From Actinernus sp. WN-2022 (taxonomy: Eukaryota; Cnidaria; Anthozoa; Actiniaria; Actinernidae), in NCBI GenBank assembly GCA_030867875.1, contig JAOWCC010000320.1:1-64000 (forward strand): a stretch of DNA of 64,000 nt, written 5' to 3'. The translations under genes and the position numbers were made by a program. Each line of letters begins with the position of its first letter. Within the stretch, counting starts at the first letter, position 1. Below, in pieces: positions 1 through 64,000 of this stretch. Below the pieces are notes generated by a model. The model searched no databases. It was not told the origin of the DNA and saw only the letters and a program-made list of their open reading frames with translations.

Positions 1-779
1 GTATTGCCCAGGTAAGCAGACTCATAGCAGGCTAGGAATACGCTGCCCTCTGATGTAATACCAGCTAATACTACATCTTCCTTTAAATTTAAACTTGACC
101 AACTATTTTCTTTTCAAGCAGTTAATTAATTATTTACATATTTATTTCCTATGACCGCTGACAAACTTGAAAGAATCATCATTTATATTGATGGAGTCAG
201 GTAATGGAAGATAGATAGATAGGAGTTACTGCTGCAAATTCGATAATGAAACCAGTCAAGGCGAGTTCTAATTGTTTAACAGTGGCATGGGATTAGAGTG
301 TAAACAGCCTTTTTATATCTACCTTTATGAAATATGAAGAGTAAGAATACGAACAACAGGGACTTGCACCGAGCGGTCACGTGACCTTGTCAATAAAAAA
401 GAGGAGCTAGTACAATATAGATGCCAGAAATGGCCTGAAAAAGTAGTAATCAAGGCATGTTTTAGAACTGAATCAAAGACAATTTTTTTGAAATCTCCAA
501 ATTTAACAGTTTATGCATGAGACAGGGCCCGGTCAAGGCCGTGCCATTTCCATTTTGCACTACCAGATCCTCATCGGAGAGATCCACATCGATAAGCACT
601 AACACAACTGTATGTGTGAGCTGGAGATGTGAGCAAAGCGTGGTGGCTGGAATTTCAAAGCAGCTACAAGCTCGCCCTTGGAGTAACCAGATTCTGTTTC
701 TGTTTAATACTCGGTAAAGCTTGAGGCGTATACAACCGAGGTTGGTACTTGAAAGGAGGGCGGGCTGTTGTAACGGGTA
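1..779. other. Intergenic, no gene recognised
   Basis: No reading frame here shows coding character or a recognisable domain. The only distinct signal is the palindrome GGTCACGTGACC at 375-386, listed separately. The right part may belong to the body of the SINE-like repeat whose promoter-like head lies at 905-970. Confidence 0.5.
375..386. promoter_or_regulatory. E-box palindrome GGTCACGTGACC
   Basis: A perfect 12-bp palindrome centred on CACGTG. GTCACGTGAC is the type of site bound by MiT/TFE and USF bHLH-zip factors. The same palindrome recurs at 9,201-9,212. No gene start is nearby, so function is unproven. Confidence 0.3.
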
Positions 780-975
780 ACAACCCCCTTCTCTTCACGA
801 GTAGCACAACAGGGTCTTTAACGTCCCCCATTTATGAAAAAGAGAAAGTGTTGGGAGACAAGGCCAACCGGCGGCTTTTACGTCCCTGCCCAAGGACGCG
901 GTCGGAGCCGGATTCGAACTCACGACCTCCCGCATTCATCAGTGACCGGTGCTCTACGTGTTGGTTTTTGCACAG
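780..975 (-). repeat. tRNA-derived SINE-like repeat
   Basis: On the minus strand a Pol III B-box-like stretch, GTTCGAATCC (complement of 910-919), follows a tRNA-like GTAGAGCACCGG. This is the arrangement of a tRNA D-arm and T-arm. The A box is degenerate and no full cloverleaf is evident, so a SINE head is more likely than a working tRNA gene. The repeat body would run toward lower coordinates; its end is not defined. Confidence 0.5.
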
Positions 976-1139
976 GAAGCTTCTGAAAATAGAAGATATG
1001 TATGGGTTTTTATAAATCCTTTCAAATTGCCCGTATAATGTATAAATAAACAACCTTTTCGCTTCCATGCTGGCGGTTCCTTTGTGGTTTTTCTTCTCTT
1101 GGAAACATTGTAGGGTGTTTTTAGGAGTTTTTTTTATCC

Positions 1140-1262
1140 CCCTCGGCTCAAGGCCACATTCTGCCACCTAAGAATGTTCTTAGATGGTGAGGGGAAAAAA
1201 CCGGAGAACCCGGAGAAAAACCTTCGGAGCAAGGGACTCAATGGTCAACCACAGGAAACCCA
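1140..1262 (-). repeat. SINE-body-like repeat
   Basis: Contains ACCGGAGAACCCGGAGAAAA followed by a 'ggagcaaggga' segment on the plus strand. A related stretch (gaggaaaaccgagaggaaaa, then a caaggg segment) lies at 50,740-50,780 inside another SINE-like copy. The similarity is by eye and limited to this core. Confidence 0.4.
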
Positions 1263-1268
1263 AGCTCT

Positions 1269-1505
1269 GTTTGTGTTTTTAATGATAAGGGTTTGTATGA
1301 GATTTTTAACGAGTATTTGGTTGTACCGTTAGGCCAGAAATACTGAAATAAAATCAACGAAAACTTTATACCTGAAGTCTTTATCTTTTCTTCATTGGGC
1401 TCTGTATGCAATTTAAGCGAATTCTGTTGAAATTTTCTGGCCTAACGGTACAACCGAATACTCGTTAAAAATCTCATACAAACCCTTATCATTTAAAGCA
1501 CAAAC
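1269..1505. mobile_element. Foldback (MITE-like) element A
   Basis: Arms near 1,269-1,335 and 1,438-1,505 are almost perfect reverse complements (left GTTTGTATGAGATTTTTAAC; right GTTAAAAATCTCATACAAAC) around a loop of roughly 100 bp. It has no coding capacity. It directly abuts element B. Confidence 0.8.
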
Positions 1506-1506
1506 A

Positions 1507-1869
1507 GACATATATTTCCCGCTTTTGGGGTTACTGTGGTATGTTTCATAAGCGATCTCGGAAGAGTTTATATAGTTGCTCCTTGTGGATTTTCTTACCC
1601 GATTCCTACGAAATAAATCTTCAATAATAAAAGATTGATACTTAATGAAGTTGTGTGAGTGATTTTGGGGCGATTTTGGGACTTCTAAAGCAGTTTATTA
1701 GGCCTCGAAGTTTTGACGGTTGTTATCTTTATTTTTTTAAATCTTTTATTATTGAAGATTTATTTCGTAGAAATCGGAAAAGAGAATTCACAAGGAGCAA
1801 TTATATAAACTCTTCCGAGACCCTTATGAAACATACCACAGGTAACCCAAAAAGCGGGAAATATATGTC
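1507..1869. mobile_element. Foldback (MITE-like) element B
   Basis: The left arm (1,507-1,630, starting AGACATATATTTCCCGC) pairs with the right arm (about 1,738-1,869, ending GCGGGAAATATATGTCG). Both include a stretch reading AAATCTTCAATAATAAAAGA or its complement. The loop is about 100 bp. It lies 22 bp outside the target duplication of the giant element that follows. Confidence 0.8.
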
Positions 1870-1891
1870 GAGTCTGGGCCAACGCACACCG

Positions 1892-1901
1892 CGGCAAAAC
1901 G
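1892..1901. repeat. Left 10-bp target-site duplication
   Basis: CGGCAAAACG lies directly outside the left end of the 18.4-kb element. The identical 10-mer in the same orientation lies directly outside the right end. Confidence 0.8.
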
Positions 1902-1940
1902 GTAGGTACTTCACATAAGATAATTATTATGTACTTATAT

Positions 1941-4900
1941 TAGTTTCAACCCAGTTCCACCTTTCAACCCTGTTCAACCTCGTTCAACCTCGTTCCGTCC
2001 TTTTCAACCTCGTTCAACTCCGTTCAGCCTTGTTCAACCTCGTTCAACTCCGTTCAACATCGTTCAACTCCGTTCAACATCGTTCAACCTCGTTCAACCT
2101 CGTTCAACCTCGTTCAACCTCGTTCAGTCCTGTTCAACCTCGTTCAACTCCGTTCAACATCGTTCAACTCCGTTCGACATCGTTCAACCTCGTTCAACCC
2201 CGTTTAACCTCGTTCTACCCTGTTCATCCTCGTTTAACTCCGTTCAACCCAGTTCATCCTCGTTTAACTCCGTTCAACCCAGTTCATCCCCGTTCAACCC
2301 AGTTCATCCTCGTTCTACCCTGTTCATCTTCGTTCAACCCCGTTTAACCTCGTTCTATACCCTGTTCATCCTCGTTTAACTCCGTTCAACTCCGTTCAAC
2401 CCAGTTCATCCCCGTTCAACCCAGTTCATCCCCGTTCAACCCAGTTCATCCCCGTTCAACCCAGTTCATCCCCGTTCAACCCAGTTCATCCTCGTTCTAC
2501 CCTGTTCAACCCTGTTCAACCTTGTTCAACTCCGTTCAACCCCGTTCATCCCTGTTCAACTCCGTTCAACCCTGTTCATCCTCGTTCAACCCAGTTCATC
2601 CCCGTTCATCTCCGTTCAACCCAGTTCATCCTCGTTCTACCCTGTTCATCCTCGTTCAACCCTGTTCAACCTCGTTCAACCCTGTTCAACCCAGTTCATC
2701 CCCGTTCAACCCAGTTCATCCCCGTTCAACCCAGTTCATCCCCGTTCAACCCAGTTTATCCTCGTTCTACCCTGTTCAACATCGTTCAACCCAGTTCATC
2801 CCCGTTCAACCCAGTTCATCCTCGTTCTACCCTGTTCAACATCGTTCAACCCTGTTCAACCTTGTTCAACTCCGTTCAACCCCGTTCATCCCTGTTCAAC
2901 CTCGTTCAACTTCGTTCAACTCCGTTCAACCCTGTTCATCCTCGTTCAACTCCGTTCAACCCTGTTCAACTCCGTTCAACCGTGTTCAACTCCGTTCAAC
3001 CGTGTTCATCCTCGTTCTACCCTGTTCAACCTCGTTCGACCCCGTTCAACCCCGTTTAACCCCGTTCAACCTCGTTCTACCCTGTTCAACCTCGTTCAAC
3101 CCAGTTCATCCTCGTTAAACCCAGTTCATCCCCGTTCAACCCATTTCATCCTCGTTCTCGTACCCTGTTCAACATCGTTCAACCATGTTCAACCTTGTTC
3201 AACTCCGTTAAACCCCGTTCATCCCTGTTCAACCCGGTTCATCCTCGTTCAACCCTGTTCAACTCCGTTCAACCCTGTTCAACTCCGTTCAACCCTGTTC
3301 ATCCTCGTTCTACCCCGTTTAACCTCGTTCTACCCTGTTCATCCTCGTTTAACTCCGTTCAACCCAGTTCATCCTCGTTTAACTCCGTTCAACCCAGTTC
3401 ATCCCCGTTCAACCCAGTTCATCCTCGTTCTACCCTGTTCATCTTCGTTCAACCCCGTTTAACCTCGTTCTACCCTGTTCATCCTCGTTCAACCCAGTTC
3501 ATCCCCGTTCAACCCAGTTCATCCCCGTTCAACCCAGTTCATCCCCGTTCAACCCAGTTCATCCTCGTTCTACCCTGTTCAACATCGTTCAACCCTGTAC
3601 AACCCTGTTCAACCTTGTTCAACTCCGTTCAACCCCGTTCATCCCTGTTCAACTCCGTTCAACCCTGTTCATCCTCGTTCAACCCAGTTCATCCCCGTTC
3701 ATCTCCGTTCAACCCAGTTCATCCTCGTTCTACCCTGTTCATCCTCGTTCAACCCTGTTCAACCTCGTTCAACCCCGTCAGTCAACCCAGTTCATCCCCG
3801 TTCAACCCAGTTCATCCCCGTTCAACCCAGTTCATCCCCGTTCAACCCAGTTCATCCCCGTTCAACCCAGTTTATCCTCGTTCATCTCCGTTCAACCCAG
3901 TTCATCCTCGTTCTACCCTGTTCATCCTCGTTCAACCCTGTTCAACCTCGTTCAACCCTGTTCAACCCAGTTCATCCCCGTTCAACCCAGTTCATACCCG
4001 TTCAACCCAGTTCATCCCCGTTCAACCCAGTTCATCCCCGTTCAACCCAGTTTATCCTCGTTCTACCCTGTTCAACATCGTTCAACCTTGTACAACCCTG
4101 TTCAACCTTGTTCAACTCCGTTCAACCCCGTTCATCCCTGTTCAACTCCGTTCAACCCTGTTCAACTCCGTTCAACCCCGTTCATCCCTGTTCAACCTCG
4201 TTCAACTCCGTTCAACCCTGTTCATCCTCGTTCAACTCCGTTCAACCCAGTTCATCCCCGTTCAACCCTGTTCAACTCCGTTCAACCCTGTTCAACCCTG
4301 TTCAACTCCGTTCAACCCTGTTCATCCTCGTTCTACCCTGTTCAACCTCGTTCGATCCCGTTCAACCCTGTTCAACCTCGTTCAACCCCGTTTAACCCCG
4401 TTCAACCTCGTTCAACCCTGTTCAACCTCGTTCAACCCTGTTCATCCTCGTTAAACCGGTTCATCCTCGTTAAACCCAGTTCATCCCCGTTCAACCCAGT
4501 TCATCCTCGTTCTATCCTGTTCAACATCGTTCAACCATGTTCAACCTTGTTCAACTCCGTTAAACCCCGTTCATCCCTGTTCAACCCGGTTCATCCTCGT
4601 TCAACCCTGTTCAACTCCGTTCAACCCTGTTCATCCTCGTTCTACCCTGTTCAACCTCGTTCGACCCCGTTCAACCTCGTTCGACCCAGTTCATCCTCGT
4701 TCTACCCTGTTCAACCTCGTTCAACTCCGTTCAACCCTGTTCAACTCCGTTCAACATCGTTCATCCCTGTTCAACATCGTTCATCCCTGTTCAACCTCGT
4801 TCAACTCCGTTCAATCTCGTTCAACCCTGTTCATCCCCGTTCAATCCAGTTCATCCTCGTTCAACCCTGTTCAACCTCGTTCAACCCTGTTCATCCTCGT

Positions 4901-7660
4901 TCAACCCAGTTCATCCTCGTTCTACCCTGTTCATCCTCTTTCAACCCCGTTTAACCTCGTTCTACCCTGTTCATCCTCGTTCAACCCAGTTCATCCCCGT
5001 TCAACCCAGTTCATCCCCATTCAACCCAGTTCATCCCCGTTCAACAAAGTTCATCCTCGTTCTACCCTGTTCAACATCGTTCAACCCTGTACAACCCTGT
5101 TCAACCTTGTTCAACTCCGTTCAACCCCGTTCATCCCTGTTCAACTCCGTTCAACCCTGTTCATCCTCGTTCAACCCAGTTCATCCCCGTTCATCTCCGT
5201 TCAACCCAGTTCATCCTCGTTCTACCCTGTTCATCCTCGTTCAACCCTGTTCAACCTCGTTCAACCCTGTTCAACCCAGTTCATCCCCGTTCAACCCAGT
5301 TCATCCCCGTTCAACCCTGTTCATCCTCGTTCAACTCCGTTCAACTCCGTTCAACCCAGTTCATCCCCGTTCAACCCAGTTCATCCTCGTTCTACCCAGT
5401 TCATCCCCGTTCAACCCAGTTCATCCTCGTTCTACCCTGTTCAACATCGTTCAACCCTGTTCAACTCCGTTCAACCCAGTTCATCCCCGTTCTACCCTGT
5501 TCAACATCGTTCAACCCTGTTCAACTCCGTTCAACCCCGTTCATCCCTGTTCATCCTCGTTCAACTCCGTTCAACTCCGTTCAACCCAGTTCATCCCCGT
5601 TCAACCCCGTTCAACTCCGTTCAACTCCGTTCAACCCAGTTCGTCCCTGTTCATCCCCGTTCAACCCATTTCATCCTCGTTAAACCCTGTTCAACCTCGT
5701 CAACTCCGTTCAACCCTGTTCATCGTCGTTCAACTCCGTTCAACTCCGTTCAACCCTGTTCATCCCCGTTCAACCCAGTTCATCCTCGCTCGACCCCGTT
5801 CAACCTCGTTCTACCCTGTTCAACCTCGTTCAAACCCGTTCAACCTCGTTCAACCTCGTTCAACCTCGTTCAACTCCGTTCAACCTCGTTTAATCCCGTT
5901 CAACCCTGTTCAACTCCGTTCAATCCCGTTCAACCCTATTCAACCCCGTTCAACCTCGTTCAACCCCGTTCAACCCCGTTCAACCTTGTTCAACCCCGTT
6001 CAACCCCGTTCTACCCTGTTCAACCTCGTTCAATCCTGTTCAACCTCGTTCTACCCAGTTCATCCTCGTTAAACCCCGTTCAACCTCGTTCAACCCCGTT
6101 CAATCCCGTTCAACCCCGTTCATCCTCGTCCTACCCTGTTCAACCTCGTTCAACCCCGTTCAACCCCGTTCATCCTCGTCCTACCCTGTTCAACCTCGTT
6201 CAACCTCGTTCAACCCCGTTCAACCCCGTTCAAAACTGTTCAACCCCGTTCTACCCTGTTCAACCTCGTTCGACCCCGTTCAACCTCGTTCGACCCAGTT
6301 CATCCTCGTTATACCCTGTTCAACCTCGTTCTACCCTGTTCAACCTCGTTCAACTCCGTTCAACCCTGTTCAACTCCGTTCAACATCGTTCATCCCTGTT
6401 CAACATCGTTCATCCCTGTTCAACCTCGTTCAACTCCGTTCAACCTCGTTCAACCCTGTTCATCCCCGTTCAATCCAGTTCATCCTCGTTCAGCCCTGTT
6501 CAACCTCGTTCAACCCTGTTCAACCCTGTTCATCCTCGTTCAACCCTGTTCATCCTCGTTCAACCCATGCAGTTTATCCTCGTTCTACCCTGTTCAACAT
6601 CGTTCAACCCAGTTCATCCTCGTTCTACCCCGTTTAACCTCGTTCTACCCTGTTCATCCTCGTTCAACTCCGTTCAACTCCGTTCAACCCAGTTCATCCC
6701 CGTTCAACCCAGTTCATCCTCGTTCTACCCTGTTCAACCTCGTTCAACCCAGTTCATCCCCGTTCAACCCAGTTCATCCTCGTTCTACCCTGTTCAACAT
6801 CGTTCAACCCTGTTCAACTCCGTTCAACCCAGTTCATCCCCGTTCTACCCTGTTCAACATCGTTCAACCCTGTTCAACTCCGTTCAACCCCGTTCATCCC
6901 TGTTCATCCTCGTTCAACTCCGTTCAACTCCGTTCAACCCAGTTCATCCCCGTTCAACCCTGTTCAACTCCGTTCAACTCCGTTCAACTCCGTTCAACCC
7001 AGTTCGTCCCCGTTCATCCCCGTTCAACCCAGTTCATCCTCGTTAAACCCTGTTCAACCTCGTCAACTCCGTTCAACCCTGTTCATCATCGTTCAACTCC
7101 GTTCAACCCTGTTCATCCCCGTTCAACCCAGTTCATCCTCGTTCGACCCCGTTCAACCTCGTTCTACCCCGTTCAACCTCGTTCAACCCCGTTCAACCTC
7201 GTTCAACCTCGTTCAACCTCGTTCAACTCCGTTCAACCTCGTTTAATCCCGTTCAACCCTGTTCAACTCCGTTCAATCCCGTTCAACCCTATTCAACCCC
7301 GTTCAACCTCGTTCAACCCCTTCAACCCCGTTCAACCCCGTTCAACCCCGTTCAACCCCGTTCAACCCCGTTCAACCTTGTTCAACCCCGTTCAACCCCG
7401 TTCTACCCTGTTCAACCTCGTTCAATCCTGTTCAACCTCGTTCTACCCAGTTCATCCTCGTTAAACCCCGTTCAACCTCGTTCAACCTCGTTCAACCCCG
7501 TTCAACCCCGTTCATCCTCGTCCTACCCTGTTCAACCTCGTTCAACCTCGTTCAACCCCGTTCAACCCCGTTCATCCTCGTCCTTCCCTGTTCAACCTCG
7601 TTTAACCTCGTTCAACCCTGTTTAACCCGTTCACATTCATTTAACCTGGTTCACCCTCAT
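1941..7660 (+). repeat. 10-bp minisatellite array, left arm
   Basis: A tandem array of GTTCAACCYN-type decamers. Variants include GTTCAACTCC, GTTCATCCTC, GTTCAACCCA, GTTCTACCCT, GTTCAACATC, GTTCGACCCC and GTTTAACCTC. The GTTC core is the most constant part. Phase slips are rare, and the inner end decays from about 7,620 to 7,880. The unit has no stop codon and 10 is not a multiple of 3, so all three plus-strand frames read the same 10-residue peptide (FNPVQPRST type). The resulting frames of up to about 420 codons are a by-product of the repeat. The C-rich strand is on plus. Confidence 0.97.
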
Positions 7661-10035
7661 TCACCACATGATAGTTCCATTGTGTTCAACCCGGTTTAAC
7701 CTCGTTCAAACTCGTTCAACACCGTCGGCATGGTTAAACCTCATTCAAACCAGTTAAACCCCGTCAAGAGAATTTTTTTTATTGACCCCTTAAATCGCGT
7801 TCAACCGCGTTCGGCCGAGTCCCCGTTCATCCACATTCACCATAGTTCAATCTCGTTCAACAGCGTTCTCCGATCGATCCCTCCGACCGTTAATCGACTC
7901 TGAAACTGACCCGTTAATCCCGTGCATTCCGTTTAACTACGGTCGAAAGTAGCTCCGATCAAAATGTGAGAACTAAGGTTTATTACTTCGAAATATGAAA
8001 CGTGAATTACTATTTTTGCCAATTATTTGTCATCATCATTTCGACAAGCGCACAACGTTTATATTTTTAATCAACTCCTATCATGGATATATTTTCTACT
8101 GTTTTCAACGTTTCTACTGATTAAATTCATGTATATTAGAGTATAACCTGCATATTATTAAGAAATAAAAAAATAAAAATACCTACGACCAGTTATACAA
8201 GTACCTCAAATTCCAGCAACTTCAACTTCATTTATAAACAAAACTAATGGTGAGAGAGAAACTACGACACATCATTTACACACAGATCTCAGTGTCTGTT
8301 GTGCAAACTCATGATTAACAAAAAAGGAATTCGAAATAGCAGGGATTTCATTTAACAGATATTGAAATCACAGATAAAAGATTGATCAAAATAGCAGCGA
8401 TGTACATATTTTGCTAATATTGTAGAGATTTGGTTAACTTCAGCACAGTTATGATCTGTTGAACGTATATTCAGGAATATAACTTTTAATTCGTTTAAAA
8501 AAAATTATGTTTATATCTTCAGAGATCTGACCGAAAGGGGGAGAACTTTCCACATTCCCATCCTGGAAAAATATTTTCTCTGTTTCTCTGTTTTGGAAAA
8601 CTGCACCTCTTTTGATGAGGATTGAGTTGTATATTTGTGAACTTCATTTATTTATTAAATAGATTTAATATATTTTTAGTGTATTTAAGTTTGAAACATC
8701 ATGCATCATTTTGCAGAAATTTTCAACGTATAGTAGCGAGAAAGGTAAGGTACCTAACGGTATAAAAATAGGAACTGCATGTTCTATTGGTTTAATTACT
8801 GAAGTAGTTCAACCGAAGTGCCCGTTTTTGACTGAAGTATAAGGAGTTTATGCACGGGTGAGTATGTTTTCGCAGCTTGACCCCAAGGACATATAAGGAG
8901 AGGATAACTATTTAAAAGACTGTGTCGAGGTATGTAGTCTTAATTATAACTTGGCAAGGATTCCTACTGTGGAAAATAACTATTTCCTCTAAAAGAGGTA
9001 GAGATTGTAGGTGATTGTTGCAGTTTTAAGTCGTATGAAGATTCCTCAAGCATGTTAAGGCATGGTTTATGAGCAATTCTGATAAAACATTCAAAATTCA
9101 TTATCTTTGTTATTTATGTATGAAATACCCTACTGATAACTTTGGAATAAGACGGTAATCGTGTCTTAACATTTAAGGATTGGTATTTTGGTTTTTTGAA
9201 GGTCACGTGACCTTAAGGTTGATAAAACAAGAAATCAAAATTGGGTGGCGGAAGTTATTGTTTTGTTTCAGATTTTCGCTTCGAAATGTTAAGTTTGTTA
9301 TGGGAAATGCCCGGAATGGTTGACTTTTTATCACTGAAGCCGGAGAATATAAATGGCGAAAAATGGTTCCAACAATAGGTCACGTCACCTGTTTTCTATA
9401 TTTTCGCCTTAACAGTCTATCAGGGTCAACCCACAATTGTAATCAGATAAACACAAAATCGTTACTTAAAATATACAATATACCCACCCCGTTTTTAGTT
9501 TAATTATATTCATTTTGAAATCATTGGTGTTTCCTGCAATTTGATTGGTTAAAAGCAGCAGTGATTTCAGCCTAAATTGCATCATTTTGTGTCTGTTATT
9601 GCATCCTTTTGCTGAACCAATCAAAAAGCAGAATTTAAAAAGCCATTTCACAGCGTAGGGATTGCGTGATCGCTCGCGCACGCTCTTAGATTCAAAGCTC
9701 TAGCTACCCTCTTGACTTTTCTAGTTTGTTGTTGTAAAAAAACAAATTTACGAGCATTCAGAGCTGATGTGGCCGTGATAATATAAAAGGAACGATAAAG
9801 AAATCTAGCTAACCTCATTGATTATGTAAATTACAAGTTTTTGATTGAAAGACTATTGCATTATAAGATATTGGAATGATACTAACTAAATAGTTGAAAG
9901 ACTAACTAATTGACTAATAACTTAATTAGATGAACAAGCGAGTAGTTGTGAAAATGGACAGGCGGATGTCTAATGTATAAGTAAACACTTGGACGAGTAA
10001 ACATGAATAAGTTAGGCATGCATAAATAAAACATA
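7661..10035. other. Inner spacer of giant element
   Basis: The first 220 bp are decayed decamers. The rest is AT-rich with no recognisable gene. AAGGTCACGTGACCTT at 9,199-9,214 is a perfect palindrome. From about 9,850 to 10,035 short ACTAACTAA-like repeats lie where the 3' tail of the minus-strand LINE would end. Confidence 0.5.
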
Positions 10036-12195
10036 TTAGTGGTATGAGAACTTATCAGTGTTGATCCTGACATTTGGTTGCAGTGGTATGGAGTTAATAT
10101 ACTTTTTGACAAGTTTTTTAAAGGTCGAGTGTTTTTTGTCTTTAAGGAGATCGTCTAGGTAGTTCCACAGTACGGATGCTCTGTATGTGATTGACTTGCG
10201 TATAGCATCTGTACGTGGATGTGGGATGACTAGCCTATGAACGCCTCTTAGAGAGTGTGTATTGTTTCTTAGTGTGAAGAGTTTATTTGGGAGTTTCTCT
10301 GAGTTGAGCGATTTGTGAACAAACGTTGCTAGCTTATATTTGTAATTCCAGAACAGCGGATTCCAGTGTGCCTTGTTGATGACGTCTGTACTGGGAGTGG
10401 TCCAGTCACATCTGTGGATGATCTTGGCAGCTCGAACATGCATCCTCTCAAGATCTTGAAAGAGGGTCGTGTTGCAACTGCCCCACATAATCAGTCCATA
10501 GGTGATGGAAGGCAGGATCACTTTAAAGTAAAATATCTCAAGACTACTCAATGGAAGAAACCGTAGTGCTTTAAGTAGATTAAGTTTCTTGGCAAATGAT
10601 TTTATTGTCTCTTGAAGATGCGTGGTCCAGTTCAGCTTATTATCTATGTTAATTCCGAGGCATCTAGTTGAGTTGACTATCTTGATGTTATTGTTGTTAA
10701 TTGTTAATGCTGGAATGGGGCCTACGAATCGCTTTCTTGATATAAGCATTGCTTCACATTTTTTAGGGTGTAATGTCATGGCATTGTTGATGCACCATTT
10801 TGCTATAAGTCCTAATGCTCTGTTGGTTTCTTTAACAGCAGACTCGACATCATTGGCAATGCAGAATAGGGTGGTGTCATCTGCATACATCTCAATGTAT
10901 GCATTTTCAATTTGGGCAATAGTGTCTGGTAGATCATTCGTATACAAACTGAAGAGAATAGGGCCTAGGACAGACCATTGTGGTACTCCACATGTGACAT
11001 TGGCGGATTGGGATGTACCTTCACCAACTGTAGCAAACTGGACCCTTTCAGTTATGTAATCAGACAGCCATTCCCATAGATCGCCCATAATTCCAAAACT
11101 CTGCAACTTATATGGTAAAATGGTGTGGGAGACTGAGTCAAATGCTTTACGAAATCAATGAATACCGCACACACGACTTTTTGATGGTCCAGAGCAGAAC
11201 GCCATTTCTCAGTCATATGTGCAAGCAGAAGTTCAGTTGAGTGCCCTTCCCTGTATGCCCATTGATGTGGACTGAGAAGATTATGGTTCTGCACTGTGTG
11301 TTCTATAATCTTATATCTGAGACACAACGTTCCATAATTTTGCTTGGGATGGAGAGTATGGAGAGGGGACGGTAATTCTCTCTCTCGGTGATATCGCCTT
11401 TTTTGTGGGTTGTCCTTAGGCGAGCACATTTCCAAGTCGCTGGGACCTTGGTCTCCACCAAACTATGGTTATAAATCTCAGTCATTGGGGGTGTAATCGA
11501 AGCTCCAGCTAGTTTTAGGAGTCTTGGTGAGATTCCATCTGGTCCAGTGGCCTTGTGGGCGTTTAGTGTTTCAATGTGTTTCCGCACCGTTTCCTGAGTG
11601 ATCGTTAGTGATTCCAAGGTTGGTGTAACTCTTGTTTGTAGTGATTGGAGAGGGATAGTCGATGGCGGGAGGCTTAGAGCCTGTTTTTCTCCAATTGTAG
11701 CAAAATACTGATTCAAGAGCTCTGCTTTTTCTGTATCGTTGGTAGCCAAAGTCCCGTCGTCTCTTCTTATTGCCGGAGGAGGAGGATCATTACAAGGGTG
11801 TGCAGCTTTGTTTATTAACTTCCAGAAGGTCTTGCAGTCTCGAACCTTTTCAAATTGATCAGCATAATAGTTTGCTTTGGCTTGTCTTAGTTCATATGTT
11901 ACTTCGTTTCTAATGGTCTTGTATCTCTGTCTTATGTTATCATCATTTGATCTTTTCGATTCATTTAGTAATTTGTAACGCAGATTCATCTTATGCCTGA
12001 GTTTTCCAGTAATCCATGGTAGTGACTGGCTTCTAACTTTAATTTGACGCGGAGGGACATTATCATCGCAAATTTGAGTGAACAGCGTTGTCCACGTCCA
12101 GTACGCATCGTCTGCATTGTCGAACGCCTGACAGACAGACCATGGAGCGTTTTGCAGATCCTTCTGGAAATGGTCTATATTTAGTATTTTGCAAC
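10036..12195 (-). pseudogene. Non-LTR retrotransposon reverse transcriptase, broken
   Basis: Minus-strand remains of a LINE ORF2-like polyprotein of the Jockey/CR1/L2 type. In order: a linker region (12,195-11,500); RT fingers with HKATGPDGISPRLLKLAG and RENYRPLSIL (11,560-11,340); the GVPQ-VLGPILFSLYTNDLP block; the catalytic YADDTTLF (about 10,880); then thumb and C-terminal region to the stop at 10,036. Frameshifts near 11,310 and 11,150, the second inside the conserved F-D-KAFD block, split it into three frames. The usual GVPQGS is GVPQWS. No endonuclease domain is present: 5' of about 12,195 the sequence switches to an unrelated palindromic repeat. It is a 5'-truncated, inactive copy inside the giant element. 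The RT assignment is firm; the clade is tentative. Confidence 0.92.
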
Positions 12196-12910
12196 ATTGT
12201 TGGATGCAACATGTTGGATCCGTTTGAACACCCTGTTGGACGATGTTGGATGATGTTGGACAATGTTGCATGAAGTTCGAAACTAGTCAAACTTTTCATC
12301 CAACATCGTCCAACATTTCTTTTGTTATCGTGATCGATGAAGCATGTCCCAACATGTTGCATCCGTTTGAACGGCTTTCCCAACAATGTTGGACTCGCGC
12401 ACGCGCACTTCATTCGTCATTCGCGCTGTATCCATGGATATTTGATTTCGTTTACTACTTTCAGAAGATTTTGAGCAGGAAAACAGGAGCAAAACTCCTA
12501 CAAATGGAAAAAGGGAGGCGGTAAACACAGGGAAAGAAAAGTGCAAGACCAGACTGAAAGTGGTCAGACGCCGAAGTTGACGAACTGCTAGATCTGTTAG
12601 AAGATGGGACGTTTCAAGCAAAGATTATCACCTCGGGAACAAGAATGAAAGGGCCTACGAGAAAATGGAAGAATTAAGACTAGATATAACTATAACAGAC
12701 ATAAAAGCCAAAGTAACAGGCTTACGAGCGACGAAGGCGGACTTAAACAGCACCGGAATCCTTTGCGATATCACAGTATTATCCAACATGTTATCCAACA
12801 TGTTGGATTGATGTTGGATCCGTTTGAACACCCCCATCCAACATCGTGCAACATCGTGCAACCATGTTGGATCCAAAATGTTGGACGATGTTGCATCCGT
12901 TTGAACAGAC
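12195..12910. repeat. ATGTTGGATCC / TCCAACAT motif clusters
   Basis: Two clusters (12,195-12,390 and 12,775-12,910) of a motif combining palindromic CCAACATGTTGG with GGATCCGTTTGAAC, in both orientations. Examples are AACATGTTGGATCCGTTTGA near 12,210 and TGTTGGATCCGTTTGAAC near 12,815. The 380 bp between them has no recognised gene. This looks like the subterminal repeats of a non-autonomous transposon. Exact ends are unclear. Confidence 0.6.
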
Positions 12911-13581
12911 CTTAATAATATACCATATTGTATATTGTATTGACGGCGGTTAGCACTGATACCTTGATCAACTTTGTTTATTATACCTGTGTTTATCTTC
13001 CCCGTCGACGCAGATTCACAAGGTTCAAGGTTTTTATTTCCACAAAAACAAAACAATCATTACATTTAGGACATGCGACAAAATATATTTACTAATGTGG
13101 AGGAGCACAAGCATAAAACCACGAGGGTTACCAAAGTTGCTTTTGCCCCTGGAATACTTATTTAAATTAATCTATATATAAGACAAATAAAATATGATAT
13201 ATAAAAAGTGATTGTAGATAGTGCACTAGATCTAGTATGAGAGTTTGTGTAAACTAGACTGAAACAGAAATAAATGTATTTAAAAAAAATAAGATTAAAG
13301 TAACAGAGTTTAGGTTAAGTATTATATCTACGAGAAAGAGCAAAAATAGTAAATAGCACAAACGATAGTTTTTACAGAAACTAGTCGCCCACTGTATGTT
13401 TTCTCCTTACTCCATGTTTTATTTTTGTTTTTAAATGTTTGAACAAACTGGTGGACTTTAATTTTAATCAGTTTTACACACACCAGTGAAATTCATATTT
13501 ACAATACCAGAAACAAGTCAAACTTACATTTTCCAACTTAGGCTAAACGGGCAAATTGGGCATGCAAACAAAAACTTACAT
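12911..13581. other. AT-rich spacer, no gene
   Basis: No coding frame or RNA gene was recognised. It is low-complexity AT-rich DNA between the motif clusters and the next TIR element. Confidence 0.5.
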
Positions 13582-14061
13582 GACTAGGTGTGGCGAATTG
13601 CGAGACTTGCGTTTGCGTTTTCAAAATCCGAGCCCGAGACTTTAAAGCAATTTGAAATTCCGAGCCCGAGACTTTGAGATACGAGCTTGTTCGTTATAAA
13701 AATCGAAGCCCGAGTTATGATGAAACACCCAGTATCTTTCATCACGCCAGGTGAGGAATTATTAATAATAATAATAGTAAATATACCAGGAATTCACCAT
13801 TTAACCAATTAACTGTCGTTCGCGTACCTTGTAAAATACATGCAGAGGCCGCCAAGAAACCGTAACTCCAATAAAAGCTAATAAAAGAGTAAAAAGGCGT
13901 AACTCTGAGACCGTCTCCAAAAAAAAATCAGAGACTCCGAGATGGGAAAAGTAAAGAAAAATCGAGACTCAGAGACTGTACCTATAAAATGCGAGATTTC
14001 GAGACTTACCGACTTTTTGCGAGACCCTCCGCTTTTCTTGACACGATTCGCCACCCCTAGG
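13582..14061. mobile_element. Small TIR element, possibly hAT-like
   Basis: The left end CTAGGTGTGGCGAATTGCG pairs imperfectly with the right end CGATTCGCCACCCCTAG. Inside, short 'cgagcccgagactt' and 'gagactccgag' phrases repeat. The terminal sequence resembles (C/T)AGGGGTGGC ends seen in some hAT elements, but no clear 8-bp duplication was found. It is non-coding. Confidence 0.55.
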
Positions 14062-14875
14062 ACTTTTAAAGTAATAATTTAGATATCGATGTAGATGCTC
14101 GGTCTGTAACAACCAAATTTGTAAATATAATATGTTAATTTACATTTTAAAAAACTGTCTGTAAAAAAACTGTATGTACTTCAATATCACTATTCAAACT
14201 CAAACTCAATTTATGTAATTAATTAATTAATTAATTAGTAATGGGCTCCTGTCGTTTCATTAAAAACAATAACAATAACAACAATAATAATAATAATGTC
14301 TTTAATGAATCACCGATAAAATACATATCGTGTGTTAAGCTATAAGTAATAAAGCATAAATATACAACTCTCATAATATAACAAACGTGTAAATAAAAGT
14401 ATGTGGGAACAAAGACTATTAAATAGCTTGGGTAAGGGTGCGTTTACCAATTTCGTCGCTAAGCAGCGACGTTGCTATGAAGAGTCGGCGCGCGCGCACT
14501 CATGCAAACGGCGGGGGAAAACGTACTTCCGGTTTAGTGAAAAAGCAATAAAGTGATAAAGCCGAAAGCCGAGAAAAGCTTCAGGGAAAAGAAACTTCTG
14601 CAGCGCACTCAACGGCATAATTCCCCTTTTGAGAAAGGCTTTAAAAAAGTTAAACAGGAGCTCTTGCAAATCCTCCAATTGTAGCTGGGTCTATCAAAGT
14701 TATGCAACATATCAATTAGCCTTTTCGCAAATTGTCTCTATTTCCTTGAAACGTTTGTATTTATTTCACTAGCTCCGTTTCAGTTAATTTTACTTCACTG
14801 TGTATACAAAAAAAAAATATTCCGCCGTTCCGTCGAGCCGTCGAGCCGTCAAGCAGCAAATTACACCATCCGGGA
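14062..14875. other. Spacer inside giant element
   Basis: AT-rich, with a run of about six ATTA/TTAA units near 14,215-14,237. No gene was recognised. Short frames at 14,475-14,678 (minus) show no domain. Confidence 0.5.
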
Positions 14876-17800
14876 TTAAACGAGGCTGAACGCGGTGTTG
14901 AACGGGACTGAACGGGGTTTAACGAGGACGAACAGGGTTGAATGGGGATGAACAGGGTTGAACGGGGTTGAACAGGGTTTAACGAGGATGAACCGGGTTT
15001 AACGAGGATGAACAGGTTGAACGGAGTTGAACGAGGTTGAACAGGGTAGAACGAGGTTAAACGGGGTTAAACGCGGGGTTGAACAGGGTTGAACAGGGTT
15101 GAACGATGTTGAACGGAGTCGAACGAGGTTGAACGGAGTTGAACGGAGTTGAACGAGGTTGAACAGGGTTGAACGAGGTTGAACGATGATGAACAGGGTA
15201 GAACGAGGATGAACTGGGTTGAACGATGTTGAACAGGGTAGAACGGAGTTGAACAGGGTTGAACGAGGTTGAACAGGGTTCTAGGGTTGAACGAGGTTGA
15301 ACAGGGTTGAACGGGGTTGAACGTGGTTAAACGGGGTTGAACGGAGTTGAACGGAGTTGAACGGAGTTGAACGAGGTTGAACAGGGTTGAACGATGTTGA
15401 ACAGGGTAGGGTGAAACGGAGTTGAACGAGGGTGAACAGGGTTGAACGAGGTTGAACAGGGTAGAACGATGTTGAACGGGGATGAACAGGGTTGAACGGG
15501 GTTGAACTGGGTTGAACGGGGATGAACTGGGTGGGACGGAGTTGAACGAGGATGAACAGGGTGGAACGGAGTTGAACGAGGTTGAACAGGGTTGAACAGG
15601 GTTGAACGGAGTTGAACAAGGTTGAACAGGGTTGAACGATGTTGAACAGGGTAGAACGAGGTTAAACGGGGTTAAACGGCGGGGTTGAACGAGGTTGAAC
15701 AGGGTTGAACGATGTTGAACGGAGTCGAACGAGGTTGAACAGGGCTGAACGGAGTTGAACGAGGATGAACTAGGTTGAACGATGTTGAACAGGGTAGAAC
15801 GAGGATGAACTGGGTTGAACGGGGACGAACTGGGTTGAACGGAGTTGAACAGGGTTTAACGGGGATGAACGAGGTTGAACAGGGTTGAACAGGGTTGAAC
15901 AGGGTTGAACAGGGATAAACGGGGTTGAACGGAGTTGAACAGGGTTGAACGATGTTGAACAGGGTTGAACGAGGATGAACTGGGTTGAACGGGGATGAAC
16001 TGGGTTGAACGGGGATGAACTGGGTTGAACGGGGATGAACTGGGTTGAACGGAGTTGAACGAGTATGAACTGGGTTGAACGAGGTTGAACAGGGTTGAAC
16101 GAGGATGAACAGGGTTGAACAGGGTTGAACGAGGTTGAACAGGGTTGAACGAGGATGAACTGGATTGAACGATGTTGAACAGGGATGAACGATGTTGAAC
16201 GGAGTTGAACAGGGTTGAACGGAGTTGAACGAGGTTGAACAGGGTTGAACGAGGTTGAACAGGGTAGAACGAGGTTAAACGGGGTAGAACGAGGATGAAC
16301 TGGGTTGAACGATGTTGAACAGGATAGAACGAGGATGAACTGGGTTGAACGGGGATGAACTGGGTTGAACGGGGATGAACTGGGTGGAACGGAGTTGAAC
16401 GAGGATGAACAGGGTTGAACGGAGTTGAACAAGGTTGAACATGGTTGAACGAGGTTGAACAGGGTAGAACGAGGTTGAACGGGGTTAAACGGGGTTGAAC
16501 GAGGTTGAACAGGGTTGAACGGGGTCGAACGAGGTTGAACAGGGTAGAACGAGGATGAACAGGGTTGAACGGAGTTGAACAGGGTTGAACGGAGTTGAAG
16601 GAGGATGAACAGGGTTGAACGGAGTTGAACGAAGTTGAACAGGGATGAACGGGGTTGAACGGAGTTGAACAAGGTTGAACAGGGTTGAACGATGTTGAAC
16701 AGGGTAGAACGAGGATGAACTGGGTTGAACGGGGATGAACTGGGTTGAACGATGTTGAACAGGGTAGAACGAGGATAAACTGGGTTGAACGGGGATGAAC
16801 TGGGTTGAACGGGGATGAACTGGGTTGAACGGGGATGAACTGGGTTGAACAGGGTTGAACGAGGTTCAACAGGGTTGAACGAGGATGAACAGGGTTGAAC
16901 GGGGATGAACTGGGTTGAACGGAGTTGAACGAGGATGAACTGGGTTGAACGAGGTTGAACAGGGTTGAACGAGGATGAACAGGGTTGAACAGGGTTGAAC
17001 AGGGTTGAACGAGGTTGAACAGGGTTGAACGAGGATGAACTGGATTGAACGATGTTGAACAGGGATGAACGATGTTGAACGGAGTTGAACAGGGTTGAAC
17101 GGAGTTGAACGAGGTTGAACAGGGTTGAACGAGGTTGAACAGGGTAGAACGAGGATGAACTGGATTGAACGATGTTGAACTGGGTTGAACGATGTTGAAC
17201 GGAGTTGAACAGGGTTGAACGGAGTTGAACGAGGTTGAACAGGGTTGAACGGGGATGAACTGGGTTGAACGGGGATGTACAGGGTTGAACGGAGTTGAAC
17301 GAGGTTGAACAGGGTTGAACGAGGTTGAACCGGGTTGAACGATGTTGAACAGGGTTGAACGAGGATGAACAGGGTTGAACAGGGTTGAACGAGGTTGAAC
17401 AGGGTTGAACGAGGATGAACTGGATTGAACGATGTTGAACAGGGATGAACGATGTTGAACGGAGTTGAACAGGGTTGAACGGAGTTGAACGAGGTTGAAC
17501 AGGGTTGAACGAGGTTGAACAGGGTAGAACGAGGTTAAACGGGGTAGAACGAGGATGAACTGGGTTGAACGATGTTGAACAGGATAGAACGAGGATGAAC
17601 TGGGTTGAACGGGGATGAACTGGGTTGAACGGGGATGAACTGGGTGGAACGGAGTTGAACGAGGATGAACAGGGTTGAACGGAGTTGAACAAGGTTGAAC
17701 ATGGTTGAACGAGGTTGAACAGGGTAGAACGAGGTTGAACGGGGTTAAACGGGGTTGAACGAGGTTGAACAGGGTTGAACGGGGTCGAACGAGGTTGAAC

Positions 17801-20165
17801 AGGGTTGAACGGGGTCGAACGAGGTTGAACAGGGTAGAACGAGGATGAACAGGGTTGAACGGAGTTGAACAGGGTTGAACGGAGTTGAAGGAGGATGAAC
17901 AGGGTTGAACGGAGTTGAACGAAGTTGAACAGGGATGAACGGGGTTGAACGGAGTTGAACAAGGTTGAACAGGGTTGAACGATGTTGAACAGGGTAGAAC
18001 GAGGATGAACTGGGTTGAACGGGGATGAACTGGGTTGAACGATGTTGAACAGGGTAGAACGAGGATAAACTGGGTTGAACGGGGATGAACTGGGTTGAAC
18101 GGGGATGAACTGGGTTGAACGGGGATGAACTGGGTTGAACAGGGTTGAACGAGGTTGAACCGGGTTGAACGATGTTGAACAGGGTAGAACGGGGATGTAC
18201 AGGGTTGAACGGAGTTGAACGAGGTTGAACAGGGTTGAACGAGGTTGAACCGGGTTGAACGATGTTGAACAGGGTAGAACGAGGATGAACTGGGTTGAAC
18301 AGGGATGAACTGGGTTGAACGGAGTTGAACGAGGATGAACAGGGTAGAACGAGGTTAAACGGGGTAGAACGAGGATGAACTGGGTTGAACGATGTTGAAC
18401 AGGATAGAACGAGGATGAACTGGGTTGAACGGGGATGAACTGGGTTGAACGGGGATGAACTGGGTGGAACGGAGTTGAACGAGGATGAACAGGGTTGAAC
18501 GGAGTTGAACGGAGTTGAACGGAGTTGAACGGAGTTGAACGGAGTTGAACAGGGTTGAACGAGGTTGAACAGGGTTAAACGAGGATGAACAGGGTAGAAC
18601 GAGATTAAACGAGGTTGAACAGGGTTGAACGAGGTTGAACGGGGATGAACTGGGTTGAACGGGGATGAACAGGGTTGAACGAGGTTGACGGAGTTGAACG
18701 AGGTTGGACAGGGATGAACGATGTTGAACAGGGATGAACGATGTTGAACGGAGTTGAACAGGGTTGAACGGAGTTGAACGAGGTTGAACAGGGTTGAACG
18801 AGGTTGAGCAGGGTTGAACGATGTTGAACAGGGTAGAACGAGGATGAACTGGGTTGAACGGGGATGAACTGGGTTGAACGGAGTTGAACGAGGATGAACA
18901 GGGTAGAACGAGGTTAAACGGGGTAGAACGAGGATGAACTGGGTTGAACGATGTTGAACAGGATAGAACGAGGATGAACTGGGTTGAACGGGGATGAACT
19001 GGGTTGAACGGGGATGAACTGGGTGGAACGGAGTTGAACGAGGATGAACAGGGTTGAACGGAGTTGAACGGAGTTGAACGAGGTTGAACAGGGTTGAACG
19101 AGGTTGAACAGGGTTGAACGAGGTTAAAGGAGGTTGAACAGGGTTGAACGAGGTTGAACGAGGATGAACTGGGTTGAACGGGGATGAACAGGGTTGAACG
19201 AGGTTGACGGAGTTGAACGAGGTTGAACAGGGATGAACGATGTTGAACAGGGATGAACGATGTTGAACGGAGTTGAACAGGGTTGAACGGAGTTGAACGA
19301 GGTTGAGCAGGGTTGAACGATGTTGAACAGGGTAGAACGAGGATGAACTGGGTTGAACGGGGATGAACTGGGTTGAACGGAGTTGAACGAGGATGAACAG
19401 GGTAGAACGAGGTTAAACGGGGTAGAACGAGGATGAACTGGGTTGAACGATGTTGAACAGGATAGAACGAGGATGAACTGGGTTGAACGGGGATGAACTG
19501 GGTTGAACGGGGATGAACTGGGTGGAACGGAGTTGAACGAGGATGAACAGGGTTGAACGGAGTTGAACGGAGTTGAACGAGGTTGAACAGGGTTGAACGA
19601 GGTTGAACAGGGTTGAACGAGGTTAAAGGAGGTTGAACAGGGTTGAACGAGGTTGAACGAGGATGAACTGGGTTGAACGGGGATGAACAGGGTTGAACGA
19701 GGTTGACGGAGTTGAACGAGGTTGAACAGGGATGAACGATGTTGAACAGGGATGAACGATGTTGAACGGAGTTGAACGAGGTTGAACGGAGTTGAACGAG
19801 GTTGAACAGGGTTGAACGGAGTTGAACAGGGTTGAACGGAGTTGAACGAGGTTGAACAGGGTTGAACGAGGTTGAACAGGGTTGAACGGAGTTGAACAGT
19901 GTTCAACGAGGATGAACGGGGAAGAACGGGGATGAACGGGGTTGAACGGGGTTGAACGGGGTTGAACGAGGTTGAACGGAGTTGAACGAGGCTGAACGAT
20001 GTTAAACAGGGGTGACCGGGATTGAACGAGACTGAACTGGGTTGAACGAGGCTGAACAGTCTTGAACGTGGTTGAACGCGGGGTCTGAACGAGGGGTTGA
20101 CCGGTGGAACGGTGTTGAACAGGGTTGAACGTGGTTGAATAACGAGGCTGAACGGTGTTGAAGCG
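14876..20165 (-). repeat. 10-bp minisatellite array, right arm
   Basis: The same decamer family as the left arm, inverted: the plus strand reads GTTGAACGAG, GTTGAACAGG, GATGAACTGG and so on. It has higher-order structure. The distinctive AGGATAGAAC unit recurs near 16,321, 17,581, 18,401, 18,960 and 19,459, and about 500 bp around 16,321 is repeated nearly word for word 1,260 bp later. Uninterrupted minus-strand frames of up to 730 codons encode only a FNPVQPRSTP-like decapeptide repeat and are not called as genes. Units degrade at both edges (14,876-15,000 and 19,990-20,165). Confidence 0.97.
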
Positions 20166-20263
20166 TAGTGTATAAGCGACTACCAGTACTCTCTAACAAA
20201 CAATCTTCTAAGTACATAATAATCTTCTTAGTACATAATAATTATCTTATGTGAAGTACCTAC

Positions 20264-20273
20264 CGGCAAAACG
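20264..20273. repeat. Right 10-bp target-site duplication
   Basis: CGGCAAAACG is identical to 1,892-1,901 and directly follows the right terminus GTACCTAC. Confidence 0.8.
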
Positions 20274-20881
20274 GTATGCTCCGCTGGCCAAAAGAACGAA
20301 GGCTCTGCTATCAAATACAAATTACCGAGGGTTTCAACTTTTTTAGTAAATAATTTTATAACTTAGTAAACTCACAGAGAATTACAAATTAAGAAAACCT
20401 CAACCTGTTAAAGTCTTAGGCTTAGCTTTTAAGTAGTTTTCTTATTTTTTGACAAAACAGTTCACAAATGGATGCTTTTAAGCAGAAATTCTAAAATCAC
20501 GGGTATGTGCCTGTTGTTTCATTTCAGTTTTCGCGGGAAACTGGGGGCGGCCGCGCCGACAAGAAATAGCAAATACGCATGCGCGTAACGTTTTGCCGCG
20601 ATGTGGACGTGGGGCCAACGGAGGGCCAACGTCGGCCAACGTGACCTTGTCATTCAAAGAGGCCGAGCCACGCACTTAGGAGCCTGGGCAACAATTATTT
20701 CAAGATAGCTCTTTTTCTTCAACTCGGCATGATCTTGTGTTATTTAATTGGAAAATAACTAACACACAGATTCATGATCTCGAATTTATTTTCAGAAAGG
20801 CCCAGATAGAAAGCTATACACGAAGTAGCTGTCACGGAACACGATTGTGAATATTAATTATTATATTTAAGGTATTTAGCG
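20274..20881 (+). promoter_or_regulatory. Upstream region of DUF445 gene
   Basis: A GC-richer patch (about 20,540-20,690) with three GGCCAACG-like repeats (near 20,610, 20,625 and 20,634) lies 200-340 bp before the start codon, as expected of a metazoan promoter. No TATA box was identified. Any transcription start is inference. Confidence 0.35.
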
Positions 20882-23800
20882 ATGCCCCGTAGCAATTCAA
20901 GGTATGGTACTTTCGAAGGAAGTACGGAGAGCAGTAGAACAGAATTATTCGCAATCGATGGAAGAAGCTATGAAAGAGAAACAGTGAGTGAGGTAAAGTA
21001 TTTCTAAAGTGTACCAGAGCCTAGAGGGGCAGGGAAAAGCGTTGCATGCAAATATACATATTTAATACAGCCATTATTTACATTTCACATTATTTCATAA
21101 AACTTCATTTTGATATTTATTACTTCAGAGATATTATTTTTGCGATCGAAATTTTAACTACGTGACAAAATTATACTTATATTTATATGTCAATTCCAAA
21201 CCTGCCTTATCCTCCCCCTCCCCCTGGGGCATACATTTACGTCAGGGCATTTGTCAAAGACAGTACATTTTATATCAGTGTTTGCCGCTCCCCTTGGGGG
21301 GTTGTTAATTATGCACCTATCAATGTCAACCCCCGGGGGGGGGGGGGGGGGGGAGGCCAGGCAGATGTGGGGCATTTAACTTTTTGGGAGAATTTTTGGT
21401 CAAAATCCCCACCCTGGGGACTAAATTCTGGGTCAAAACGGATCAAATCCCCCACCCTTGTATGAAATTGATTTACACAAATTCAAGAAGTATTTGGAAT
21501 GATCTATAGTAAATAGGAATGAAACGTTGAAGTATTAAATTAATTTATATTTTTAATGTGAACTGGATGGTAAACCTACCTTTTAGACGAATCCAAAATG
21601 GCCGACAAACATGAGGCACCGATATTTAGTACCAGTCCCTCTCTTCCAAAAGTCAAATGTCCCCACCCTGGGGTCCAGGCTCCTGTTCAAATTCCCCAGG
21701 GTGGGGACACCAAGAATGGTCAAATGCTCCACATCTGCCCGGCCTCCCCCCCCCCCCCTTCCCCTGGGGGTTGACATTGATAGGTGCATTAGTGGGAAAT
21801 TGAAATTTGGGTGGGGGTGTGCTGCCACCCTTTATATTTATACCCTATTTCAGACAAAAAATTATGATTTTCCATACCCTTTTTCAGACGTGACCCCGAA
21901 AATCTGTACCCATGCCAAAATCATATATCTAATCCAATGACATCTTTCACTGTGATTTGTTCTCTTTCTCAATTTATTTTGAAGATCAATGTCAAAATAA
22001 CAAGAAACTATAAAGAGAAATTATTGAAGTCAAAAATCATAGTCCCCATTCCAGACTAAAAAGGTAACATTTATAACCCTATTTCAGACTAAATCAACTC
22101 AAAAACCATACCCTTTGGGTGGCACATACCTGTATAGCTTTAGTATATGGGAGTACATGTATATATAGCTTATATACGATTGTTGCCTGCCATTACTCGG
22201 ACTAGAATTGGAGTACTATGATGTTGTAGTAGCAAAAACATGGCTACGTTAGTCTAATTTTAATATATAAAATTTTAATGGCTAAGAGCTTGTACACACG
22301 TTTGAACTTTAAAAAATGCCTTAAGTTGCTCTGTCGTATAACTGTTGCATAGATGACACCATGAAAAGACTGTTAAAGTGCCTTATATCACCCTTTTGTA
22401 ATTTTGATAGCATATGAACCTCCAAAAAGTTGTGAGTACTTCTGTGAAGAAAGTTTTGGTTTAAAGTGAATAGTGAATGTTCTACGCTTGTTTGAAATCG
22501 TGTAAATGTGACCTTTCCTGACCCATGACCGCATAAGTAAAAGCCTGGGTCAAAACCTGGGTAGATGTCATCTCATTAATGCATTATTCTCCATGGCGCC
22601 TTTTTATCACAACAACATCAATGCATAGAAAATATACAGTTTTTGAGTTGTTGGTAAAGAAAAAAGTCATTTTAGTCAACATGTTAAGTATTTCTTCAAA
22701 TGATTACAAAGCCGAATTAATTATATGACGTCAAGATGACGTCTATACAGGTATCGACCAAGGCTTTTACTTACGCAGTCATGGGTCAGGAAAGGTTACA
22801 TTTACACGATTTCAAACAAGCGTAGAACGTAAAGTATTCACTCAAAACCAAAACTTTCTTCACAGAAGTACTCAAAACTTTTTGGAGGTTCATAAGCTAT
22901 AAAAATTGGAAAAGGATTATAGGCACTTTAAACAAAGGATTGCTCATTTCTAGTAATGTTGGGCCAGTCTAGCTCAAATTTATGGCCAAACTAACCAGAC
23001 TTCCTGTAGGAATTTTGACTTTTAAAAGATTTGAAATGGTAAGTACTACCATTTGCAAGCTACCGTTAAGTGTGAACCTTTTTCCGCGTTCGTTTATGTT
23101 TGAAACTAGACGTCTGGCGTGCCAAACCTGTGCAATTTGTCGGCAAACTAATTAGTTTCAACCTTAATGTTGAAAACCTTTGATATGTCTTCTACCGTCG
23201 TGCAACTCAGATTATGCCAAGAGACAGTTATTGTCTTGCATCTCTCATAATTCTGAGCATCCAGAACTTGAACTTGAACCGACATTTATATGATTTAGGA
23301 AAATCTAGCTGAAAAGTTCCCAAACCTGAATCCCACTCGCTGAAACGTGAAGGCGAGACATGTCAAAGGTTGTCACAATCGCGGTTAAATTGCAAAGGTT
23401 TGTGCCGCCAAACGTCTAGGTTTCAAACATAAACGAACGCGGAAAAAGGTTCACGCTTAACGGTAGCTTGCAAATGGTAGTATTTGTAGTACTATTACTT
23501 TCCAAAACTGAAAAAACAAAAACAGGAAAAGTGTAATATTTGATTGCAGTAGCACTTTAAATAAAGTTTATCAATCGACTCTCTCCCATCCCAAATTCTG
23601 ATTGGTTGATTCACCTACGAATAATGGTCTGAGTATGTGCAGTCATGATAATTCAATATGTTCTGCAAATAACGATCTGAGTATAATTTATATAATTATG
23701 CACTGTTGACCACTCCATTAATTTTGGTAAACAAGGCAGCCATTGGTGACTCAAAGATCCAGTTTAGAACGTCTGTAGGTAAAGTTATATTTTGTTGAAT

Positions 23801-25830
23801 GATAATTTTCTGTTCACCACAAACAAATCATGATATTTTGCTCATGCAGCCTTGTCCAATAAAAAAATATTGCTAATTCAAATTTTGATTATAATAAAAT
23901 TACCTGCTTTGCTCTCCATTTCTTCACTTGCCAATGTATTTCCGGTTGTACATAAGATAGAGAGAAAGGTCACTATGTTTTTATGTTTTTTTTTTCATTC
24001 AACAGGTTAATCTTAGTGCCAGCTATATCCAGTCTGAGGATCCAATTGTTAAAAAACAAGACTGGTTAATAAGAAACAGATTACCCATTCTGTACAGGAC
24101 AGTACTTCATTGGTTATCTGATAAGGGCAATCTAGGAGTCCTTATTACTCTTCACATTGCAATGATAGGGATATTTATGCTGACAGTAACTGACAAAAAG
24201 TCGGCATGGAGAGTCGTGGCACGGTATATGGTATCATGTGGTGTACTTGGGGTAGCAGGAGGGATTACGAACTGGCTGGCTCTTAAGATATTATTTACCA
24301 AGATACCTGGATTGTATGGAAGTGGGTAAGTATGGACAAAATAATTTTGCAACAACTTGTCAAATTGTCGCTTTCTGATTGGTTTATTATTAATAATTAC
24401 CATGGGAACTGAGTGGAAATACCATTGTAGATTGCATGTTCACATGCACAATATAGATTGTGTGATCGTTGCACACTTTTCCTACAGTACCATTAAGGAC
24501 CCATTAATCTGAATTTTTTTTTTGTAGAGTGTGCCCTGTTTCACTATAATTGAAGACCTCGGTGAAAAAGGGTGTAAGAAGCAAAACATTCAAGAAAGCC
24601 ATTATATGGTCGTTGTTATGGAATGATGCGGCCACTGTTACTATGGGCAATATTTAAAGAAATTTTCATACCATGACAAAACCTGCACAGAAACGTGTTC
24701 CTCAACTAAAATTGAGTACTGCAGTTGAAAACTTCATGATTCTTACAAAAATAATCGGTAAAACATACTACTTACGCCCTTTTTCCACTGAGGTCTTCAA
24801 TTGTTTTTGCATGATAAATGTAAATAGTTGCATAATAGACCAGTTCATGGTTAATTCCGACATTTTGAAAGGGGTGCAAACATTTAAAGGAAATTATTTG
24901 GCATCGGATTCCTTTACAAACACTCTATTTTGCGCCATGTTTGCACCCCTTTCAAAATGTCGGTCCATTAACAGTGAACTGGTTTATTGTAATAATGGTT
25001 TCTTTCTCTTAGTTCTATTAAATTTATCTCATAAAATTCACTAAGATCCTTGCTTCTGATTTCGTTTTAGGGTCTTTGCAAGCTGCTACCAAGAAATCAT
25101 TAAGACATTCAGAACAATAGTAACAAGTGTATTTCTGGATCAGTCATTCCTAGAGCAGTATGTTGAGCAAAAACTGACCCAGCATATTGTGACGTTTAAC
25201 ATGGAGGGGAGATTACGGCAGATACTGGAATCTGAAACTATAGAACAAATAATAAACAAAGAATTACATGCATTGTCACAGTCATCTGAAGGTCAGTTAT
25301 TGCTTATAGCTGGAATAAGGACTTCTACTTTGAAACCATTAATCAGACCATTAATAATGGAGATAATTGCTGAGGTTATACCTGGACAAATAGATAATCT
25401 TTACATTGGAGGAAAGGTATGTCTCATGGTTGATATGTTTTATATGTTATTAGGATTTCCTTATAACATTTTAACAGAAAAAAGGCTAAAAAGCCTTATC
25501 ATAATTAATTATATTGGCTAGGGTTCATGGTCTTTCACACTGTTAAAACTATGCTCTATCACAAAAAAGTAGCAGTGTTTAAAAAAAAAAAGGATATGTA
25601 CATAAATACATTTGTTTCTCTTTTGTTAGAGTTGCACAGCTTCAAGAATCAAGCAAGAAATTACTAAATATATGGCAAACAGAGGAGGAGATGTTGGTAC
25701 AGAACAGGTCACACAGTTTGTGAAGGTGGTTATGTATAAGCACCTGAGTTGGCTGGTTATACTAGGATGTGTCATAGGATTCCTGATGGGTATTGTATCC
25801 CAAGTAACTGAAGTGGGAAAACTTATATGA
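20882..25830 (+). CDS. DUF445-family membrane protein, 4 exons
   Basis: Exons 20,882-20,992, 24,006-24,325, 25,071-25,416 and 25,630-25,830 join in phase (GTAAAG, GTAAGT and GTATGT donors; AG acceptors) to give 325 residues ending in TGA. Residues 122-134 (GGITNWLALKILF) followed by PGLYGSG (138-144) match the signature of DUF445, a mainly bacterial family of unknown function. Likely membrane segments are 81-98, 107-132 and 300-317. The soluble middle (145-290) is helix-rich and polar, as in the family. The N-terminal 37 residues are Ser/Glu-rich and probably cytosolic. It should sit in a membrane, but which one is not shown. A second GT at 20,984 (GTGAGT) could serve as the exon 1 donor but breaks the frame. 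Intron 1 (3 kb) carries three foldback elements and intron 2 one. The next gene is convergent. Family and exon structure are well supported; function is unknown. Confidence 0.85.
21311..21789. mobile_element. Foldback element with G/C tracts (ATGCACC family)
   Basis: The ends ATGCACCTATCAATGTCAAC and GTTGACATTGATAGGTGCAT are exact complements. Just inside are a run of 19 G (21,335-21,353) and, in the other arm, 13 C (21,746-21,758). The inner arms also pair (GGCATTT/caaatgc; ccccaccctgggg). It lies in intron 1 of the DUF445 gene. It is related by its ends to 34,047-34,159. Confidence 0.75.
22377..22927. mobile_element. TTAA-flanked MITE (AGTGC ends)
   Basis: TTAA lies on both sides (22,373-22,376; 22,928-22,931), with ends AGTGCCTTATA and TATAGGCACT. 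The arms pair over about 190 bp, including CCTTTCCTGACCCATGACCG and its complement. TGACGTCA occurs at 22,726. A close relative is at 62,927-63,443. Confidence 0.85.
23044..23482. mobile_element. TIR element in DUF445 intron 1
   Basis: Left TACTACCATTTGCAAGC pairs with right GCTTGCAAATGGTAGTA. Complementarity continues about 70 bp, through CGCGTTCGTTTATGTTTGAA. No coding sequence was seen. Confidence 0.75.
24834..24988. mobile_element. Short foldback in DUF445 intron 2
   Basis: Arms containing CCGACATTTTGAAAGGGGTG and its complement pair around a short loop that includes 'ggcatcggattcc'. Related sequence occurs at 32,584-32,757 and 33,130-33,330. Confidence 0.65.
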
Positions 25831-25995
25831 AGATTGTCTGACAGACATATTCTTAAAAAGAAATCATTTGAAGGACCAAGCATTAAGGATTCAGAATTGG
25901 TACATTTTAACTGCTGAAAAAAATAATGTTTTGTAGACCAGGACTGTCATTAAAGCGGTTAAACTTTCTCAAGACGATTGACAGTGCCCCTTTAA

Positions 25996-26414
25996 AGTGC
26001 CTATGAACAATTTATTTTTATTTTAGATATCAATAAATCAAGTGAATAGTAGAATGGTAAAATATACTTTGCTTTGAATGCTGTGCCACTGAGTTAAGGT
26101 TTTTATAATATCCAAAATGCTAATTACATGATGTGGTTGTAAATGGGCGTTTCTACTGATATAGGAAAACAAATTTGTAACATCATTTTATTTCAACCAT
26201 GGGTTGAAATAATTTGAAAAATTTGTTTAATTGTAACAAAAAAAATTATATATTAATTGATGCCTCCCCTGACGTCATGTAATTAGCATTTTGGATATTA
26301 AAACCTCCTTAACTCAGTGGCACAGCATTCAAAGCAAGATATATTGTACCATTCTACTATTCACTTGATGTAGAATTGATATCTAAAATAAAATAAATAA
26401 GGTTCATAGGCACT
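25996..26414. mobile_element. TTAA-flanked MITE (AGTGCCTATGAAC ends)
   Basis: TTAA at 25,992-25,995 and 26,415-26,418 flanks inverted ends AGTGCCTATGAAC and GTTCATAGGCACT. The arms pair for about 140 bp. TGACGTCA lies at 26,270. It sits 165 bp after the DUF445 stop codon and so may be part of that gene's 3' UTR. Confidence 0.85.
26032..26037 (+). terminator. Candidate poly(A) signal for DUF445 gene
   Basis: AATAAA lies 202 bp after the stop codon, within the left arm of the MITE. Use is inferred from position only. Confidence 0.35.
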
Positions 26415-26418
26415 TTAA

Positions 26419-27882
26419 GTTGCTAGACAACTGTGAAAAATAGGCAGTATTTTTGTGCCACATACTACAACTCTGTCTTTAAGTTTTACATCAACATCAA
26501 GTAGCCAGTGATCATCATAGTTGCTGGTGATAATCACTGGTAGCTGGATTTTAATAACATCCCTGTAGATATGTATTATACGATTAGGCTTGGAAGATTT
26601 TGCAACAATTTCTTGTGCAGTAAAGTGGACTGAAATAGTATAAAACAGCTTACATATTTTAAATCTGTTGATTATTTGGAATTGTGTATGGGTGAATTTG
26701 TTCCATACATAGCATTATGTGTCTTTAACTTAGATATAGACTGAGGTTATTAATTGGCTAAACATTAAATTATGGTTGTGTATTTTTACGAGTCTTTCAT
26801 ATTTTGGCAAGCCTTTAGGTGAGCTAAAATAGAATGACAAGTAAAAATACAGCCATATTAGATGATTGTTTAGCCAACTAATAAGTTGTTCATCATATAA
26901 ATTCTACCAAGAAACAACATTTTATTTCCAAAATAACCAAAAACATTGGATGCTTGCTCGAGAAATGGGATTTACCATATATGGTGATGGGAAACCATTT
27001 GACTGTAACTACCCAATATAGAGTCTCCTATTGTGTGCCATCTTGTGCATATTTCATGTGTTCTTGGTAATTATATAATAAGAAATATTATTATCAATGC
27101 CTATCAGACAAAATAATCCATCCTTGTTTCTAGTAATCATATGCAGGCAACAGGAGATGTATGGCTATCTCATTCATTGCAAAGGTTTTGATTTAAGTCA
27201 ATGACTCAGGGCGAAATAGGCTTTTAACATAATTAACTTATACTGACAAATTAAGGCAGTAGAGTTAAGCAAGGGTAAATAATTTATCCCTAGAATAGCA
27301 CTAAATCTATAATAATTTTGTAATCTGTACAGTTTACCCTCGGGTTAGCGATTTAACCCTGGAGTAGTGCTTACTGACTTGTTTCAAACAGCCAGACCTT
27401 ACCAACACAGCCCCTGTATTAAGAGAAACTTAAAAACTCTCTTTTGACTGTTTTGCTTTCTGAGGGGGCCGGTATCTATTGTTACATACCTTCTGGTTTT
27501 TACACTTTCAAGCTTGGAATAGACAGATTTAGCTTGTACATTTGTTGTTCCAATTCAGGTCATGTGACAGGTCTCTGAGGATTAGTGTGTTGTTGCTGAG
27601 ATCTACGAATATATGCATTACCTCTTGGGTTAAAGAAAAGAAATACTCAAGGGAAAAGTCTGGTGACTTGAATTGGGACAATGAACAATAGGTCAATTTC
27701 ATATCATACGAACTTTGTTCGTTTGCATTGTAACAAATCCTATTAAGAGAAATCTGACAAAGAATCAAACTCATCAATAAAAGAAAAAAGATTGATACTT
27801 TGCTTCCACTGTTTTGAAACTATGTTATGCAAGTTTGGCTCATAATTTGCATTCTGAGAGCCCTTGTTATTGCAGTCACCCT
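26419..27882. other. Convergent intergenic region
   Basis: About 1.4 kb between two convergent genes. No domain or RNA gene was recognised. It presumably includes the 3' UTRs of both genes. Confidence 0.5.
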
Positions 27883-30800
27883 TTAACGGTGTCCTGTTGT
27901 ATTAATAGAGCAGTACTTGTACTCAGGGCTTTGGTAGTGGAATGTTTTGCCTAAGAGACAAGTTTCGGTGCTGAAGCAGTCATTATCAAACTCTTTTTCA
28001 GTTAGCAGGTAACAAGCAGTGTTTTTATAGGGCCCAATATTTGAAGTAGAATCTGTTATCTCACTTTTATCGGTATTCTTTCTTATGGGCGACATTGTAG
28101 GAAATCTTTGTTGCTTTTGTAGAGCTTCCTCTTTCTGATTCGTAATGGGTGAGCAAACCTCTTTTTCTGTACCCATCCAGAATGAATCACTAGCAAAGTC
28201 CTTTAACCAGTATTCTTCACTGACCTGATCATAACGTATCTGGGTAGGGAAATCTACCTCTCCTGTGTACTGTTCTGAGCCACAAACCAGTGAAGGCTGT
28301 GAATCTTCCACACTGCTCGGCATAAATTCTCTCTTTTTCCTTGTGTCTTTGGAGCTTTTATGGTATTCAGGGATTTCTCTCATTTTATTTGCAGTTGCTT
28401 TAACCCCTGTTTTATCTAGTGCCTGCTTAAATCCTGGTAAATCATTTCCAGCAGTTGAATTGTCACTGTAATCAGTGAAGTCCCAAGTAATTTCGCTGAG
28501 GAAATCCAGCTCTGACATTTGTGAATGACTGTCAAATGGAAGAACATTGTTTTCATTGCATGTGTCTTTGATGTGTGTGCCACCATTTGCAGAGCAATAC
28601 TTTCTCCTCAGAGCCTCGTCAATAGAACAACCCTGAGATTCAACTCCTTCATAAAAACTCATGTCATCAAGCTCACTCTGTGTACAATAGCAATCCGCTA
28701 ATGCTAAGTCGTCAAAGCTATCAGTTTGTTGTGCTGACAATGCCATTTTGGATCTCCTGGTGTCAACATTCTAAAAATAGAAATAAATTATGTCACATCC
28801 ACAGGGACAACAACAACACAAAATTACCTCTGTTTTAAGAAAATGTTAATAATTTATTATGTGTACCTTGCACTTTGAGCTAGCAGTGGGGCTTGGTGCA
28901 CATGGAAATAAAATATACTTCGAAAAGCTTTATTCAATCAGTCAATGTAACTGTCTTCAAAAAGGCCTGATGTGCCATTATTTTATATGCTCACAGAAAT
29001 ATAACTGGCAGTACCAATTAACTAGTTCAATACCTGGTCACCTTCCTGTAGAAGGTTAATGCCTAATTTATTTCCTGAAACTTTCCAAAGTTTGTGGTTT
29101 AGCACCTCTGGTATGACTTCTGTCTCAGCTACCTGCAAAAATTGTATTTCATTTTTACTATATTAGTTTAAAATGCAAAGAACAAACTTGTGTGAACATA
29201 GCCCTTATTTTTATTATTATTAAAATCGATTCTACGTCAACTAAATAGTTGAGTGGTAAAATATTTCTTGATTTCAGTGTTGCGTCTCAGCTGTAAAGGT
29301 TTGTATTTCGAATATGTTAATGACGACTTCAAACTGGGAATATTGTATTGCTTGTAGAGATAAATGATCTTTTATAAACATCTACCATATGTTATATTTC
29401 AAGCTTATATATTCAGTGATTTTACCAAATAGTACACACATAAACTTTATTTAATCTCGAATTTTAATAAAGAGTAGCTTTGACAAGCTAATGTCTAAAT
29501 CAGAAGTAAATAATTCATTCACAAGGAGATTGAAATAACAGTAAACAGCAGTAAACTAGCATATTCGAAATATAAACCTTTCAACTCATAAATGTAACAC
29601 TAAAATCAAGAAATATTTTATCGTTCAACTATTTAGTTGATGTAGAATCGATTTTAATGATAAAATATTTGGGCTCATATGCACTTTAAGTAAAAATACT
29701 AAAGCGGAATAATACTAGAAAAATAAGCAAATATTACCTGAAGGATGTTTAGGCACTTCTTTTGAAATTCCTTGTTTTTGCTCTGTGTAATGATGGAAGT
29801 GAGTGCAGTCGTTATATTAGGAACTGCTCGCTTCACCTGTGATTCTCTCTGTTGAATAATCATAGAATTAGCCAGTTCTGAAGTGTACGAGTACAATTTC
29901 ATTACCGACCCATTTTTTTTGAAAAAGTAAAACAAACAAAAAAGCTTGAAGAATATTTTTGTTAAACTACAACCTCTTTTCCGTCAGCTCTCTACGTTTT
30001 AGTTTCTTGCCTTTCTCGTGCAAATTATTGTCAATCTACAACTAGGGCCATCCCAATAAAATGTTTTGTTTCCCATCTCCCGACAGACCCAATTTTTTGG
30101 GAAAGTTTTAAAAAAATACAAAGCTTGACACCGACCCAATATTTTGGAAAAGGTAAAAAAATTATATAAAAAGATTGAAAAACATTATTTTTAACTACAC
30201 CTCTTTTCCGATCTCTCTACGTATTAATTTCTTGCTTTTCTCATGCAAGTGTATTTTGCAGGAATGCAATCACGTGATTGTACTGGAGGACAAAAGAACA
30301 ATCGGAGCACGTTTACGTTTACGTTTATTACTGAACAACGCTTTCGCATCGAGTCCAGGACCAAATCAAAATAAAATGTTACTTATTTACAATCTTTGGT
30401 CAACAAAATCCTGATAATAGTAAATATTACAATGATAGTCGAAATATAGAATTACGATATGAATCCAAATAAATGGAATGAATAAAGATAATTAATTAAA
30501 TAAATGTAATAAAATGCAAGAAAATAATAAGTAAAAACCAATGCTAATAAAAAAATAATATAAGTGCAGTACTTAATTATTACGTGGAAAGTTATTACAG
30601 ATGTGAGATTTAGTTGAGCTAGTAAATTTTACATAATTAAGAGATCTTATATTAATGGGGATAGAGTTCCAATCTGTTATGGTCCTAGGGAAGAAGCTAA
30701 ATAGGTAGTAATCATGGTGTGCAGTTGCTTGAATGAATGTAGTGTTTGAATGATTTCTGGTTGTACGTGTTGAGTAACAAAAATAGTTAGGAATAGGTAA

Positions 30801-33789
30801 TGCAATTAAATTGTGTAAAGCTAAGTAAAGTATGTTTAAACGGTGAGCAAACTATGGTCATTTTTGATGAAGGAGCAATTATAGAATACCCCGCAACTTT
30901 TGAAGCTCCTACCTAGAGCTTAATTTTCTACCTCCAATCGATTGACGATATTTCTAAAAGAGCGTTTTTAAAGATATCTTGCCCTCCAGCATCCATGACA
31001 TGACATCCATGATCACGAGTTCAATTCATTCCTTAACGAAGTATTATATCATCACGTGACTGTTTCCTGCAAAAGGCCTATTGTCAATCCACAACTAGTA
31101 GAGGAAAAAGTAGTTGAGGAAAACATGAAAACTTTTACGCAAGTCTTCAAGTCGACTTGGTTCCAGATCCCCTAACGTTTTTCTTTTCCTGACCGACCAT
31201 CACGAGAGAGAGGGCGATATAAAAGAGCAGATTTCGTCTACAGCACTGAGTACAGCACGGTTACTGTACGGCATGCCGTGACATCGAAATGGTTTCCCAT
31301 TATTTTTATCCTGCTGATCCAATCAATAGGCCCTTTGCAGCTAACAGTCATGTGCTGATATAATATTTCATTAACGAATGAATTGAACTCAAATCCCCAT
31401 GGGAAAGGCGTTGCCATGGATGCTGGAGAGCAAGCTATCTTTAAAATCGCTGTTTTAGAAAGATCGACAATCGATTGGAGGTCGAAAATAGCGTTTTGCT
31501 AATAGCACTACTGATCTCGTAAAAGGCCTTTAAATAAATGAAGTCAGATATTTTTTGCTCTCCAGTACAACCAAGTGATGTTTTAGCTGCAAGGGGCCTA
31601 TTTACAGTAATACTGTACAGCACGATTACAGTACAGTTACGGTAAGGCTACGGACATGCCGTAGTTTGTCCCACTCATACGAAATCTGCTCTAGTAGATC
31701 GAGGAAATAGTTGAGGAATACATGAAAATTTTACGAGAGTTTTCAAGCCGACTTGGTTCCAGACCGACCCAAAAATACGTTGATAATTTTTTCATCGTAT
31801 AAAGGTCAAAGTTGACGCTCTTTTAATTTGACGCATTGCCAGAGCAGTGCATTGTGGTCGTGCACAAGGACACGGAAACAATATGCGTGGTCTTTTCATT
31901 GGCTTTCTTTTCGTTTGGGCGTGAAGGTGTGTATATATTACTGCTTTTATTTTCACGTGAACATGGCCCTTATCCGTACTTACAATCCGTTGTTATTGCT
32001 ACAGCGAGTGTAAAGAAATTGTGATTGCCGTCGTTGGTATTTGCTGCAGCAAAGAGCGGACCTCAAGCGAGCGAGCAAGGCAGCAGTACTAATTTGTGTA
32101 GTGGAGGGAGTCGTTTTTTATGCGCAAATCAAACAAAGTGCATTGTGGTTATGCACAAGGACACAAACGATATGTGCGGTCTTTCTTTCGTTTGGGCGTG
32201 TATATTTTTACTGCTTTTATTTTGATTTATTCGTACTTTAATAGAATCTGTTGTTATTGCCATCCTACAGTGGATGAAGAGCCACCTCGTGGATTATGCC
32301 ACTGATTAAACCGGTATTATTATTATTATTATTACAGCAAATGTAAATAAATTGTGATCGCCTTGGTTTGTATTTTTATCACAATTTTATTAGTCTCGTG
32401 TTTTGATATGAAGTTTACTAACCCACAAAATATATTTTGTAACTTGATGATCATGGCAAAGTATAGTTTTATGTTTGGGGTGGAGATAATGACTATTTTC
32501 ACGTGGAATTTGACTGTTTTTTACAGACAATGTATGGAAAACTGAAAACACGATTGCATGCTTCCCAGCACAGCTACATCCCTCAAATTTCAGAAATTCG
32601 ATTTTACGGATTTTATTTGGCATCGGATTCCATCAATTCCCATACAAACACTGTATTTCGCGCCATGTTTGCACCCCTTTCAAAATGTCGGAACGAAATA
32701 CAGTGTTTGTATGGGAATCCGATGCCAAATATTTTCCGTAAAATCGAATTTCTGAATATTTACTGTCTGCAAACTAAGATGTACGGGCAGGTTTAAAGTA
32801 CAGGTCACAATTCACAGGTCAGGTCACAGATCAGTCACTCCTTGTTTACCTGTGAACCCTAGCTCTAGGTGAGTGAGAACCCGTCGTTTACCTGTGAACT
32901 CGTCCGATGGTTAGGGTTAGGTTTGTGGTTTGGGTTAGGATTTGTCTTAGAATTAACAACCTGACCTGTGAATTGTGACCTGTACTTTAAACCTGCCGAA
33001 GATGTACTGATCAAAATGTCAGGGATGTAGCTGTGCTGGGAAGCGTGCACTTCAGTTTTCCATACATTTATCTGTTAACAACGACTGAACGAGTCAAACT
33101 CAAAGTACAGACAAATCATTAATCAATTGACAAATGTATGGAAAACTGAAAACACGATTGCACGCTTCCCAGCACAGCTACATGTCTCAAATTTTGATCA
33201 GTAAATCAGACAGGGAATATTTCAGAAATTTTATTTGGCATCGGATTCCATACGAACACTGTATCTTCGCGCTATGTTTGCACCCCTTTCAAAATGTTGG
33301 AGTTAATCGCGAACTGGTCTATTGTTTCTCAACACATTACTCATAGTCAGACAAGCTTACAGTTAAGTTACTGTGTAGATAAAGTTATTAAGCTTGCACG
33401 ATTAAATATATGAAGTGATTCGGTTATTGCTTAAAAACGCTGGTTTTTCAGTTTGATCACCCACGCCCACGGCCCAACAGGCCAGCTATTATTTTTTTGG
33501 TTTGGCCTTCCACTCTAATTCTCTAGTAACTATGGACCAGGTTAGGCTACCCCAATAAAATGTTTCGTTTATCGTTATCATCGCCCTCTGGGTCGTGATG
33601 GACTTGCAATCATTTCCAAGGCCAGGAAGAATAAAATCACATGGCCGCCAATGCAGCACACCTGCAAATGAGTAGTACAAGTCAACAAGATACAGAAAGC
33701 AAATAGCTTACCTTTTCTTTCCAAACTGTAGTCTTAGCAGCATTTCCAGTAACAATTTGGTTGGAAGTTGTAGTCGTCAAGTTAGCCAT
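27883..33789 (-). CDS. Uncharacterised 391-aa protein, 4 exons
   Basis: Minus-strand exons 33,789-33,712, 29,848-29,738, 29,132-29,034 and 28,770-27,883 join, all in phase 0 with GT/AG borders, to give 391 residues. Exon 1 starts MANLTTTTSN. Exons 2-3 (residues 27-96) form a Lys/Glu-rich, probably helical segment. Exon 4 (residues 97-391) is Ser/Asp/Glu-rich, acidic and probably disordered, with scattered Cys. No known domain, signal peptide or membrane segment was recognised. The weakest join is the exon 2 acceptor (CAACAG at 29,849-29,854): CACTTCAG further upstream is out of phase with exon 1, and an extra exon in the 3.9-kb intron cannot be excluded. If exon 1 is not used, a shorter product could start at the Met at 28,746 (287 residues). 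Two E2F-like sites precede exon 1, which hints at cell-cycle or germline expression. The function is not recognised. Confidence 0.6.
29172..29685. mobile_element. Degenerate TTAA-flanked MITE
   Basis: TTAA at 29,168 and 29,686. The left end AATGCAAAG is decayed; the right end ATATGCACT resembles the AGTGC family. The arms pair well inside (ATCGATTCTACGTCAACTAA versus TTAGTTGATGTAGAATCGAT). It lies in an intron of the 391-aa gene. Confidence 0.65.
29900..30255. repeat. Local degenerate tandem duplication
   Basis: A segment with 'accgaccca', an A-rich stretch, and 'acctcttttccg...ctctctacgt...tttcttgc' occurs at 29,905-30,020 and again at 30,125-30,245. A partial third copy starts near 30,080. 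It is non-coding and lies just upstream of exon 2 of the 391-aa gene. Confidence 0.6.
30573..30860 (-). pseudogene. LINE C-terminal fragment
   Basis: The minus strand reads, in one frame to a stop at 30,573, RLNILYLALHNLIALPIP, then FSFFPRTITDWNSIP and a short tail. The PRT-(I)-x-DWNSLP block is typical of the extreme C-terminus of CR1/L2-like non-LTR reverse transcriptases. Only this 3' end is present, as expected of a 5'-truncated insertion. Sequence to about 30,290 may be its 3' UTR. Confidence 0.75.
30918..31492. mobile_element. Foldback element, decayed
   Basis: Left arm CCTCCAATCGATTGACGAT (about 30,931) pairs with right ATCGACAATCGATTGGAGG (about 31,463). Pairing continues through 'gccctccagcatccatg' and 'catggatgctggagagc'. 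A segment after it (31,690-31,770) repeats 31,085-31,165 in direct orientation ('tagttgagga...cgacttggttccaga'). Confidence 0.6.
32313..32334. repeat. (ATT)n microsatellite
   Basis: About seven TTA/ATT units, followed by ACAGCAAATG. Confidence 0.8.
32584..32757. mobile_element. Foldback repeat, copy of the 24.8-kb family
   Basis: The left arm (CAGAAATTCGATTTTACGG through ATACAAACACTGTATTTCG) pairs with the right arm (CGAAATACAGTGTTTGTAT through CCGTAAAATCGAATTTCTG). The loop contains GCACCCCTTTCAAAATGT, shared with 24,940 and 33,280. Confidence 0.65.
32797..32986. mobile_element. TTAA-flanked MITE (AGTACAGG ends)
   Basis: TTAA at 32,793-32,796 and 32,987-32,990. Perfect arms AGTACAGGTCACAATTCACA and its complement extend to CAGGTCAGG. 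The centre has two TTAGGG-like units (about 32,913-32,925). It appears inserted in a copy of a longer repeat, since gcagg/cctgc flanks it. Confidence 0.8.
33131..33330 (+). repeat. Third partial copy of the 24.8/32.5-kb repeat
   Basis: TATGGAAAACTGAAAACACG matches 32,530 onward. The stretch from 'atttggcatcggattcc' through GCACCCCTTTCAAAATGT to 'gaactggt' matches 24,897-24,983 and 32,618-32,690. Confidence 0.7.
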
Positions 33790-33906
33790 CGAGGGTTCAT
33801 ATTTCAAATTAAAAGTCTTTCTAGAAACTGAACGGTTGTCTGTTGTCGTATTGACTATAGCTAGAACAACGAGAACAGGTCACTGTCACTGGCTCTCTAA
33901 AAATAT

Positions 33907-33966
33907 TTAGCGGGAAAACTTTATGTACGCGCGCGCGTGCTATCGGAGCAGCGTTTGGCGGGAAAC
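33907..33966 (-). promoter_or_regulatory. Paired E2F-type sites
   Basis: TTTGGCGGGAAA (33,955-33,966) and TTTAGCGGGAAA (33,907-33,918) lie about 120-175 bp upstream of the start codon of the minus-strand 391-aa gene. Both fit the E2F consensus TTTSSCGS-AAA (the second with an A). A CG-alternating patch lies between them. Binding is inferred. Confidence 0.5.
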
Positions 33967-34046
33967 CATAAGGACCAATCAGGCTACTCCTGATCCTGGA
34001 CGTCACGCGGACGCCAACGCGGGCGCGCTTCCAGCCGATATTAGTA

Positions 34047-34159
34047 ATGCACCAGTCAGTGGTACCCCCCCTTCCCCCCCCCCTGCCCGCTGGGTGGGAG
34101 GGGGGGGGGGGGGGTATGCCCGATACCCCTCCCCTGGGGGAAACCACTGACTGGTGCAT
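34047..34159. mobile_element. Short G/C-tract foldback (ATGCACC family)
   Basis: The ends ATGCACCAGTCAGTGG and CCACTGACTGGTGCAT are exact complements. Between them lie C-runs and a GGGAGG-plus-long-G run. It shares ATGCACC ends and architecture with 21,311-21,789, but the arm sequence differs. Confidence 0.8.
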
Positions 34160-34890
34160 AACAGCTTATGAGATGCATATTTCATTGATGGCTTTTCTAT
34201 TCCCAATTTTATTTGGGAAATAGAAGAGAGAAGTGGAATATCCAGGCGTGAGGTCAAGATGGGGGATATTGGCCAAGTTAATTTTTTGCGTGTTTATGGA
34301 CCTCGACGAACATAAAACCGCAAAAAATGGACGAGGCCAATATTCCCCTTCGCTCGCGGACTCGCTCGTTCGCGATAATCTCTATATATTGTATCGGTGG
34401 GCGAAAATGAATAAAATCCCACTTTGACGCACGCTCCAGGAACCCATTGCGCGGTAAACTGACGATTTCACTTGAAGTTCAACTTCGTGGCGTTCAAAAC
34501 AGTTTGTTTTCCGACATCAAAAATGCTTTTTTATGGATGAAAACTAACCTGTACTTTACTTCAGATGCACTAAGTTTCAATGACAACTTTATGAACCCGA
34601 ACGCATTACCTAGAAGACTAGAGAGACAAAAATGTGCGTATTTATTTAAATCACTCGAGTGGCGATATTATTATAAAAGCACACTGTCACTGTACAACTT
34701 GTCAAAAAGTGCTGTAGAAGAATACGAACAAATTTGTAAATATTAATCAGTAAATACTCACAATTTATAAGCCAATGCTGAATTTCTTAGCCCATACAAT
34801 AAAAAACCTGCTTTCTTTGATGAATTTACTCGTTTCCGTAATAATTTTATTTCTTTGTATATTATATATATTTAAAAGCTATACTAACGA
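34160..34890. other. Intergenic, no supported gene
   Basis: A 99-codon open frame ends at 34,746, but it begins with TTG rather than ATG and has no recognised motif. It may be a decayed coding fragment. Nothing else was seen. Confidence 0.4.
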
Positions 34891-35830
34891 ACATTCAAAA
34901 ACTCATGAATAATTAATGAGCATTTTGTCCAATCAGATGAAGCAAATCAGTCACGTGCATGCTCCTTTATACCTGATAAAATCTCATCATTCTAAAAGGC
35001 CCGCGGAGGGATTTGAATTCTGTCCCAGAGGGAAACGGGGTTAATGATTGAGACAATGGAATTTCTATTGATGTTTCAGCTTTCTCACTGAATTGCTAAT
35101 TAGGATGAACGTTTGATATAAAGAATATTAATGAACATGAAATTTTATATAAAGTTTCATCCTAATTAAGAATTCACTGATAAAGACCCAAAGATAGCAA
35201 AAAGTACACGGAACATAAGGTACCTAGATAATAAATTTTGCACTAAATTTACTAATATCAGCAGACTACCGAGATACACAGATAATATTTTTAAAATGAA
35301 GTTATCCAACTACCATTACTTGTTTACCGAGCCACTATTTAGTTCCAATTATTAAACCAAACTCAAAGCCGTAAAATTATAAAAACGTGCATTAAACTTA
35401 CATATTTTCTGCCGGAGTCAAAAATTTAGAGTCTCCCGTCATGTCAGTCACATCGCTTTCTAAGTCTTGAACTTTATCGAGGTAAACCACGACACCAAAT
35501 CCTTCAAGTGCAGATTCTTCTTGGATTGCGAAACGCCGCTTCAAACATCATAGTATGGTAATTTCTTCATGTCATTCCCACGAGATGTTCGTAATTGCAG
35601 GCGGTGATTACTCGAATATTTTGCATGGCGTTGTGAATACAAAGGTTCAATGGTTCATTAAGTAACCATTCCCTTGAGATGTGCGTCTTTCTTTCATTGC
35701 ATTCTTAAAGCGTTTTTGAAGCCGTTTAAAACACTCACAGCACGTGTTTTATCAAGTCTAAAAATTCTCGGGCTTCGCCCTCGAATTTTTAAACTTGATA
35801 AAACACTGCTGTTCGTGTTTTAAACAGTAC
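34891..35830. repeat. Dispersed repeat, long copy
   Basis: It shares with 45,205-45,680 the start 'aaaactcatgaataattaatgag', the middle 'ctaattaggatgaa', and a nearly identical 165-bp end (35,668-35,830). The end holds a hairpin: TTTTATCAAG...CTTGATAAAA around 'cgggcttcgccctcg'. Related starts also occur near 51,728. Confidence 0.75.
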
Positions 35831-35910
35831 TTAATACTAGCAATTTCAGAGCAGATGAGACTAAAATAAGAAAAAAATAATTTGTCTGTTATAAAAATGC
35901 TTTCTCTTAA

Positions 35911-36103
35911 GCGTAGTCCACACGAGCAAGTTTTCCTTGACAAGTTTTCCCATGACAAGTTATATTTGCTCGTGTAGACGACGAAAAATGACAAGTTTTG
36001 CCTTGACAAGTCTCCTTGTTGAAAAACTGGCGTGCCAGTTATTGAACAAGGCAACTTGTCAAGGAAAACTTGCCAAGGAAAACTTGCTCGTGTGGACTAC
36101 GCA
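35911..36103. mobile_element. TTAA-flanked foldback (GCGTAGTCC ends)
   Basis: TTAA on each side (35,907; 36,104). Ends GCGTAGTCCACACGAGCAAG and CTTGCTCGTGTGGACTACGC. ACTTGTC/GACAAG phrases repeat inside both arms. A second copy is at 58,473-58,632. Confidence 0.85.
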
Positions 36104-36640
36104 TTAATGGAGCGCTTAAAAGATTCAAGAGACTGCTCATTGCGAATATGGCTTTTTCCAGTTGCTCAGTTTACGGAGGAGGCGTCACCTTTCACCACTA
36201 GTTTTGACACTTTCACCACTTTTGCTTTGACTACTTTCCGGCAAGTAGTTACTGAATCATTTTCACTTTGGCCACTTTCGTTGTAATTAACCCGCACTTT
36301 CGCTTTTGGGTTCTCCATCTGTGTTCTATTGTATCTATTGTTTTGTATTGTGTTAATTCTATTGTATTTTGATAGCAATTCATGTGTTGCCTACATGAAG
36401 GGACCATCCACTTTTTCCTTGACCACGTTTGCTTTAACCACTACTTTAAAGTTTACGATCGATAACTCCCAGTTGGCTTGGATACGCGCGACCGGGATCC
36501 GCCGGTCATTTTGACAGACTAGTACTATACTAGTTTATTATCTCATGGGCTCCTGACGTTACAAATAATCCATCAATCGAATGTGAGTAATAGGTCACGT
36601 GCAGCCCAGTATTTTGCCATGTAGGATATGGGGCGCCATT

Positions 36641-37086
36641 TGTAAAAATATTATTTAGATAAAATTTGGTAGATTTTTACATTATTTCCAAATTTATAAA
36701 TAAAGAAGAAACGTGACTTTGGTTATTTATAAATAACCATTCCAATGGGGTTATATATAAATAATCACTTTTACTAATTTGGTCATATAATAAAAAACTT
36801 TTTAGAGTGCTCTGAATACATGATTGACAAAAAAAAATCAAGATATAAATAAGCACTTTTACTAATTTGGCTATTTAAAAAATAACCACTTTTTAGAGCG
36901 CTCTAAATGCGTGATTTACAAAAAAACTTCGATTGAGTGGTTATTTATAAATCAATAAATATTGGTTGCATTTCATCTTTTGATATACATATAACCACTT
37001 ATCTAATACAGATAGCAGTTATTTATAAATAATATACATCCACTTAAATAATGAATTTACACTCGCTTTGAAATAATATTTTTACA
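36641..37086. mobile_element. MITE-like element with subterminal repeats
   Basis: Perfect 16-bp inverted ends TGTAAAAATATTATTT and AAATAATATTTTTACA. Inside are two direct copies of an 85-90-bp unit (36,758 and 36,845) and the palindrome GGTTATTTATAAATAACC at 36,721. Confidence 0.6.
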
Positions 37087-38234
37087 CTCGGCCGTCGGCA
37101 CACCAAATCACATTACATGACATAACGTGACCAGCGGCCAACTAGGTTATGGTTAGGGAAGGCACACGTTAGGAATACACGCATCACATCACTCTCACCA
37201 GGGACCCACGGCCTAATACACCAATACCCAAAATACGGCCAACGCCCAAATTGCTACTAAGCCCTTATCCACCTCCCTTACTACTGCTCTGCTCGCAGGG
37301 TAAATATTCGTCTACAATCTTTAAAACACATCGGACGACAGGAAGACACATAACTGGTAAATATAATTACTAAAGTTTATTTTAACACAAGTTTAAAGAT
37401 TTCAACTTTAGAATTAACGCTATATTCATCCTGCAAATTTGAGGTAAACAAGGCAAAATACGTTTGAAAACTGACGTAGCCAAAGGAATTAAGTCCAAAA
37501 CAAATTTTGAGGATGGTAAGCCTGCCTGGATCAAGGATTGGCGAGTCGACTGACGGAACGTTTTGCGTAACTTTTCGGAGTAAAATTGCCTTGCGATCAC
37601 CGTTCAAAATATATGTTATGGGAAAACATTGTACAACATGCCTATCGGGGTTTTGTGGCCATTCGGTAAGTGAATTTGGGTTGAGAAAGCATTTTCTGGG
37701 TCGATTCTAGAATGCCTTCGAGTGACCAGCCTTGTAATATTTTAGAGAGGAGTGATCAGAGAAGAATCAAAGAAACAGGCTAAAATCGTTAGAAAACCAA
37801 AGCTCAATCAACTTCACAACACAGGTAATATTTCAGGACTTTATTGACCATTTTAGTAGTTTCTTCAAGTTTCCGATTTTTCTAACAATTCCCATACATT
37901 CCCCGTACAAATCATTAGCTTGTGATCAAAATTAATGAACATCTGCAGTTACGCTCCTCTGTTTATAGTAACATATTCTCTCACTAGTGAGGAGCGGGGA
38001 GCTCCTTGTGAAGGCGTCGTGTGCGCGCCGCAAAAGCTTAGCCTGCGAAACAGACCTTCAGCCGTTATTTCAACGCAAAGAAAGTGATAAAATAATTTGG
38101 CCACGTGAAGATGGAAAAAGGAGACTTGCACGAGAGAATGTCGCGTCTCGCTCCGCACTCGCTTCTCTCGCAAGGCCCTGCAGAACAGGCGCTTTGAAAG
38201 AGAAAGTGGCTACAAAAGCTGGGTTAACACTACG
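37087..38234. other. Intergenic, no gene recognised
   Basis: Short open frames overlap on both strands without motifs or splice structure that I can support. Confidence 0.4.
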
Positions 38235-39600
38235 AGGTCGTTTAATGGATTTTATTGAAAAGGGGTCTTATCATCTACCATAAACAATTCGGTTTTCGAT
38301 CCAATCATTCAACTATCCAAGCAGTACTATCTATTACTGACAAAATACAACAAGCAGTTGAACAGGGCAATTATTCTTGTGGAATTTCTTGATTTTAGTA
38401 AAGCCTTTGACACTGTTAACCACACTGAATATTTTACTTCATAAATTATATCATTATGGTATTCGTGGAATTGCACTAAATTGGTTTCGTTCTTACCTTT
38501 CAAACAGAAAACAGTGTGTCTGACTATAGATACATTTCTTGTGGTGTACCACAAATCTGTTCTTGGCCCTGTTCTTGGCCCTGTTCTATTCCGGTTGTAT
38601 ATAAATGATTTTAGTAATTGATCCGATATATTTGATTTCCACCTTTTTGCAGATGACTCTAACCTGTTTTACTTCTGATAAGAAGTTATCAAGACTAGAA
38701 CTCACTGTAAATAATCACTTACAGTATGTTCATTCTTGGCTGTTTTCAAATAAGCTTTCTCTTAATATTGATAAGTCAAATTTTGTCATTGTTCATCCTC
38801 ACCAGAAAAAAGTCTTAACATTCATCTTAAAATGAATCCCAAGTTGTTAAAGCAAAAAAAATGTGTACAATACCTAGGCATCAAGCTGGACTCGAACCTT
38901 AACTGGAAAAGTCATACCAGCAAATCACTAAAAAGATAAATAGTATTAGGGTTCTTTCAAAGATTAGATATTATGCTAATATTCGAATTCTTATTCAGCT
39001 GTATTACTCCCTAATTTACCCATATTTAACATATGGCATTCTAGTATGGGGCAATACATACGAATCAAATGTGCGTCCCCTAATAACCTCTAAAAAAAGC
39101 AGTCAGAATAATATCATTCTATAAATACGATGGTCACACAACTCCTCTATTAAAAAAACTGCTTAAGTTTAAATATATATATATATTATTTTTATGTTGC
39201 AATATTTGTTAGTTCTATTCTGGAAATTTGCCTACTGTATTCTCAGGCCTGTTTTCTCCTCTTACTTCAATCCACTCTTATAATACTAGAGCAGCCTCCA
39301 AATTTTCTTATTACATGCCAAACGTTCGTACCGATTATGGCAAATTCAGTATCAGATTCCATGGTGCAAAACTATGCAATAATATTGACAAAGAAACAAA
39401 ATCACTAAATAAAAAGGTCATAAAGAACAAATTTAAACACGACTTTCTAGATACTTATTATTTAATTAATTTCCTTCGATTTCCAATTTCAATTAAATAT
39501 TATACATCACATCTAACGTCTTCTATTTTACGAGTTAACCAATTTGTATTTGTTTTTCTGTCCGCTCAGTTTCATATATTATGTCCATTATTTTAAGTGG
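38235..39600 (+). pseudogene. Second non-LTR reverse transcriptase, decayed
   Basis: Frame-shifted plus-strand remains of a CR1/L2-like RT. They include QFGFRSNHST-like sequence (38,288), [13 protein letters not shown] (38,390), a GVPQ block (38,535) disrupted by a tandem 12-bp 'gttcttggccct' duplication, the catalytic FADD (about 38,645) and a YLGIKLDSNLNW-like thumb (38,870). The C-terminal region (39,228-39,596) contains SYNTRAASKFSYYMPNVRTD. There are many stops and frameshifts and no endonuclease. It is oriented opposite to the LINE at 10-12 kb and is a different copy. Confidence 0.85.
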
Positions 39601-40237
39601 CTACCTGGCTCGATTAGCCCCATTAGACGCTAGCTACGTCATAGCGTGTGTTGTGTAGTGCCATGCAACGAGTTTGGTATTATTCTAGGTAGCCTTCACC
39701 AAATATCACGTATTAATGTCTTTTTTCCCCTTTACTTGTTGTACTTTAAAATATTCCGTGTAAATAAAAAAATGTTGTCGTCGTCACTACCGTCGCCGTT
39801 TCTTATCTCCAGTACTTTCTCTGTCGTATCGCACTGTTGAGTTATTGGTGGTGAGAAATAACGTTCATTTCCTTGTGAGAAGCTGGGACAACAATCTCGT
39901 ACCCAGACCCCATTAGTTTCTTACTGCGCATGCGGGGACAATTGCCCTCGCTTCGATACCTTTAGGGTAAAGTCAATGATGCAATATTCTCTCTGCTCCA
40001 GTTGCTCACAATCATTTCAAGTCTTTTAAAAATTCAATTCTTTATAGTTCAGTTCTATTTCTGAATGAATTGCAGGGTTGCACGTGACGTCATCGCCGCC
40101 ATCTTGGTTGAGGTTAACAAAAGGATCAACCATGAAACCAAAAAGATTTCTTTGTTTGATTCAACCAACATGGCTGCCACGTCTTTGTTATTTGAATCTC
40201 TAGGGTTTGATTGCAAACCAGCAATGTGAATGAAGCA
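39601..40237. other. Intergenic; contains TGACGTCA
   Basis: No gene was recognised. GTGACGTCATCGCCGCCATC at 40,084 combines a CREB/ATF octamer with a YY1-like GCCGCCATC, and could be promoter-type sequence or repeat debris. Confidence 0.35.
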
Positions 40238-40340
40238 TAAAGGCTGGTTCTCATATAATCGTCCCGATCGCTCATTCTTTTGTTCTGCATATTAATTTAC
40301 GCTTCGATTCACACCGAACAAAAGATTATGAAAACCAGCC
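40238..40340. mobile_element. Short foldback joined to the 40.3-kb MITE
   Basis: AAGGCTGGTTCTCATATAATC pairs imperfectly with GATTATGAAAACCAGCCTT. Its right end shares TTAA with the next element, as if that element inserted at the edge. Confidence 0.55.
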
Positions 40341-40344
40341 TTAA

Positions 40345-41071
40345 AGGGATACCCGAGTGAAAAACACATTGGGGCTCAAAAGAATCTTCAACATGTTCTT
40401 TGTTCAGAAAATGTATTAAAATTTGATCAAAGGTTTTTAGTATTAAGAACGAGCACCTCAAAGTTGGCCCCACGAAGACATGGGCGCCGCCATCTTTGTT
40501 TGCATTTACGGAAGTGACGTCACTTCGTCCCACCAGCGTTCTACTCTCTCACTTATTAGGTGTTTTTAGGATGATAAATGCCTTAACTGTACCTCACATA
40601 CATTGTAGTTTTTATACTTATTCAGAAGTCACTCGAGTCTTTTAAGCCATGTTGTTTTGCTGTTATTAAATGGCAGTTACGAGACCTTGTTGTTCGTCTG
40701 ATAATTTCTCGCCTTCCCAGTGCTTTTCTTCCTCCTCCCAGTCTTCTGAACTTTTCTCATAATGTCGTCTTCATCATAATTCCGGTTTCTGTAAGAATTC
40801 CTCTGCAATCTCGATGAAAATATATCCACTTTAATTCCGAGCGTGTGAAAATCATACAAAGACAAGTAGCCGCGATACGCTGGTGGGACGAAGTGACGTC
40901 ACTTCCGTAAATGCAAACAAAGATGGCGGCGCCCATGTCTTCGCGGGGCCAACTTTGCGGTGCTCGTTCTTAATACTAAAAACCTTTGATCAAATTTTAA
41001 TACATTTTCTGAACAAAGAACATGTTGAAGATTCTTTTGAGCCCCAATGTGTTTTTCACTCGGGTATCCCT
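40345..41071. mobile_element. TTAA-flanked MITE with 200-bp arms (AGGGATACCC)
   Basis: TTAA at 40,341-40,344 and 41,072-41,075. Ends AGGGATACCCGAGTGAAAAA and its complement. The arms are nearly identical for about 200 bp, so it is probably young. Each arm holds AAGTGACGTCACTT (40,512; 40,891) and a small frame that begins MGRSDVTSVNANKDGGAHVF with one substitution between arms. The frame is an arm by-product, not a gene. Confidence 0.88.
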
Positions 41072-41747
41072 TTAAGAATCAAATCCTAAAATAATGGAAA
41101 TTAAAAATATTGCATGAGAATGAAGGTGTATTGTAAGACTGATTTGCTTCAAGACTATCTAAATGAATAAGAACACGTTTTTGACGTTGAGAATACAGTT
41201 GCCTTTTATTCACATGAAATAAATTAGATGGCACTGGTAAAATATGGCGCTAAAAAGGGCGTTTTAAAAATAACACATTCCAATACACCATGTACATTAT
41301 ATACTCTAGAGACCATTCTACCACTCTACTGACACTTACAAAAAGCTCAATTACTTACAGCAATAATTATGTCATTACTATAAGTACTTACGTTAAGTTA
41401 AACTATGTCCTTTGGCGTCCATAGGTGAATGTAGATCTCTTTACTCTTCTAGGAAATCACCACTCCCTCCCTCACATTTCACCGTAACCTTTAATGGTGA
41501 ATCATTCAATTAACATGGAGGGGCGAGCGGGTACTTTCCAAGAAACTTTAAGAGATCCGTGAGTGCTTTATACGAAATATGTCCTCTAACATCCAACGGC
41601 AAGTAATTTGCAAGTATTTTGTACAGGTTGATAAAAGACAAGTAACTTTAGAGCAGATTTCATTTTATATATAGTGTGAGAGAAATGTGGCATCGTCCTA
41701 CTATAACGCTGCGGTCCGACTGATTTGATCAGAAAGCAAAAGGAAAA

Positions 41748-41821
41748 TAGCCTGCGTCACATCCAAACTGAACCCTGATTTAAGTCTTAACCGGGGTTCA
41801 GTTCGGATGCGACGCAGGCTA
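41748..41821. mobile_element. 74-bp TAGCCTG foldback
   Basis: TAGCCTGCGTC pairs with GACGCAGGCTA; the arms extend about 30 bp each (AACTGAACCC/GGGTTCAGTT) around a short loop. It has the same ends as 53,679-54,749. Confidence 0.75.
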
Positions 41822-44800
41822 AAGGAATTCATTTAATCGTTACAATAACAATACCATAGTCTTTCAAATTTGCGCGAAATCTGCTCTATCTTACAACAGG
41901 TCATCGCTTTGGAATAGACTAAACACATATAGCTTTGTTATATTTTCTAAATCTTTATCTTTCTGACTTTATCATTGGTCAATGAAGACCTCTCCAAAAC
42001 TTGTTCTTCAAATTCTAAATATTGCTGAGATTACTGTATTCTTATCCAATGAAAATAGCAGAAAAACTGAGTCTATGTATATCCTATGAAATATCAAATA
42101 TTGAGAATGTTTTTTATGATCAGTAGCAATTGTTTTTAAAGAAAAGACGATTGAGGAAAGTTCTGGCAGAAGATCAAACCTCAAGAATAAATGCTTGTCA
42201 GAGATAACGTGCATTGGCTTCTTACAAGTGATAGATCTGTTGTATAAAAATGAGGAAATAAAACAAAACAAAAACCGAAGTGGGAATTATGAAGTCTTGC
42301 TTTCAGCAGCATGCAACTATAGTATTTACAGATGTTCATTTAAATACAGAAAAAAAGGAATTACTTTTCTTTGTGTAAAAAAAGTATAACCTTTTTTAAC
42401 CCTATTTTCTCTGAAAAAGAAAAGCCTTAAAAAGGCTGAGAAACTAGAATTCTTCGTTTTCCAAAAAAAATCCTACGCTACAGTTCTAAAGGTTTTCCTT
42501 TTCTTAAAAAAAGTTTTTCAATAGTTCATTGGAAAATGAAATTCCCAGCTAGGACTCAGTCTAGATTTTAAGCTGTGCAAATAAACAAATGTGTTGTTCA
42601 ATATTCTCATTATCCAACTGCACTCAAAGGAGTACAAATAATGCCCGAGAGAGCCCAAGATCAGAACTATAATTGTACTCAGTTGTTATTCGTACCCTAG
42701 CAAACTTGACTTTTTATTTTTAGAGAAAAAGTTGGATGACAAATTTCTTATTAGACAGTTTAGTATGTAGTATGGCGGAAGTTTTTACTCACCAATTTAT
42801 ATTTTGACACACAAACTTTCTAATAAGATATATATATACAGTGAAATTGCTAGATGATTGTTTCACTTGTATTAATTGATAAATTGGGTTCTCTCAATCC
42901 AACACATTTACATTTGCACATTTAAAGGATTTTAAAAATCCTAAGAATATTCAGTTGAGTCTATTAAAAAAAGATATTTTGCATACACATAAAATTCCAC
43001 ATCTAGGTTCTGCCATAATTATTCGAAAAATGGTTGACTAGTTGACTAGAATGTGTAAAGACAATTCCTTGAAGAATCCTTGTATGTTAACCCCCAAAAG
43101 ATCACCTTTCTTAAGACGAAAATAACTACTCAGATTAGCAGAGAATGCTTTACAGATATACTGGAGAGAGTTTGAGACAATTTTGATCAGTGAAGCATGG
43201 CAAAGATTCGAGTGGATGAAAACTACTGCTTTTAAGATAAATCTAGATCAACATGAAATCGGTTCACTGTAACCGAAATCAAGTTTCTAGAAAAAGCTTT
43301 TGTAATCCACTTTAATCTTTGCCATCCTCTATCGAAAAGATTTGAAAAGCATATGGTATTTATCTTCTATCTCAGGTGTTATTCTTGGAGGTTCAATTCG
43401 ATTGACAGTGCCCTTTAAAAACCCTAAGAGAATAAATTGTTACCTCGCTAATAAGCTGCAGAAGAAATGCTGAAGCACTCTTATTGTCTGTGGAGAATGT
43501 CTTTATAGCTTCCACCTTTTGAACACATCAACCCTTTTTCAAATTAGTTATATATAATATAGTTGTAATATAGATACTACTATCACCCTCACTGTAAGCA
43601 AAATTGAATTTTCTATGGGACAAAGTTTAAAAATGACTGCTTCTCATTTGTAAAATATTCTCAACAACGAAACTTTGTTCTATGCTAGCAATTCACTGCT
43701 AGTAAATAGTGCTAATGGGCATTTGCACAGTAATTATTATGAGGAGTTACTGTTTTTAAGACCCTATAAACACAGAGACAACAGATTACGCATACTATGT
43801 TGAGAAATGAGCAAATTTCAATTATTCCTCACATGAGTATCTCAGCAAAGGGAAAAATGGACACTAAATGAGGACATTCAATTAGACTAATCTGAAGTTA
43901 CATGAACATGATGATTGAGAGCAATCACTTTGTTTTTACTTTGCCTTGATTCACTAGCAATCTTTAAAACAACTCTTTCTTTCTTTAACGACATAACATC
44001 TCATTAGTGCCCCAAGAGTACCACAGGCTCTGTACATGTATACATAGAATATATATTGTCTCAAAGACAGCTCAAACTTACACTACATTACATGGAACAA
44101 TTGACGATAGTGATGCATCTTCCACAACGATTCAAGGCGTGTCTGCAAGGCAGATGCCACCAATCATGAATAATAATCATTATTATTAGAAATATAGAAC
44201 TCTTAGTCTTCTGCCGATACATATATATCAATTGGATTGCATAAAACTTGTGTATGGAAAGAAATGCTTAATTTCTTTTGCATTGTGTATAATACAAAAT
44301 GTGCCAATTGTACTCTGTCACATCTTGGCACAATTAGGTGTCCTCTCAAGGCCAACAAGACTGGACTTATGGGTTAAATAGTTCTGCATGTAAAAGGTAA
44401 AAGCTGCTCAATTGACTATTATTGCATATTATGTAAGGATGGTTGTTGTGGTTAAGAAATAACTAATAAAAATATGAGATTCTACAATCCACAGAGCACA
44501 ACACTGCACTCACTTGTAGCTTTAGAACAAATAAAATTATATTTTTACTTTCTCAAAACCAACTTAAACTTCAATGTAACCGAGTTTTGAAATGTCCTGT
44601 GGGGCATTCTCTAGATGTTTCCATGTTCATCAGAAGGTGGCATTTGTATAAATATAAAGGCTAAAGTGAACAATCTGCACCGTAAAAAGTGGTTGGTAAG
44701 TGGTCGGTATGAAACATGAAACTACCTGGGAAAGTAAAAGTGCTAGCTAACAACTGAAGAAACATGTATCCCTTACGTTTTCGAGCTGCATTTAATAATG

Positions 44801-45204
44801 GATTCTTTGGGTGTGATGATATTTGTTTTCGTAAAGAAAATAGAATATTTAATGTTTGCTACAGAGATTGCATGACATATTGTCCTGTTTCATTGAATTA
44901 ACCAGAATGTGTTGTTGTGTGTATGTATAGAAAATATAATGTGAAATCATCTGCTAAACTAAAACTGCTAACTAAAAGCTGAAGAATCATGGGTGTCTTA
45001 CTTGCTAAAGCTCTATTTAAAAGTTGAATTTGTAAGTGTGAGATTTTAGTTTTCCTTAAAGAAAATTTAAGAATCATCGTAAAGGGTGATGTTGTGACCC
45101 TTAAACTAACCATCAATATTATTATTCATGATTTAATGTAAACAGGAAGGACAAGAAGATATGGTTGTCTCTTTTGTGTCAATTGTAAAACCACGATGTT
45201 GTTT

Positions 45205-45680
45205 AAGGGCAATTCAAAAACTCATGAATAATTAATGAGCAAAATCAAAGGAAATCAATGACTGTGAGACATTTTATACCTGATAAAATTTCATCCTAAT
45301 TTACATAAACTTTTAGCTTTGATTTTCTGGGCCAAAATAAGTCGTATCGCCAAAATAACTGAAAAAAGGTCTCTTTACCCTCTTTACATGTGAATGTTTT
45401 TGAAGTCAATTAAATAAACTTGCAGCAAATGTTGGGCCTTTATCAGTGAATTTCTAATTAGGATGAAACTTTATATAAAACTTCATCCCACTAAAAAATA
45501 TTTTCTTTATGTCATTCCCTTGAGATGTGCGTCTTTCTTTCATTGCATTCTTAAAGCGTGTTTGAAGCCATTTAAAACACTCACAGTACATGTTTTATCA
45601 AGTCTAAAAATTCTCGGCCTTTGCCCTCAAATTTGTAAACTTGATAAAACACTGCTGTTCGTGTTTTAAACGGTACATAA
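45205..45680. repeat. Dispersed repeat, short copy
   Basis: Matches 34,891-35,830 at its start and over its last 170 bp, including the TTTTATCAAG/CTTGATAAAA hairpin, but lacks most of the middle. Confidence 0.75.
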
Positions 45681-47548
45681 AATGAAAGTTGTTTAAGTTT
45701 GAGTCACTAGCTGAGAATGCCAGGAAACATTTTGATGCAAAACAAGCAAGTCGGTTAGTAGAAGGCAATAGTGCAAAACAAGAACATTGCTTTCCACAAA
45801 GCACTTGACTCCCCATTCCCATGACAACAATAGTAAATTGGTACACACCATAATGTTTATAGGGGCAAACTATTATTATTTTGGAGGGGGATGAGAAAAA
45901 TAGAAAAGCAAATGTTTGCAGAGGCTGGGAACTTAAAATATATTGTTTGCAAGGAATAATTTGTTTGATAAATTGCTTGCAGAGTGGATTTCTATTTTCA
46001 AAGAGGCAGTAATTGAAAAAACCTTGTTTACATGGGTATGTTTCTCGTCCCGAATGTTTCACCAGCGTGCTTTGCGAACCCACAAGTTTTTGGATTGCGT
46101 TTGAGCAAGGTGGCCGTTCTTTCATCTTTTGATTGAATAAAATGTCAGTTTATCTTTCGAAAATAAGTGAAATCGTAACATGAATAAATTATATGCGGAT
46201 CGCTAAGTATATTGTTTCAAAGTCGCGTTAATTGGTTGTCTCAAAGATTTGTTCAGTAACAATTTTCCCCTAGGCACCTTATGAAAAGACCAACACGTAT
46301 TCGAAATGTATTAATTAAACAATCATCTGACGCTTAGGTCCATGATTGAGAAAGATATAGCCATCATAAATAAATGCACCAAAACCTTTCTTCGTACAAA
46401 AAGTTTGGTTTTGAGATACTTTGTAAAAAGTCTAATTGGTGTTGCCTCAACTGTTTCCTCAACTACAACATTGAGATAATAAAAGATCATCATGTAACAA
46501 GCACTTTTGATAATTATATATTGATAACATGGTTGGACTAGGCACACAAAGCATGCTGGTGAAACACCCTCATTTGGTAAATGTCCTTATCAAAGATGAC
46601 GGAGGCACCTCTATTGATCATTCTCCTGTGTTGATTGTATTTGTGTTACACATTGTCAAGTACCAGTCAATCAAATCCTGCTAGATCAGTTTTATATATA
46701 CAGGGCAAGAATAAAGGACAAGCTTCAACCTTACTATACTAGGTCATGGATCTATAACGCTAGCCCAAATGTTGATATTAATTAAATTTCTGTTTAAAGA
46801 AGTATATTTTGGCTCTCAAACCGATCTACTAGCCCGGTAGGAAAACCCCGGGCTATCAGACATGACTTTAGTTGCACTCTGTATAATGTAATGTGTGTTA
46901 TGTTTATAGGGAAACACACTAAGATTATTCTGCTATACATGAATTCTAAGATGACAGTGTAGTAATTAAGTTAAACAACACTAGACAGAATTCAATAAGA
47001 CTTTAAGGAAGACATGACAGAATTCATTGTGTCCCGCTATATGCATTAACATACGAGAATAAATACTATTTCATATATGCCACTGCTAGAGTTTGATGAA
47101 GGTTTGAACACTGAATCAATTGAATCCATTTTTAAAACTGAAAAAAAATATTGGTGGCTCGTAGAGCTGTCCATTAGTTAAAAACCTAATTCTGAGAACA
47201 AACAGCATTGCTATAGTCACCCTACCTCTAAAAGCACAGAGAAAAAAGAACTCTGATGATACAGCCAGGATCTTCGAGAAGTGTATATATTAGGGCTGTT
47301 CATATTCTAGCAGCAATGAACAAATTGCTCTGTGGATTTTCTCATTGGGAAATAAATAACAATAATTATGTGAATGAAAACATTTAATTAGGATAATTTA
47401 AAATCCTGGCCTGAATAAGTCCTATCCAACCACTAGCAGTATACAATAGCATAAATGGAGGACTGACTGATCAGACATGAGGGATATGAATTTGTGATGT
47501 TGTGGGTGATGAGGACTGAATGTTGACCTTGCCTAGTTGTGATGCTTG

Positions 47549-50500
47549 TTATCTACACTCTACAGGATGTGCAGGACTGGATGAAACACAGCTGGATGTA
47601 GAAGACTTGGTACTTCCTTCCTGTATTTCTGTTGCTGCAGCAGCCTCTGAATTGGGGAAAAGAAAATGTCAGTTTTATTTTGCGAATTACTGTGTGACCA
47701 CCACTTTTAATGATCATTTAATTTAACCATGATCTACATGGCTTCAAGGGAGAGCACTTAGTGATCAAGACACCGTGGATAAATAAAGTTATATTATTAT
47801 TATTATCATCACATCCATAGTGCACCTTCTGGATAAGCAATGATATTCTCCAGAAATTCAAATTTAAAAAAATCTCTCATGCCAGATAATTTTCATTGTA
47901 TCATTTTGGGATCCAAGAATTCTGAAGACTGTTTCTCACAATCCTTTTAGCACCTGGCTATTGCAATTTTCATCAACTACTTAAAGGGGCTATGTCATGG
48001 TACTGCACATGTATCGAGTAATCGCTCGTTTCGTGGCTGTTAATTGGATACAAACAGATATAAAACTTCCCTCCCTCAATGCTTGATTGAAAGGATTTTC
48101 AATATTTTCCCTGGAGACTGTTTATATACGCTGTTTGTTTGTCATATTTGCTTTCATTTTAAGCATCCCACATGGCCGAGAGGTTCGTTAGTTCATATCA
48201 AAATCGGTGGAAATAGCTCTTTCCGGCCCGGAAAAACGAAAGTAAAGTATTACCGTGACACAGCCCCTTTAAATTTTGACTCATTGTTTGCAAACGTCTT
48301 TTTTCTCACCTTCTCTCTTTTTCTTTAACCTTTTCCTTTTTCTATCAATACTTGCAACTTCTGCCTTTAATGATCCATATATCTTTCTCATTTCATTTAT
48401 TTTCTCTTGTATGAGTTGAATTCGTTCAGAGCTATCTTCTTTAGCCTTTATCATATCTGCAACAAAGACCGAGGAAACTGTTTCAGCAGGGATAAGAAGT
48501 CATGGTTCACACCAACTGTCTTTTCAAGGTCAATCCACACTTCTCAAGGACTTGTTTTACACAGGATCACACAATGACCTCAAAATTCTACACACATTAG
48601 ACCCAATGTTAGACCCATTCTTTGACTTGTTTGCATGTTGAATCATTCAGTGCAACTCTAACTATCTTTTGGATGCAAATGTGAGGCTGTTGTCCTGTCT
48701 AAACAAACATTCAAGGGCAAATTCAAGGAGTTTTGGTAAACAATTAACATATTTTCAAGGAGAAACCCTAATCTATCAAAATGTAAGGACAAAAAATTAT
48801 ATTATACAGCTAGAGGAAAAAAAAAAAAAGATTTGCACAATCACCATGTACTTTCATGTAACATGCTCTAAAAATGTCTGTTTTCTCTATCAAACTGAAG
48901 AGACTGCTTTAATTGAATACAGATAACAACTATCTTTTGAAATAGCTTAAGAAAAAAAAAATTGGTGCTATTTTTCAGGGCTTCAACTATTACCCATAAT
49001 CCTTTGCGGGCTTTTCCTTCGCATATTTTGCTCACTTTTCCTGATTTTTCTCATTGCATATTTTTTTAAGCCTGTTTTTTTTCCTTTCTTTTTCCATCTG
49101 CACGCCTCAATCCTTGATAACTTCTCTTGATTTTGTTCTGTTCATTACTGAATGCACAAAAACTTAAACCAGAAAGCAAAATATTTATTTTCTCGTCATT
49201 CTCACAAATCGCAGCGAATTTCCCACAAATTTCCCGTAATTCTCTTGCAAGCCCTTGTAAACCAAGTAGAACTCCCCTATTACTAGCTTAAGGCGAGGTT
49301 ACTAAGCTTGTTTCATGTGAATAAGAAAGCATGGCGAATTTGTTAAGAAACGCGCTAGTTTTTACATCGTTTTAGCGATCTACTTGGCCCAAAATTACAT
49401 TGTAAACAAAGGCAAACATGGCGGAAATTGTAGCGACGTGTTCTTCTTCAAATATTTCTGGTTTGGAGGAAGATTTGGGGACGAAATTGAGGGGAAACAC
49501 ACAGAAAAACACGAGCATTTCGATGGGCTAGTTGCCAAAATCGAACTAAAAGCTGTTCACTTCCAGATGACAAACAACAAGTAAGCTTACGCAAAATTTG
49601 TTCAATCACATTTCAGCGTAGCGACTAAGTTAAACTTTATTATCTTCTGCTATTTTCCACTAATTTAAACGATTTTTACTTGAAATTAAAGCTAATACGA
49701 TGAGCAATGATCAGATGTATTTTTATTATTTGTAAGTCTCAAACTAAACTCTGCCGAGTTGAATAACTGCATGAACTACATGTACCAGTGTTTCAGAGTC
49801 AGTGTTACAAGAAGCAATGTGATTGACTGAAGAAATGTTTTCCAATGCTCTGATCTGTTACAATAATAAAATAAATAGCTTTCATTCAGCACCTGGTACC
49901 AAAAAATATTAAAGAATTTGATAACCTGACCCCAAAAAGTGCATGGTGATTGTGCTACTCATCCAAGTGCTATTTTGGTTCATGTATTGGGTTTTCCAAA
50001 CAACAATAAACATTGGAATTATACCAAGCTGTTCTAATTTTCTAGTTTCTTTCACATTTGCTACATCGAAAAGACTCACTCCAGAGGAACGCTGAAGGTT
50101 GCAATTACCTAATTGAGTATCAAAACATATCCTAGGTCGGCTCGGAGACGGTTGAGATGGTGGTGAGGGCACCAGTCCTGGGCTGGCTGGTACATCGCTG
50201 CCAGTGCTGTCATTGCCAGAGTGACGTCTATGCTTTTTCTTGTCTCTCTTCTTTTTGTTCCTTTTGTGATGATCTTCTTTTTTGTCTGATTTATCCTCCT
50301 CCTTGCTACTTTGTTCTGTTCCTTTTTCTTTTGATTCATCTTTGCTATTTGTACTTCCTGGAGAGCAAGAATGCAACAATCACAGTTTGTTTATGTAATT
50401 TTGTTTTGCAAAAGCATGGCTTTAGCACTAAGGAAACATTGTCAGGCATGGGAAACTACTCTCAGTAATGTTTAACTGCATGTTTCCTCACTTTGATCAT

Positions 50501-53500
50501 GTCCAGGTAATTTGGCAATTGCAAACTCCAACACTATTGTAAATACAAAGTAGCTTGAAAAAAAAAATTGAACATGAAAACAAGTTGGGAATGCTTGGTG
50601 GACCCAGGGTTCTCTATAGCTGTTAGGATGAAACACTGAATTTTAATGCCACCTGACACAACCAAAGGGGTTGATTAAAGCCAGGACCCGGCTAAACCAC
50701 AGATCGAATTGGCATTTAGCATGTTTGTTTTTGCAGAGGGAGGAAAACCGAGAGGAAAACCCTCGGGTCAAGGGTGAGACACTGACAAACTCAACTCACA
50801 TGTTACCAGGGCTCAAACCCTGGCTACAGGGGTGAGAGCCAAACCGCCCACCATTTGCACCACCCTGGCTAAGACTCTTAATAGAGACTCCAGCAAATCA
50901 AATCTGGAATATGAGGTTTTGGGTACAGACAACATTACTGAATGCTGAACAATTTAATAAAGTTATCAAATGACTGAAGAGTCCGCAGTCTGTATTAGTT
51001 TCTTGGTCTTAAATATAAAGTGTTGCTGATTCTTTGTTCAAAAATACCTGTTGGGTTTGAACTCTTGTCCTGATCAGACTCAGAAGATTTCACATTCTCC
51101 TCACTATCTCTCTGCTCATCTTGTGCTCTCCCTTCCTCTTCTGGTGATGTGCAATCCTGCCGTTCATCGCTACTTGAACTTCCCTCTGAATGAGGTGCAG
51201 CCACTGGCATCTTACTTGGAATATCTTCTTTCAATAACTTTCTAATTTCAATATCTCCTAAATCTTTATCATTTTCTACTTTAACTTTTTTTAGGGGTGG
51301 ATCATCTTCATCATCATTAGATGACAAGCCAGGGTTAAGAGATGCAGGAGAACTTAAGCTACGTGCAAGTCCATTTGGTATTCTCCGGGATTTCTTTCTA
51401 CTCCCTTGTAAATTATTTTGATCTCTTGTTTTTCCCAGCTCATTATTCTCAAGTTCATGTTCTGGATTATTTGAAGACTCCATTTCTTTCTTGGTTATTC
51501 CAACATCTTTAATTTCCATTCCTTCCCTACTTTCATTTTCAGATTTGAGATCACCAGTGTTCTCTGATTGCCCCTCAGAACTTTGATTGTCACCTCTCTC
51601 TGGCTCGCCTTCTGAAGCCGGCTCTTTCTCAGGAATATTTTTCTCAGGAGGACTACCAAGGTCCAACATTTCAAAATCTGCAAAAGAATCAATTTTGCAA
51701 AAATATTAAAGAATATGTAGGATTTTAAAACTCATGAATTATTCATTAGCTTTTTGGTCAATCAGTGGACTGTATTCTGTCGCATATGAGCCTTGATATG
51801 ATGTTGAAACCATAAATCAAATTAACTGAGTGCCTTCAATTTTGTGTTGAGGAAAACCAGAGGCCCTAGAGAAACATCTACCTTGGAGGAAAGCGAAAGA
51901 TACCAACTAGCCTGCAAACAGGCCTGTGGGAATTGGAGGTGGAAGGATAATAATTGGGGGACTTTGTTTATCTAGTTAAGTTCAGCATATGAGTGCATTG
52001 GCATCTCAAATAGGCCTAAGATATCAAATTTAATTTGCACTTGGATAATTTCATAATGGACCAATAGGTTTGCATAGAAAATTTAGACGTATTTGTAATT
52101 CGTATTGCATCCATGCAGGCTCTCCTTCGTCCTTCTTCTCTCCCTCCCATGAGCCTGTTTGCAGGCTATCAACCCAAATGCTGTACCACATTACAAAATC
52201 AGACCTGGGGCACAGCAGTGAGGGGAAGATACAATAGAGCATAATGTATCACAAAAACAACTAAAAACTGTTTTAATGTAGTTAATTACGGAGTGATTTA
52301 TGTGGCTTGGCTATTTATTATTTGTAAACCTACCCATTGGTTCTGGTGTCACAGATTTCTGTCGACGTCTGGTCGGTGGACTCTTAACAGCTGAAACACA
52401 AAGAGTAAGTCAATTGTAAGCCAGGGTGGCACAGTGGTTAAGCACTTCACTTCTCACCTGACGTGGCACTATATGTGAGCTGAGTTTGTTGGTATCTCAC
52501 CCTTGCTCTGGATGATTGTCCTACATGCTACTCTCTTGGACTTTTATTTGACTTTTATTGCACTGTGCACTGCACATCATAAACACCCTCTTTGTATTAT
52601 ACATGATTGCACAGTATAATTTATAGAGTACATGTTGATATACATGACTTCCATACATGTAACTTCTAATTATAGCAGTGACCAGGGTGTGGTTGTTCTA
52701 AGGGTGGATAAATCCTAAGTGAGTTACAGAGATTCTACTAGATCAGCATCATTGCATGTATGCCAGTTTTTACCAATAAAAAATCAAACTGTACCTAAAA
52801 AACTGGAGCTGCTGGTTATTTCATGTGGCTCTGTACCAATATTTATTAAATTTTGTTTTACAGACGTTCAGAGTACCAGCAGATAGAAGAGACTAGCGGA
52901 ATCTATTAGGTTTTAACTGATCCACTAGATAGAGATTTATCTGGTGGATAGCATTATCCACCTTTTGAACAACCAGACCATGCACTGCAAAATTTTCTTT
53001 TTGAACACTCACTAGAATCGTCAGATTTGGAGAAGGCAAGTTTTTTTTAGAAAGAAGAAAGCTTGATGAGGTTTTCAAAATAAAAATGATGTATCTCTCA
53101 CCTTCATCCAATCCATTTGTAACATCTGGAAGAGAGTTTCTCTCCGACCTTGTCCTTCTAGAAGTAGGCTCAATATTTGTGGAAGACTTCTCTAATGATG
53201 GCGAACCTGATGGCTGAGATGGAGAACTTGCCTGTCTAGAATTCTTGTTCCCATTGGTTGGTGTAACCTTGTTGATGTTTGGCTTACCATTGTCATTCAT
53301 TGGAGGAGGTGTCTTCACACCTCTTTTGTTCTGGTTTCTATGGAAAGGCTTACCAATAGGCGTGGGTGGGATTTTTGGGCGTTGCACTTCTTGGCCTTTG
53401 ACTAGAAATGTACCTTTCTTTCTAGACTGCCGACTACTTTTGCCTACCACGCGATCAGGGCTTATCCATTCATCATACCTATGAATATTAAAAAGTGCTC

Positions 53501-56500
53501 GATAAGTCTTTTGAAAACATGGGCTTCCAAATATCAAGTCCTTGGTACGGTTGTACTCTAGTTGAGGTGAATCAAAAGCAAACAAATACTGTTTTTGGTT
53601 TTGATGAGTAGCAGTCTCCTATACATTCTTTATTATTGCTCTTTTGATCTATATTTATTTACCTTTCTATGGTACAATTAGCCTGCGTACAGCATCCCCT
53701 ACTTGAGGGAGAACGGCGATTTCATCGTTTCCGTTTCTCCCCATGTAGGGTCTGCGACTCAGAGCCCAAAACCGTGTCCGTGACGTCACTTCCAAATTTC
53801 TGGTAATTAGCTATTTATGCATAACGAAGTCAAAACGAGATGGCGATTGAAATGAGATTTCGAAGTGTAAAGTCTGTCGCAGAGGAAATTTCTCTCAAAT
53901 TTGGAATCCCATCTCTCCAATGTGAACAGCTTAATGCTTTATGTAACTTTATTCGTGGGAAAGATGTGTTCGTGAGCCTTCCAACATGCTCAGGAAGGTC
54001 ACTGATATTTTCAACTGGCGGCCCCTTCAAACCAACTCGGGCTTTTTGAAGAAAAATGCATTTGTCATTGAAGTCACTCCGCTTGTTGCCCTCATGAAGG
54101 ATCAAGTGAAGCGCTTACTTGGTCGTGGATTTAAGGTGAATATTTGAGCAGGGATTTTAATTGTCTGAACAGAGATAAATAAATGTAATTTACAGTTTCG
54201 CTCGGTACGAACCACTATTATATTCTTGGCAGGGAGAGAGAAACATAGCAGAACTAAAAAACATTTTTTTTCCCAACCTCCAAACAACATTGTTAATAAA
54301 GACCTCTGTGTAAATCCTTAATGAGGGCAACAAGCGGAGTAACTTCAATGACAAATGCATTTTTCTTCAAAAAGCCCGAACCTGGCCGCGAGTTGGTTTG
54401 AAGGGGCCGCCAGTTGAAAATATCAGTGACCTTCCTGAGCATGTTGGAAGGCTCACGAACACATCTTTCCCACGAATAAAGTTACATAAAGCATTAAGCT
54501 GTTCACATTGGAGAGATGGGATTCCAAATTTGAGAGAAATTTCCTCTGCGACAGACTTTACACTTCGAAATCTCATTTCAATCGCCATCTCGTTTTGACT
54601 TCGTTATGCATAAATAGCTAATTACCAGAAATTTGGAAGTGACGTCACGGACACGGTTTTGGGCTCTGAGTCGCAGACCCTACATGGGGAGAAACGGAAA
54701 CGATGAAATCGCCATTCTCCCTCAAGTAGGGGATGCTGTACGCAGGCTATGGTACAATGGACATGGTAATTAAAAAAATGGAATATTTATATTATTTAGG
54801 TAATTAAAGCCATTTTTGTTTTTACCCATAATCCTTTGCGGGCATGGCAGAGTTCTGTATTTATAACATAATAAGATAAAAATGTGTAAATAATTACAAA
54901 AATGCAACTGTGGCTCTACTTAAAGTCACCATAGCTCAAAGAGAGGCAATTATCTCTTCATTTTCTTTGAGAGAAAGCATATAAATGGGTTTTCTCCCTT
55001 TTTTCTTTACTGGGAGTTCATCACAAATATGGTGGATGGTGGCAGCATAGACAACAGCAGCGTGCTTGATTTCAACGGTGAATGTCACATCATGTCATGA
55101 ATATTCTCTGGCAGATAAAAACGGCCTTTGAGGGCTCTCTCTCCCATTTGCTCTTCTTGTTGGACTTATGCTCGTTGCTTTTCCTCTCAATATTTTTGGA
55201 CCCTCTCCCTTGTTTGCTCTCTTATTTTCTCTCTTAATTTGTAGGACAACCCGAGCCACTACTCTGTGTTCTTTCACTCTGTTTTGTCTTTCTGTATTCT
55301 TGATAATGCTTTAATCTCATTTTTGCCGGCCGCTTTGACAGCTCTTGAATTGCTTGCCTTCATTCTTTAACTTGTGTGATTTTCTTTTAATTTTCCCCCC
55401 ATTTTTCCCCTTCATTTTATTACTTCTATCACACATTTCTTGCATAATAATACAATACAATATTAAAGTGAGGAGGAGTCTAAGGAAAGCAATATTGCTT
55501 GAAAAAATAGACCCCTTAAAAAAGTCGTTGAGTGATAAAAAATAAAAAATAAAAAATTTCATAAGTAATAAAAATAATTACAGAAAAATTATTTTCCTGT
55601 TTTTTAAAATAATATTAAGCCCTATCTCTCTCTCTCTTTTCTTCTGCCTTTCTTTCTTGAGCCACTTTTTTTGCATGAAAGTGGCAAGGGATTAATAACT
55701 TTTGTTTTCTCGATTCAATTCTTGAGCTTTTACTTTCCGAGTGAGCGAATGCAGGTGCTCTAGGTCATTCACTGTATTTTTAAAACATCTGCCCCTGTAA
55801 TTTCTTGTGGGACCCCCTATTAAGCAGTTAAATGCACGTGACAGACTGTGGAAGATCAATCGAAGAAGAAGCCATTTTAGGTCGAGAACATATGCAGGTT
55901 ACAAGGCCTTTTCCTCAGCTTTCTTACCTGATATATCCTTTGATACGCTTCGTGAACACGTGTTTCCGCGTCGCTTAAACTTAAATATCTAGCGCTGTAT
56001 GAATCAGAAATGGCTGAAAACGTTGGAGATACAGGATGAACACAAGCCCATTGCAGTGGTATTGGAGTGAGTACGCATTTGTACTAGCTTGGCATTAAAT
56101 TTTCGGGTTACCTGGTACACATGTTATAGATTTCAACTCTTCAAAAGCGTTTCCAAATTTTTTATTTTCCTCTGGAAGGAAATCAGTGCAACAGATTTAG
56201 TACAAACTTGGACTGCACAGAGCTTTACATCTTGCCCATTACATTGCCGCTTTCAGATTTTGTGTACGACAAAATTGCAAACTTCAAAATCCTTCTTTCT
56301 GTTTAGCGGTATGATTTCAAAAAATTAAAATATAGATAAAATACAACATTTCTGCTGAAAATCATACACCGTGTTGTTTGTGTTGTTTACTGTTAATTGA
56401 CCAAAATAATGGCTGTAGCTATAACATGAAACAAGAAATTCACATTCTTACAAGTTTTAGGGGGTTTTAGGTCGCCTTCGGTGTTACGTGTTTTAGCGTG

Positions 56501-59500
56501 TTTATTAAAACAAGGAATTATTTTCGAAAACTCTTACGATAAAACACAATTATATTGCTATGCTGTTTTGAAGGTACGCTATCAAGCTACAAATGTGAAA
56601 CATTTTAGAAAAATATATTTAATATTGAGTGAGATATAAAAAAACACAAGTGCTTAATTGTGTGATTTGGTGTGGTGATTGTGCTACTCATCTTTGCATT
56701 GTACAAAAATGATACAAATATGTGACCCTCCATGCGAAAACCTGGCTTAAGTAAATCAGCGAGATGTCAATTTTCCATTTTAATGCATTTCATAACATCC
56801 CCAATGCGTTGGATATCGTTACCAACGAGTTCATAAAACGTTTAGCCTGGGAAACCAGCCAACTCTTATCGCTCCCCACTCACGAAAGAGACGTCTGGGA
56901 AGTGAGGCAGAAAATGCCATACTGATGACGTAGCAGATAGCCGTTTCACGATGCATAAATTAGTTGCAATTCTCAGAAGCCGAATGCGAACAACAGAGTT
57001 CTTTTCAAGGAATATAACTACCGAGGCTGCTCGCTTGCTTGGCAGTGGATCACCGTCACGAACAACACATGAAATTCAAGCCTATTTAGCGTGTGCCGGT
57101 GCTGTTGTTGGCTCCTTTGCAGACTGAGTTCTTTCAGCGGCTAGTAAAGCGAAATGTCATTCTGTCAAAACATTTACAAGAAAGGTACTGACTACTGTCA
57201 TAGTTGTTTATAATTTCATATCAGTAAACCTACATACACTGAGCTATCACAAAACACTGGATGAGTTGTTGTTGCGGCGGATAAATCGTTCAGACAGTGA
57301 ATCTGGGCTATGAATAAACATAATTACATGTAAGTGTGCTATGAATCACGAACCAAGTGTGATATATTGAATCAATCACCCAAGCAAACGGGCAGCCTCG
57401 GTAGTATACCTGAAAATAACCGCTGCATTCTGTAGCTAACCTCTTCGGCTACTGACCTGACAAAAGAGCTGGCTTGAAAAGTGGCCTGCTGTGCTGTGTG
57501 TAGGTTTTGAAATTATAAACAACTATTATGTTTTGACAGTCGTAGGACAAATTCTCTTGACCGGGCCGAGCCGCTTAAAGAACGAAGCAAGCGAGCTACC
57601 AACACACGCTAAATATATAGGCTTCAATTTCATGGTTGTTCATGACGGTGATCCACTGCCAAGCAAACGAGCAGCCTCGGTAGTTATATTCCTTGAAATT
57701 GCATTCGGCTTCTGAGAATTGCAACTAATTTATGCATTGTGAAACGGCTATCTGCTACGTCATCAGTATGGCATTTTCTGCCTCACTTCCCAGACGTCTC
57801 TTTCGCAAGTGGGGAGTGATAAGAGTCGGCTGGTTTCCCAGGCTATAAAACGTTCTGCAACATTACAATGAATATGTACTCCATTCCAAATCATTTCAAA
57901 AGGATTGGCATTTATTCGATAAGCATTGTAAAACATTTGGCAACCATTTCAAATCATTTGCAAATCATTGGCATTTATCCGATAAGCGTTGTGGAACATT
58001 TGGCAAGCATTCCAAATCATTACCAAATCGTTGCCATTCATTCGATAAGCATTGTAAATCATTTGTCAACCGTTCCAAATCATTTCCAAATCATTTCCAA
58101 ATCGTTGGCGTTCATTTTTCATACTTATACAACATTAAATTTGGCAACGTACACCACTGGCAATCGTGTTGATAAGATAATCGAACTGGCAAGCAATCCA
58201 GAATTAAGCATTCATATCACAAAAGGGCAATGTAGAAACTTCTCTGATATTCTTATACAGTCAAGTAATACTGACATGTCAACTTTTCATGGCGTAATCT
58301 TGTTTACAACTATTTTGTAGTACTAAGTTATCTTTGCTTCAAACACTGGCGTTTTGTTCGTTCTCCCTTGTCTTCGTCTCGTTTATGATTGACATAATTA
58401 TGCCGTGTAATTAGCATACTGCAAAAGACCGCCTATAAGCCACAGGGTTTTCTCAATTTCATTTTGACTAAAGCATAGTCTACACGAGCAGGTTTTCCTT
58501 GACACGTTTTCCCTTGACAAGTTTTATTTGCTCGTGTAGACGACGAAAAATTACAAGTCTCCTTGTTGAAAAACTGGTGTCAGTTATTGAACAAGGCAAC
58601 TTGTCAAGGAAAACTTGCTTGTGTGAACTACATGTACGCATAAGAGTGTTTTCCCCTAAAGCCGGGCTCTTTCAGATTGAAGTTCGCGTGAGATATCCAA
58701 AAATGAGCCCTGATAACTTCTTTATGTTGTTTTCTTCTCGTAACATTCCTTCACAATCCAGTTTGTGTTTAATTAATTTCATGCTTCCGTAAAGGTCACA
58801 TTTTGTGAAGTTTGATCACAGGCCGCCCAAGTTCTGACTGTATAACAAGGTTTGTATGGGAGTTCTTCCGATAACTCAGAATAATAACATAAATTTAGTT
58901 ACAGATCTTCTGTAATACAAGGTAAATAAAGGAAGAAGACTTACTTGAAGTTGTTTTGTCGTCCTGTGTGTGTTTCAGGTCGCTAGAACTGTGTTTTATG
59001 GAATTCTTGAGTCATACGCTTCACCCCTCTAACCAGAGGGGAAGGCTGCACACTCGATCCAACGACGGCCTTCGCTCGAGGTCTTATTATTCACAAAATA
59101 TCAATCCCATTGGCATTTACTCGGCAGCGGTAGAATCCACGGACATCAATTATCCCTCAGAAGTGCTCAGGCCGCCAAGTGGTCTCGTTGGGAGGGAGGG
59201 AAGGGTTTGAAAGTGTCAAATGAATTTTCCATGTCCCTCCGGGGGAAAGAAGGATTTTGTAAAGGCCTGGTTACCCAAATGCCTGGTTAGCAAAACGCGT
59301 TGTCAAGAGAGGACCATTCAATAGACGTTAGGAACTGTCTGCCGTTGGAAGCTGCACGAATTGCTTCAAAAATCATTCAAATCTAACGGGTTTGGAAAGG
59401 AGTTATCAAGCCTGGGCACTTCTGAGGGATAATTGATGTCCGTGGATTCTACCACTGCAGAGTAAACGCCAATGGGATTGATATTTTGTGAATAATTTGT

Positions 59501-62500
59501 CCTCGAGCAAAGGCCGTCGTTGGATCGAGTGTGCAGCCTTCCCCTCTGGTTAGAGGGGTGAAGCGAATGACTCAATAATTCCATAAAACACCGTTCTAGC
59601 GACCTGAAACACACATACATGTACATGTAGGACGACAAAACAACTTCAAGTAAGTCTTCTTCCTTTATTTACCTTGTATTACAGAAGATTTATGTTATTA
59701 TTCTGAGTTATCGGAAGAACTCCCATACAAACCTTGTCATACAGTCAGAACTTGGGCGGCCTGTGGTTTGAGTCTCGTTCTTTAATGTGCTTATTGAAAG
59801 GCTAAAATTCAACGAATCCTGGAGAAATATTCAGATTCAAGAAGTGGGTCACATATCCAGAATACTTTGGGCATAAAGCTAAAGAAGTTGTTTGTGTAAT
59901 CTCACGAGTCACGGCACGTGGCAAATTATAATATTGTCAACAAATCCAAAACTTCACATCTGAGAGACTCCAGCACTTTTTGCAGAACATGCAAACTCTT
60001 CACGAAATCAAAATCATCCAGAACATTTAATTTGTCTATAGCAAATTTTCAAAGCAGCAAACATTACGCGAAGCTAATCGGATATTCAAATCAGTTCGCA
60101 GAAAACTTCACACATTATGCACCACGGCAATTTGAAAGACGTGACTTCCGCACCTTTGAAAACGGATTTAAATTAATAGAAAGAAATCGAGAGTATTTTA
60201 TTTAGTAAACATTTAAGAAATGAAACAGATCTTCCGTGTTTGCACAGGCTCATGCAAACCGAGGTAAGTTTGGGAGAATTCGAGTGTTTGTACCTGCACG
60301 AGAATTCTCCCAAACTTACCTCGGTTTGCATGAGCCTGTGCAAACACAGAAATCTGTTTCATTTCTTTTATAAAATAATTATTTTGATAAAAGAAGCACT
60401 TATGGTGCTTGTCTTATGGATGTGACATAATTTCCATGTTTGCACAGGCTAATGAAAACATGGCTATCAGCCAATCAGAACGTGTGTACTATTTAAATTA
60501 TTTTCACTTTGAAGGTAAAGTTGAGAAGCTGTGTGGTGCTTTAGGAACTACAATGCAATAAAAACTCAGTTCCCGCACCCCAGTGTTGTGTCAAAATCCA
60601 GACAGACAGACAGAGAGAATTCAATTCAAGTTCATAGCGTTTCTTGAAAACACAAGGCAGTATTCTAGCATAACTATGATTCTTGTAAGTAGGTATATCC
60701 TTTGTCTAATAAATGATTTTTCAAAGCAATTGTTTTATTTCATTCATCTACTTTATTAACAATGTGGTAAAATTTGCTGGGGGTTAAACGAGCTCTCCTC
60801 ATTCTGACGTCTTGTGGAATTCCATTCAGTCACAGAAAATCACTTCATCAGGTTGTGGAAGATATATAATGTTTACATATCTGGCACACCAAATAAGAAC
60901 GGTCATTATCAACACTCCAGGATAGTAACTCACAGCAAACCTTTCGATTTAGGGGGTGAATTTCTTTGGGAGAATATAAAAAAAAATTCAATCCCATGAG
61001 AAAATTTGTATGAGAAAACTTGCCGTTTGATTGAAGATAGGCAAAATCAGTTTTCCAAACGAAACTTAAATAAACAAATAAACATTTACATGAATGCGAA
61101 AGGTTTTGAACATTCTGTCAGATCATTGTGAAAAGGTGATCACAAAAAGGCATGTTGTCAAACATTACGAATTCTAAATTAACGTTTTATTGGATTGTTA
61201 TGAAAAGTTGACAAAGCATTCTCAGACATTACCAATGTGTTTAAATGTTCTATCAGATCATTGTGAAAAGTTGACAAAGCGTTCTCAAACATTACAAATG
61301 CGTTTCAATGTTTTATCGGATCGTTGTGGAAAGTTGACAAAGCATTCTCAAACATTACGAATGCGTTTCAATGTTCTATCAGATCGTTGTGAAACGTTGA
61401 CAATGCATTCCAGAACTTTAAGAAAGCATTTCAACGTTATTTCAGATCGTTGTGAAAAGTTGACAACACTTTGAGAAACATTACCAGAATGCATTGAGAA
61501 TGCATTGAGAATGCATTGAAATCCATTCAAACGCCAGTTTCGTTAAGCCAGGTTTTTGCATGGAGGGTCACACATGTAAAGTACTAAAGGTTTAATACAC
61601 TCACTCAACAGATAGCCTTTATTACACTGTTAAAGTTTCATTCCTGTTTTGTTTTGGTTGTTCTAGTGATGGGCTATCACGTAACACTTCAAAAATATTT
61701 GCTAAGTATCATGTTGTTAGCATACCATACACTGTATTTTATCTTATAATTTTTTTTTATCTGATCATTTTGGAGGTCTGTGAGGGCAAAATAAAGTTAT
61801 TTTTCCTGTCTGGAATCTGCTAGACCAGCATATACTGTTTTTTACCAATAACAATTTGTGAACACTACCAGATTGACAACTGCTGAGCTAATACTATACC
61901 TTATGTTCCAGCCTGCATAATGTATCAAGAAGAGAAGACCTTCATCTGCATTTTTATCAATAGTTGTAATCTGAAAAGTGCACAGTTGATACATTAGGGA
62001 AAAGGTGTGCATTAATGATTTTGGGTACAACATTATTACCATTTTCGCTGAAGTGCAACCATGGAGTTACAAGTCTTACAAGTCTGTAAAACCATCAATC
62101 AAACCTAGAATTAAGTGTAGGCAGCATGTTTTTGAATTAAGCTTTGTTTGAGATAAGACTCTGCATTGGATTGATGGTCGGCTTAATCGAATTTTACAGA
62201 TCAGACTTGAAACTTCCAGGGTTGCACTTCAATGAAAACGATAATAACTTTATGGTTAGGGGTGAAGCAGTCTCTTTGAAATTGGTGGATCTTACAACAG
62301 CATTCTGACTTAGCAGGTAAATAGAACTTGTGAAAGCAATAACAAGAAAAAGCCTGCTCCTACTTAATTCCATGGCCATTCTTAATGCTTGACTTGGCAA
62401 AGGGAAGTTTATTCTTTTTCTGCCTTCATGATTGCTGCACAGCGAGTGAGCCTGAAGTGAGCGAGCAAGCAGCAATACTAATCTGTGTAGTGTTGCTGAT

Positions 62501-64000
62501 TTTCTCACTTTCTTCCAGTGCCCTTTCTCTAGGTTCAACGACTCCTTCAAAAATATAGGATTGAGTTTCTTGTCAAGTATTTCTTTCACACGATAAACCA
62601 AGCTTTTCATTTTCTAGTGACCTTTGCACCCGCCTCGGCTTGCTTCGACTTTTGAACACTTTACTTCATTCATTCATGAAAACCTTTCAGGTAAACCACA
62701 AATAAAACTTACAAACATGTTTAAGTATTAAAACTATTGGGTGGTGGGTGGGTATGCATAAAACTAGCCTGAGAAAACAGCTGATCATATTGCCTGTTTT
62801 TTTTCAGGCTAGCGTAAACCGGAAGTCAAAATCGCATCTGCAACTGTGTTGCATAGCAACAGGATAAAGAGCTTAAGCAACCATGACGGCAACGTCTAGG
62901 ACGACGGCATAAAACAATAGCCTTAAAGTGCACCTAACCTGAATCTTTGAAAGGTTTTGAGTACTTCTGTGAATAAATTTTTGGCTTACAAAGAATACTT
63001 TATGTTCTAGGCTTGTTTGAAATTGTGAAAAATTGACCTTTCCTGACCCATGACCGCGTAAGAAAAAGCCTGGGTCGATTCTGGATCTTACGTCATCTAA
63101 TTAATTTGACTTTGCAATAAGTTGAATAAATGTTTAGCATTTTGTCTAAAATAACTGTTTTCTTTACTAACAACTCACAGACTGTGTATATTCTCTATGT
63201 ATCGATATTGTTGTGATAGAAAGGCGCCATGGAGAATAATGCATTAATGAGGTGACGTAAGATCCAGAATCGACCCAGGCTTTTTCTTACGCGGTCATGG
63301 GTCAGGAAAGGTCAAATTTTCACCATTTCAAAAAAGCCTAGAACATAGAATATTCTCTGTAAGCCAAAAAATTATTCGCAGAAGTACTCAAAACCTTTCA
63401 AAGATTCATATGTGTAAAAATTGAAAAAGGGGTTAGGTGCACTTTAATTACAAAATACAATAACTGCACATGAAAATGCATGCAGTGGCCTGTACATTTC
63501 AACCGTTGTCTGGAAAAAGAGAATGTGAAAACCCCAAATTTTATGTTTACAAGAGAACACCAATGTATAAAAGTAAATCACTCCGTTATTCGTTCGGCGT
63601 GAATGGAACTCTATGCTTATCATATTTTTCGAAGATATGAATGTGAAAAGTAATTAAAGGCGAACAAAGAAAATAGTAAACATCCCATTTTGGGAGAAAA
63701 CACTTTTCTAGGTCCAGTCCTCACTGCCGTCACTGATGCTTAAGGTCTCTAATTTGTCAATGGTTTTTAAGGACAAACCTAATAGACCAGTCTGGCCAAC
63801 CTAATGTGCACAGTTCCTACCTTTGCTTCATATATTCTCTGGTTCCTGCCTCTTCCATACTTCACTTGTATCTTGTCACCAACATTGAATTCACCCAAGT
63901 CATCAGGGCCAATATCAAACCGTGTATCAGACTGTGTCTCACTAATATCTGACACTGCATCTGGGCTATTAACAACATCAACAGCAAGCTCAGACTCTGG
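47549..64000 (-). CDS. ARID4: ARID4-like SIN3-complex protein, C-terminal 8 exons (partial)
   Basis: Minus-strand exons are 64,000-63,821 (continues beyond the window), 61,970-61,900, 53,478-53,102, 52,390-52,334, 51,677-51,048, 50,357-50,109, 48,456-48,310 and 47,646-47,549. All have GT/AG borders and compatible phases, giving 602 residues to TAA. Residues 38-96 form a chromobarrel ([12 protein letters not shown]...QRIYEAK, then [12 protein letters not shown]) with aromatic Y48, Y57, Y78, W81, Y85 and W88. Residues 97-520 are low-complexity, Ser/Pro/Glu/Lys-rich. Residues 523-570 are a basic coiled coil ([20 protein letters not shown], then [10 protein letters not shown]). The end is ...PVECR. 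The coiled coil and terminal VECR match vertebrate ARID4A/ARID4B, which are subunits of SIN3-HDAC repressor complexes. The Tudor and ARID regions should lie upstream, outside the window. Introns carry SINEs and MITEs; the 8.4-kb intron after exon 2 is mostly mobile DNA. A single ARID4 ancestor of A and B is expected in a cnidarian. Confidence 0.92.
47985..48268. mobile_element. TTAA-flanked MITE (AGGGGCTATG ends)
   Basis: TTAA at 47,981 and 48,269. Ends AGGGGCTATGTCATGGTA and TACCGTGACACAGCCCCT. It lies in the last ARID4 intron, its right end about 40 bp from the donor side of the coiled-coil exon. Confidence 0.75.
48987..49012. promoter_or_regulatory. CCCATAATCCTTTGCGGGC motif, copy 1
   Basis: ACTATTACCCATAATCC followed by TTTGCGGG resembles the ZNF143/Staf consensus (ACTACAATTCCCAGAATGC type). 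An identical 19-mer lies at 54,824-54,842. It may be a regulatory site or a repeat fragment. Confidence 0.3.
50640..50870 (-). repeat. tRNA-derived SINE in ARID4 intron
   Basis: The minus strand starts at 50,870 with AGCCAGGGTGGTGCAAATGG (A-box-like) and has GGTTTGAGCCC (B-box-like, complement of 50,809-50,819). Then come GTGAGTTGAGTTTGTCAG and 'tctcaccctt', as in the copy at 52,420. The body includes the GGTTTTCCTC-type repeat. Confidence 0.65.
51908..52168. mobile_element. 261-bp TAGCCTG foldback
   Basis: TAGCCTGCAAACAGGC and GCCTGTTTGCAGGCTA are exact complements. The interior is unpaired. It lies in the ARID4 intron between exons 4 and 5. Confidence 0.7.
52420..52540 (+). repeat. tRNA-derived SINE head in ARID4 intron
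   Basis: GCCAGGGTGGCACAGTGGTT contains a good Pol III A box (TGGCACAGTGG). It is followed by GTGAGCTGAGTTTGTTGG and 'tctcacccttgctc', matching the minus-strand copy at 50,870-50,640. Confidence 0.65.
53840..54147 (+). pseudogene. RecQ-helicase-like fragment, left arm
   Basis: The plus strand encodes [36 protein letters not shown] (a motif I/Walker A region whose usual G-x-GKS is CSGRS) and, after a frame break near 54,040, [19 protein letters not shown] (motif Ia). The order and spacing match the start of RecQ helicase domains. The frame then stops at 54,145. The missing Walker lysine, frameshift and short length make it non-functional. It looks like host or helicase-element exon sequence captured by a transposon. 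Confidence 0.75.
54310..54588 (-). pseudogene. RecQ-helicase-like fragment, right arm
   Basis: Mirror copy of the left-arm fragment, starting [18 protein letters not shown] at 54,588, with the same CSGRS change. It runs through the motif Ia region before pairing with the other arm ends. It has a small insertion after 'aactcg' relative to the left copy. Confidence 0.75.
54760..56720. other. ARID4 intron sequence, no feature
   Basis: AT-rich intron with a second CCCATAATCCTTTGCGGGC at 54,824-54,842. Short frames on both strands show no motif. Confidence 0.45.
56843..57845. mobile_element. 1.0-kb TAGCCTG element with 9-bp TSD
   Basis: The ends TAGCCTGGGAAACCAGCC and GGCTGGTTTCCCAGGCTA are perfect complements, flanked by TAAAACGTT on both sides (56,834-56,842; 57,846-57,854). 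The arms pair for about 270 bp. It is nested in the left arm of the 4.85-kb element. No gene was recognised. Confidence 0.88.
57860..58115. repeat. 63-bp tandem repeat, left
   Basis: About four imperfect units built on 'gataagcattgtaaaacatttggcaacc' and 'ccaaatcatt' phrases. The period of 63 is divisible by 3, so one frame stays open with a 21-residue repeat ([20 protein letters not shown] type). Coding is not supported. Confidence 0.75.
58473..58632. mobile_element. Decayed copy of the 35.9-kb foldback
   Basis: Shares TACACGAGCA, TTTTCCTTGACA, GTGTAGACGACGAAAAA and GAACAAGGCAACTTGTCAAG with 35,911-36,103. The termini are eroded. Confidence 0.8.
58817..59765. mobile_element. TIR element with about 300-bp arms (CACAGGCCGCCC)
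   Basis: Left CACAGGCCGCCCAAGTTCTG pairs with right CAGAACTTGGGCGGCCTGTG. The arms stay near-identical for about 300 bp. Imperfect GTTTGA flanks are seen, but the duplication is uncertain. Mirror frames (58,956-59,210 plus; 59,638-59,366 minus) are arm by-products. Confidence 0.8.
60216..60367. repeat. Near-perfect palindrome, 45-bp perfect arms
   Basis: TGTTTGCACAGGCTCATGCA through GGGAGAATTC is mirrored exactly after an 18-20-bp loop. Weaker pairing extends outward (AAGAAATGAAACAG / CTGTTTCATTTCTT). A related 'gtttgcacaggct' follows at 60,437. Confidence 0.85.
61090..61480. repeat. 63-bp tandem repeat, right
   Basis: About five units of the 'gatcgttgtgaaaagttgacaaagc' plus 'attctcaaacattac' type. 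One frame stays open with a 21-residue repeat ([21 protein letters not shown]). Further 'aatgcattgag' copies lie at 61,490-61,520. Confidence 0.8.
62765..62811. mobile_element. 47-bp TAGCCTG mini-foldback
   Basis: TAGCCTGAGAAAACAG pairs loosely with CTGTTTTTTTTCAGGCTA. The flanks GCATAAAAC and GCGTAAACC match at 7 of 9 positions, consistent with an aged 9-bp duplication. It is in the first ARID4 intron of the window. Confidence 0.5.
62927..63443. mobile_element. TTAA-flanked MITE, relative of the 22.4-kb copy
   Basis: TTAA at 62,923 and 63,444. Ends AGTGCACCTAACC and GGTTAGGTGCACT. The arms share CCTTTCCTGACCCATGACCG and 'gagtacttctgtga' with 22,377-22,927. It lies 380 bp from the chromobarrel exon of ARID4. 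Confidence 0.88.

Follow-up and report, generated by a model that had tools for sequence, protein, structure and literature searches.

A probable foldback transposon with kilobase-scale minisatellite arms in Actinernus sp. WN-2022 (Cnidaria; Actiniaria)

Introduction

Terminal inverted repeats (TIRs) built from short tandem repeats occur in the FB elements of Drosophila, in which the unit is 10 bp, and in the TU elements of sea urchins; in both, the arms are shorter than those of the element described here. The foldback build combines a terminus that is short and unique with long inverted repeats containing short tandem repeats, and with a target duplication of 8–10 bp. No coral foldback element is named in the titles or abstract openings found in the open-licence literature.

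Muta1 of the mosquito, a type 2 Foldback, has a 10-bp terminal motif, a 12-bp subterminal repeat that occurs nine times, and target-site duplications (TSDs) of 8–9 bp (PMC5225508). Muta1 and its relatives, which are MULEs of Aedes aegypti, resemble the Actinernus element in that a short unique terminal motif is followed, still within the TIR, by short tandem repeats in subterminal position, in their 8–9-bp duplications, and in the foreign cores of their non-autonomous copies. Both the terminal motif of Muta1 and GTA-GG-TAC in the element studied are imperfect palindromes in which the two bases at the centre do not pair, a likeness expected by chance about once in 64. However, the Muta1 TIR measures 145 bp with its nine 12-bp repeats, whereas that of the Actinernus element spans 5.4–5.7 kb with about 500 decamers, and Muta1 encodes its own transposase. 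In Tm1 of Meloidogyne, a Mutator/Foldback element with a Phantom-like transposase, the composite TIRs likewise consist mostly of variable-number short repeats, are unequal at the two ends, and accompany 9-bp duplications, but in Tm1 the units, each about 14 bp long, number one to nine, the outer motifs are asymmetric, and the family has tens of copies.

Tetris, a foldback element of Drosophila virilis, has no transposase, makes 8–10-bp duplications (PMC4079207), and carries tandem repeats inside its TIRs that have expanded to satellite arrays of up to 66 copies. Its unit, however, is about 220 bp long, and its authors suggest that large arrays disrupt the element. Galileo, a foldback-like member of the P superfamily, has long TIRs with internal repetition, and its tandem repeats bear binding sites for the THAP domain of the transposase, but it differs in its 7-bp duplications, units of about 210 bp, P-type transposase, and TIRs of at most 1.26 kb. 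The MULE-related Rehavkus elements combine a 9-bp duplication with a minisatellite in the element, although the minisatellite lies before the 3′ TIR, the TIR is 26–400 bp, and the elements come from arthropods and annelids (PMC6446971). A first-pass annotation of the Actinernus locus held that no named family has such a build. That claim falls, since foldback elements such as Muta1 and Tm1 have it, several of them moved by MULE transposases. The foldback plan is thus already known, and the unusual feature of the locus is the length of its ends: with arms of more than 5 kb each, the TIRs are over four times the longest found described (Galileo), although the repeat arrays of Tetris can be longer.

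Structure of the Element and Its Ends

The window, a stretch of 64,000 bp from contig JAOWCC010000320.1, contains a unit of 18.4 kb in which 18,362 bp of element lie between two copies of a perfect 10-bp direct repeat (10/10), each directly outside one of two perfect 34-bp inverted ends. The features are as follows.

1892–1901, + strand: left TSD CGGCAAAACG, from the sequence scan
1902–1935, + strand: left unique terminus, 34 bp, with inverted identity to the right terminus
1963–7633, + strand: left arm, decamer minisatellite of about 520 units (TRF)
7634–7960, + strand: degenerate inner tail of the left array, delimited by eye and by rising mismatch
7961–14860, no strand: core (ORFs counted over 7634–14870)
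10036–12286, − strand: non-LTR reverse transcriptase, broken and interpreted as passenger (RVT_1 at 10036–11154)
12188–12910, no strand: second, small repeat-bearing remnant, read as passenger (TGTTGGACGA-like decamers; MADF below cut-off)
14871–20139, − strand: right arm, the decamer array of the left arm in opposite orientation, about 480 units (TRF)
20140–20229, − strand: right subterminal stretch, containing most of a 19-bp tandem duplication
20230–20263, − strand: right unique terminus, 34 bp
20264–20273, + strand: right TSD CGGCAAAACG, from the sequence scan

In the window, CGGCAAAACG occurs on the + strand only at the two listed positions and on the − strand once (20589–20598). The terminus GTAGGTACTTCACATAAG is present at 1902–1919 (+) and 20246–20263 (−) and nowhere else in the window at up to two mismatches; thus, the arms are not two complete elements. 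The first-pass annotation had described the flanking duplication, the oppositely facing kilobase-scale arrays of one 10-bp repeat, and the matching inverted ends, all of which are borne out here, although the 33 bp given for the ends falls short of the 34/34 bp observed. Its view that one unit, with TIRs made up almost wholly of minisatellite, was inserted between duplicated target bases is also supported. By an arithmetic estimate, the duplication alone would arise at a fixed boundary with a chance of about 4^-10, and a perfect 34-bp inverted pair with a perfect 10-bp duplication exactly outside it is far beyond chance.

Because CG at either end of the duplication extends the naive inverted match to 35 bp, an automatic scan for inverted pairs with duplications missed the 18.4-kb element. 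As the right flank by chance starts with GTA, a direct repeat 3 bp longer (CGGCAAAACGGTA) could also be read; only the 10-bp reading yields matching flanks. A 12-bp duplication with one mismatch, with the element starting at TAGGTAC, was judged by eye to be a worse fit. The 19-bp tandem duplication (20202–20249) overlaps the right terminus.

Two further inverted-repeat elements in the window, of 1071 and 1003 bp, are each flanked by a perfect 9-bp duplication, and insertions with such duplications have therefore occurred in this genome. Most of the other inverted pairs point the other way, eight of 11 showing no duplication of at least 7 bp within 12 bp of their BLAST edges. An exact scan for the terminus 18-mer gave one match in viral contigs and one in genome contigs, both set aside as chance because the identity extends no more than one base past the 18; the 201 bases around each contain neither decamers nor the remainder of the terminus. 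Neither the decamer-array pattern nor the 23-base inner terminus matched any viral contig, Rfam gave no match in the whole window at the gathering threshold, and none of 1970 candidates was homologous to a 295-aa window ORF at E 0.001.

Composition and History of the Arms

The left array holds 522 exact 10-mers beginning with GTT and the right array 484 exact 10-mers. Nearly every unit in both arms is 10 bp long, and the ten commonest decamers form the same set in each. Measured as mean mismatches to the nearest common decamer in 500-bp bins, divergence is greater at the ends of the arrays (0.48 on the left and 0.65 on the right at the outer ends; at the inner ends, 1.85 on the left, with the degenerate tail counted, and 0.76 on the right) than in the interior (0.10–0.37). 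Block duplications within the arms reach 409 bp at 95.8% identity on the left and 586 bp at 97.6% on the right, and exact internal blocks reach 486 bp, the latter repeated in the right arm at 499-bp spacing. The uniformity of the unit, the diverged array ends, and the internal block duplications are signs of unequal exchange.

The two arms also have exact blocks of 237 and 233 bp in common, which sit within longer stretches of 331 and 372 bp that are 96% identical. The longest exact run common to both arms comprises 23 consecutive units, which exceeds every null maximum (6 units in 100 shuffles; 13, 15, and 18 units under order-1, -2, and -3 Markov models with 200 runs each). Therefore, the arms have exchanged sequence or have recent common ancestry, though the shared blocks could instead reflect older common ancestry.

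Constraint on the decamer core was considered and dropped: single changes in GTTCAAC are as frequent as at other decamer positions, in a test biased against positions 8–10, where changes fall on other common variants. Observed/expected CpG is 1.55 and 1.48 in the arms versus 0.66–0.88 in the core and flanks, a richness that results from the decamer junction. Coding function of the arms was likewise dropped, as the decamer contains few stop codons and hence leaves an open frame of 863 aa. When a 192-aa frame of the left array (7047–7622) served as protein query, two of 270 candidates matched (E 1.4e-12 and 3.7e-5), both with a 10-residue periodicity like that of the window's own frame. Other genomes may contain comparable 10- or 30-bp arrays, and no inference is drawn from the two matches.

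Contents of the Core

Pfam was applied to 25 of the 67 core ORFs of at least 45 aa, including every larger one that does not overlap the reverse transcriptase. No transposase domain, including the MULE-type DDE or PHD-finger kinds, was found in these 25. The sole match above cut-off was RVT_1 (E 2.8e-19), and other parts of the reverse transcriptase lie in different frames. Among the best 120 of 1108 matches to this reverse transcriptase, the few relatives with organism names are all anthozoans, namely Oculina patagonica (two) and Paramuricea clavata (one), which by themselves make a cnidarian host no more than probable. Below cut-off were MADF (E 0.0041), BT1 (0.021), 2OG-FeII_Oxy_6 (0.038), DUF2529 (0.095), and She9_MDM33 (0.13), which are taken as chance matches, except that MADF, a domain associated with Harbinger, is perhaps a Harbinger remnant. 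The MADF match falls in the remnant at 12188–12910, where the TGTTGGACGA-like decamers stand in both orientations. The core of about 7 kb, which the first-pass annotation passed over, is read as passenger DNA, consisting of a dead LINE and other repeat debris.

Classification and Alternative Explanations

The 18.4-kb unit is probably a non-autonomous class II (cut-and-paste) foldback transposon, with a MULE as the probable source of its mobility. Its long TIRs consist mostly of tandem subrepeats, and its inverted ends lie inside a TSD. The 10-bp duplication is within the 8–11 bp described for MULEs and departs from the 7 bp of the P superfamily, while the presence of arrays at both ends departs from the minisatellite of Rehavkus, found on the 3′ side only. 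Judged by duplication length and build, a MULE would be the most likely assignment. With the same build, the mobilising transposase may instead belong to another superfamily; Galileo, for one, is moved by a P-type enzyme. Separate origins of the foldback structure in different superfamilies have been suggested (PMC4079207, PMC3169594), and the scanned core ORFs yielded no transposase, but a 10-bp duplication fits the 8–10 bp of MULEs and of Tetris and not the 7 bp of Galileo, so this origin is unlikely, if still worth some weight. It is distinctly improbable that the unit is a composite of two foldback-like elements around passenger DNA, mobilised as one through the outer ends in the manner of the Drosophila Ising TE. 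The core is indeed foreign-looking debris, and long DNA moving between foldback transposons has been documented (PMC6431247); however, neither arm carries a terminus on its inner side when up to two mismatches are allowed, and the inner arm edges have just short common matches of 10–29 bp.

That the arrays serve as an anti-silencing landing platform, and not as transposase sites, would parallel the VANC-bound regions of VANDAL MULEs, which form fast-diverging tandem repeats (PMC10398659), and would suit the CpG richness of the arms, itself a consequence of the decamer junction. This function is nevertheless very unlikely, as no such protein or gene came up in the general scans of the locus, and the system was found described in Arabidopsis only. 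An assembly artefact, with arms duplicated or misjoined by the assembler, is more doubtful still. The exact tandem blocks of the right arm do make array length hard to assemble, but 100-bp pieces of the left arm have a median best ungapped match of 91% in the right arm, reaching at least 98% in just two of 56. The arms differ, which shows that one was not copied from the other, and each is joined to a flank of its own. Such arrays do expand locally, and repair could have duplicated a local minisatellite in inverted orientation, in which case the ends would be similar by descent and the direct repeat fortuitous; against 34/34-bp unique termini directly inside a perfect 10-bp duplication, this non-transposon origin is scarcely credible.

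For a MULE-mobilised foldback transposon, a transposase from another copy, most likely of MULE type given the 10-bp duplication, would have cut at the unique ends and inserted the unit. By analogy with Galileo, the decamers may have begun as extra transposase-binding sites beside the ends, an idea that draws no support from the studied copy since its GTTCAAC core changes at the same rate as the rest. Once in tandem, the decamers would have grown through unequal exchange inside each arm, as the array structure supports, and the blocks shared between the arms suggest transfer of sequence from one inverted arm to the other, or its inheritance by both.

Implications

A single copy whose scanned ORFs yielded no transposase is a good catalogue entry and not a new principle. 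As a long shot, the locus could represent a satellite-spreading transposon, in which self-renewing kilobase minisatellite arms are kept alike by inter-arm exchange (for example, in a foldback hairpin), each transposition delivers a pair of preformed 5-kb satellite seeds, and the arrays form a docking platform of several hundred sites for a transposase or an anti-silencing protein. The shared inter-arm blocks would allow a test of whether gene conversion keeps inverted arms alike. If the element belongs to a real family, it would place a foldback element in a cnidarian, one whose TIRs are more than four times as long as any found described, and would serve as a detailed example of how a transposon seeds minisatellite DNA.

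Boundaries and Classification of the Element

The transposon-like element measures 18,362 bp between two perfect copies of a 10-bp target-site duplication, and its outermost 34 bp are identical at both ends in inverted orientation (34/34). Between these unique termini, two arrays of one decamer face each other around a core at about 7961-14860.

1892-1901 and 20264-20273: perfect target-site duplication CGGCAAAACG, flanking both element ends
1963-7633 (+): left array, decamer GTTCAACCCC and close variants
14871-20139 (-): right array, decamer GTTCAACCCC and close variants, reversed

The duplication, the inverted ends and the facing arrays had all been described in the first-pass annotation and were recovered here; its proposal of a single mobilised unit also stands, the element being real and very probably one transposed unit. 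Queried with its first 18 or 33 bp, the terminus has no further copy in the window at up to two mismatches. No second copy of the element was found in the scanned collections of viral and prokaryotic DNA, a result of little weight since these possibly do not contain the window's own genome.

By build, the element is of the foldback kind, a structural class with long inverted ends made largely of tandem repeats. This assignment follows by analogy from the short unique terminus, the long inverted repeats that enclose short subterminal tandem repeats, the target duplication in the 8-10-bp range, and the foreign core. The first-pass annotation knew of no named family with such a build, but comparable elements exist: Muta1, Tm1, and Tetris. 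In Aedes aegypti, short tandem repeats (9-15 bp) in subterminal position are described in 10 of 12 families of Mutator-like transposons (MULEs) with long terminal inverted repeats (TIRs), and Muta1 is classed as a type 2 Foldback (PMC5225508). Tm1 of root-knot nematodes, whose transposase is of the Phantom-like MULE type, has TIRs consisting in bulk of ~14-bp repeats in variable number and makes 9-bp duplications (PMC3169594). Tetris is reported to lack a transposase, to make 8-10-bp duplications, and to have ~220-bp TIR repeats that have grown into satellite arrays with as many as 66 copies (PMC4079207). Galileo illustrates that foldback-like TIRs are possible in another superfamily and that transposase binding sites can sit in TIR tandem repeats (PMC3573991; PMC3688188). 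Its duplication is 7 bp (PMC3573991); the 10-bp duplication of the present element favors a MULE over Galileo. Galileo TIRs are also given as up to 1.26 kb (PMC3573991), whereas the arms here, terminus and array together, reach 5,732 bp (left) and 5,393 bp (right), which exceeds any length described in the literature examined, Tetris repeat arrays excepted.

The core is read as passenger DNA. It carries a non-LTR-type reverse transcriptase on the minus strand, split across several frames (RVT_1, E 2.8e-19); among the best 120 of 1108 matches, the closest relative covers 93% of the query at 61% identity, and only anthozoans are named, Oculina patagonica and Paramuricea clavata. Of the 67 core ORFs of at least 45 aa, 25 were scanned, and none of these showed a recognisable transposase. 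Another small remnant, at about 12188-12910, comes from a different decamer-bearing element: its 10-bp units, TGTTGGACGA and variants, run in both orientations, and a MADF match at 12581-12808 (+) stays below threshold.

History of the Decamer Arms

Cutting the arrays at each GTT yielded 547 pieces on the left and 508 on the right, of which 522 and 484, respectively, measure exactly 10 bp. The ten most frequent pieces are common to both arms, with counts differing at most threefold. Mean mismatches to the common decamers are 0.48 (left) and 0.65 (right) in the outer-end bins and 1.85 (left, degenerate tail included) and 0.76 (right) in the inner-end bins, whereas interior bins are less diverged, at 0.10-0.37; the last left bin, beyond the degenerate tail, reaches 7.0, the array being already over. 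The largest internal duplication of the left arm is 409 bp at 95.8%, and its twelve largest are offset by 0.5-2.6 kb. The top three of the right arm, all at 97%, measure 586 bp (offset 499 bp), 531 bp (1260 bp), and 492 bp (1290 bp). Such large duplications, together with diverged array ends, are the expected trace of unequal exchange. The right arm also contains exact 486-bp blocks spaced 499 bp, where an assembler error could be present.

The arms as wholes are not copies of each other, the best ungapped match of left-arm 100-bp pieces in the right arm having a median of 91% and reaching at least 98% in only 2 of 56. Nevertheless, exact blocks of 237 bp (left 2664-2900, right 17924-18160) and 233 bp (left 2668-2900, right 16634-16866) are common to both, within longer matches at 96% that span 331 and 372 bp; the two right-arm sites are duplicates of each other, 1290 bp apart. 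Counted in units, the shared block is a succession of 23 identical pieces. The longest shared run was at most 6 pieces when unit order was shuffled (100 runs) and at most 13, 15, and 18 under Markov nulls of first, second, and third order (200 runs each). The block thus reflects either exchange between the arms or recent common ancestry, both of which fit the single copy at hand.

Insertion Site and Neighboring Repeats

The target site CGCGGCAAAACG (1890-1901) has a perfect inverted partner, CGTTTTGCCGCG, at 20589-20600, and GGCCAACG lies near both. As the partners would be ~315 bp apart without the insertion, the element may have inserted into one extremity of a different inverted-repeat element. 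Directly to the left are two adjoining palindromic, MITE-like elements (1266-1508 and 1507-1869), the second having arms of ~130 bp at 92% and ending 22 bp short of the target duplication.

Many inverted-repeat pairs of 70-460 bp occur throughout the window (e.g., 58817-59765, 22373-22931, and 62940-63408), one of them, at 40340-41076, with arms at 99%; the genome is accordingly rich in short inverted-repeat elements. Eight of 11 pairs checked at their BLAST edges had no direct repeat of at least 7 bp within 12 bp. At 53679-54749, a 1071-bp element with inverted repeats of ~460 bp at 95%, perfect 9-bp duplications TGGTACAAT, and ends TAGCCTGCG has the appearance of a non-autonomous element of MULE type. 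It is resembled by a 1003-bp element at 56843-57845 (inverted repeats ~266 bp at 89%, perfect 9-bp duplications TAAAACGTT, ends TAGCCTGGG). Their termini (TAGCCTG) differ from those of the 18.4-kb element, and the pair shows only that insertions with such duplications have occurred in this genome. Two tandem arrays of unlike sequence (57881-58095 and 61193-61466) both have a 63-bp period.

Proposed Origin and Significance

A transposase supplied in trans would recognise the element ends, move the unit, and copy 10 bp of target. Repeated subterminal sites probably assisted this recognition at first, and the decamers would subsequently have grown through unequal exchange, as the array structure supports. 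Present-day binding by the decamers is unsupported, single changes falling freely in the GTTCAAC core, though this test is biased. A role of the arrays as an anti-silencing platform, drawn by analogy with VANDAL elements (PMC10398659), would be an unlikely alternative.

Two database proteins, P0121 and P0122, repeat every 10 residues, the same period as the translated decamer array, and P0121 even contains FNLVQPR; their period hints at possible related minisatellites in other genomes. The main interest of the element lies in the scale of its arms and in the connection between transposon and minisatellite.
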